From: a virus
Direction: 5' to 3' (one strand)
Length of the DNA: 39,222 nucleotides
Virus record (IMG/VR): IMGVR_UViG_3300027968_000162
Location: 1-39,222 of that record
The position numbers and the translations under genes were made by a program. This document shows positions 1 to 39,222 of this stretch, one piece after another. The stretch's first letter is position 1, and each line of letters begins with the position of its first letter. The notes beneath the pieces were generated by a model. The model was not told the DNA's origin. It was given only the letters and a program-made list of their open reading frames with translations, and did not search any database.

Positions 1-384
1 TCAGGAGATTACGCCACTTTCAATTTTCCACCACCCGCCGGGCACGACCTTGGGCCGCACGTTCTCAAGACTGCGGGCAGCAGCCTCGAGGTCCCCATAT
101 GTGGCGGGAACGATTTCGAATGCATGGATTTCCGCATCCGGAAAGCGCAGGCTCGCCGCTGCCGACCACCGGCCGCGGTTGGCGCCTACGTCAAAGATCG
201 TTGTGATCGGGATCTCTCTGAGGCGATCAAGAAGCCAGCATTCTCCATTGATTTCCATGTCATAACAGAAATTCTTGTACGCATTCTGATAAAATTCGGA
301 CAGGCGAAAAGCGGCATTCGCCAGTTTGTCGTGCCTCTGGGCGACAGCATGGAGCAATCTCTGAACAGGTTTCCGGAAAAACAT
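1..384 (-). CDS. FkbM-family methyltransferase, short C-terminus
   Basis: Resembles the N-terminal part of FkbM-type SAM-dependent methyltransferases, which usually modify surface polysaccharides. The SAM-binding motif I appears as FDVGANRGRWS, followed by a second strand FPDAEIHAFEIVP with the acidic residue expected to contact SAM ribose. The frame ends at a TGA at the first bases of the window after about 127 residues, whereas the family usually runs to 220-280, so the catalytic half is missing or shifted out of frame. ATG at 384 is preferred; a TTG at 405 is also open. It lies next to a second FkbM gene in the same orientation, as in a host polysaccharide locus, and I take it as host DNA outside the prophage. 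Confidence 0.6.
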   Translation of the reverse strand: MFFRKPVQRLLHAVAQRHDKLANAAFRLSEFYQNAYKNFCYDMEINGECWLLDRLREIPITTIFDVGANRGRWSAAASLRFPDAEIHAFEIVPATYGDLEAAARSLENVRPKVVPGGWWKIESGVIS

Positions 385-459
385 CACCGTGCCATCTGTC
401 GTCAACGAAGCCGAATATCGTGACGGTCATTGCAGCGTAATACGGCAGTATACCACTGT

Positions 460-1359
460 TTACTGCATTTGACGACGGGATTCGATGGCCGGCATTCTCA
501 ATAGCCGGTGCCAATAGCCTCGACTGTAGAAGGCTGTTCGTGTCGCCGCGGCGTTGGCACCGATCGCATGCACGACATAGCCATGGGACAGGAGCAACCG
601 GCGCGCTGCGGCTTTGTCTTCTGCCGAAAGATGTTTTTCTTCATAGATAATGAGTGCAGGGTGAAATTTTTCGAAATCTATAACTCGCAAAATGTTAAAG
701 TCATAACCTTCCGTATCAATCAATATCAAATCCAATTTTTCTAAGTTATAATTTTCGATGAGCGTTGAAAACGAAATGCATTCAACCTGCTCTTCTATAA
801 TATATTCATATATGTTTGGAATTATTTTTTCATGGCTGAGTATCACCTCGCGCCGCAATGACCCGATTTCCTGATACCATGGGGGCATCGCATCGGAAGT
901 TTCCCGCAATCGGTAAAAAGTACGTTTTCCGTCATGTTCCGCCAGAGCTTTGTTGACGAATATGAGGCCGTCCGCGCCCTGATAGTTCGCGATCAGGCGA
1001 TCGAACAGATGCCGGACCGGCTCCATCAGCACCCCTCGCCAGGAATAGGCTCGAACGAACGGGTAAAGGCAATCATCGGATTTCCCGTCATTCGCGCCGA
1101 TTTGAAGGAAGAATACGTCCTTGCGATCGCCAAAGACGGAACAGAGCCATTCATGCTCGGTCCGGTAAACCGTGCCGCCGGCGCGATAGAATAGCTGCTT
1201 GGCCGCGGCAAAAAGCTTCGGATACGGAGCAAGCTTGCGTGCCAGCCAGCTTTTGGGCGTGGTGTGCAAGAATTCCTCCAAAACTCGACGAAAAGCCGAG
1301 CCAGTGTAATGGCTGACAGGCCTAAGAACAACCGGAAGCGGGCCGGAGGCATCACCCAA
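460..1359 (-). CDS. FkbM-family methyltransferase
   Basis: SAM-dependent methyltransferase of the FkbM type. The motif FFLQIGANDGKSDD is the SAM-binding loop; WRGVLMEPV supplies the acidic strand-2 end; LDLILIDTEGYDFNILR is the characteristic FkbM 'IDTEGxD' motif; ALIIYEEKHLS follows as the next strand. The N-terminus is uncertain: a TTG at 1359 has a good Shine-Dalgarno (AGGAGG, 7 nt spacing), and another TTG at 1269 lies behind GGAGGA with short spacing. Codons around 640-830 are clearly AT-richer than the phage genes, as is common in horizontally acquired polysaccharide loci. The likely target is a sugar of O-antigen or capsule; the exact substrate cannot be told. Probably host DNA beside the prophage. 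Confidence 0.75.
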   Translation of the reverse strand: MGDASGPLPVVLRPVSHYTGSAFRRVLEEFLHTTPKSWLARKLAPYPKLFAAAKQLFYRAGGTVYRTEHEWLCSVFGDRKDVFFLQIGANDGKSDDCLYPFVRAYSWRGVLMEPVRHLFDRLIANYQGADGLIFVNKALAEHDGKRTFYRLRETSDAMPPWYQEIGSLRREVILSHEKIIPNIYEYIIEEQVECISFSTLIENYNLEKLDLILIDTEGYDFNILRVIDFEKFHPALIIYEEKHLSAEDKAAARRLLLSHGYVVHAIGANAAATRTAFYSRGYWHRLLRMPAIESRRQMQ

Positions 1360-1440
1360 ATGATTTCCTCCTGCTGCGCCTGTTTTTGCATCGCCAGAGA
1401 CCGTCGCGTACTCAAGAAGCAATCCTCTCTCTGTCCTCGG

Positions 1441-1509
1441 GCTGCCGCAGCTCGGTGGTAGAGCACTCTTCGGTAAAGGGAGGGATCGCTGGTTCAATCC
1501 GGCGGCATC
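1441..1509 (+). pseudogene. decayed tRNA-Thr-like sequence, possible att remnant
   Basis: A cloverleaf-like stretch: acceptor GCTGCCG can pair with CGGCATC (6 of 7), a normal D-arm GCTCGGTGGTAGAGC, and a CTCTT/GGGAG anticodon stem with G-U pairs around CGGTAAA, which aligns with threonine (GGT) tRNAs. The T-arm GCTGGTTCAATCCGGC lacks one base relative to a proper 5-7-5 arm, and the anticodon loop is shifted. It therefore looks like a degenerate copy. Its 3' end faces the phage genes, the orientation expected when an integrase uses a tRNA 3' end as attB. Its role as an att site is inference. Confidence 0.35.
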
Positions 1510-1624
1510 GGCGGATCCGCAAGATTTGCCGTGGCGGCCGCCGCCGCCCGCCCGCGCGGCCCGATCGTGAGCGGCTGCACTTCCGCTCCCCCTCCCCGCC
1601 GCCCCGCCCCGGCCTCGATCCCCC

Positions 1625-4276
1625 TCACGCCGACCCAACCAGGCTCCAGGCGAGGTTGGCGAGCGTTGCATCGGCCGGGCTCGGGGCGATGATCGTCAGC
1701 ACGTCGCCGGCCTGAAAGGTGGTGCTGCTGGCCATCGTAAAGCTGGCGCTGGCGGCGCCGGCGGCGAACACCATCGTGCCGACCGCAGCGCCGTTCCTGT
1801 CGATCTGGAAGGTGGCCTGCGCCGTCGCCGCGGCGCCGGCCGAGCCGTAGCTGCCGGACAGCCCGGCCGGAAAGACGACCGGGCCGGCGAAGACATAGCG
1901 GAAGATCTGCTGGCCGGCCGCCGGCGCCCCGGAAAAGCCGCCCGAGATCGTCGTCGGCTGCGCCGAAACGCCGTTGCCGGTCAACGTGTACTGCGTCGGC
2001 ACGATAGTGGACAGATTGGCCAATTCCTGCCCGAAAGTGTTGAAGCTTTGCAGTTTGACGTAGATCGTCTTGCCGATCAGGCTGGCTGGGTAGACGTATT
2101 TGAACAGATAGGGATCGTTGAGGCCGAAGCGGGCGAAGCTGGCGCCGGCCGAATGCGCGCCGATCGGCGTGCCGTAGAGGCCGCGGCGCAGATAGGTCAG
2201 GTTGTAGCGATAGGGCGCCGTCAGGGTCGCGGTCTCGTAGCTGATCAGTTCGCCGTCGCAATAGCACAGCGTGATCGCGTTGTCGGCGTCGGCCTGCGTG
2301 CCCGACAGCAATTGCCCGCCCGACATCGCCATGTCGACCGCGAGCGTGTCGGTGGTGTCGGGATCCGATCCCGCCGGCAGCGCCGCGGTCAGCACGCCCT
2401 GGCGGCCGCCGCGGGCGATCGTGCCGGCCAGCGCGTAGGTGTTGTTGTCGCTCGAGATCCACACCTCGCAGCCGCCCCAGTTGGGCGAATAGAACGCGAT
2501 CTGGTCGCCATTGCCGACACCGGCGCCGGCGACCGCGGCCGACAGCGTCACCGTCGTCGCGCTCGTCGCCGCCACCGTCGTGCCGGGCGCGATCGCGCCG
2601 GGAGTGGTCAGGTCTTCGACGACGACGCCGGGCACGATCGCCGCCGGCACGCTGGCGAAGTGCAGCACCGTCCCCGAGCTCGTCGCCGCGTTCGTCGTCA
2701 TCTTGACGAGGCCGCCCGAGGCGATCATCCACACCTCGTACTGGCCGCCGGTCAGCCCGGGCGGCGGCTCGAAGATGACCGGGATGTTGGCGCCGCCGGG
2801 CGGGGTCAGGTAGCCGGGGGCGGCGCCGGCCGAATTGCTGCGGTTGTGCGCGTGCGCGTTCGGGTAATAGGGGGCGATCTGGCTGCCCGCGACGAGGCCC
2901 GGGATTTCTTCTGCGTCGAAGGTCAGATCGCCGTTGTCGTCCTCTTCATAGCCGGTGATGCGGAAGGGTTGCTGGTTGAAGCCGGCGCCGGTGTCGGTCA
3001 CCAGCACGATGTCCATCGGCTCTAAGAGGCAGTGCTGCCAGCCGAGCTTGAACTTCGGGCGGGCGCGGATCTGCACTTCGCGCTCGAGTTGCAGAAAGCC
3101 GGCGAGCCCGGCCGAAACCGGGTTGGTGAATTCGTGCGCAACCAGGCTGGCGCGCACGCGCAGCCCGAACTGGTCGATCAGGCCCTGGTCGAAGACCGGC
3201 GAGATCTGCGGGTTGTAGGAATTGGCGCCGTCGTCGTATTCGACCGGCAGCCAGTTGTGCAGGCTCTGCGGGTCGGTGAACTCGCATTGCACCGGATCGG
3301 TGGCGTTTTCGACCGGGCGGCCGTCGCCGGCATGCTCGAATGGCAGGAAATCGTCGTCGGTCAGGGCGGCGACCCAGGTCAGGTTCGGGGTCCAGTTGGC
3401 GCCGTTCTGGCTGAGCGCGGCGACGCCGTAGGGGATGATTTTTAAGAGCGTGCCGGTCCACACAACGGCGGCGTTGGTCAGCTTGGTGATTTCGTCGAGC
3501 CAGCGGCTGGCGGCCTGCATGCGGTCGAGGACCGGCGACATGCCGAGCAGCGCGGCCTGGCAATAGGTGCCGTAATCGCCGATCGAGCCGGCCTGGGCGG
3601 CGGTGTAGGCGGCGATGCCGACGCCGCCATTGTCGAGCAGGGCGGGGTTGAAGCCGGCGCCGTAGCGCGGGTTGGTCAACAGGTCGACGAGGATGTAATC
3701 GGGGCGGGCGTCATCGGGATAGGTCGGGCCGGCGGTGCCGGCGAAAAAGCCGGTGACCTCGAACTGGATGTCGGGCAGCACCGGCGACGAGCCCAGTTGC
3801 ATCGGCGTGCCGGTGACGTAGGCGGTGCCGGAATAGCCGATGACCGGCTGGTTCGGGTCCTGCGAGGCGAAGACCGGGTCAGGAGCCTGGCCGTCATTGC
3901 CGGCATAGAAGTTGAGGCCGACATTGGCGACGCCGGCGGCGATGCCGCCGTTCGAGAAGATGCGGTTGTTGCCGCCGATGCCCCAGATCGAGCCGGTCAG
4001 GCTGACCGGCCCCTGGCACAGCGCGAAGGCGACATAGACCGAATAGTTGCCGCCGCCCTTCTTGCCGCCCGCGCTGCCGAGGCCCTTGCCGCCCTTCGAT
4101 CCCGAGGGATGCGAAGGGCCTGAGAAGCCCCAGAATTCGAGCAGGTTGCAGGAAACGCGGGCGGTGCCGTAGACGAGCGGCACCGGCGAGCCGGCCTGCG
4201 AAGTGTTGTAGCGCAGCGAGCCGAATTGCGGCCCGTCGAACGCATTCGAGAAAGGCGAGGGTGTAGAAAAGCCCAT
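1625..4276 (-). CDS. phage tail tip / host specificity protein (GTA gp15-like)
   Basis: 883-residue distal tail protein, last gene of the late operon. Residues 1-60 (FGSLRYNTSQAGSPVPLVYG) match the start of tail-tip attachment (protein J-like) proteins found after the NlpC/P60 gene in GTA-type tail clusters. The middle carries the J-like body (VLDRMQAASRWLDEI, QLEREVQIRARPKFKLGW, PMDIVLVTDTGAGFNQQPFRI), and the C-terminus is a set of beta-rich, Ala/Gly/Thr-rich binding modules. Its ATG overlaps the NlpC/P60 stop by four bases. RcGTA gp15 is around 1300 residues, so this is a shorter version; I see no TIM-barrel-like insert. Expected to sit at the tail tip and contact the cell surface. Confidence 0.85.
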   Translation of the reverse strand: MGFSTPSPFSNAFDGPQFGSLRYNTSQAGSPVPLVYGTARVSCNLLEFWGFSGPSHPSGSKGGKGLGSAGGKKGGGNYSVYVAFALCQGPVSLTGSIWGIGGNNRIFSNGGIAAGVANVGLNFYAGNDGQAPDPVFASQDPNQPVIGYSGTAYVTGTPMQLGSSPVLPDIQFEVTGFFAGTAGPTYPDDARPDYILVDLLTNPRYGAGFNPALLDNGGVGIAAYTAAQAGSIGDYGTYCQAALLGMSPVLDRMQAASRWLDEITKLTNAAVVWTGTLLKIIPYGVAALSQNGANWTPNLTWVAALTDDDFLPFEHAGDGRPVENATDPVQCEFTDPQSLHNWLPVEYDDGANSYNPQISPVFDQGLIDQFGLRVRASLVAHEFTNPVSAGLAGFLQLEREVQIRARPKFKLGWQHCLLEPMDIVLVTDTGAGFNQQPFRITGYEEDDNGDLTFDAEEIPGLVAGSQIAPYYPNAHAHNRSNSAGAAPGYLTPPGGANIPVIFEPPPGLTGGQYEVWMIASGGLVKMTTNAATSSGTVLHFASVPAAIVPGVVVEDLTTPGAIAPGTTVAATSATTVTLSAAVAGAGVGNGDQIAFYSPNWGGCEVWISSDNNTYALAGTIARGGRQGVLTAALPAGSDPDTTDTLAVDMAMSGGQLLSGTQADADNAITLCYCDGELISYETATLTAPYRYNLTYLRRGLYGTPIGAHSAGASFARFGLNDPYLFKYVYPASLIGKTIYVKLQSFNTFGQELANLSTIVPTQYTLTGNGVSAQPTTISGGFSGAPAAGQQIFRYVFAGPVVFPAGLSGSYGSAGAAATAQATFQIDRNGAAVGTMVFAAGAASASFTMASSTTFQAGDVLTIIAPSPADATLANLAWSLVGSA

Positions 4277-4824
4277 CAGAACACCGTGAAGAACCGCGCC
4301 TCGCGGCCGGCGAGCGGGGCCAATGTCGCATCGCCCCAGGTCACCGCGCGCGCCGCGAAATTGGCGTGGATCAGGCGCGGCCAGGCGGTGACGATGGCGC
4401 CGTGCGAGAAGCAGCGGCCGAAGCGGAACAGCGCGACGTCGCCTGGCTGTGGCGGCCCGGCGATCTCGCGGGCATGCGCGGCCAGCAATGCGAGAAAGCG
4501 CTCGACGTCGCGGTGCAGGTGCCAGTCCGGCGGGTAGTGCGGGACGTCGATGTGGTCGACGAGGCCGGCGCGCGCATAGACTTCGCACAAGAGCATCGCG
4601 CAATCGACGCCGGCGCCCTTGACGCGGGCTTCGTGGTGGAACGGCGTGCCGAGCCACGAGATCGCTTCGGCGACGACGGCCGCGCGCCGGCGCGCGTCGG
4701 CGGTATTGGCGCCGGCGGCGGCGATCGCAATCTGCGGCGCACCGGCCGCGCGGTATTGCGGCGCGGGCTCTTCGCATCGCAGCGCCGCGGGCGCGTTCGC
4801 GAGCGGCGGCGTCGAACGGCCCAT
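4276..4824 (-). CDS. NlpC/P60 tail-associated peptidase (GTA gp14-like)
   Basis: Cysteine peptidase of the NlpC/P60 type (TIGR02219-like), expected to cut cell-wall peptide during DNA entry. Catalytic Cys75 lies in GVDCAMLL and His141 in FSHGAIVTAWP, with His153 as a further polar residue; WLGTPFHHEARVKG is the usual N-terminal signature. Homologues are about 140-150 residues and begin shortly before that signature, so residues 1-45 here are extra and GC-rich; that DNA is repeated twice upstream with the ATG changed to ACG. The start at 4824 is therefore uncertain. The gene overlaps the tail tip gene by 4 bp. Confidence 0.85.
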   Translation of the reverse strand: MGRSTPPLANAPAALRCEEPAPQYRAAGAPQIAIAAAGANTADARRRAAVVAEAISWLGTPFHHEARVKGAGVDCAMLLCEVYARAGLVDHIDVPHYPPDWHLHRDVERFLALLAAHAREIAGPPQPGDVALFRFGRCFSHGAIVTAWPRLIHANFAARAVTWGDATLAPLAGREARFFTVF

Positions 4825-4866
4825 CCCGCCTTGCCCCCCGCCCCGCAAACCGCTATGTGAGCGGCC

Positions 4867-5223
4867 ATGACCGACCGGCTGTCGCTGACCAACGCCTTGG
4901 CCGACGCCAACATCGACCGCAAAGCGGCCGAACGCATCGCCACCGAAATCTTCGATGCGATCCGCGAGAACGTCGCGACGAAAGCCGACCTTTCCGAGCT
5001 GCGGACCGAGCTGAAGGCCGACATTGCGGAGCTCGGGAACCGCATCGCTCTGCTGCGGACCGAGCTGAAGGGCGACATTGCGGCGCTCGGGAACCGCATC
5101 GATCTGGTCGAGCGCCGCATCGATCTGGTCGAGCATCGGCTCTTGACCCGTCTCGGCAGTCTCGTCGTCGTGCTCGCCGGCCTTCTCTTCGCCGCGCTCC
5201 ACTACTGGCCGCCGCACGGCTGA
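4867..5223 (+). CDS. DUF1640-like coiled-coil membrane protein, copy 1
   Basis: 118-residue protein on the strand opposite to all virion genes. Residues 1-40 (ANIDRKAAERIATEIFDAI, then ENVATKADLSEL) have the pattern of DUF1640/CCDC90-like coiled-coil proteins. Residues 38-85 form an amphipathic coil with a repeated unit (RTELKADIAELGNRIALL, then RTELKGDIAALGNRIDLV). Residues 96-113 (GSLVVVLAGLLFAALHYW) are one membrane helix, and the tail is WPPHG. The family function is unknown; membrane anchoring with a cytoplasmic coil is inferred. It lies between the NlpC and DUF2163 genes, convergent with one and divergent from the other, like a moron with its own expression. I see no strong promoter or Shine-Dalgarno. 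Confidence 0.75.
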   Translation: MTDRLSLTNALADANIDRKAAERIATEIFDAIRENVATKADLSELRTELKADIAELGNRIALLRTELKGDIAALGNRIDLVERRIDLVEHRLLTRLGSLVVVLAGLLFAALHYWPPHG

Positions 5224-5346
5224 TCCTCAGAACACCGTGAAGAACCCGAAGCGCCGCCTCGCAGCGCCGCGGGCGCGTTCGAGAATAGCGGCGGAACGGC
5301 CCGTCCCGCCTTGCCCCCTGCCCCGCGAACCGCTATGTGAGCGGCC

Positions 5347-5628
5347 ATGACCGACCGGCTGTCGCTGACCAACGCCTTGGCCGACGCCAACATCGACCGC
5401 AAAGCGGCCGAACGCATCGCCACCGAAATCTTCGATGCGATCCACGAGAACGTCGCGACGAAAGCCGACCTTTCCGAGCTGCGGATCGAGCTGAAGGCCG
5501 ACATTGCGGAGCTCCGGAACCGCATCGATCTGGTCGAGTATCGGCTCTTGACCCGTCTCGGCAGTCTCGTCGTCGTGCTCGCCGGCCTTCTCTTCGCCGC
5601 GCTCCACTACTGGCCGCCGCACGGCTGA
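5347..5628 (+). CDS. DUF1640-like coiled-coil membrane protein, copy 2
   Basis: 93-residue near-duplicate of the gene at 4867. The first 40 residues differ by a single change (His for Arg in the IHENVATKADL stretch) and the membrane helix and WPPHG tail are identical. The coil is shorter by 25 residues (ELRIELKADIAELRNRIDLVEYRL), equal to loss of 75 bp of internal repeat, so the frame is kept. An intact frame in a decaying tandem array suggests either recent duplication or selection. Function unknown, as for copy 1. Confidence 0.7.
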   Translation: MTDRLSLTNALADANIDRKAAERIATEIFDAIHENVATKADLSELRIELKADIAELRNRIDLVEYRLLTRLGSLVVVLAGLLFAALHYWPPHG

Positions 5629-5737
5629 TCCTCAGAACACCGTGAAGAACCCGAAGCGCCGCCTCGCAGCGCCGCGGGCGCGTTCGCGAACGGCGGCGGA
5701 ACGGCCCGTCCCGCCTTGCCCCCTGCCCCGCGAACCG

Positions 5738-5989
5738 CTATGTGAGCGGCCATGACCGACCGGCTGTCGCTGACCAGCGCCTTGGCCGACGCCAACATCG
5801 ATCGCAAAGCGGCAATATGCACGCGCGCGGACGGCCTCCCGTATCGTAGGCATGGGCCTGACCGTCCTCGTCATAGACGATCGGATCACCGTCCGCCGTA
5901 CATGCCGGCCTGACGGCGCCCCCTCCTGCGCCGGGGCGGTCTTGCAGCGGCACGCGGCCCCGGGCGGCAAGCGCCCCGCCATGCGACAC
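5738..5989 (-). CDS. small protein after DUF2163, 3' end replaced by repeat
   Basis: Possible 83-residue gene starting 2 bp past the DUF2163 stop. Residues 1-57 (for example DGDPIVYDEDGQAHAYDTGG) have an ordinary composition, but from about residue 59 the frame runs antisense through the third moron copy (CDRCWRRPRRWSATAGRSW) and is probably not native. This suggests that the recombination at 5814 replaced the original 3' end. No family is recognised. A competing Arg-rich frame from 5994 looks like a shadow. Confidence 0.35.
   Translation of the reverse strand: MSHGGALAARGRVPLQDRPGAGGGAVRPACTADGDPIVYDEDGQAHAYDTGGRPRACILPLCDRCWRRPRRWSATAGRSWPLT
5753..5814 (+). pseudogene. DUF1640-like copy 3, 5' fragment
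   Basis: The first about 20 codons of a third copy (MTDRLSLTSALADANIDRKA) with the same 5' flank as copies 1 and 2. Similarity stops near 5814, after 'aaagcggc', where unrelated sequence joins. It marks the outer edge of the triplication. Confidence 0.75.
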
Positions 5990-5990
5990 T

Positions 5991-6941
5991 TCATACGACC
6001 GCCTCCGGCGGCGGGATGTAGGGCATGCCGCCGAAGCGGGCGAGGTTGTTGAACGTGTTCTGGCAGGTCGCGGCGGTATGGTCGCAGCCCGGCAGCAGCG
6101 TGAAGCCGTCGCCGACCGCGACCGGATAGACGAACGGCGCGGTCAGGTTGACGGTGCCGCCGGCCAGGTACTGGATCGTGCGCGTGAAGCCGCTGTTGGC
6201 GCCGGAGGTTCCGATCATCGTGCCCTCGTCATAGGCGGTTGCGGGATTGGGCGAAAAGCCGGTCGCCACCGCGAGCTGCGTCGAGCCGGCGGCGGCGGTG
6301 ACGGTCACGGCGCCGATGCCGGTCGCCGCGCCGGCGGCGTTGGTGCCGGCGGTGCGGTTGTAGCCGCACATCGCGCCGCCGAACACATGCGTGCAGTTGG
6401 CGCCGTAGATGCGCCGCGGCATCTGCAGATTGGCAAGCTGCCCGAGCGGCGAATTGACCGTCATGGTGATGCCGGTGCGGCCCCAGGCGATCTGGCCGAC
6501 CAGCCCGTAGAACCACACGATGCAGCCGATCGAGGTATCGGTCGGGCCGCCGGGTCCGGGAAAGAAACGATCGAGTTCGACGACGGCGCCGTCGAACAGC
6601 CGCGCATAGATCGCCTGCTGCCAGGTCAGCGTGCCGATCAGATCCTGCGGGCCGGCGCCGATCGTCACGCTGAGCGGCTGCGCCTCGACGCCGATCTTGC
6701 ATTTGACGCGGCCGCGCTGGAACACCGGCCCGAGCGCAAAGGTCCAGGTGGCCGTCGCCGAATAGTTCAGCGAGCCGGAATTGGCGGCCCAGCAGGTGCC
6801 GGGGACGATGAGCGCCACGCTGGCGCCGGAATAGCGCAACACTTCGCCGCCGGCGAGCTGGAAGGTCCACAGATCATAGGCGGTCAACAGGCGCGAGCTG
6901 GCCAGCCAGCTAACCAGCGCGGCCGGGGCGGGGCGGACCAT
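5991..6941 (-). CDS. DUF2163 tail protein (GTA gp13-like)
   Basis: 316-residue tail-tip baseplate-like protein of the TIGR02218/DUF2163 family. Evidence: N-terminus LVSWLASSRLLTAYDLWTF with RYSGA, the mid-segment of DUF2163 (VELDRFFPGPGG), MPRRIYGANCTHVFGGAMCGYNR, and the C-terminal Cys-rich signature LLPGCDHTAATCQNTFNNLARFGG ending MPYIPPPE. The Cys-containing C-terminal motif is typical and may bind metal or an Fe-S cluster, as proposed for the GTA hub (known of the family, not shown here). It lies 4 bp after the DUF2460 gene, as in gene transfer agents, where NlpC/P60 normally follows; here the moron array separates the two. Confidence 0.9.
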   Translation of the reverse strand: MVRPAPAALVSWLASSRLLTAYDLWTFQLAGGEVLRYSGASVALIVPGTCWAANSGSLNYSATATWTFALGPVFQRGRVKCKIGVEAQPLSVTIGAGPQDLIGTLTWQQAIYARLFDGAVVELDRFFPGPGGPTDTSIGCIVWFYGLVGQIAWGRTGITMTVNSPLGQLANLQMPRRIYGANCTHVFGGAMCGYNRTAGTNAAGAATGIGAVTVTAAAGSTQLAVATGFSPNPATAYDEGTMIGTSGANSGFTRTIQYLAGGTVNLTAPFVYPVAVGDGFTLLPGCDHTAATCQNTFNNLARFGGMPYIPPPEAVV

Positions 6942-6945
6942 CTTG

Positions 6946-7569
6946 TTACTGCAGGATCGAGACGAACTTGATCTGCTTCAGCCGCCACAATTGGAACATG
7001 AAGTTCTCGAAGCTGGCGGTGTCGTCGGAAAAGCGCACGCGGAAGAAATAGCTGAAATCGGCGGTGACGGCGACGCCGGAGCCGGGCGCCGTCGTGAAGG
7101 TCAGCATGCCGGTATTGGCGTTGACCGAATAGCTCGAAGGGGATTGCACGACGCCGTTCAGATAGACGGCGCCGACCAGGTTCGGGGCGACGATCGGTTC
7201 GTTGTAGCCGCCGCCGGGCAGGGCGGGATCGAGGTTGCGCACGAGCTGGAACTGGGTTTGCGAGGCGTTGCCGGTGCCGAGCGCCTGGCCCGTGACCGCG
7301 TTGTCGGTCGGGTCGGTGTAGAGAAAGCCGGTATAGGCGCCCTGCTGCTGCGCGTGGAAGGCCATCAATGTGCGCAGTTCGTTGTAGCCGCCGGCGATGT
7401 TGTCGCGGAGGAAATCGTAGGTCAGCGTCCAGGTCCAGATCGGCAGCGCCTGATCGTTGGCGCGCCGTTCGCGCCCGGACACCGCTTTCTGGATGCGGGT
7501 TTTGAAGGTCGGCGTCTTCGTGACCGACCAGGCCAGCCCGGGCAGGTTCGGGAACTGGTTGAAGCTCAT
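6946..7569 (-). CDS. DUF2460 tail protein (GTA gp12-like)
   Basis: 207-residue distal tail protein of the TIGR02217/DUF2460 family. Signature features: the N-terminal FPNLPGLAWSVTKTPTFKTRIQ, IWTWTLTYDFLRDN, ELRTLMAFHAQQQGAYTGFLY followed by DPTDNAV, and the C-terminal VRFSDDTASFENFMFQLW. Length is normal for the family. It precedes DUF2163 by 4 bp, preserving the gp12-gp13 pair of GTA tails, and follows the tape measure gene after a 680-bp island of plus-strand genes. Confidence 0.9.
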   Translation of the reverse strand: MSFNQFPNLPGLAWSVTKTPTFKTRIQKAVSGRERRANDQALPIWTWTLTYDFLRDNIAGGYNELRTLMAFHAQQQGAYTGFLYTDPTDNAVTGQALGTGNASQTQFQLVRNLDPALPGGGYNEPIVAPNLVGAVYLNGVVQSPSSYSVNANTGMLTFTTAPGSGVAVTADFSYFFRVRFSDDTASFENFMFQLWRLKQIKFVSILQ

Positions 7570-7659
7570 GGCTTTCTGGTTGAACCGCCGCCGGCAATGT
7601 CACACATTAGCGACACGGCTGCGGCGGAGGACCGAGGCGATGTCGGCGGGGAGGCCGAG

Positions 7660-7968
7660 ATGACGATCGATACGCTCGCTTATGCAAAAGCCCTTGAAGC
7701 GGCCGGACTCGATCGCCGCGACGCGGAGGCGCAGGTCGCGGCGCTGGTGAGCTATGTCCTCCCCGACCTTGTCAGCAGGGACGATCTCCAGCAGGCGGTC
7801 GATAAGCTCGGGCATGAGCTGCGGATGACGCGCGATGATCTGAAGCTGACGATTGAAAAGGCCGTTCATCAGCAGAGCTGGCGTCTCTTTGGGATGGTCT
7901 TTGCCGTTGTCAGCCTGTTGGACGGAATCCTGTTTGCGTTGCTGCGCGTTGTGCCGCCGCCGCACTGA
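7660..7968 (+). CDS. DUF1640-like coiled-coil membrane protein, copy 4
   Basis: 102-residue plus-strand gene between the DUF2460 and tape measure genes. Residues 1-40 (YAKALEAAGLDRRDAEAQVAAL) follow the DUF1640 head pattern; residues 45-75 (DDLQQAVDKLGHELRMTRDD) are a coiled coil; the C-terminal helix FGMVFAVVSLLDGILFALL is a membrane segment ending in VVPPPH. ATG at 7660 has a good Shine-Dalgarno (GGAGG, 5 nt). It is divergent in sequence from the 5-kb copies, so it is not a recent duplicate. The next plus-strand gene starts 10 bp later, suggesting a two-gene operon. Confidence 0.75.
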   Translation: MTIDTLAYAKALEAAGLDRRDAEAQVAALVSYVLPDLVSRDDLQQAVDKLGHELRMTRDDLKLTIEKAVHQQSWRLFGMVFAVVSLLDGILFALLRVVPPPH

Positions 7969-7977
7969 GAAGGCGCG

Positions 7978-8262
7978 ATGCGCGAGATCGCTCCCGGATC
8001 GGGGCCCGGGGCAAGCCTGCTGCGGCGCAGCGGCGAAGCGCTTTATGGAGAGCGGTGGCAGGCGCCGCTCGCCCGCGATCTCGGCGTGGCGCTGCGCACG
8101 GTGCAGCGCTGGACCGCCGGGGATCATCCGATCCCGCCCGGTGTGTGGCGGGATCTCTGCGCGCTGCTGACGGCGCGCGCCGATGACATCGCCGCATTGC
8201 TGCGGGTCATTGCCGATGATCGCGGCGCCGGGCCGGGGGCGCCCCGCGCGCTACGGCCATGA
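7978..8262 (+). CDS. small HTH DNA-binding protein
   Basis: 94-residue protein with one helix-turn-helix: LARDLGVALRTVQRWTAG at about residues 31-48, then IPPGVWRDLCALL, the pattern of small plasmid and phage XRE-like regulators (GEALYGERWQ before the HTH). It is co-oriented with the coiled-coil gene 10 bp upstream and its 3' end overlaps the tape measure gene by 12 bp tail to tail. It could regulate the moron pair or phage genes; no target is visible. Start ATG at 7978. Confidence 0.7.
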   Translation: MREIAPGSGPGASLLRRSGEALYGERWQAPLARDLGVALRTVQRWTAGDHPIPPGVWRDLCALLTARADDIAALLRVIADDRGAGPGAPRALRP

Positions 8263-9165
8263 CAGCGCGCCGGCGTTCCAGGCCTCGCCGACCGCGGCGG
8301 CAAGCGCGCCGCGGTTCTGCGCAAACCAGCGGCCGATCGAGGCGCCGTCGGCGGGCCCGTGAAAGCCGAGATGGACGTGCACCTCGCCCGTGCCGCCGCC
8401 GCGGATCAGGCCCTGCAGGCCCTGCGCGATGTCGGCCGGCAGCACCATTTCGCGCGAATGCAACAGCGCCGGCATGGCGCCGGCGAAGGCCGGCAGCGCC
8501 CAGCCGCCGGCGGCCGTCGGCACGATGCCGCCCTGCGCGAACAGGCTTGTAAAGAACGAGCCGATGCCCTTGAAGATCGAGCCGAAAAAGCCGCCGCCGA
8601 GGATGCCGCCGCCGAGGCTGCCAAGGGGGCCGGTGACGGCGCTGGTGCCGGTCGCCGCCGCGGTCGCCCCGGCCGCCGCGGCGGTGGCGCCGGTGTTGGC
8701 GGCGATGATCGAAAGCAGCGAGATCTTGGTCGTCTCCCGCGGGTTGCCGAGCAGCAGATTGGCAAGGCCGCCCACAATGCCGCCCTGGCCGATCAGGCCG
8801 GTGAACAGCGGCTTGACCAGCGTGTCGCCGAGCCCCTTGACGAGGTTCGACATCATGCCGCCGACCACCGATTTCTCGAGGCCGAGCATGATTTCGCGCA
8901 GGCCGCCCGAAGTGCGGATGCCGAGCACGGCGTTGGTCAGGGCGTCCGAGAGACCGCGCGCGATCGGTGCCGAGAAGCGATGCCAGGCTGATTCGCTGCG
9001 GCGCTGCGCCCAGGCGGCGCCGATCGCCTTGCCGAGCTCGCGGAAGCCCGAAATCAGATCGTCGACCGGCGCGCGGATCGAGGCGATCTGCGCCTTCACT
9101 TGCGCGACGCCGGCGCTCAGATCGCCGACCGAGGCGCCGAAGCGGAGCTGGACGTCATCGGGCAT
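8251..9165 (-). CDS. short tail tape measure protein
   Basis: 304 residues. The N-terminus (VQLRFGASVGDLSAGVAQVK) is a tape-measure head; residues 85-150 are hydrophobic and glycine-rich; and the C-terminal stretch FAQGGIVPTAAGGWALP plus PALLHSREMVLP is the usual tape-measure end in GTA-type tails. Tape measure length sets tail length, and this is far below a typical siphophage (800 or more residues), similar in class to the RcGTA protein (about 220). A very short tail is inferred. It overlaps the upstream chaperone gene by 11 bp. Confidence 0.8.
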   Translation of the reverse strand: MPDDVQLRFGASVGDLSAGVAQVKAQIASIRAPVDDLISGFRELGKAIGAAWAQRRSESAWHRFSAPIARGLSDALTNAVLGIRTSGGLREIMLGLEKSVVGGMMSNLVKGLGDTLVKPLFTGLIGQGGIVGGLANLLLGNPRETTKISLLSIIAANTGATAAAAGATAAATGTSAVTGPLGSLGGGILGGGFFGSIFKGIGSFFTSLFAQGGIVPTAAGGWALPAFAGAMPALLHSREMVLPADIAQGLQGLIRGGGTGEVHVHLGFHGPADGASIGRWFAQNRGALAAAVGEAWNAGALSWP

Positions 9166-9460
9166 GGCGCGCCTTCAGGGTCTCGAAATCGAGGATCGGC
9201 GCCGGCAGCCCTTCATGCACGTCGCGCCGGCGGCTGAAGCCGGGCATGCCGGCCAGATCGGCGATCGTTGGCGCCGGCGGGGTCTCTACGCGACCCGCCG
9301 CCGGTCCCTGCCAGCCCCATAGCCGCGCCAGCACCTGCAGCATGTGATGCGCCGGCGGCGCCTCGCGCCAGGCCGCGAAGATCAGCTCGGCCTCGGCCAT
9401 CGTCATCGCGTCGATCACGGGGATTGGGTATCCGCAGCCGGTGGCGAGCTCGCCGTACAA
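9155..9460 (-). CDS. tail assembly chaperone, distal frame
   Basis: About 101 residues in the -1 frame relative to the upstream chaperone. Sequence YGELATGCGYPIPVIDAMTM, then AEAELIFAAW, fits the second tail chaperone of siphophages (the 'T' part). No good ATG covers the conserved start: TTG at 9460 lies 8 nt after GGGGAG, and ATG at 9406 would cut into the conserved part. It overlaps the end of the first chaperone by 46 bp, so expression is by translational coupling or a -1 frameshift. Overlaps the tape measure start by 11 bp. Confidence 0.6.
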   Translation of the reverse strand: MYGELATGCGYPIPVIDAMTMAEAELIFAAWREAPPAHHMLQVLARLWGWQGPAAGRVETPPAPTIADLAGMPGFSRRRDVHEGLPAPILDFETLKARHAR

Positions 9461-9789
9461 TCGGCACACTCCCCGCTCGATCTCGCCGCCGGCTGCGCTT
9501 CCCCCGCCGGCTTCAACCCGGAGCCGGTCAGGATCGCCTGCACGACCTCGCGGGCGTTGCCGAGATCGACCAGCTCCGCGACCTGTTGCGGCGTCACGCC
9601 GGGATAGTTGCGCGACAGCGCGGCGGCGACCAGGTCGACGATGACGTCGATCTCGACCTCGCCCATCTCGGCGCCGAAATCCTTGAGCTGCGCGATCCGC
9701 GGCAACAGCCGGCGCATCTGCCCCAGCGTCAAGGGCGGCACGATCCATTCGCGCCCGCCCATGCGCAGTGCGACGCCGTCGATCATCAT
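9415..9789 (-). CDS. tail assembly chaperone, proximal frame
   Basis: 124-residue protein between the major tail protein and tape measure, where chaperones that coat the tape measure are encoded. WIVPPLTLGQMRRLLPRIAQL, then VDLVAAALSRNYPGVTPQQV, is typical of this chaperone family. The last about 25 residues (ARSSGECADCTASSPPAADT) are low complexity and overlap the next gene in the -1 frame. The ATG at 9789 overlaps the major tail protein stop. Confidence 0.7.
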   Translation of the reverse strand: MMIDGVALRMGGREWIVPPLTLGQMRRLLPRIAQLKDFGAEMGEVEIDVIVDLVAAALSRNYPGVTPQQVAELVDLGNAREVVQAILTGSGLKPAGEAQPAARSSGECADCTASSPPAADTQSP

Positions 9790-10559
9790 TCGACCGTCGA
9801 CAGATAGCCGAGCGTGCCCGCGGCGTCGGCGAAGGCCTGGAAGTCGAACTCGAAGATGGTCCAGTCGTCGAGCCGGGTCGGCACCGTGAACTTGCTGGCG
9901 GTGCAGGCGTTGAGCCGTAGCGCCAGCGGCGCGTTTTCGGCCGAGCCGCCGATGCCGTAGGGGCTGATCGGCTGGTAGAACGTCGCCTTGAAGGTCGGCG
10001 TCGTGCCGAGCAACTGGTTGGTCAGCGTGATCTTGGAGCCGCTTGTCGTCAGATTGTAGGTGTAGGAAATCAAGAGCGCGGCGCCGGCGTCGGCGGCGCT
10101 GAACGTATACACCCCGGTCGAGAAGTTGACCGAATACTGCCCGGCCGCCGAGGGTGTCGTGACGCGGTTGAAGGCCTTGCCGGTGGCGGCGTAATAGACG
10201 CCGAGATCGTCGTTGTAGGACGCGGCGTTGGCGACGGTGACCGTGTAGGGCGTCGTCGCCGGCACGTTCTGCGCCTCGTTCTGGGCCACCGCGAACTGGC
10301 CGGTGGCGGCGCCGATCCCCCAGAATAGATCGGCGTAGAGCAGCCCCAGGATGCGCGCGAACTTGGCCTTTCCGGTTACCTTGCACTGGCCGCGCGCGAT
10401 CGCCTGCGGGAACTGGTACTGGCCGTAAAGCTCCTTGGTGGTCCAGTCGAAATCGATCTGGATATCCTGCAACACGCCGAACTGGCGCGGGCCGATGCCC
10501 GAGCCGGTCGCATCGAGGCGCTCGCCCCACAAGGCGCCGGAGCCGAACGAAAGCTGCAT
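9786..10559 (-). CDS. major tail protein
   Basis: 257-residue tail tube protein. It begins MQLSFGSGALWGERLDATG with GPRQFGVLQDIQIDFDWTTKELYG, and the C-terminal DWTIFEFDFQAFADAAGTLGYLS fits phage tail tube proteins that end before the chaperone. A central segment (SYNDDLGVYYAATGKAFNRV) looks like an added beta domain. Position after the tail terminator and before the chaperones is standard; ATG 10559 and the TGA/ATG overlap at 9786-9789 support the limits. Immediately upstream lies a small phage gene broken by a repeat element, which may affect transcription into this gene. Confidence 0.85.
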   Translation of the reverse strand: MQLSFGSGALWGERLDATGSGIGPRQFGVLQDIQIDFDWTTKELYGQYQFPQAIARGQCKVTGKAKFARILGLLYADLFWGIGAATGQFAVAQNEAQNVPATTPYTVTVANAASYNDDLGVYYAATGKAFNRVTTPSAAGQYSVNFSTGVYTFSAADAGAALLISYTYNLTTSGSKITLTNQLLGTTPTFKATFYQPISPYGIGGSAENAPLALRLNACTASKFTVPTRLDDWTIFEFDFQAFADAAGTLGYLSTVE

Positions 10560-10615
10560 GTCAGCCGCTCCTCCTCAACAGCGCTTTCAGCGCCTCCTTG
10601 GCGCCCAGCGCGTAA

Positions 10616-10769
10616 TACCAAACTCTGATCAGAACCCATAAAAACAGCCGTCATTGCGAGCGCAGCGAAGCAATCCCGCGCCGGGTGCAATATGCCGCCG
10701 AGATTGCTTCCTCGCTTCGCTCTTCGCGATGACAAGGGGAGTATAGGTTCTCATCATTGGGATCTGGTA
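10616..10769. repeat. MITE-like palindromic element, left copy
   Basis: 154 bp, ends tacc/ggta, flanked on both sides by TAA (10613-10615, 10770-10772). The interior holds inverted arms: gtcattgcgagcgcagcgaa against ttcgctcttcgcgatgac, around 'gagattgcttc'. This class of palindrome is dispersed in many proteobacterial genomes (family knowledge). It is similar to the copy at 11808 in the same orientation. Confidence 0.75.
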
Positions 10770-10790
10770 TAAGGCATCAGAAAAACATTT

Positions 10791-11804
10791 TGCGCGCCGC
10801 AGGCGCGCTATGGCGTTCTCTCATCGTTTTCCTCCTCACTGATCTCACTGCCTCCCTGTGAATTGATATAACAATGAGCCAGTGAGGACAGTGAGGATAA
10901 GGGAAGGAAGAAAAAGATGATGCGCGCCACGGGCGCGCTATGGCGTTCTCTCATCGTTTTCCTCCTCACTGATCTCACTGCCTCCCTGTGAATTGATATA
11001 ACACTGAGCCAGTGAGGACAGTGAGGATAAGGGAAGGAGGAAAAAGATGATGCGCGCCACGGGCGCGCTATGGCGTTCTCTCATCGTTTTCCTCCTCACT
11101 GATCTCACTGTCTCCCTGTGAATTGATATAACACTGAGCCAGTGAGGACAGTGAGGATAAGGGAAGGAAGAAAAAGATGATGCGCGCCACAGGCGCGCTA
11201 TGGCGTTCTCTCATCGTTTTCCTCCTCACTGATCTCACTGTCTCCCTGTGAAATAATAGAACAGGGAGCCGGTGAGGACAGTGAGGATAAGGGAAGGAGG
11301 AAAAGATGATGCGCGCCGCGGGCGCGCTATAACGTTCTCTCATCGTTTTCCTCCTCACTGATCTCACTGTCTCCCTGTGAAATAATAGAACAGGGAGCCG
11401 GTGAGGACAGTGAGGATAAGGGAAGGAGGAAAAGATGATGCGCGCCGCAGGCGCGTTATGGCGTTCTCTCATCGTTTTCCTCCTCACTGATCTCACTGCC
11501 TCCCTGTGAAATAATAGAACAGGGAGCCGGTGAGGACAGTGAGGATAAGGGAAGGAAGAAAAAGATGATGCGCGCCGCAGGCGCGCTATGGCGTTCTCTC
11601 ATCGTTTTCCTCCTCACTGATCTCACTGCCTCCCTGTGAAATATAGAACAGGGAGCCGGTGAGGACAGTGAGGATAAGGGAAGGAGGAAAAGATGATGCG
11701 CGCCGCAGGCGCGCTATGGAGTTCTCTCATCGTTTTCCTCCTCACTGGTCTCACTGTCTCCCTGTGAATTGATATAACAATGAGCCAGTGAGGACAGTGA
11801 GGAT
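10791..11804. repeat. eight tandem palindromic units of 128-130 bp
   Basis: The phrase gttctctcatcgttttcctc recurs near 10814, 10944, 11074, 11204, 11333, 11462, 11592 and 11720. Each unit holds a short GC hairpin (gcgcgccgcaggcgcgc) and a long imperfect inverted repeat: catcgttttcctcctcactg against gtgaggataagggaaggagg and aaaagatg. Two subtypes alternate in the order AAABBBBA; type B (units 4-7) adds a perfect inner stem ctccctgt/acagggag, while type A has gaattgatataac in its place. Confidence 0.9.
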
Positions 11805-11807
11805 TAA

Positions 11808-11969
11808 TGCCAACTCTCTCTGATCAGAGCCCATAGAAAGAAACAGTTGTCATTGCGAGCGCAGCGAAGCACTCTCGCGCCGGGTACGGTATGCCGCCGA
11901 GATTGCTTCGTCGCTTTGCTCCTCGCAATGACAGGGGGGAATACGGGTTCTCGTCATCGGGATCCGGTA
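11808..11969. repeat. MITE-like palindromic element, right copy
   Basis: 162 bp, starts tgcc and ends ggta, flanked by TAA at 11805-11807 and 11970-11972. Inverted arms: gtcattgcgagcgcagcgaa against ttgctcctcgcaatgac. Direct repeat of the left copy with scattered substitutions, so the two are not a very recent duplication. Confidence 0.75.
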
Positions 11970-12111
11970 TAATTCCGGCATTCGGTGCAGCGGGCCACGA
12001 CCGAGCCCGGGAAATGGTCGGCCCACCAGCGCTCGATCAGCGCCTCGAGCGGATGCGGCGACGCCTCGGCGCCGCCGGCGGGGCCGTCACATCATCGACC
12101 ATGGATGTCTC

Positions 12112-12555
12112 CTATTGCGCGACGCACAGGATCTCGACCGGCACGATCGCGATCGCCTGGTCGCCGAGCACGCCCTCGTCGGTCTCGACGCGCCCGGCGA
12201 TGTAGGCGTGCTGCACCATGTTCGGCAGGCCGAGGTTCTGGATGCCGGTTGCCGGCGCCGGCGCCAGCGCGGCCTCGAGCGCATCGAGCAGCGGGTTGAG
12301 GATCATCGCCGGCGCCGCATACGGGTCGCCCGAATGGGCGTAGATGAAGAAATCGGCGTAGAGCGTCCACACCACCGGCGCCCCGAGCGCCTTGACGACG
12401 GCGTGGCCGCCCTTCTCGCTCATGAACAGCGCCGGCTGTTCGGCCGGGGAGACGTCGGACCAGTGCCGCAGCCGCCGCGAGGCGGTCGCGAACTGCGCCG
12501 CCCCCGCCGCCAGCGCCCACAGCGCCGCATAGATCGGCTCGCGCGCGATCGTCAT
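12112..12555 (-). CDS. tail terminator / tail completion protein
   Basis: 147-residue protein in the tail terminator position, after the HK97 gp10-like connector and before the major tail protein. Sequence cues: REPIYAALWALAAGAAQF at the N-terminus; FMSEKGGHAVVKALGAPVVW; AMILNPLLDALEAALAP; and NLGLPNMVQHAYIAGRVETD, then AIAIVPVEILC as the closing strand, all usual for this family. ATG at 12555 overlaps the upstream stop (12552) by 4 bp. It joins the tail tube to the head connector. Confidence 0.75.
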   Translation of the reverse strand: MTIAREPIYAALWALAAGAAQFATASRRLRHWSDVSPAEQPALFMSEKGGHAVVKALGAPVVWTLYADFFIYAHSGDPYAAPAMILNPLLDALEAALAPAPATGIQNLGLPNMVQHAYIAGRVETDEGVLGDQAIAIVPVEILCVAQ

Positions 12556-12881
12556 TTGCGCAGGGCCTCGGCGACGGCCTCTTTCAGCCCCGCCTCGATG
12601 CGCGGCGTCATTTCGCGCAGGGCCGAGCGCAGGAACGCGCGCGCGGGCGGCGCAACCTCCGGCATTCCGGCGGGCCTGAAGCGTTGCGCGCCCTTCCGCG
12701 GCAACGCCGATGCGCGCGCCGCCTTCAGCGCGCTGCGGGGCGGGGCTTTGCCGCGCATCCGGCGCCGCGGCTCGAGCGCGAGGCGGGCGACCGCGCGCGC
12801 CAGGCCGCGCTGCAATTCCGGCCCCATCGCAGTGAGCCGGGCGATGACGGCCTCGTCGCCGACGAGGCGTGCGGTGATCAT
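12552..12881 (-). CDS. HK97 gp10-like head-tail connector
   Basis: 109-residue basic protein with the HK97 gp10/head closure pattern: VGDEAVIARLTAMGPELQRGL with ALEPRRRMRGKAPPRSALK, and a C-terminal amphipathic helix PRIEAGLKEAVAEALRK. Length and position, between the gp6-like connector and the tail terminator, are normal. Overlaps both neighbours by 4 bp, showing translational coupling. Confidence 0.75.
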   Translation of the reverse strand: MITARLVGDEAVIARLTAMGPELQRGLARAVARLALEPRRRMRGKAPPRSALKAARASALPRKGAQRFRPAGMPEVAPPARAFLRSALREMTPRIEAGLKEAVAEALRK

Positions 12882-13576
12882 GTCGCCGCCCCGGCCGGCA
12901 TGACCGCGCCGGCCGAACCCGGCGCCAGTTGCGGCATCGCGCCGGCGATCGGCGCGACCATCCGGTAGGGCTGCAGCAGCATCTTCAGGCTCGCCGGCAG
13001 GTCGCTGTGATCATAGGCGACGACTTCCTGGCCGATGCGTCGCGACAGCTCGCCGATGCGCGTGCGCGCGCGGTAGCGCAGCGCCACCCATTCAATGCAG
13101 GCCTGCGCGACATCGGCCGGCACGCTGGCATAGCCGGCGGTGTACTGGATCGTGACGCATTGCGCCTTCCGCGGCACGTAATAGCCGCGGATGACGAGTT
13201 CTGTCGCCGAGAACACATAGCCGGCCTGGCTCGGATAGGGGCTGACCGCGCCCTGCCCGGGCGGCGCCGGCGCCGGCGGCGGGATCGGCGGGATCGTCAG
13301 CCCGTCGACGACGACCAGGCCGACCGCGCTCGCCGGCGTGACGGCAAAGGCAAAGCGCGCCTCGCGCGGGCCGAACGGGCCGGAGAGGCCGTCCCTAACC
13401 TCGATCCAGTCGGCCGCCAGCAGCGGCCGCCCGAGCCAGCTTATGATCGCCTGGCTGGCGGCCGTGATCAGCCGGGCGAGCAGGGCGTCGTCGAACGAGG
13501 GCAGCGGACTGCCCGGGCCGCCCGTCGACAGCCACGCCTTGACGTCGGCGAGCGAGGTCAAATCCCCAGATGCCAT
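12878..13576 (-). CDS. gp6-like head-tail connector
   Basis: 232-residue adaptor protein. LTSLADVKAWLSTGG at the N-terminus with DDALLARLITAASQAIISWL is the signature of phage gp6/gp15-like adaptors that bind the portal ring. A Pro-rich insert (IPPIPPPAPAPPGQG) is followed by QCVTIQYTAGYASVPADVAQ and the helix ACIEWVALRYRARTRIGELS. Start ATG at 13576; the longer upstream reading runs through non-coding DNA beside the moron. First of a chain of 4-bp overlaps down to the tail terminator. Confidence 0.8.
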   Translation of the reverse strand: MASGDLTSLADVKAWLSTGGPGSPLPSFDDALLARLITAASQAIISWLGRPLLAADWIEVRDGLSGPFGPREARFAFAVTPASAVGLVVVDGLTIPPIPPPAPAPPGQGAVSPYPSQAGYVFSATELVIRGYYVPRKAQCVTIQYTAGYASVPADVAQACIEWVALRYRARTRIGELSRRIGQEVVAYDHSDLPASLKMLLQPYRMVAPIAGAMPQLAPGSAGAVMPAGAAT

Positions 13577-13726
13577 TGCGTGCCCCCGGCGGTTCGCCGC
13601 CACTTGGCAACGGGCGCCCGGCGCTTGCGCGGCCGCTCCGTTGCGCGCAAATACGGGAAGAGCCTGCAACCAAGAGACCGGTCACATGCCCCGCCATCTC
13701 GCCCCGATCGCCCGGGATGACCCGGA

Positions 13727-14194
13727 ATGACCGATCGCTTGGATCTGGCGAACGCCATCGCGGCCGCCGGCATCGAGCGCAAGGCGGCCGAGACCATCGC
13801 CAGCACGATCTTCGATGCCATCCGCGAGAACGTCGCAACAAAGGCCGATTTGCAGCAGGCCGAGTCCGCGCTCCGGACCGACATGGCCGGGATGCAGGCC
13901 GAGCTGAAGGCCGACATCGCCGCCGTCCATGCCGGGTTGAAGGCCGACATCGCCGCCCTTCGCGCCGAGCTGAAGGCCGACATCGCCGCCGTCCATACCG
14001 AACTGAAGGCCGATATTGCCGCCGTCCGCGCCGAGCTGAAGGCCGATGTTGCCGCCGTCCATACCGAGCTGCGCGAGACCGAACAGCGTCTCGAAGCCCA
14101 GATCAACCGGGTGGTGATCCGCCTCGGGGGCCTCGCCGTCGTGCTCTGGGGGCTGCTCGTCGCGGCGCTGCATCTCTGGCCGCCCCACGGCTGA
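13727..14194 (+). CDS. DUF1640-like coiled-coil membrane protein, copy 5 (longest)
   Basis: 155 residues on the plus strand, between the gp6-like connector and the capsid-linked gene. The head (AAAGIERKAAETIASTIFDAI) closely matches the 5-kb copies, then ENVATKADLQQAES. Residues 58-115 are five near-identical 11-residue repeats of the type ELKADIAAVHT, encoded by 33-bp DNA repeats; an 11-residue period is a hendecad coiled coil. Residues 131-150 (LGGLAVVLWGLLVAALHLW) are a membrane helix; the tail is PPHG. Function unknown. No clear promoter in the 150 bp upstream, which otherwise holds nothing I recognise. Confidence 0.8.
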   Translation: MTDRLDLANAIAAAGIERKAAETIASTIFDAIRENVATKADLQQAESALRTDMAGMQAELKADIAAVHAGLKADIAALRAELKADIAAVHTELKADIAAVRAELKADVAAVHTELRETEQRLEAQINRVVIRLGGLAVVLWGLLVAALHLWPPHG

Positions 14195-14258
14195 CCTGAA
14201 AACAGCCAAGGCCCGGCGCCGGGCGATGTTGGGGGCTTGCCCCGGGTTCGCGCGGGTC

Positions 14259-14636
14259 TCACGCCCTTCGCTTTCGCTGCGATCCTTCCTCTTCCGTGAC
14301 GACAAACCCGTGCGCGAGTAGTTCGGCCACGGCCGCGGCCGGCACGCGCACGACACCGGCGGCGTCGGGGCGGTAGCTGCGCCCGCCGACCGAACAGCCC
14401 GCCCCGTCGGGATGGCGCAGCGCGACCAGCGCCGCGGCGGTTTCGGCCGCGCCCCGGTCGGGCGGCGCGGGGTCTTTCTTCACGGCAAACCCTCCGACAT
14501 GCATTAGGTGGACCGCGACCGCCGCCGGCACGTCGACCAGCCAGCGCCCGCTCCCGTCGGGATAGGGATCGTAGCCGATCGTGCCGTGCGCGATCGGATA
14601 GCCGAGCACGCCAGGCGGCACGATCAGCGTGATCAT
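14259..14636 (-). CDS. small capsid-linked hypothetical protein with two VPxxxA repeats
   Basis: 125-residue protein directly after the major capsid gene. It has two copies of a short motif: GRWLVDVPAAVAVHLMHVGGFAV at residues 30-52 and GVVRVPAAAVAELLAHGFVV at about 93-112. Proteins with such 'VP...A..LL..GF' repeats commonly follow the capsid gene in alphaproteobacterial phages, but I know of no demonstrated role; a decoration or head-completion function is a guess. It runs convergent to the plus-strand moron with a 64-bp gap containing gcccggcgccgggc. Confidence 0.6.
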   Translation of the reverse strand: MITLIVPPGVLGYPIAHGTIGYDPYPDGSGRWLVDVPAAVAVHLMHVGGFAVKKDPAPPDRGAAETAAALVALRHPDGAGCSVGGRSYRPDAAGVVRVPAAAVAELLAHGFVVTEEEGSQRKRRA

Positions 14637-14645
14637 CGCCCGGCC

Positions 14646-16163
14646 TCAGCCGTTGCCGATATTGGTGATGACGCCCATCGCGAACGGCGCGTAGACGGCC
14701 AGCACCTCTTCGGCGTAGACGCCGACCTGGCGCTGGCGCGTCGTGATCGGCCATTCGATCTGGTAGTAGTCCTGCCGGGTCTTGACCTCGGCGACGTTCG
14801 GCACGTTGTTCGATTGGTACTGGATCGGCAGGTTTTCGGCCCAGCCGATGATCGTGCCGGGCGGCAGCCGCGGATGGATCCTGACCGGGATCTTGAGGCC
14901 GCCGTCGAGCGCGAACGGGTTGTAGTAGAAATCGATCGTGCCCGAAGCGGTCAGGTGGAAGCCGCCGCCGCCGTCAGCGTCTTCGTGGAAGCGCAGCAAG
15001 GGCGCCGAAGCGTTGTTCAGCACCTTGTTGGTGATGTTTTTGAGTTCCTGCGCGTTGACATAGAGAACGGTCGGGCTGAGCTCGAAATTGTTCCACATCG
15101 TTTCGAGCATCAGATCGATCTCGTTGACGCCGCCGGCGCCCGAAGCGGTCAGCGGCGTGCCGGTGCCGGCGGTGCCGGTCGGCATCACGTTGACGTAGGC
15201 GTTCGAGCCCGCCGCCAGCGCCGTCGTCAACAGGCCGTTGAAGGCGTAGTTGGCGTTGAACGAGTTGTCGGCGGTGATCGCGGTCTGCGCCTGCCGGCCG
15301 CTGGCGAGCGGCGCCGAGAACGCGGCCGAGTTGATCGTCGTGATCGCCTGCAATGTCTCGCCGCCGCTGGCGGTGCCGACATACCAGGCGTAGGCGACCG
15401 CGCCGATCACCGGCGCGACGCTGGCAAACAGAGTCTGCCCGGCGGTGACCGCCTGGCTCGCTTCGGCCGAGATGTTCGAGCTGCCGCCCGACAGCGTGAA
15501 GCTCTTGCCGTCGGCGCCGGTGATCGTCTGGCTGGTGGCGACGCCGGTGGTCAGGCTCGAATTCTGATAGCCTTCGAGGGTCAGCGCGACGACCTTGACG
15601 TAATAGGTCGCCGCCGGCAGGCTCGCGCCCGTGCCCGAAGCCGACAGGGTCGGCGTCCCCGGCGTGCCGAGCGAGAGGCCGCCATTGCTCGCGCCGGCAT
15701 TGCCGGCCAAGAGCGCCATCTCCTCTTTCAGCATCATCTTCTGCAGCAGGCGCAGCGTCATCGTCGCCTGCACGTCCTCGAAGCCGCGGGCCGCCGAGAT
15801 CGCCTCGTAGGTGACCGCGTCCTCTTCGCCGAGCGTCACATAGGGCGCCGATCTGGCCGAAGTGTTGTAGCTCATCTGGGCGGCGCGCTGGCCTTCCGGC
15901 ACCCAGCCCATCGCGTCAAAGCCGGAGCCGATGATGGCGTTGATCTGCACCCAGTGGGTGGCGCTGCCGGTCGGCCCCATCACGCGCGGCAGCCGGTTGC
16001 GGATCGGCGTCACCACCGGATAGAGGTTCTTGGCCGGCGCCTGCAGATCGTAGCCGATGATGCCGGTGCCAGTCGCGATCGTCTTTGTCAGGGTGCCGGC
16101 ATCGACCGGGCCGGCGCCGTAGACGCCCTTGATCAGGGCAAGCGTCTCTTGCGTGAGATTCAC
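14646..16163 (-). CDS. major capsid protein with inserted Ig/FN3-like domain
   Basis: 505-residue HK97-fold-type head protein. Residues 1-150 (GPTGSATHWVQINAIIGSG; RSAPYVTLGEEDAVTYEAIS; LRLLQKMMLKEEMALLAGN) and the C-terminal part (ENLPIQYQSNNVPNVAEVKT; QVGVYAEEVLAVYAPFAMG) form the capsid body. Residues about 160-295 are an insert with ATYYVKVVALTLEGYQNSS and AYAWYVGTASGGETLQAI, an Ig/FN3-like beta domain probably exposed on the head. GTG start at 16163 with GAGGAGG upstream. Placed directly after the protease/scaffold gene. Confidence 0.85.
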   Translation of the reverse strand: MNLTQETLALIKGVYGAGPVDAGTLTKTIATGTGIIGYDLQAPAKNLYPVVTPIRNRLPRVMGPTGSATHWVQINAIIGSGFDAMGWVPEGQRAAQMSYNTSARSAPYVTLGEEDAVTYEAISAARGFEDVQATMTLRLLQKMMLKEEMALLAGNAGASNGGLSLGTPGTPTLSASGTGASLPAATYYVKVVALTLEGYQNSSLTTGVATSQTITGADGKSFTLSGGSSNISAEASQAVTAGQTLFASVAPVIGAVAYAWYVGTASGGETLQAITTINSAAFSAPLASGRQAQTAITADNSFNANYAFNGLLTTALAAGSNAYVNVMPTGTAGTGTPLTASGAGGVNEIDLMLETMWNNFELSPTVLYVNAQELKNITNKVLNNASAPLLRFHEDADGGGGFHLTASGTIDFYYNPFALDGGLKIPVRIHPRLPPGTIIGWAENLPIQYQSNNVPNVAEVKTRQDYYQIEWPITTRQRQVGVYAEEVLAVYAPFAMGVITNIGNG

Positions 16164-16268
16164 GATGTCCTCCTCACGGCAAGGGGTTGCAGGGTCGGGT
16201 GAAAAGCCGGCGGGCAAGGCGGCGTTCCCGATCCATGCCAAGCCGGTGCAAAACAGGTATTCGTCAAG

Positions 16269-16505
16269 TTACGTTTCGCCGCGATCCTGGAAAGGGGCCG
16301 CCTGCGCAAATAAAGCGCCGCCCGGGCGCACGCGCCGACAAGCATCAACGGCCTGGTCGGTGAGCTCGCCGCGCTGGCGCAATACTGGCGATATCGGCGC
16401 CGGCGCGGCGGTTTCCGCTTCCGCGCCGCCCCCGAAATCTGGAAGCGGGCGGAATTGTCGTGCGTTCAATTGCGTTCTGCCGCCGGCGCCGGCTGCCGCA
16501 TTCAT
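16269..16505 (-). CDS. possible small protein between protease and capsid
   Basis: A 78-residue frame whose ATG overlaps the protease stop (ATGA) in the way that neighbouring late genes do. Composition is Ala/Pro/Gly/Arg-rich (AEAETAAPAPISPVL) with no recognised family. The rest of the 338-bp gap (16164-16268) before the capsid gene holds only its ribosome binding site as far as I can see. Could equally be non-coding. Confidence 0.25.
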   Translation of the reverse strand: MNAAAGAGGRTQLNARQFRPLPDFGGGAEAETAAPAPISPVLRQRGELTDQAVDACRRVRPGGALFAQAAPFQDRGET

Positions 16506-18478
16506 TCCGGCCGCGGCGGCGGGCCGGCGAAGACCGGCCGCATCGGCTGCCGCCGCGCCGCCTTGATCAGCAGCAATTGGATCTCTTCGGGGCTGAGCTT
16601 CTGCAGTTCGGCGGCGAGATCATCCGGCGCCGCCGCGCCGGCGGCATTCTTTTCGACCGCGGTGATGCCGGGCGGCAGTTTGACCGTCTTCGGCGGCACC
16701 GGCGCGGCCTCGATCTTGGCAAAGCGCGCCTGCAAGGCGTCGCGTTCTGCGGTCAGCTTGGAGAGCGCCTCGGCGCCCTGCTGCACGCGCTGCGAGAGCA
16801 TGCCAACGGTCTGCGTCAGCGCCGCGAAATCGGCCTCGATCTTGGCGAGATGGTCGCCGGCCGCCTTGGCCGGGCCGCCCATCATCGCGCCCGGGCAGTC
16901 GGCGCCGGCGGCGACCAGGTGATCGTGCGCCTCTTTCAGGCACTTCATCGTTTGCGCCGAATGCCGCGCCCCGGCCTTGTCGGCGGCGCAGCTTGCCCCG
17001 TCGGTCAGCTTGGCGATCTGGTCATGGGCGGCGTCGATCAGCGCCCGATGGCCGCCATGGCGCTTTTCGGTCACCACCTCTTCGGTGACCGCGCCCTGAT
17101 GCAGATCGGCGGCGCCGGCCGCGCGCAGCGCCGCCTGCGCGCCCGCCAGGTGCTCGTCATCGGTCTTCGACAATCCGGGCAGCGCCCGCGCCATCGTCAC
17201 GGCATGGTGCGCCAGGTCGAGCCGGGCCTGATCTTCGAGCGAATGCTTCGCGCCGGCCTTGGCCAGCGCCGCGAGCTTTTGCTGTAGCGCCCCGCCCGGC
17301 AGCGCGCGCGCCATCGTCAACAGCAGATCGCGCGGCGCTTCGGTGTCGTCGACGACTTCCTGCGCCTCTTCGGCGACCAGCGCCTCGAGGAACTGGCACA
17401 GTTCGGCGATGATCGCCTGCACGCGCTGCGCGTTCTGGCTGTCGTCGCCTTCGACCGCCGCTTCGAGCGCGAGACGGTCCTTGAGCGCCTTCAGTTCGAG
17501 GATGATGGCGGCGACTTCGCCGGTATCGGCGAGATGCTTGGCCAGCGCCGCCGCCGCCGCCTTTTCCGGTTCGGCCGCCCCCGGCGGCCCGTCCGGGTCG
17601 ATCTTGTCCTTCCAGGCGGCGATGATGCGCGCCTTGATCCTGTCAAGCTGTTCCTTTGTGTAGGGGCGGGCGTTCCTTTGCCTGTGGATGTAGTTCCACG
17701 CCGCGCGGATATGCGCTTCGGTGTCGATCGGGTAGCGCTTCTGCTTGTCGTCCTGATAGCCGGGGTCGGCGTATTCGACATGCCCATAAGGCAGATCGCC
17801 CTCGCCCGGCGCATCGCCCCCTTTGAGCGCCAGATCCATCGCCCGGTTCGCCTGCGCGGCGGCAAGCTGCGCGTTCCGGGCCAGCGCCGCCGCCTTGGTC
17901 AGGTGTTCAGAGCCGTCTTCGGCGATCCAGCGCTGGCGCACGCCGTCGCGCGTATGCGGCGGCGCCGCCGCGCCGGCCGCGAATGGGCGCCGCTCGCGGC
18001 CGCCGTCGGCCTTGACCATCTCGAAATGGGCTTCCGGGTTGCAGGGATTGTCGACCAGGCTGATTTCGACCGGGATCGCGGTGTAGCGGTACACCTGCGG
18101 GTCCTGCGGGTCGGCCCAGCGCTTGGCGTAGCGCCCGCCGATCGAAAAGCCGGTATAGCCGCCGGCTTCAACCATCTTCCAGGCCTCGTCGTCGAGGATC
18201 TTCGCGCACACGCGGATTGTCTTCTGCGCGTCGTCGCAGTCGAGATCGGTCAGCACGCCGGCGACGATCGGCTGGTGCATGACGCGCACATTGCCGCGCG
18301 ACTTGCCGCCCGAGCCCTTCTCGATTTCGGCCGACCATTTCTGGAATTCGGGCGCCGAACTGTCGTAGTCGAAGCGCTCCCCGGCCTTGTCGACCGCCTC
18401 GCTGGCGGCCACGCCGTAGACCAGCCGTTTCTGCGCGTCGACCTTGACCAGCGGCGCGAACAGGCGAAAGCCTTGCAT
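16502..18478 (-). CDS. prohead protease fused to a long scaffold-like region
   Basis: 658 residues. Residues 1-165 are a head maturation protease domain of the XkdF/U35 type: His68 in RVMHQPIVAGVLTD and Ser112 in YTGFSIGGRYAKRW are the likely catalytic pair, and EISLVDNPCNPEAHFEMVK closes the domain. Residues about 235-295 (HVEYADPGYQDDKQKRYPID, then AHIRAAWNYIHRQRNA) resemble a DUF6582-like module. The rest is helical, with repeats of HD-rich segments and a coiled coil (QRVQQGAEALSKLTAERDAL), as expected of a scaffold. Located between the kinase-like gene and the capsid gene. Confidence 0.8.
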   Translation of the reverse strand: MQGFRLFAPLVKVDAQKRLVYGVAASEAVDKAGERFDYDSSAPEFQKWSAEIEKGSGGKSRGNVRVMHQPIVAGVLTDLDCDDAQKTIRVCAKILDDEAWKMVEAGGYTGFSIGGRYAKRWADPQDPQVYRYTAIPVEISLVDNPCNPEAHFEMVKADGGRERRPFAAGAAAPPHTRDGVRQRWIAEDGSEHLTKAAALARNAQLAAAQANRAMDLALKGGDAPGEGDLPYGHVEYADPGYQDDKQKRYPIDTEAHIRAAWNYIHRQRNARPYTKEQLDRIKARIIAAWKDKIDPDGPPGAAEPEKAAAAALAKHLADTGEVAAIILELKALKDRLALEAAVEGDDSQNAQRVQAIIAELCQFLEALVAEEAQEVVDDTEAPRDLLLTMARALPGGALQQKLAALAKAGAKHSLEDQARLDLAHHAVTMARALPGLSKTDDEHLAGAQAALRAAGAADLHQGAVTEEVVTEKRHGGHRALIDAAHDQIAKLTDGASCAADKAGARHSAQTMKCLKEAHDHLVAAGADCPGAMMGGPAKAAGDHLAKIEADFAALTQTVGMLSQRVQQGAEALSKLTAERDALQARFAKIEAAPVPPKTVKLPPGITAVEKNAAGAAAPDDLAAELQKLSPEEIQLLLIKAARRQPMRPVFAGPPPRPE

Positions 18479-18492
18479 GTCCCTGTCTCCCC

Positions 18493-19044
18493 CTACGCGA
18501 CCGCGGCCTGGCTTTCGGCCGCCATCAGTTTGCGCATCAGCGCGTCGAGCGCGGCGTGCAATTCCGCCTTGCCGCCGGGCGCGCGCACGACGTGATCGGC
18601 GACCAGTTCGGCCTGGCGCAGATCCATCGGCTTGGTCGGGTCCGGCGACTTGCCGGTGTCGATCGCGACCAGCTTGCCGCCCAATTTGTGGATCAGTTCG
18701 GCCTCTTTCGGCTGGCGCACGCCGTCGACGACGACGTCGCGGCCCTTGGAGAGCGCGCGCATCAGTTTCGGCCGCAGCGCGATCGCGGTCGCCGCCGGCG
18801 CCTGTTCGGCGATCGCATCCGAGACCGGTTCCATGACCGCGCGCGGCGTCGCTCCGCCCAGCTTGATGTGGGGGCTTTCCTTGCGCGCCCCGTCGGTGTC
18901 GGCGCGGCCGAGCCCGAAGCCGGCGCGCAGCGCCTTCTTGATCGGCGCGCCGGCATGCAGGCGCTTGAAGCCGTACCGCTTGACCAGGTGCTTGGCCGCC
19001 TTGCTCTTGCCCGAGCCGGCCGGCGCCATCACGCCTAAAAGCAT
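18493..19044 (-). CDS. dNMP kinase-like P-loop protein
   Basis: 183-residue P-loop NTPase. Walker A is APAGSGKS at residues 7-14; KRLHAGAPIKKALRAGFGL matches the deoxynucleoside monophosphate kinase pattern (substrate loop after strand 2); DVVVDGVRQPKEAELIHKLG resembles the 'D.R...E' strand and helix of phage dNMP kinases of the T4 gene 1 type. The predicted role is to phosphorylate dNMPs for phage DNA synthesis. Lying between portal and protease in a late structural operon is unusual for a nucleotide kinase. The 200 bp upstream hold a group of strong hairpins. Confidence 0.65.
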   Translation of the reverse strand: MLLGVMAPAGSGKSKAAKHLVKRYGFKRLHAGAPIKKALRAGFGLGRADTDGARKESPHIKLGGATPRAVMEPVSDAIAEQAPAATAIALRPKLMRALSKGRDVVVDGVRQPKEAELIHKLGGKLVAIDTGKSPDPTKPMDLRQAELVADHVVRAPGGKAELHAALDALMRKLMAAESQAAVA

Positions 19045-19115
19045 GTCGGGATCCTCAGATCAGGGGTTGCCGCGGGTCGCCGCGGAGCGCGGAGGCGGCG
19101 AAGAGCATCGGCGGC

Positions 19116-19256
19116 GGGAAGGGCGCGGCCGTCAGGCCGCGCCCTTCCCTTGCTCCCCGGGACGGGCCCGGGGAGCATCCCCCCGGCCGGCGGCCCCGCC
19201 GGCGGTCGGAATCGGCGGGAGCCTGGCGCAATCCCGAATTTTGTCAGGGATTGCGC
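19116..19256. other. four consecutive hairpins after the portal gene
   Basis: H1 19116-19149 (gggaagggcgcggcc/ggccgcgcccttccc, perfect 15-bp stem), H2 19151-19177 (tgctccccggg/cccggggagca), H3 19187-19202 (ccggcgg/ccgccgg), H4 19226-19256 (gcgcaatccc/gggattgcgc) that spans the portal stop codon. No T-tract follows on either strand, so these are not standard intrinsic terminators; they may act in RNA processing or stability between the portal and kinase-like genes. Confidence 0.7.
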
Positions 19257-20644
19257 GGGGGCTGGGGCGAACCTGCCGGCGCGGGGGAATTGCCCGGCGG
19301 CGAGGCCTCCGCGCGATCCCTCGCGCGGGGCGCCTCCGGCGCGATCGGCAGCGGCTCGGACGGCAGGTAGATGCGGGGTTCGTCGCCCCCCGCCACCGAA
19401 TCGAGGCCGATCGCCGCGCGCGCCTCGTTGAGGCTGTAGATGCCGGCGCGCACATAGCGGTCGAGGATCTGGCTCTGGCCCTGCGGGTCGAGCGCCTCCT
19501 CCTCGTCCCATACGAATTCGAGGTCGGCGTGCCCCATATGGCGCTGCATGACGCCGTCGGCCAGGCGCTTGACCCATTGCTTCAACGGCTCCAGGCCCTC
19601 CTTCAGCGCCGCCTCCTGCAACGTGTCGGCGGTCGTGCGCTGCACCTGCCGGATGAAGGCGTTCGGCGAGATCGAAAAGGCGAAGCACACGACCCGCGCC
19701 AGCCACTCGTCGAAATCGTCCTTGTAGGGCGCCTCCTTGAAGGCCTGGTATTTGGCGCCGGGCGGCCCCCAGATCAGCTTCGTGCGCTCGGCCGCATTGC
19801 CGGCAAGCTTGGCATCAAAGCCTTCCTGGAAGCGGCGCACCTGCTCGACCGTCCATCCTTCCGGCGCGCTCAGCAGCCCGACCGGCACGTTGCCCTCGGT
19901 GAAATGCTGCAATTGCATGACCTGGCGCCGCAGCGCGATGTTGACCGTCATCACGATCTGCTCGACCGGGCTCATGCCGTAGGCCTTGAACGGGCGGCGG
20001 TTGCGCGGCACGTAGAGCAATTCGTCGGCCGAGAGCAGTCGCCACGGCCGCCCGTGGATGACCTGCTGGTAGGCCGGCGCCGGCGGCTGCGGCCGGCGCC
20101 CGGTGTCATCGATCAATACCTTGATCGTGGCGCCGTCGACGACGTCGAGGCCGATGATGTCGCCGCCGCGGTTGCGGCGGATCTCGAAGGCCGGCGCGTC
20201 GATGACAAGCACATCCTCGAGCGCCTCGCGCAGCCAGGTGGCGAAGGGGTTCTCGCCGTCGGGATGACGCCAGAATTCGGTCAGCGCCGCGATGCGCCGC
20301 GGCGCATCGGCGCGCGGACTGCCCGCGGCGCGCGCGCGGATCGACCAAGAGAGCTGCTCGATCTGGTCCTTGCGCGTCTCGATCGCGAGGCGCGTGATGT
20401 CGTGATTTTCTGCGAGCGCGCGCAATTCGGCAAAGCCGATCGATTCATAGGAGCGCGGCGTATAGATGTAGTTCCAGCCGACCGGGAAGTCCCAGGTGCG
20501 GGTCTTCTCCGGTTCGGGCGGCACCATCGGCTCGCCCGGCGAGAACAGATTGCCGCTGCCCCACACGGCGCGAAAGCGCGCCGCCAGGTCCTGCGCGCCG
20601 GCGATGATGCCGGCGAGCGGCGTGCGCCTGCCGGTGGCGGGCAT
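19244..20644 (-). CDS. phage portal protein
   Basis: About 466 residues, forming the dodecameric portal at the packaging vertex. Typical segments: WNYIYTPRSYESIGFAELRAL, ITRLAIETRKDQIEQLSWSI, DAPAFEIRRNRGGDIIGLDV, VDGATIKVLIDDTGRRP, YGMSPVEQIVMTVNIALRRQ, FHLAF-equivalent VVCFAFSISPNAFI. The C-terminal 60 residues are Pro-rich. ATG at 20644 is preceded by an in-frame TTG at 20647. It begins the head module, some 15 kb downstream of the terminase, whereas the two are usually adjacent. Confidence 0.9.
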   Translation of the reverse strand: MPATGRRTPLAGIIAGAQDLAARFRAVWGSGNLFSPGEPMVPPEPEKTRTWDFPVGWNYIYTPRSYESIGFAELRALAENHDITRLAIETRKDQIEQLSWSIRARAAGSPRADAPRRIAALTEFWRHPDGENPFATWLREALEDVLVIDAPAFEIRRNRGGDIIGLDVVDGATIKVLIDDTGRRPQPPAPAYQQVIHGRPWRLLSADELLYVPRNRRPFKAYGMSPVEQIVMTVNIALRRQVMQLQHFTEGNVPVGLLSAPEGWTVEQVRRFQEGFDAKLAGNAAERTKLIWGPPGAKYQAFKEAPYKDDFDEWLARVVCFAFSISPNAFIRQVQRTTADTLQEAALKEGLEPLKQWVKRLADGVMQRHMGHADLEFVWDEEEALDPQGQSQILDRYVRAGIYSLNEARAAIGLDSVAGGDEPRIYLPSEPLPIAPEAPRARDRAEASPPGNSPAPAGSPQPPRNP

Positions 20645-20657
20645 CAAGGCGCCTTCG

Positions 20658-20987
20658 TCACTGCGGCATCCGACATGGCAGGACGGTCCACAAGACGACG
20701 ACCTCGCCGTCCGACATCGTGCCGGTCACGGTGACCAGATAGTCGTTGCCGGCGACCAGCCCGGCGATCGTCTGCCGGGTCACGGTGCCGCTGATCGCAG
20801 CCGCGCCGACAAGGCGCGCCTGCGGGGTCGCATCGGCGGCGGCGCCGGGCAGCGTGTAATGCAGTCCGAGCGCCCAGACCGTCGACACCAGGCTCGCCCC
20901 GACCGGCACATTCTGCGCAAAGTCGATCGCATAGAGCCCGACCGCGCCCGGTTCGGTGACCGGAAAGTCTTTCAACAATCGCGGCAT
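20658..20987 (-). CDS. small Ig-like phage structural protein
   Basis: 109-residue beta-rich protein: LKDFPVTEPGAVGLYAIDFA at the start, the strand VSTVWALGLHYTLPGAAADA, RLVGAAAISGTVTRQTIAGL, then GNDYLVTVTGTMSDGEVVVLW. The pattern is that of small Ig-like tail/fibre accessory proteins in alphaproteobacterial phages. It lies 13 bp upstream of the portal gene start and 3 bp after the Ala-rich gene. Exact role unknown. Confidence 0.6.
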   Translation of the reverse strand: MPRLLKDFPVTEPGAVGLYAIDFAQNVPVGASLVSTVWALGLHYTLPGAAADATPQARLVGAAAISGTVTRQTIAGLVAGNDYLVTVTGTMSDGEVVVLWTVLPCRMPQ

Positions 20988-20990
20988 CGA

Positions 20991-21764
20991 TCAGCCCTGT
21001 TGCGGCCCCTTGTCGGTGGCGGTGATCGTCAGGCCCGGATTGACCGCGGTCAGCGTCAGCACGTTCTTCATGCCGGGCGGGATCTGCTGCGCGGCGGCGA
21101 TGATCTCGAGCGTCGGGTTGGTGACCGCCGCCGGCGGCGGCGTCACCAGCGCCAGCACCGCGCGCCCGCAGGCAAGCGCCAGCGCCCGCGCCGCGACCGC
21201 GAGCTGCGCCCCGGCCGTCAGCGCCGCCGCCGCGCGCGCCGCCATCGCCCCGCGCGCGGCCAGCGCCGCGACAAAGCCGCCGCCGGCGCGGGCGCCGCTG
21301 CGGGCCGCCGCGGTCGCCGCGAGCTCGGCGGCAAAGACCGCGCCGGCGCGGCCCATGGCCGCCCCGGCGCTGCGCGCAAGCAGCGCGACGACGCCGAAAT
21401 TGATGCTGCCCTGCCCGCGCCCGAAGCCCGCCCCCCGCGCCGCCAGCGCCGCCGTCGCCGCCGCCGCCGCCCGCCCCATGGCCGCCGCCGCTCCCCGCGC
21501 GATCAGCATCGCCGCAAAGGCGACGCCGCCGCGCCCGCCCGCGGCCGCCCCGGCCCGCGCCGTCAAAGGCGCCGTAAAGACCAACGCCGGCCGCGCCACC
21601 CCCTGCGCCGTCCCGCGCGCGGCGATCGCCGCCCCGTAGGCGCCGCCGCCCCGGCCCGCCGCCGCCGCCCCGGCGCGCGCCGACAAGGAAAGCGGCGTCG
21701 GCCCGCCGGCGACCGGCGCAGCCGAGACTGGCAGTTCGCTGACGGCGCCGCCCGAGACCAGCAT
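20991..21764 (-). CDS. Ala/Gly-rich repeat protein
   Basis: 257 residues, about half Ala and Gly. Seven or so degenerate repeats of roughly 24 residues follow the pattern ARGAAAAMGRAAAAATAALA; the C-terminal 45 residues (TNPTLEIIAAAQQIPPGMKNVLTL) are ordinary and beta-like. Such repeat proteins occur in the fibre clusters of related prophages, where they are thought to form shafts or spacers; function unproven. The high repeat content makes copy number change likely. Confidence 0.55.
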   Translation of the reverse strand: MLVSGGAVSELPVSAAPVAGGPTPLSLSARAGAAAAGRGGGAYGAAIAARGTAQGVARPALVFTAPLTARAGAAAGGRGGVAFAAMLIARGAAAAMGRAAAAATAALAARGAGFGRGQGSINFGVVALLARSAGAAMGRAGAVFAAELAATAAARSGARAGGGFVAALAARGAMAARAAAALTAGAQLAVAARALALACGRAVLALVTPPPAAVTNPTLEIIAAAQQIPPGMKNVLTLTAVNPGLTITATDKGPQQG

Positions 21765-21783
21765 CGATCAGCCTTCGCCGCGC

Positions 21784-22680
21784 TCAACTTGTCCCCTGCG
21801 CCCATGCCGCCAGTGTCACCAATGCCGGCGCCGTCTGCCATGGCGAGACGCCGAAAAACACGGTGTTGTAATTGGCCAGCCCGCCTGGCGCCGAGGCCAC
21901 CGTCGCCGAATAGAGGGTCAGGAAATTGACCCCATCCATCGAATAGAGGCACGACAGGTTGGTGCCGTCATTCTTGATCTTCATCCACATGTGGTAGGGC
22001 GCGGGGCCGGTGAGATTGGCCAGCGAAGTCGTGTAGCTGGTCGCGGTGGCCCATGCCATGACCCACATCCCGGCGCCCGGGATCAGGTTCAGCGTCACCG
22101 CTCTCGTGCCGTCATACCAGCCGAGCGCGACGTTGTTGTAATTGGCGCCGGTGCCGGCATAGAGCGCGAGCGCGGTCAAGCTGTAGGGCGTGGCCGGCGC
22201 CGCTTTCGACAGCGCGTTGAGGACGCCGCCGGCGGTGGTTTGCGAGGTAATCGCGACGCCGGCGGCGGTGTCGGCGGCGGTTGCGGTCGATTGGTTGATC
22301 CAGGTGGTCAGCCCGGTGCCGGCCTGCGTCGGCGGCGGCGCCGTGATCAGCCCCTGATAGAGGCCGCCATGCTGGATGCGGCGCGCCGAGGCGGTGCAAA
22401 AGACCGTGCTGGTGCCGGTGAGATTGATCGCGGCGCCGCCGTTGCTGCTGGCGTAGATCACCGTGCGCGACAGCGTGTTGTTCGCGCCGGTCGTCACGGT
22501 GCCGTTGCCGACTTCCCAATCCGTGCCGTTGCCGGACAGGATGCAGTAGTCGCAGGTGTTGCCGTTGCCGATCGCCGCGGCGAAGGACTGGAACTGCGGT
22601 GCGGCGCCGGCCAAGGTGATCGTGCCGGTGCCGGTCGTCGTCGTCGTTTCCTTGACGCGATCGGCGATGATCTGGGCCAT
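21784..22680 (-). CDS. tail fibre-like protein
   Basis: 298 residues. The N-terminal module IIADRVKETTTTTGTGTITL with SFAAAIGNGNTCDYCIL and LSRTVIYASSNGGAAINLTG is a common head of phage fibre/structural proteins. Residues about 125-298 (NVALGWYDGTRAVTLNLIPG; HMWMKIKNDGTNLSCLYSMD; FLTLYSATVASAPGGL) look like a concanavalin-like lectin fold and may bind glycans. Part of the fibre cluster. Confidence 0.6.
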   Translation of the reverse strand: MAQIIADRVKETTTTTGTGTITLAGAAPQFQSFAAAIGNGNTCDYCILSGNGTDWEVGNGTVTTGANNTLSRTVIYASSNGGAAINLTGTSTVFCTASARRIQHGGLYQGLITAPPPTQAGTGLTTWINQSTATAADTAAGVAITSQTTAGGVLNALSKAAPATPYSLTALALYAGTGANYNNVALGWYDGTRAVTLNLIPGAGMWVMAWATATSYTTSLANLTGPAPYHMWMKIKNDGTNLSCLYSMDGVNFLTLYSATVASAPGGLANYNTVFFGVSPWQTAPALVTLAAWAQGTS

Positions 22681-22713
22681 CGGAAGACCGGAGAACCGGG
22701 ATCGGCGCGAGCG

Positions 22714-22953
22714 TCAGTGCGGTTTCTGCGGCCACGCCGCAAAGCAGCGATCGAGCGCCGCAACGGCGGCGTTCGCCTGCCGCACCGTCCCGCCGGCCGC
22801 GATATATTGGTCCCATACGGCCGCCCGATAGTCCTGATAGGACACGCCGGGTATGGCGCCATAGAACCACAGCATCGCGGCAATCGCCGCTTTCGGGCTT
22901 GGCGGCACCCAGGGCGCGCATTTGCCGAACAGAATGGCCAGGCCTTTAAGCAT
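22714..22953 (-). CDS. small hypothetical protein of the fibre cluster
   Basis: 79 residues with KAAIAAMLWFYGAIPGVSYQ then DYRAAVWDQYIAAGGTVRQA; mostly helical, with two Cys and no membrane helix. Not a family I recognise. It lies between two fibre-like genes, in the same orientation, and could be a fibre chaperone, which is only a guess. Confidence 0.45.
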   Translation of the reverse strand: MLKGLAILFGKCAPWVPPSPKAAIAAMLWFYGAIPGVSYQDYRAAVWDQYIAAGGTVRQANAAVAALDRCFAAWPQKPH

Positions 22954-22979
22954 GACGCCTGCTCACAATGTCTGCCTGC

Positions 22980-23672
22980 TCATACCGCCGACAGGATCAG
23001 CGTGCCGGCGGCAAAGGAAGGCTGCACGCCCGAAGGCACCGATTGCTGCACGATCTTGCGTACCATGCCGTTGCCGGTCGCGGTCGTGTTGACCGCGGTG
23101 CCGGCCGTCGTCAGCGTGAAGGTGTCGGTGGTCGGGCTGACGACGAGCGAAACGTTGTTCGCGCCGAGCGCGCCCGAGCCGCTGGCCAGCGTCGGCGCGG
23201 TGCCGCCGAACACGGTCGAGAAGACGATCGGGTCGTTGGCGGCAAAGCCGTGCGCGTGCGCGGTGAAGACGGCGGGCGAGGCCGAGGAGATCGTGCACGG
23301 CTGCCATTGAAAGTTGCCGAGCCAGTCCCAGGCGAGCAGGTTGCCGGCGGTTGCCGCATCATAAAGGCCGAAGGCGACGACGGTGCCCCAGGAAGCGGTC
23401 GCGGTCGCGAACGTGATCGCGGCGGCGCCGGAGCCGTTATTGGCGATCGTCGTCGGATCGGTGCCGGTCGAGGCGGCGCCCCAGGTGCCGGTGGTGCCAG
23501 TGGCGGTGGCGACGCGGGCGTAGCCGCCGCCCGAGACCTCGACCGCGCCGGCGCCGGTGTCGTCGGTCGGCGCCGTCGTGAATAGCGCGACATAGGCGGT
23601 CGGCGCCGCGAAGATCGCGGAATAGCCGGTGATGTGCTGCAGGATGCCCTCGGCGGTGCGCCGTGCGAACAT
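22980..23672 (-). CDS. beta-rich phage structural (fibre) protein
   Basis: 230 residues. The start (RRTAEGILQHITGYSAIFAA, then VALFTTAPTDDTGAGAVEVS) is a recurrent phage fibre/structural module, followed by AAITFATATASWGTVVAFGLYD with a Thr/Ala-rich beta C-terminus (DPIVFSTVFGGTAPTLASG). Same strand as its neighbours. The 73-bp gap upstream holds the palindrome gcggccgcaacgcggccgc. Confidence 0.6.
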   Translation of the reverse strand: MFARRTAEGILQHITGYSAIFAAPTAYVALFTTAPTDDTGAGAVEVSGGGYARVATATGTTGTWGAASTGTDPTTIANNGSGAAAITFATATASWGTVVAFGLYDAATAGNLLAWDWLGNFQWQPCTISSASPAVFTAHAHGFAANDPIVFSTVFGGTAPTLASGSGALGANNVSLVVSPTTDTFTLTTAGTAVNTTATGNGMVRKIVQQSVPSGVQPSFAAGTLILSAV

Positions 23673-23745
23673 ATGTACCCTCCCGCGGCCGCAACGCGGC
23701 CGCGCCGCAACCCGGGATCGAAACGGGGTCGGACCGGCGCCGGGG

Positions 23746-26700
23746 CTACTGCGTCGCCCCGATCGGCCCGATCGCCCATTTCGGACCGTTGGTGAAGGAC
23801 AGCGGCGGATTGTATTTGCCCAGATACTGCCGGCGCCGGATTTCGTTGTAGATGTTGACGGCGTTGGCGAGCGCCGGGCTGCCGTTCAGATTGTACAGGA
23901 CCGAGGCCATGCCGAGCCCGCTCGTCACCATGCAGATGTAGGAATCCGCGGTGTTGTATTCGGCGCCGCCGTCGAGGCAGATCATGTCGTTGAGGCCGGC
24001 CTGGCTGATCAGCGTCGCAATGCCCGGCCACGGCCGCGGCATCGAGCCGACCGTCACGACCGTGCCGAAGCGGATCGTGTCGCCGGCCGCGACCGAGCCG
24101 CCATTCTGGATGCCGATCGGGCGGCTCAAGGTCACGGTCGTCGTGCCGCCGCTGGAGGTGATCGCGGTCACGAAATACGGCAGGTAGGGGTTGCCGCCGC
24201 CGATCGGGATCGCATTGGGATTGGTGACGTCCTGCACCCCCATGCCGACAACGACGCCGGACGGGAAGCTGGACGACGAGAAGGTCAGCGTCGTCGAACC
24301 GTTGGCGGAAGCGGCGCTGGTCGTGGCCGTATAGACGCCGCGCGTCGCCGCCGCCTGCGCGTTGCCGCTCGTGCCCGGCGCGGGGCCGGTCGTGAGCTGG
24401 TTGCCGGATTGCGCCGTGACGATCGTGTATTCCGGGAAGTCGTTGAAATTCCAGGTCTGTACGAACCAGCCCGGAGAAACTCCGATGTTGTAGAGATGGG
24501 CGATCCCGTTGACCAGCGTGATCGTCGTGCCGCCCTGCGTGATGCTGCACAGATCGGTATAACCTGTCGATGGGGTGCTGTACCCGTCCAAGCTCAGCGC
24601 CTGATTCCACGACGATACGTAGTTGCCCTGTGGATCGGCTCCCACAATTTGATAGAGGTTCATGCCGAAGATGCAGCCTTGCGGCGAGCCGCCCCAGGCC
24701 TCATTGCCGAAGCCTACGACAATCCGGCTCAGATAGTTGGTGACGAAATTGACGAGCTGCGGATACTCGCCCTTCCACGCCTCCATCGCCCAGCACAGGA
24801 ACATTATATAGTGCATGAAGGGGAACCAGGTCGTATAACCTCCGTTCCCTTCCCAGGAATAGAGCGATCCATATACGCCGAGTGCGCCGATCGAACTCGG
24901 GATGTACTGCACGAGCTGGTTCGGGATCGACGCGATGCCATAGGTCTGGTCGCGCAGATATTGCGCCTCCGGCCGGTTTGCCGGCATGAAATGCATCATC
25001 ACGCCGTGGATGCGCATCAGCCAGCCGATGCCGCGGACCTGGGCGCCATCGCCGATATTCCAGAGAGGCTGGGCGTACCAACTGCTGTTGGCCGTCCCCC
25101 CCTGGCCGCTATTCATGACCGACCAGGATTTGTAACTGGTAACACCGCCGGCATCAACTTCGCCGAAGTAACTCGACATCATGCGCAGATTGCATTGTAT
25201 CGCCAGCAGTTCGTAATACAGGAAATCGCCGCTGTGCAGATAGGGCAGCATCGCCGGGCACGGGTTGTGGGCGCCGCCATTGTCGATCCAGGCGGGGTTG
25301 TCGATCGTCGCGTTCGACCACATGGTCCAGCCGGAATAACCGTTGTAGCCCCAGCGCGCCTGCGGTCCGACCGGAATGCCGTAATTCGGGTAGTAGGTCA
25401 CGTTGACCACCGGCAATGTGGCGGTGTACTCGTTGATCGCGATCATCGAATATTCGAAGTACGACAGGGCGACGCCGACGTTCAGCCGGTGCAGGTTGAG
25501 GTCGAACGGCCGGTATAGCGCGCAGGCGCTGTGCCAGGTCAAATAACCGATGCGGTCGTCCTGTTCGCTCTCGCCGGTGCCGCCGATATTCGACGGAAAA
25601 TAGAGGGCGCCCTGGCTGAACGGCAAAAGCGCCGGCGGGCTGACGGTCGAATCGACGGTCAGGTTCGCCAGATAGGGCGGCAGGAAGCGCGATCTTGTCG
25701 TCAGATAGGTGAAGTCGTGCGCGACCAGCAGGGTCGGCTTTGTCGCTCCGCTTGTCCCGGCATACCAGACCCGCCCGCCGTCCTGATCGAGCGCCAGCGT
25801 CGGCACCCACGGGTAGGCGGCCGACAATGGCGTGATCGACAATGTTCCCGAGCCCTGGCTCGTGATCGCGATGATGTTCGTCGCCTGTTCGGCGTCGAGC
25901 CGGGTCGGGCAGAAGCTGATGGCGGGCGGGTTTGTCGATGTGATCCAGTACGGCGTGCCGGCGGAAAGGCCGCCCGGCATCGTTCCGGACGAGGACAGGA
26001 CGACCGGGACACCCATCGCGGGATGGTTCTCGTACTGGAAATAGCCGACCCCGAGCAGCGCCTGCGCCTGCGCCGCCGTCAGCGCCACCGTGTTGTTCGC
26101 CGTGTTGATCGCGGTCTGCGCGACCGTCGTAGCGCGGAAATCGCCGGGGCCGCCCCAATTCGCCAGCACCGTGGTGCCGTTCTGCAGGCGCGCCGTAAAC
26201 GCGTATTTGCTGATCTTCGTCGCCGACGCGCCGACGCTGCCGCCGAGATTGGGGCCGAACGCGTTGAAGATGCCCCAGTAGCCGCCGATCTCGAACGGCC
26301 CGTTGGCGCCCCAGGCGCGCACGAAAATGACGCCGCGCAGCCAATAATGGAAGGCGCCGTCGGAAACGCGCTTGAACACCGACCAGAAGCGCCATTCGGT
26401 GCAAACGGGGCCGCTGCGGATGACTTCCCATCCCTGCAACGGCGGATTGAGGAAGCCGATGTTGATGTTGCTCGCGCTCGCATAGGCCTGCTGGCTCATC
26501 GTCACGCTCGTGCCGGAGACCGCGGTCACATAGGTGTTCGGCGCAAGGCCCTGCGACGCCAGAATGACCTGGCCGACCTGGATGCCGTTCGCCGAGGCCA
26601 CGGTCAGCGTCGTGCTGCCGTTCGTGATCGTGCCGGTGGTCGTGACCTGCGGCGCCGTCCACGGCCACGCAGTGCCGTGCGCGACGATGTCGTTGACGCT

Positions 26701-28488
26701 GACCTCGAAGGTGTCGGTGCCGAGATCGTAGCCGGTGAACAGGAACTTGATGTCGGTGTTGGCGGTCAGTTGCGCCAATGTCACGTTGGCGGTGCGCGAC
26801 GGTGAGCCGGAGACCGACCAGATCTGATAGGTGAAGAGCTGCCCGACCGTGCCCGCCGTGCCCGCGGCCGGCGCCGTCAGGCCGGTGGCGACCGTGTAGG
26901 TGACCGAGGATCCCGACACGGTGATCGTCTGCACGCCGTCGAAGGGGTCGGGCAGCCCGGAGATGACGGCGGTGCCGGACACCAGATGGTTGGTGGACGG
27001 ATTGGCGACTGTCAGCGTGACGAGACCGGTCGAGGAATTGTAGGACGAGAAGGTAAAGGTGTCGGCGCCGAACGTGTCCGGGATCGCGGCCGAGATCGCG
27101 ACCGTTTTCCAGCTGCCGTCCTGCAGCCAGGTCGATTCCTGGTCCTGCTGCGTCGAGACGACGGTGGTGCCGTCGCTCTTGCGCAGTTGCACCATGCTCG
27201 TCGACGGAATCGCCCCCGGCGGGAACGGCGTCGCAAAGGTGTAAAGCGGCGCCGCCACCGGCGTCGCGCCGGTGTTGGCGATGCGCACGGTGGTGATCTG
27301 CGTGCCGCTGCCGGCCGCCGGCATCGTGACTGTCGCCGTGGACGATGGCGGCGAGGTGCCGGCGGCGTTGACCGCCTCGAGGTAATAGGCCCAGCTCGAC
27401 CCCGCCGTCAGGACGCTGCTGGAGTCGGTGTAGGAAGTCCCGGCGACCGTTGCGAGCAATGTCGCCGCGGTGGATCCGGCCTGCTCGCGATATACATTGT
27501 AACCGGTGACCTGTTGGCTGGCCGGGTTGGCGGTCCACGACAGCGACACGGTGTCGTTGCTGTTCGCGGTCGCGGCCAGCCCGCTCGGGGCGGTCGGCAT
27601 CGACAGGGGCTGCGGGATCGTCACGCCGACCGAGGCGGAGGGCGGCGAGATGCCGGCGGCGTTGACCGCGACGACGAAGTAATACCACTGCGTGTTCGGC
27701 AGCAACTCGCCGGAAGCGTCGGTATAGGAGGTCGTCGCGACCGCCGCGACCGATTTCGGCATGAACCAGATGGCCGGCGTGCGATAGATCCGGTATTCGA
27801 TGACCGCATCGGAAGCGGCGTTGGCGGTCCACGACAGCGATACGGTGTCGTTGCTGTTCGCGGTGGCGGCCAGCCCGCTCGGGGCGGCCGGCGGCAGCAG
27901 GATCTGGCCCTTCGGGATCGTCACGCTGACCGGCGCCGAGGGCGGCGAGGCGCCGGTCGCGTTGACCGCCTCGACGTAATAAGTCCATTGCGACCCCGGC
28001 GTCAGGGCGCCGTCGGCGTCGGTGTAGGACGTGCCGGAGACGGTGGCGAGCGGCGTCGCCGAGGAGGAACCGTAGGGCTCGCGATACACGGTATAGGCGC
28101 TGACCTGTTGACCGGCCGGGTTGGCGGTCCACGACAGCGACACGGTGTCGTTGGCGTTCGCCGTCGCGGTCAGCCCGGTCGGGGCGCTGGGCAGCGGCAG
28201 CGGGATCGTCACGCTGACCGTTGCGGAGGGCGGCGAGGTCCCGGCCGCGTTGACCGCCTTGAGGTAATAGGTCCAGCGCGACCCCGGCGTCAACGCGCTG
28301 GCGGCGTCGGTATAGGACGTGCCGGAGACGGTGGCGATCAAGATCGCCGCGGCGGAACCGTAAGCCTCGCGATAGACGTTGTAGGCGGTGACTTTCTGAT
28401 TGGCCGGGTTGGCGCTCCACGACAGCGACACGGTGTCGTTGGCGTTCGCGGTCGCGGTCAGCCCGGTCGGGGCGGTCGGAAGAGACAT
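23746..28488 (-). CDS. giant FN3-repeat protein with enzymatic-looking C-terminus
   Basis: 1580 residues. Residues 1-385 are four fibronectin type III domains of about 95 residues (pattern APTGLTATANANDTVSLSW ... YTDA ... AVNAAGTSPPSA). Residues 400-700 are beta-rich. From about 900 on, helical, aromatic-rich segments (MLPYLHSGDFLYYELLAIQC; MRIHGVMMHFMPANRPEAQY; MHYIMFLCWAMEAWKGEYPQ) recall alpha/alpha-toroid polysaccharide lyases or glycosidases. I infer a tail-bound depolymerase or adhesin; no catalytic residue can be named. The DNA from about 24440 to 25230 is AT-richer than its surroundings. ATG 28488 is chosen because FN3-1 begins at once. Confidence 0.6.
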   Translation of the reverse strand: MSLPTAPTGLTATANANDTVSLSWSANPANQKVTAYNVYREAYGSAAAILIATVSGTSYTDAASALTPGSRWTYYLKAVNAAGTSPPSATVSVTIPLPLPSAPTGLTATANANDTVSLSWTANPAGQQVSAYTVYREPYGSSSATPLATVSGTSYTDADGALTPGSQWTYYVEAVNATGASPPSAPVSVTIPKGQILLPPAAPSGLAATANSNDTVSLSWTANAASDAVIEYRIYRTPAIWFMPKSVAAVATTSYTDASGELLPNTQWYYFVVAVNAAGISPPSASVGVTIPQPLSMPTAPSGLAATANSNDTVSLSWTANPASQQVTGYNVYREQAGSTAATLLATVAGTSYTDSSSVLTAGSSWAYYLEAVNAAGTSPPSSTATVTMPAAGSGTQITTVRIANTGATPVAAPLYTFATPFPPGAIPSTSMVQLRKSDGTTVVSTQQDQESTWLQDGSWKTVAISAAIPDTFGADTFTFSSYNSSTGLVTLTVANPSTNHLVSGTAVISGLPDPFDGVQTITVSGSSVTYTVATGLTAPAAGTAGTVGQLFTYQIWSVSGSPSRTANVTLAQLTANTDIKFLFTGYDLGTDTFEVSVNDIVAHGTAWPWTAPQVTTTGTITNGSTTLTVASANGIQVGQVILASQGLAPNTYVTAVSGTSVTMSQQAYASASNINIGFLNPPLQGWEVIRSGPVCTEWRFWSVFKRVSDGAFHYWLRGVIFVRAWGANGPFEIGGYWGIFNAFGPNLGGSVGASATKISKYAFTARLQNGTTVLANWGGPGDFRATTVAQTAINTANNTVALTAAQAQALLGVGYFQYENHPAMGVPVVLSSSGTMPGGLSAGTPYWITSTNPPAISFCPTRLDAEQATNIIAITSQGSGTLSITPLSAAYPWVPTLALDQDGGRVWYAGTSGATKPTLLVAHDFTYLTTRSRFLPPYLANLTVDSTVSPPALLPFSQGALYFPSNIGGTGESEQDDRIGYLTWHSACALYRPFDLNLHRLNVGVALSYFEYSMIAINEYTATLPVVNVTYYPNYGIPVGPQARWGYNGYSGWTMWSNATIDNPAWIDNGGAHNPCPAMLPYLHSGDFLYYELLAIQCNLRMMSSYFGEVDAGGVTSYKSWSVMNSGQGGTANSSWYAQPLWNIGDGAQVRGIGWLMRIHGVMMHFMPANRPEAQYLRDQTYGIASIPNQLVQYIPSSIGALGVYGSLYSWEGNGGYTTWFPFMHYIMFLCWAMEAWKGEYPQLVNFVTNYLSRIVVGFGNEAWGGSPQGCIFGMNLYQIVGADPQGNYVSSWNQALSLDGYSTPSTGYTDLCSITQGGTTITLVNGIAHLYNIGVSPGWFVQTWNFNDFPEYTIVTAQSGNQLTTGPAPGTSGNAQAAATRGVYTATTSAASANGSTTLTFSSSSFPSGVVVGMGVQDVTNPNAIPIGGGNPYLPYFVTAITSSGGTTTVTLSRPIGIQNGGSVAAGDTIRFGTVVTVGSMPRPWPGIATLISQAGLNDMICLDGGAEYNTADSYICMVTSGLGMASVLYNLNGSPALANAVNIYNEIRRRQYLGKYNPPLSFTNGPKWAIGPIGATQ

Positions 28489-28806
28489 GTTCTGTGAGCT
28501 CCGATGCGGCAGACGCATCCCGGAGGGCGCGTCTTCCTTCGGCCGCGGGAGCCCGCCGGACGAACGATTCCCCGGCGGGCCGCGCCCGCTTTGCCGATCG
28601 ACGCGTCACCCGCAGCCGGGAATGGTCTCACCTTCGAATATCGAAAAATCCTAAGAAGAAAGGGGAAGCGGTCGCGGCCGGATCGCGCCGGTCGTCGCTA
28701 TCCGTGTCGCGCTGGTGCGGGCGCAAGGTTCGCGCTTCGCCGCGCCGCCGCCGCGGCCCGCGACGCGGCGGCGGCAGATGCCGTGGCAGTCCCGGAAAGG
28801 TCCGGA
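28489..28806. other. 318-bp intergenic region with hairpins
   Basis: No gene seen. It holds the hairpin gcccgccgg/ccggcgggc at 28551-28580, a small hairpin gatgcg/cgcatc near 28503-28519, and a GC palindrome ccgccgccgcgg/cgcggcggcgg near 28745-28774. An AT-rich stretch at about 28640-28665 could hold a promoter, but I find no convincing -35/-10 pair. Confidence 0.5.
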
Positions 28807-29715
28807 TCAGGCGCTGACGATGGCGTCGCCGATGCCGGCATAGCCCGTGCCGCTGCTGCTGTCCCCGCTTCCGAGTGCAATCTGCAGGTTCGACTGGGCA
28901 GTCGTAACGATCTGGTACTCGACAAGCTGATAATCGGCGGCGGAGATCACCGTCCATCCCGTTCCCCCGGCCGGAATCTGGGGATAGAGCCGGTAGGTGC
29001 CGAAAATGAAGTCGTGCGCATTGCTGGTCGACAATGTGACGGGACCGTTTGTCGTCGCCGCCGGCAAGGACGAATTGCCGTCAAAGATCGTCGTGGTATT
29101 GGCTCCGCTGATCCCGAAAACGTCCACCGTACAATACGTTGTAGTGGCGCTCAGCGTGACGGTAATGGTTCCGGAAGATAGCGCCGACGGGGCAACCGCG
29201 TACCACACCTCTTCGTAATTCGGCGGCGAGTCGGTGGTTGCCTGCCGTTTGCGCAAAGTGAATGTCAGACCGGGTCCCGTGATCGACGCGACGGTGGTGC
29301 CGTTAACCTGCACGCAGGCAATGATGACGTCATTGGCGTTCTTTGTCGTCAGCGAGAGCGACCCGCTGGTCCCGGAGAAGTTGGCATGCGCCGCTCCGTC
29401 GACGGCAAGGCTGACCGCGCTCGGCGCCGGGATGGTGACGCTTACCGCCGTCGAGGCCGGCGAGGTTCCGGACGAATTGACCGCGACGACGAAGTAATAC
29501 CACTGCGTGTTCGGCAGCAATTCGCCGGAAGCGTCGGTGTAGGAGGTCGTCGCGACCGCCGCGACCAGTTCGGGCGCGAACCAGGCGGCTGGCGTGCGAT
29601 AGAGCCGGTATTCGATGACCGCATCGGCGGACGGGTTGGCGGTCCACGACAGCGACACGGTGCCGTTGCTGCCCGCCGTGGCGGCAAGCCCGCTCGGGGT
29701 GGTCGGCAAAGCCAT
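28807..29715 (-). CDS. FN3 plus lectin-like phage surface protein
   Basis: 302 residues. Residues 1-97 are one FN3 domain nearly identical to the third FN3 of the giant neighbour (EYRLYRTPAAWFAPELVAAV, TTSYTDASGELLPNTQWYYF). Residues 105-300 (DVIIACVQVNGTTVASITGP; YCTVDVFGISGANTTTIFDG; TGWTVISAADYQLVEYQIVT) form a beta-sandwich often seen in phage and surface binding proteins. ATG at 29715 with AGGAGT 7 nt upstream. Probably a receptor- or glycan-binding accessory of the tail. Confidence 0.6.
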   Translation of the reverse strand: MALPTTPSGLAATAGSNGTVSLSWTANPSADAVIEYRLYRTPAAWFAPELVAAVATTSYTDASGELLPNTQWYYFVVAVNSSGTSPASTAVSVTIPAPSAVSLAVDGAAHANFSGTSGSLSLTTKNANDVIIACVQVNGTTVASITGPGLTFTLRKRQATTDSPPNYEEVWYAVAPSALSSGTITVTLSATTTYCTVDVFGISGANTTTIFDGNSSLPAATTNGPVTLSTSNAHDFIFGTYRLYPQIPAGGTGWTVISAADYQLVEYQIVTTAQSNLQIALGSGDSSSGTGYAGIGDAIVSA

Positions 29716-29754
29716 GATCAAGACTCCTGTCAAGGTGATGGGTCGGGAAAAGGG

Positions 29755-30105
29755 TTATGGGATGACGAGCGGGCCGGCCGCGGCCAGCAGATCGGCGGCG
29801 GCCAGCGACGGCGCGAGCCGGATGAGGATCGGCAGCACGATCGGCGCGCACGGCCCCTCGGCCGCGCGGACCGCGACGCGCTCGATCTCAAGCGCACTCG
29901 CCGCGCCCGGCGATTGCCCCGCCTGAATGGCCTGCACGGCCGGCAACAGCGCGCCCCAGCAGGCCGCGCCCTGCGCGTCGCCGCCGGCCTTGGCGATCGC
30001 CTGCGCGCCGGCGATGTCGGCGGCGGCCACGCCGGCGACCGGCCGGCCCGGCAATGCGCAGCCGGACAGCGCGCACAGACAGATCGCCGCAATGACGTGT
30101 TTCAT
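29755..30105 (-). CDS. phage lipoprotein, candidate o-spanin
   Basis: 116 residues. Residues 1-20 (MKHVIAAICLCALSGCALPG) are a lipoprotein signal peptide with lipobox LSGC, so the mature protein would be anchored by Cys16. The rest is Ala-rich and helical (AAADIAGAQAIAKAGGDAQG; SALEIERVAVRAAEGPCAPI). It follows the holin-like gene, separated by a T-tailed hairpin, so an outer-membrane spanin role is possible, but it lacks the Pro-rich body of classical Rz1 proteins. Start ATG 30105 is set by the signal peptide. Confidence 0.6.
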   Translation of the reverse strand: MKHVIAAICLCALSGCALPGRPVAGVAAADIAGAQAIAKAGGDAQGAACWGALLPAVQAIQAGQSPGAASALEIERVAVRAAEGPCAPIVLPILIRLAPSLAAADLLAAAGPLVIP

Positions 30106-30120
30106 CGCAGTGTCCGGGGT

Positions 30121-30193
30121 CAAAAAGCCCCGATGCGCAAGGTTCCGAAGCGAGCGCAGGGCGCCTCGGGCGCCCTTGCGGTGCGCATCGGGG
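30121..30193 (-). terminator. intrinsic terminator after the lysis genes
   Basis: On the minus strand a perfect 12-bp stem CCCCGATGCGCA/TGCGCATCGGGG encloses an inner stem AGGGCGCC/GGCGCCCT and is followed by CTTTTTG. It lies between the holin-like gene and the lipoprotein gene and would stop or attenuate late transcription there. Confidence 0.7.
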
Positions 30194-30208
30194 GCGGGTT
30201 GAGAGGTT

Positions 30209-30394
30209 TCAGGGGGTGGAGGGCCTGACCCAGGCCTGGACGATCCCGGCCAGCGCCCCGAGCGCCAGCACGATCAGCCCGGCCTCGCTGGCCGCGACAT
30301 CGGCCGGCACGCCCTGGAAATAGGCCAGCACGGTCGTCAGCATGCCGGTGGCGCCGCCGCCGGCGACGGTGCCGATCACATGCGATCCGTTCAT
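30209..30394 (-). CDS. holin-like small membrane protein
   Basis: 61 residues with two hydrophobic helices: VIGTVAGGGATGMLTTVLAYF (about 6-26) and AGLIVLALGALAGIVQAW (about 38-56), and a short charged C-terminus. Size, topology and place after the amidase group fit a class II holin. Start ATG 30394 overlaps the upstream stop by 4 bp. Confidence 0.65.
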   Translation of the reverse strand: MNGSHVIGTVAGGGATGMLTTVLAYFQGVPADVAASEAGLIVLALGALAGIVQAWVRPSTP

Positions 30395-30624
30395 CGCGGC
30401 TCCTGCCAGAAGGGCGGCCCGAACAGGGCGCGCACGCGCGCCCGCACCGGATCGAGCGGGTCGGCGGCGGGTGCGATCGGCGCCCCGGGGCAGGGCAGGT
30501 TGGTGCCGCCCGGCCCCTGGCGGAAGCACCAGCACGCGCTGACGGGCCGGCCCTGGCGCAGCGCGCAGTCAAGGCGTAGCGCCTGGGCGCGGGCGGCGAT
30601 CGCGGCGTAATCCTCGATGATCAT
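30391..30624 (-). CDS. small hypothetical protein of the lysis cluster
   Basis: 77 residues: MIIEDYAAIAARAQALRLDC, then ALRQGRPVSACWCFRQGPGG with three closely placed Cys, and LDPVRARVRALFGPPFW near the end. No family recognised. It overlaps both neighbours by 4 bp (ATGA at 30621 and 30391) and so is translated with them. Confidence 0.5.
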   Translation of the reverse strand: MIIEDYAAIAARAQALRLDCALRQGRPVSACWCFRQGPGGTNLPCPGAPIAPAADPLDPVRARVRALFGPPFWQEPR

Positions 30625-31076
30625 GGTGCATCGCCTCCGGCAGGGTGCCGCCAGGTCAGCCGCCAGCGCCCGGCCCCCCGGCGCGCCTCGAGCGTGAATG
30701 GCGTCGGCGCGAGGGCCCGGCGCAGATGGCACAGATAGACGTCGACGAGCTTGGGGGCGGCGTCCTCGCCCTTCTTGGGCCGGATGCGGGCGAGCAGATA
30801 GTCGCGGCCGACAAAGTGCCCGAAGGCCGCCCGCAACGCCGTCAGCGTCCGCCAGGCGCCGGGCTGCACCCGCGTGCCGGCGATCCTCTCCCCCTCGTCG
30901 TCGAAACAGGGATGGCGCAGCGGCGGCGGCTCCCTGTCCAGCGGGCCGCCGCAATGCGGACAGAAGGCGTCGTCCTCGGCCGCGCAGCCGCCGCGAGCGC
31001 GCGCGGCGACCGGCGGCGCCGGCGCGATGCCGCCGGCATAGGCGATATGCCCGCGCAGGCTCAGCATCGCGTTCAC
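30621..31076 (-). CDS. zinc-ribbon plus winged-helix protein
   Basis: 151 residues. A CPHCGG half-ribbon near residue 40, with Cys at about residue 58 (HPCFDD), may bind zinc. Residues 70-140 (WRTLTALRAAFGHFVGRDYL; DVYLCHLRRALAPTPFTLEA) have the helix pattern of OmpR-type winged helices. GTG at 31076 overlaps the upstream TGA (GTGA), which fixes the start better than the ATG at 31067. A DNA-binding protein inside a lysis cluster could regulate late genes; target unknown. Confidence 0.5.
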   Translation of the reverse strand: MNAMLSLRGHIAYAGGIAPAPPVAARARGGCAAEDDAFCPHCGGPLDREPPPLRHPCFDDEGERIAGTRVQPGAWRTLTALRAAFGHFVGRDYLLARIRPKKGEDAAPKLVDVYLCHLRRALAPTPFTLEARRGAGRWRLTWRHPAGGDAP

Positions 31077-31795
31077 CGCGCCGTCGAGCGCCGCCAGGCG
31101 CCGCGCGGCAGCATGCGGCGATGGCGGCGGCTGCCGGCCGGCGGCAGCATGTGCCGCGCCCGCGCCCGCATGTCGGTCACCTGCGTCCAGCCGCTGCCGT
31201 CGCCGACATTGAACACGCCGATATAGCCGCCCGGCGACAGCGCCGGCAGCGGCGCCCTCAGCTGCTTCAGAAAATCGAACGGCGCCGGCGGCGTCACCCC
31301 CGCCGTCGCCGGCTCGAACCAGCTCGGCAATACGAAATCGCTGACCGCAATGCCGTCGATCAGATAGATATCGTTCTCGACCGGGTCGCACACCTCATAG
31401 GCGTAGAGCCTGCCGCTGGTGGCGCCGTCCTGCACGAACACGCTGAGATTGATCTCGGGATCGGCCAGCATTTCGAGCAATTCGTGGCTGGCGGTCACGC
31501 TCCACTGGCCGCCGTCCTGCAGGGTCGTGCGCGCGAACACCTTGCCCAGCGGCAACCCGTCCGCGGTCGTCTCGTGATAGCCGAGCGCATCGGCCTGATC
31601 GCTGTCGTCGAGGATGACGAGCTGCCAGGCGCCGGCGCGGACCGGCCGGCCTTTGGCGACCAGATCGAGCTCGGCGTCGAGGTTCCAGGCCGGCCAGAAA
31701 TGCTCCTCGACCTGCTTTTGTAGCGCGGCGACGACGGCCGGCAGCTCGGAATCGGAAACGACGGTCGATTGATTGACGACCGCAACAGTGATCAT
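31073..31795 (-). CDS. zincin-like protein (SHELLE motif)
   Basis: 240 residues. VTASHELLEMLADPEINLSV (His104, Glu105, Glu108) is the core of a conserved but uncharacterised family; HE followed by a helix recalls metallopeptidases, although the second His of HExxH is absent. YAYEVCDPVENDIYLIDGIA and DFVLPSWFEP follow, as in that family. The last 30 residues are Arg-rich (RARARHMLPPAGSRRHRR) and may be native or a shifted end. Strong Shine-Dalgarno (AAGGAGG) before ATG 31795. First gene of the coupled chain ending at the holin. Confidence 0.55.
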   Translation of the reverse strand: MITVAVVNQSTVVSDSELPAVVAALQKQVEEHFWPAWNLDAELDLVAKGRPVRAGAWQLVILDDSDQADALGYHETTADGLPLGKVFARTTLQDGGQWSVTASHELLEMLADPEINLSVFVQDGATSGRLYAYEVCDPVENDIYLIDGIAVSDFVLPSWFEPATAGVTPPAPFDFLKQLRAPLPALSPGGYIGVFNVGDGSGWTQVTDMRARARHMLPPAGSRRHRRMLPRGAWRRSTAR

Positions 31796-31832
31796 GCTTG
31801 CCTCCTTTGACAGGCCCGGGCCGCCGCCCGGA

Positions 31833-32402
31833 TCAGAACGGCTGCCCCGGATCGTGTTCCTGCCCGAGCGCCTGTTGCAGGCGGGCGATGATGTCGGGCT
31901 TGTGGATGCCGAGCGCCGGGCAGTCCTTGTGCGTCGTCAGCGGGTCCTCGCGGTGGAAGCGCAGCGTCGCCGGCGCCAGCCCCAGCGCTTCGTGCAACAC
32001 CGCCAGCGCCGCGATCGCGGTCGCCGCGACCTGCGCGCCGGGGCCGCTGTCAAAGGGCTCGCGGCTGTAGTCGCCGACCATCTCGACGCCCCAGGACAGC
32101 AGGTTCCAGCTCGGGCTGTGCACGCCCGGCACGGTCAGCGGCGTGAACACCCAGATATGGACCGGGTCGATGAACAGATGCGGCCCCGCCGACCAGTGCA
32201 TCTGGTCGCGGTAGTAGTGTTCGAGGTTCCGCAGGCGCTCCCCCGGCGGCGGCCCGGACAGCCATTGCTGCAGGGTCGGCAAGCCGGTGTGGTGCAACAC
32301 GACGAAATACGGCCGCCAGGCCGGAAAGGCGAGGCCGCGCACGTAGTTCGCGAAATCGTCGGGCGCAAAGCCGCGCCCGACAATGCCCTTCCAATCCCCC
32401 AT
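31833..32402 (-). CDS. N-acetylmuramoyl-L-alanine amidase endolysin
   Basis: 189-residue Amidase_2/PGRP-type endolysin that would cut the MurNAc-L-Ala bond. Zinc ligands expected at His37/38 (VVLHHTGLPTLQQW) and in the C-terminal HREDPLTTHKDCPALGI motif (His near 159, Cys near 162); the central strand HLFIDPVHIWVFTPLTVPGV, then HSPSWN, is standard. No signal peptide, so it depends on the holin. It begins 8 bp after the spike stop. Confidence 0.85.
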   Translation of the reverse strand: MGDWKGIVGRGFAPDDFANYVRGLAFPAWRPYFVVLHHTGLPTLQQWLSGPPPGERLRNLEHYYRDQMHWSAGPHLFIDPVHIWVFTPLTVPGVHSPSWNLLSWGVEMVGDYSREPFDSGPGAQVAATAIAALAVLHEALGLAPATLRFHREDPLTTHKDCPALGIHKPDIIARLQQALGQEHDPGQPF

Positions 32403-32410
32403 CGGCCCGC

Positions 32411-35400
32411 TCAAAAGCTCGACAGCGCCGCCCGCTTCCAGGTGTTGGGGCCGGTGCAGAAGTAGAGGTAGTTGCTGTCGGCGCCGAGCTCGCCGGTGTT
32501 GCACGGCGCCGAGCTTGTCGCCGGCGTGCCGGGCGAGATCAGCCCGCCGAGCGCGTTGAGGCTCTGCGGCGTCAGCGCGACCAGGCGGAAATTGGAGCCG
32601 TCGAACTGCACCTGCGCGAATTCGTAATTCTGCCCGGCCGCCAGGGTCAGCGCCGTCGTCGACACGCCCCCGCGCGCCGGCTCGAGGATCGCGCCGCCGC
32701 TTGTGCCATTGACCTGCACGGTCAGCGGCTTGTTGTTGTCGGTGGCCAGCCCCAAGGTCCAGCCCGGCTGGATCGCGGTTGTCGACGGCAGCGTCACGGT
32801 CAGCCCGGCGCTTGTGTTGTACGAGGATAGCGCGTTGCCGTTGTCGGCCTGGCTGGCGGCATAGGTCGCCGCGGTCGGGAAGTTCCAGCGGTTGATGCCG
32901 GGGGCGCTGCCGTTGACCCCGATCGCGCTTGCCGTCGCCGGCGTCACTTCGGTGATGCGGAAGTTCGAGCCGTCATAGCGCAGCGCCGCGAATTCGTAAT
33001 CGCCCGGCGCCAGCGAGAAGCTGGTCACCGTCGCCCCCGAGCCGGGATAGAGGATGTGGGCGCCGCCGCTCGCATTGACCTGCACCGAGATCGTCTTGTT
33101 GCTGTCCGAGGCGATCCCGATCGTCCAGCCCATCGGCAGCGCCGCCCCGCTCGGCGGCAATGTCACCACCATGTAGCTCTGCGGCGAGTTGAACGGTGAG
33201 ATGACGTTGCCGTTGTCGGCGATACTGGCCTGATAGGCGGCGGTGGCCGGGAACGTCCAGTGGCTGATCGAGGCCGAGCCGATCTCGCCCAGCGCCTGCG
33301 CGGTCGCCGGCGTCGCGTCGATGACACGGAAATTGCCGGTGCCGCCGTTGCCCGAAGCGTCGTACTGCAGAACCAGGAATTCATAGGCGCCCTGCGAGGT
33401 ATTCGCGAGGCTGATCGCGGTCACCGCGGCGCCCGAACCGGGATAGATGATGTGCCCGCCCGATGTGCCGTTGACCTGCACGGTCACCGGCTTGCCGTTG
33501 TCGGTGGCAAAGCCCATCGCCCAGCCGGTCGGGATCGCGGTGGTCGGCGGCAGCGTCACGGTCAGCCCGCCGGTCGTGTTGGCGCCCGGCAGGCCGGCGC
33601 CGGCGACAAGCCCAGTGGTCGGCTCGGTCCAGCCGCCGCCGAAGCCGAGCGGCGCGGCGTTCTGCTTGGTCTCGGCGCCGCTCGCGGTGGCGACGTAGAC
33701 GTTCCAGCCGGTGGCGCCGCCATTCGCCGGCGGCGGCTGGACAACTAGCAGATTGTTGGCGGCGACCGCCAGCGAGGCTTCGGCCGAAGCGGTCGTTTCG
33801 CCGTTCTGGTTGAGGTAGGTCACGCGCACGTAATAGGTCGCCGCCGCCAGGCTGCCGCCGGCCGTGGAAGAAAGGCTTGGCGCCGGCGGCGGCGCCAGGC
33901 CGGTGTTGTACGAGGACAGGATGTTGCCGTTGTCGCCAAGCGTGGCCTGATAGCCCGCGCTCGACGGATAGAGCCAGTTCGACGGCCAGGGCGGCGCCTC
34001 GTAGCCCATGTTGAGCCGCGTGTTGCGGGTCGAAGCGGTCATGCGCCAGTTGTTGCCGTCGCTTTCGAGCGCGACGAACTCGTAATTGCCGCCGCCAAGC
34101 GTGATCGTGGACAGGTTCTTGTTGCCGCTGACGATCTTGGCGTTGTCGGGGGCGCTGATCGTCATACCCTTGCCGTTGTCGGTCGCGAATTCCATGCGCC
34201 AGCCGGGGTTGACCGTGGCGATCGCCGGCAGGGTCACGGCAAGCAAGGCGCCCGGCGCGTTGTAGGACGAAACCGCCATGCCGTCGTCGATCGGCGCCGC
34301 GGTGTAGCTGGCGGTGGTCGGGAACAGCCATTTCTGCCGGCTGCCGGTGCCGATCACCGAGATGCCGGTCGATTGCGGCCCGAAATTGACCGTGGCGCCG
34401 GCATATTGCGGGTTGATCAAGACGTTGTTGTCGCTGCCGGTGGCGTTGACCGCGGTCGTGCAGTTCATGTACGGGCTGACAAAGGTGTTGTCGCCGTGAT
34501 GCTGGTCGGTGATCGCGATGCAGGTCGGCGCGACCTCGAGATCGAGGGCATAGAACACGTTCGAGAAATTGTAGCCGTTCTCGAGCAAGAGCGCGTCGCC
34601 GCCGGTCGCCGCCGCCGAGCCGGCGCCCGAGATGCGCGAGAACTGCGTCTGTTCAAGGGCGATGCCGCCCGCGCCGCCGGCGCTGTCGCACACCGCGTAG
34701 ATGTCGCTGTCATAGACCGCGTTGAACTGGCAGCCGCCGGCGCCCGGCGCGGTCGAGGCGTTGTTGACGCTCAAATGGTCGATCTTGAACGAATTGTGCT
34801 GGTCCGAGAAATCGATCTTGCCGAGCGTGAACGGGTAGCTGGGCCGCGAGACCTGCGCGCCGCTGTTGGCCGAGTTGCGCAGGCCCGGCACAATCGTGAT
34901 CGTGCCGGTGCCGATCGCGGTCACCGCAACGGCCTGCGTCGTGCCGTCGGACAAGAGCACGTCGATCGTGCCGCCGACAAAGAACGGCGCGGTCGCCGTC
35001 ACCGACAGCGTCGTGGCGCCCGAAGCGGCGGCGGCCGCCAATGTCGTCAGGGTGACGCCGCCCTCATTGGCCTTGATGAACAGGGTGCCGCGCTGGCGGA
35101 AATAGAAGCAGGTGGCCGGGTTCGACACCGAGCCGCCCGAACAGATGACCTGCAGTACTGGGCCGCCGGCGATCGTGCTGCCGTCGAGCGTCGCCCCCTC
35201 GCTGATCAGCGTGAAGCCGGCCCGCGCCTGGCCGGCATAGTCGAGCGTCAGTTGGCTCGTCACCTTGTAGGTGCCGGCCGGGATGTGCAGTGGCCAGCCA
35301 TTGGCGACGGCGGTGTTGATCGCGGCTTGCAACGCCGCGGTGTCGTCGGTGGTGTCGTCGCCCTTGGCGCCGGCGCATTTGACGTCGTACCAGGGCCGCC

Positions 35401-35572
35401 CCGAACAGGCGAGCAGATCGCCTTGCGCCGTCGTTGTCCCGCCCAGCGTGTTCGGCCCCTGCGTCGTTAGGCTGGTGAAGTTGCCGGCCGATTGCGCCGC
35501 CGCCGGCGGCGCCAGGCGCAGCGCGGCAACCGGCAGCAGCGCCGCCAGCGCCGCGGCGGAGAATGCGCGCAT
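32411..35572 (-). CDS. pectate-lyase-fold tail spike with signal peptide
   Basis: 1053 residues. Residues 1-27 (RAFSAAALAALLPVAALRLA, then PPAAAQS) are a clear Sec signal peptide. Residues about 60-400 match the pectate lyase superfamily start (DVKCAGAKGDDTTDDTAALQ) and a right-handed beta helix. Then four repeats of about 120 residues (W.FP..A.Y, DNGN..SSYN, VTLP, ATDN.K, YEF, DGSNFR) near 411, 534, 770 and 894; the second holds an FN3-like insert. The C-terminal ELGADSNYLYFCTGPNTWKR is a common fibre end. ATG 35572 with GGAGG 9 nt upstream. Probably binds or cuts surface polysaccharide. Confidence 0.75.
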   Translation of the reverse strand: MRAFSAAALAALLPVAALRLAPPAAAQSAGNFTSLTTQGPNTLGGTTTAQGDLLACSGRPWYDVKCAGAKGDDTTDDTAALQAAINTAVANGWPLHIPAGTYKVTSQLTLDYAGQARAGFTLISEGATLDGSTIAGGPVLQVICSGGSVSNPATCFYFRQRGTLFIKANEGGVTLTTLAAAAASGATTLSVTATAPFFVGGTIDVLLSDGTTQAVAVTAIGTGTITIVPGLRNSANSGAQVSRPSYPFTLGKIDFSDQHNSFKIDHLSVNNASTAPGAGGCQFNAVYDSDIYAVCDSAGGAGGIALEQTQFSRISGAGSAAATGGDALLLENGYNFSNVFYALDLEVAPTCIAITDQHHGDNTFVSPYMNCTTAVNATGSDNNVLINPQYAGATVNFGPQSTGISVIGTGSRQKWLFPTTASYTAAPIDDGMAVSSYNAPGALLAVTLPAIATVNPGWRMEFATDNGKGMTISAPDNAKIVSGNKNLSTITLGGGNYEFVALESDGNNWRMTASTRNTRLNMGYEAPPWPSNWLYPSSAGYQATLGDNGNILSSYNTGLAPPPAPSLSSTAGGSLAAATYYVRVTYLNQNGETTASAEASLAVAANNLLVVQPPPANGGATGWNVYVATASGAETKQNAAPLGFGGGWTEPTTGLVAGAGLPGANTTGGLTVTLPPTTAIPTGWAMGFATDNGKPVTVQVNGTSGGHIIYPGSGAAVTAISLANTSQGAYEFLVLQYDASGNGGTGNFRVIDATPATAQALGEIGSASISHWTFPATAAYQASIADNGNVISPFNSPQSYMVVTLPPSGAALPMGWTIGIASDSNKTISVQVNASGGAHILYPGSGATVTSFSLAPGDYEFAALRYDGSNFRITEVTPATASAIGVNGSAPGINRWNFPTAATYAASQADNGNALSSYNTSAGLTVTLPSTTAIQPGWTLGLATDNNKPLTVQVNGTSGGAILEPARGGVSTTALTLAAGQNYEFAQVQFDGSNFRLVALTPQSLNALGGLISPGTPATSSAPCNTGELGADSNYLYFCTGPNTWKRAALSSF

Positions 35573-35619
35573 TTCAGATCGCCTCCGCATTGCCGGTTGC
35601 CGATCCCGATGGCCGAGGG

Positions 35620-36834
35620 TCATTGGCGGGCTTCTCCGCCCCCTGCCGGACCGCAATAGAAATCGAACAATCCCTGGTTGGCCATTGGCGCGACGAGCAA
35701 CGCGCTGAGCGCCCACACCAACGCGTCGACGCGATCGGGCGAATAGCCGGCGCGGGCGCGGTCGAAGTCGCTCGTGAACGCGCACATCTGGTCCTCGAGC
35801 TGCGAGAAGGCGCCGACGTGATGGATGCGGCCCTGCTCGTAGAGCGCCGCCACCGGCTCGGCGCGGGCGCTCTTGCCGCGGCTTGCGCGCACCGCGCTGA
35901 ACGGCGCCTCTGGATCGATCATGCGCAATGTCGCCGCGACCATGTCGCCGCCGTTGTTGACCTCGGCGACGATGCGGTCGGCGCGCCAGTCGCGATAGGC
36001 GGCGATCGCGCGGCGCGCCCATTCGGGCGGCGCATAGCGGCCGCTGAGATCGGCCAGCACCCAGCCGTGCCCGGCGTAATCCGAGCCGGCGACGACGAGG
36101 CCGGTCTCGTCGGCCTCTTCGCCGCTGGTCGCGGCCGGATCGATCGCGACGACGATGCGGGCGAGCTCGGGACGGGCGTCGTGCCCGACCCGCGCATGTT
36201 CGATCCGCTCGCGCGTCCACAACGCCCCGGGCACATCGTCGAGGATCTCGGCCTCGAGCTCCTGGCGGCCGAGCCTTGTACCTTCGTAACGGCGGATGAT
36301 CTGGCGCAGGAAGGCCGGGGCGAGATTGGCGCGATTGTCGTAGGTCGTGCCGCGCGTCACCGCGACATCGGGGGCGGCGAGCAGCTCGCGGATCAGCTTG
36401 ATCGGCTTCGGCGTCGTCGTCACGACCACCCGCGGATCCTGGCCGAGGCGCAGGCCGAACATCAGCATGTCCCAGGCGGCCGGATAGCGCCAGGCGGCGA
36501 GCTCGTCGCACCACGCGAAATCGTGCTGCGGGCCGCGCAGGCGCTCGGGCTGGTCGGCCGAGTAGGTCGTCGCGACGGCGCCGTTCGGCCAGGTCAGCCG
36601 CCCTTTCGACGGCTCCCAGCGCGGCCGTTGCGCCGGCCCGGCGGCGGCGAGCAGGCCCGATTCCCCTTCGACCATGACGTTGCGCACATCGGCCGCCGTC
36701 GGGCCGACCAGCGCGATGCGCCGGGCCGCGCCGGTCTTGACCTTGGCGCCGGTCAATTCGGCGCCGGTGCGCGTCTTGCCGAAGCCGCGGCCGGCCAGCA
36801 GCAGCCAGATGCGCCAGTCGCCCGGCGGCGGCAA
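35620..36834 (-). CDS. terminase large subunit, N-terminus cut off by TGA
   Basis: 404 residues from TTG 36834. ATPase: Walker A AGRGFGKT at 14-21, Walker B DFAWCDE at 105-111, coupling motif VVVTTTPKP at 136-144. Nuclease: first Asp in VVAIDPAATSGEEADETG (Asp232), later VIAEV-like IVAEVNNGGDMV. Close to GTA-type large terminases. The conserved pre-Walker motif EFWARPEQLPPPGDWRIW is only partly included, because a TGA at 36859-36861 lies just before it in the same frame; TTG 36834 has no Shine-Dalgarno. Whether active protein is made is open. Confidence 0.85.
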   Translation of the reverse strand: MPPPGDWRIWLLLAGRGFGKTRTGAELTGAKVKTGAARRIALVGPTAADVRNVMVEGESGLLAAAGPAQRPRWEPSKGRLTWPNGAVATTYSADQPERLRGPQHDFAWCDELAAWRYPAAWDMLMFGLRLGQDPRVVVTTTPKPIKLIRELLAAPDVAVTRGTTYDNRANLAPAFLRQIIRRYEGTRLGRQELEAEILDDVPGALWTRERIEHARVGHDARPELARIVVAIDPAATSGEEADETGLVVAGSDYAGHGWVLADLSGRYAPPEWARRAIAAYRDWRADRIVAEVNNGGDMVAATLRMIDPEAPFSAVRASRGKSARAEPVAALYEQGRIHHVGAFSQLEDQMCAFTSDFDRARAGYSPDRVDALVWALSALLVAPMANQGLFDFYCGPAGGGEARQ

Positions 36835-36858
36835 TTGCTCGGGCCGCGCCCAGAATTC

Positions 36859-36966
36859 TCACCGGTTCAGCAGGTCCAGCGCCTGCCGCTGGCTGAGCCC
36901 GGCGATCAGGCTATTCCTCAACGCTTCCGGCTGCGAGGCGAGCCAGGCGGCGTGCAAGCACTTCAC
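36859..36966 (-). pseudogene. detached N-terminal segment of the large terminase
   Basis: GTG at 36966 has GGAGG 6 nt upstream and reads KCLHAAWLASQPEALRNSLI, then AGLSQRQALDLLNR, before TGA. It is in the same frame as the terminase and continues as EFWARPEQ, as expected of large terminase N-termini. It overlaps the small terminase by 56 bp. If the TGA is real, this is a 35-residue peptide; if it is read through or is a sequence error, the terminase is 448 residues. Confidence 0.65.
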
Positions 36967-37393
36967 GGGCATCCTCCACACCGGCCTGCGGCGCCTCCTC
37001 CGCTCGCGGCGCGGCGCGCACGAACATGCCGAGGTGACGCGCCAGCGCATCGAGCGCCGCCTTCTTGTCGTAAAGCCTGATCCGGCAGTCCGCACCGGCC
37101 CGGCCGGAGACGATTTCCGCGATCGCCGCGGCGTCCGCATCGGACAATGCCTCGGGGGTCTTCGGCACGAGGCCGTTCGGCCCCCAATCGGCGATCCGGC
37201 GCAGATCGGCGAAGGCGATGCGGGCGTATTCCTGCAGCACCCGCTCGGGCGTGATGCCGAGCCGCGCCGCCCGGGCGATGATTTCATCGCGATCGGCCGC
37301 CGCCGCGGCCGCCGGTCCGACGCCTGCGGCGCCCTTGCGCCGCCGCGCCCGCGGCGGCGCTGCCGGCGGCCGGCGACCGGAACGGGATGCCAC
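36911..37393 (-). CDS. terminase small subunit
   Basis: 160 residues from GTG 37393. DEIIARAARLGITPERVLQE, then YARIAFADLRRIADWGPNGL, with LVPKTPEALSDADAAAIAEI, is the conserved core of alphaproteobacterial phage small terminases; LYDKKAALDALARHLGMF is the C-terminal oligomerisation motif. The basic N-terminus (SRSGRRPPAAPPRARRRKG) fits DNA binding. The frame is open upstream to 37540, but that start would lie in the -35 box of the promoter, so the first start after it is chosen. Confidence 0.8.
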   Translation of the reverse strand: MASRSGRRPPAAPPRARRRKGAAGVGPAAAAAADRDEIIARAARLGITPERVLQEYARIAFADLRRIADWGPNGLVPKTPEALSDADAAAIAEIVSGRAGADCRIRLYDKKAALDALARHLGMFVRAAPRAEEAPQAGVEDAREVLARRLARLAAGSVEE

Positions 37394-37511
37394 TCTGCGC
37401 GCTCTTCGAGATTTCGGGATCGGATCCGCCGCGGCGGCGGTCGCCGGAACGCCGCGGCCGACCGAAACCGTCTCGCCCCGCTGTCTTTTTACTTTATGCC
37501 AGTATGACTGT

Positions 37512-37540
37512 TTTATACCATTGCGATCCGGATTTGTCAA
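37512..37540 (-). promoter_or_regulatory. sigma-70 promoter for terminase and late genes
   Basis: Minus strand TTGACA (37540-37535), 17-nt spacer, TATAAA (37517-37512), followed by ACAG. Expected start near 37505, giving a leader of about 110 nt to the terminase GTG. It sits in a local AT-rich island 12 bp after the DUF6456-like gene. Confidence 0.8.
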
Positions 37541-37552
37541 GTGTAAAATGCG

Positions 37553-38122
37553 TTATTCGCAATTTTTCGCAATTCCGAAATGAACCTCGAGGGCGCCGAG
37601 CGCGGCGATCAGGATGCCGGAAGCCGCTTCCTGGCTGACGCGCCGTCCGTTCCAGCCCTGCCCGCACGCCCATTCCTTTAACGATTGTTCCCATCCGACG
37701 ACATGCCACAGGCACGAGCCGGCCGGCGAAGCGATGCCGCCGACCGCCTGGATGGCGCGCCACACCGCGCGGCGCGCGGCCTCGGCGCGCACCCCGACGG
37801 CGTCCGCATCGGGCCGCAGGGTCTTGACCCCGCTCCTGAACCGCGACCAGTCGAGGGCGCGCAGCGGATCGAGCTGGGCGGCGGCAAAGCAGGCCCGGAA
37901 ATCCTCGGCGGCCTGGCGCATCGTCGCGGTGATCGAGCCGCGCCGCTGCATCAGCAGCAGCGTGTCGACGGTCCGGTACGGCCGCGCCGGCCGGCCGTTC
38001 TCATCGGCGATCGGCTGTTCGAGCCGCTCCACTTTTTGATGGCGCCGGCGTTCCGGCGTCGGCGCGCCGGCCGGCTCCGGAAAGACCGCGCCGCCGCGGC
38101 GCAGGGGGCGGGAAGGTGCCAT
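37553..38122 (-). CDS. DUF6456-like protein
   Basis: 189 residues. N-terminal half is basic and Pro-rich; RPARPYRTVDTLLLMQRRGS then ITATMRQAAEDFRACFAAAQ, and RRAVWRAIQAVGGIASPAGS with WHVVGWEQSLKEWACGQGWN and SQEAASGILIAALGALEVHF follow the DUF6456 pattern (helical domain common in Hyphomicrobiales and next to phage terminases). Function not established; a regulator is often assumed. TAA at 37553; the terminase promoter starts just beyond it. Confidence 0.65.
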   Translation of the reverse strand: MAPSRPLRRGGAVFPEPAGAPTPERRRHQKVERLEQPIADENGRPARPYRTVDTLLLMQRRGSITATMRQAAEDFRACFAAAQLDPLRALDWSRFRSGVKTLRPDADAVGVRAEAARRAVWRAIQAVGGIASPAGSCLWHVVGWEQSLKEWACGQGWNGRRVSQEAASGILIAALGALEVHFGIAKNCE

Positions 38123-38155
38123 GCGCTTCTCCCGAACAAAATAAGAACAAAAACG

Positions 38156-38464
38156 TCACGAAAATCCGCGAACGGCCCGCTCCAGCCGCTCGATAAAGCG
38201 CTGCGGCGGTTCGTCCTCCTCCTCCCACCCGCAGCGCCCGCCGACCATGTCCGCCAGCGCCTTGGCCTCGCGCAGCCGCACCTTTTCGGCGCGGCTGCCG
38301 CGGGGCAGATAGCACAGCGCGTGATGCCGCGGACAATAGGATGATCCCGGCCGCCGCGGCGCGCCGCAATAGTCCGGCACGCCCTCTCCCGCATCGCTGA
38401 AGAGATAGGCGCACCCGTCCTCCTCGCGGCCGTTGCCCGCGAGCGGCCTGTCTGTCCGGCCCAT
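38156..38464 (-). CDS. GcrA-like zinc-binding protein
   Basis: 102 residues. DYCGAPRRPGSSYCPRHHAL (Cys33, Cys44, His47/48) with Cys18 upstream and Cys51 after resembles the C-terminal zinc module of GcrA cell-cycle regulators. The GcrA N-terminal HTH is absent. First gene leftward of the repressor, with GGGGG 6 nt before ATG 38464. Could act as an early regulator; inference only. Confidence 0.55.
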   Translation of the reverse strand: MGRTDRPLAGNGREEDGCAYLFSDAGEGVPDYCGAPRRPGSSYCPRHHALCYLPRGSRAEKVRLREAKALADMVGGRCGWEEEDEPPQRFIERLERAVRGFS

Positions 38465-38508
38465 TGGCGTCCCCCTTGTCGATATCGCATGAGGATGCTA
38501 TATTGCGT

Positions 38509-38537
38509 TTGCCAAGTCAACATTTAATTGCTAAAAT
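38509..38537 (+). promoter_or_regulatory. repressor promoter
   Basis: TTGCCA (38509-38514), 17-nt spacer, TAAAAT (38532-38537). The expected start, about 38544, is at or one base before the repressor ATG. Confidence 0.65.
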
Positions 38538-38545
38538 AGTAACAA
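38528..38545. promoter_or_regulatory. candidate repressor operator
   Basis: Imperfect palindrome TTGCTAAAATAGTAACAA (12 of 18 symmetric positions, arms TTGyTA and TArCAA). It overlaps the -10 box and the start codon of the repressor and would serve autoregulation. Confidence 0.4.
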
Positions 38546-39222
38546 TGGACACTCAATGGTTTCATGACGCCTTGGAACGGGTCGGCGCCACCCAGGCCGA
38601 CCTCGCCCGATATTTGCGGCTGGCCCCCTCGGCTGTTTCACGCCTGTTGAAGGCGGAGCGCCAGATGAAGCTGCTCGAAGTGGCGCAGATCGCCGCCTTT
38701 CTTAACGTCTCGCAGGAGGAAGTGCTGCGCCATGCCGGCGAGGCCGGTCCGCCGCCCGCCGGCGAGCGACCGCGGGCGGGGCGCGGCCGGCCGCCGGCGG
38801 CGCGGCCCCCGCTGCCGCCGGCCGGCGGGGCGCATAATGCCGATGTGATCCCGATCCGCAGCGCCGGGCGGGGCGGCGCCGATCAGCAGATGTTTCTCGC
38901 CGACGGCCCGATCGGCTATACCCCGCGCCCCGCCAATCTCGCCGGCGTGCGCGCCGCCTATGCGATCTACATGGTCGGCGACAGCATGGAGCCGCGCTAC
39001 GAAGCGGGCTGGCTGCTGCATGTCAACCCGTTCAAACCGCCGGTGCGCGGCCGCGACGTCGTCGTCTACAAGCGGGGCGATGCGGTGCTGATCAAGCAGT
39101 TCGTCGGCTGGGAGGGCGATGCGCTGGTGCTGCGCCAGCTGAACCCGCCCGAGAGCTTGCGCATCCCGCGCGAGGAGGTGCTCGAATGCCACCTCGTCGT
39201 CGGCTGCGACCAGGAGGGCTGA
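38545..39222 (+). CDS. CI/LexA-like S24 phage repressor
   Basis: 225 residues. Residues 5-62 are an HTH (GATQADLARYLRLAPSAVSR). A Pro/Ala/Arg-rich linker spans 66-100. The C-terminal peptidase S24 domain has catalytic Ser147 in MVGDSMEPRYEAGW and Lys184 in AVLIKQFVGW, with VRGRDVVVYKRGDAV between. It should keep lysogeny and be inactivated by RecA-stimulated self-cleavage; I cannot fix the cleavage site. ATG 38545 is preferred to upstream starts because the promoter lies just before it. Faces away from the phage late genes. Confidence 0.9.
   Translation: MDTQWFHDALERVGATQADLARYLRLAPSAVSRLLKAERQMKLLEVAQIAAFLNVSQEEVLRHAGEAGPPPAGERPRAGRGRPPAARPPLPPAGGAHNADVIPIRSAGRGGADQQMFLADGPIGYTPRPANLAGVRAAYAIYMVGDSMEPRYEAGWLLHVNPFKPPVRGRDVVVYKRGDAVLIKQFVGWEGDALVLRQLNPPESLRIPREEVLECHLVVGCDQEG

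Follow-up and report, generated by a model that had tools for sequence, protein, structure and literature searches.

A small gene of the phage studied here is interrupted by a gene-free element of 1354 bp (positions 10616 to 11969), which starts with TACC, ends with GGTA, and has eight units of 128-130 bp enclosed by two modules, of 154 bp on the left and 162 bp on the right. The window, that is, the whole stretch of DNA analysed, is the IMG/VR virus record IMGVR_UViG_3300027968_000162, with a length of 39,222 bp, from a soil sample. The evidence is strong that the ancestral gene was intact and that the element entered it by an insertion, with exact ends and a duplicated TAA. The reading that we favour, with a probability of roughly two in three (0.68), is that a non-autonomous composite of IS630-type MITEs moved as a whole, mobilised in trans, into a TAA of the phage gene.

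Both ends of the element are formed by MITE modules. The left module (10616-10769, plus strand, 154 bp) runs from TACC to GGTA, and the right module (11808-11969, plus strand, 162 bp) runs from TGCC to GGTA. They lie in direct orientation and are about 90% alike; the outer ends are intact TACC and GGTA, and one inner end has decayed to TGCC. Each module consists of a CGTC-type REP head-to-head dimer (10650-10733 in the left and 11849-11932 in the right module, both on the plus strand) set between inverted ends, which pair over 25-28 bp in the left module (shuffle p 0.001) and more weakly in the right one (shuffle p 0.22). The modules have the properties of MITEs: they are short, carry terminal inverted repeats, lack a transposase gene, and share their ends with an autonomous element, the IS630-family IS described below. 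The module cores show the CGTC/TGTC tag, the ATTGC.. stem and the head-to-head pairing of CGTC-REP dimers, and the 26-base core of the REP palindrome occurs in more than 40 other viral loci. Among 46 other dimers surveyed, TAAT[A/G]CC was found to the left of none and GGTA to the right of one. Since these other dimers lack this pair of ends, the TACC...GGTA frame is an additional layer on the modules. REP-like palindromes of the same type, without TACC/GGTA ends, also occur between genes in two related phages (L092 and L093, from G016 and G033). Two further viral contigs (L123, 3052-3440, and L136, 4415-4803) carry three tandem CGTC-REP dimers at a spacing of 156-157 bp, which alternate with another palindromic repeat (CATCCTTCGAGG...).

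The stretch between the modules (10770-11807, plus strand), with TAA on both sides, is an array whose units, exactly eight in number, measure 128-130 bp each. Tandem repeat detection gave 7.9 copies of 130 bp with 95% matches and a score of 1709. In the fold of each unit, two hairpins lie side by side (z-score -6.1); no compensatory pair changes were found among the units, so that a function of the array is without covariation support. The two modules join the array at one and the same unit position, the TAA in GGATAAGGG (GGA-TAA-GGG), which leaves eight whole units, with one extra T at the right boundary. Each unit contains about two TAA, and two TAA-directed insertions would therefore easily give eight whole units. 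Several other readings of the array were rejected. A coding array was suggested by an SD-like AGGAGG and an ATG in each unit on the minus strand, but the units vary by 1-2 nt and the frames close between units; the longest ORF of the array matched nothing in plasmids by tblastn. For a known RNA, there was no Rfam match at gathering scores, and the low-score microRNA matches are those of generic hairpins. A CRISPR-like arrangement was dismissed because there are no unique spacers and the repeats run throughout.

The minus-strand genes of the window include those for portal, capsid/protease, connector and baseplate proteins, and an S24/HTH regulator gene lies at its right end; given the structural genes together with this regulator, the phage is most likely temperate. 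The interrupted gene is flanked downstream by a member of phrog_8234 (9786-10559, minus strand) and upstream by a member of phrog_8150 (12112-12555, minus strand). The initial annotation had named them major tail protein and tail terminator, respectively, and these names turned out to be guesses from position, as both proteins match only PHROGs of unknown function. Naming the downstream protein by structure was abandoned because the model was too poor (mean pLDDT 30.8), and a PDB search with this protein returned no relative.

A search with the downstream protein yielded 80 viral loci, one of which (L002) is the window's own sequence, leaving 79. In 77 of these, tblastn matched the RWWADHFPGS piece of the small gene at the same place, and the gene is uninterrupted in the 76 loci that carry the full motif. 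The spacing from FPGS to AK[E/Q] is exactly 14 residues in every one of the 76. The joined sequence of the window, VVARCTECRNYALG, has the same FPGS-AKE spacing of 14 residues only after removal of 1357 bp, which is the element plus one TAA; the spacing is wrong if no TAA is kept, if both are kept, or if TA is taken as the duplication. By inspection, the gene is closest to that in L036, which runs through the join of the window without a gap in the alignment. The proposal that joining the two parts with a single TAA restores the reading frame is thus borne out by the spacing in the relatives, and the uninterrupted gene that was to be looked for among them is present in 76 of the 79 loci.

The N-terminal part of the interrupted gene lies at 11970-12102 and the C-terminal part, which encodes YALGAKEALKALLRRSG up to its stop, at 10561-10615, both on the minus strand and each including one copy of TAA/TTA. 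The gene also carries a separate frame lesion upstream of RWWADHFPGS, as claimed earlier, and this lesion is real in the window sequence: the ATG at 12102 opens a short frame that reaches a stop after about 20 codons, and RWWADHFPGS lies in another frame, whereas the small gene of the relatives is open throughout. This break is read in one assembly only, and a sequencing error is possible there. In addition, the Trp of the WN motif, which is invariant in all 77 relatives scored, is replaced by Arg in the window, beside the insertion. The frame break and the Trp-to-Arg change are what a pseudogene would show.

These features bear on the idea that the insertion is old and beneficial, the array regulating the structural operon of the phage, for example as a terminator or an attenuator. 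Such a role would suit strong hairpins (-6.1 per unit) placed between structural genes. However, the array is absent from all relatives scored, the units show no compensatory pair changes, and the insertion disrupts a conserved gene in which the reading frame and an invariant Trp have also been lost. We consider regulation of this kind very improbable; the array may instead be cargo without a function of its own.

Directly outside TACC and GGTA, the TAA target duplication is present at 10613-10615 and 11970-11972, which confirms the ends, the duplication and the coordinates that the initial annotation had given. A T follows on both sides of the site, so that the window site alone would also allow a duplication of TAAT; we take it to be 3 bp because the relatives of the element, the IS copies described below, show 3 bp. 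The duplication usual for IS630-type elements, TA, was rejected: with it the joined site would exceed the proper length by 5 bp and fall out of frame, and the empty site of the IS fits TNA exactly instead.

A second viral contig, L082 (IMGVR_UViG_3300005524_000128), is 100% identical to the window over 5567-11868 and includes the left junction and the whole array. It stops inside the right REP, and the right outer junction is seen in the window assembly alone. As the REP is widespread, the array and the right MITE could in principle have been misjoined to the phage contig at this palindrome. What lies to the right of the junction, however, is precisely the portion that the gene lacks, and when the two sides are joined with one TAA, the length agrees with that in all relatives. 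Because the right flank restores the same gene and the same gene order, we regard a chimeric assembly as highly unlikely.

The origin of the module ends was traced with a 34-base consensus, which was searched against plasmids and gave four alphaproteobacterial records with matching ends. A fifth match, in Hoeflea, lies in a helicase gene and is probably due to chance. In one of the four, from Sphingobium sp. V4, the match is to the end of an IS630-family element annotated as such. When the four module ends were compared with the 5' end of this IS (L147), 0 of 3000 shuffles was as good for each end, and both inverted ends of each module resemble the same single terminus of the IS. Relatives of the full IS are present in 303 plasmid records, mostly plasmids of Rhizobium, Sinorhizobium, Agrobacterium, Azospirillum, Bradyrhizobium and Sphingobium. 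The two ORFs of the IS contain matches to HTH and DDE_3 domains; the transposase halves score 157 bits with NF033545 (cut-off 100) and 95 bits with PF13358, as expected for the IS630 family.

In S. meliloti plasmid records (L161-L184, among which AK21 pSymA carries 1158-bp copies), all 15 IS copies scored measure 1158 bp from TACC to GGTA, and all 15 are flanked by exact 3-bp TNA repeats (TAA in 8, TTA in 5 and TGA in 2). Joined by a single TAA, the flanks of one copy match three other S. meliloti plasmids or strains at 400 of 400 positions without a gap. Copies in other genera mostly agree with a TNA duplication, and L157 and L148 do not. The parent IS thus duplicates 3 bp, TNA, and not the TA dinucleotide of the IS630 family, whereas a TA target has been reported for the IS630-type ISY100 (PMC2170065). 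TACC/GGTA ends with a TNA duplication are thus the true footprint of the parent IS, one that is also present on the window element. The expectation that element boundaries elsewhere would match was borne out in this form: related elements share the TACC/GGTA ends with TNA duplications, TAA being the commonest. A further MITE of the same IS family was seen in Roseomonas marmotae plasmid p1318-1 (L149, 2498-2620). It is 100 bp long and reads TAA-TACC...GGTA-TTA; both its ends resemble the same one IS terminus, as in the window modules, and it directly abuts a second TACC end, a tandem insertion at a TNA site.

From these observations a route can be proposed. Two MITEs derived from an alphaproteobacterial IS630-family IS would have inserted at TAA sites of the array, eight units apart. 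An IS630-family transposase acting in trans would then have used the outermost ends, the TACC of the left MITE and the GGTA of the right MITE, and transferred the whole 1354-bp stretch to a TAA in the small phage gene, with duplication of the TAA. Judging by the shared ends, the enzyme of the matching IS probably moved the element. The initial annotation read the scars as direct evidence of a composite moving as one unit. Use of the outermost ends by transposition holds up, and the word direct is too strong, because insertion of a single MITE followed by recombination would produce identical scars, and the searches described below revealed no further copy. Movement of the composite as one unit is therefore said here to be likely.

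The two-step route would start from a single MITE at the phage TAA, into which a circle of one MITE and eight units was later integrated by homologous recombination, the circle having arisen when a larger MITE-array locus of the host recombined. The MITEs are direct and about 90% alike, as integration of a circle would leave them, the outer scars would be identical, and the same route has been proposed for MITESen1-bounded composites in plasmids (PMC13367494). However, this history requires two events as well as recombination over about 98 bp at 88% identity, and no single-MITE locus was found among the relatives. We judge it unlikely, though the most serious of the alternatives. The intact outer ends, together with the decayed inner TGCC, lean slightly towards the one-step move of the composite, in which the two MITEs would have acted jointly in a single event.

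The searches for further copies covered viral, genome and plasmid collections, which may omit records near the window. In 2.9 million viral contigs, neither the composite nor the array was found a second time with exact patterns: those taken from the array and the module ends hit only L082, besides a 19-base match to the array, taken as chance, in L088, where the sequence is unrelated and no array is present. One exact 21-base core revealed no second copy in 84,980 genomes; its lone match, in Streptomyces, was taken as chance, and the whole element did not match that genome. The array was likewise absent from the phages and from the 72,556 plasmids searched, and weak plasmid matches in Methylorubrum and Acidiphilium (E of about 2-5) are located within or at the edge of annotated genes.

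Composites bounded by MITEs and MITEs that hold minisatellites are already known. TIME-COMPs are bounded by two Tn3-derived MITEs and include integron mobilization units (PMC13367494). The window element resembles them in having foreign DNA between two MITE copies, no transposase inside, and the target duplication outside the outermost ends; by analogy, mobilisation in trans would be expected. It differs in that its MITEs are of IS630 type with a 3-bp duplication, rather than of the Tn3 family with 5-6 bp, its cargo is a non-coding satellite rather than a resistance gene, and its target is a phage gene. The BrickBuilt MITE of Porphyromonas gingivalis (PMC4596501) likewise holds a tandem array between MITE-like ends without a transposase, but that array is a minisatellite of 23-nt repeats between a single IS5-type leader and tail, whereas the window has 130-nt double-hairpin units between two complete MITEs. 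Each module core is a head-to-head dimer of the type of the CGTC-tagged alphaproteobacterial REP dimers, which have also been found seated inside longer palindromes (PMC3733652); in the window, by contrast, the palindrome around the dimer can be recognised as an IS-derived MITE that has a target duplication of its own. The TACC...GGTA ends, the terminal sequence and the TNA duplication are shared with the IS630-family plasmid IS, which encodes a two-part transposase, whereas the window element encodes none.

New in the present case are the IS630-derived bounding MITEs, the hairpin satellite cargo, the phage gene as target, and the TNA duplication in an IS630-family element, which exposes a widespread subgroup of the family with a 3-bp TNA rather than a TA duplication. 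MITE-bounded composites are usually overlooked because they contain no transposase. Here the phage relatives supply the intact site, which makes this a clear example of DNA without genes carried between two MITEs, and one for which a likely enzyme family can be given. It suggests that the role of Tn3-derived MITEs can also be taken by IS630-derived ones, and that tandem arrays, too, can travel in this manner. It is doubtful that IS630-MITE composites regularly carry the 130-bp hairpin satellite from replicon to replicon; if they did, MITEs would be vehicles for bacterial satellite arrays that are picked up by prophages.

Elsewhere in the window, a recent direct duplication with 97-98% identity (5115-5408 against 5520-5813, and 4900-5052 against 5380-5532) falls in a coiled-coil-like coding region. 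At 32411-36862, a single ORF of 1483 aa corresponds to two genes that are separate in the relatives, of about 467 and 850 aa, and it aligns twice to part of the second, suggesting a fusion with internal duplication. The portal gene and the upstream gene are separated by about 12 kb with fibronectin-III repeat genes (20650-32400), compared with 0.1-2.9 kb in the two relatives checked.
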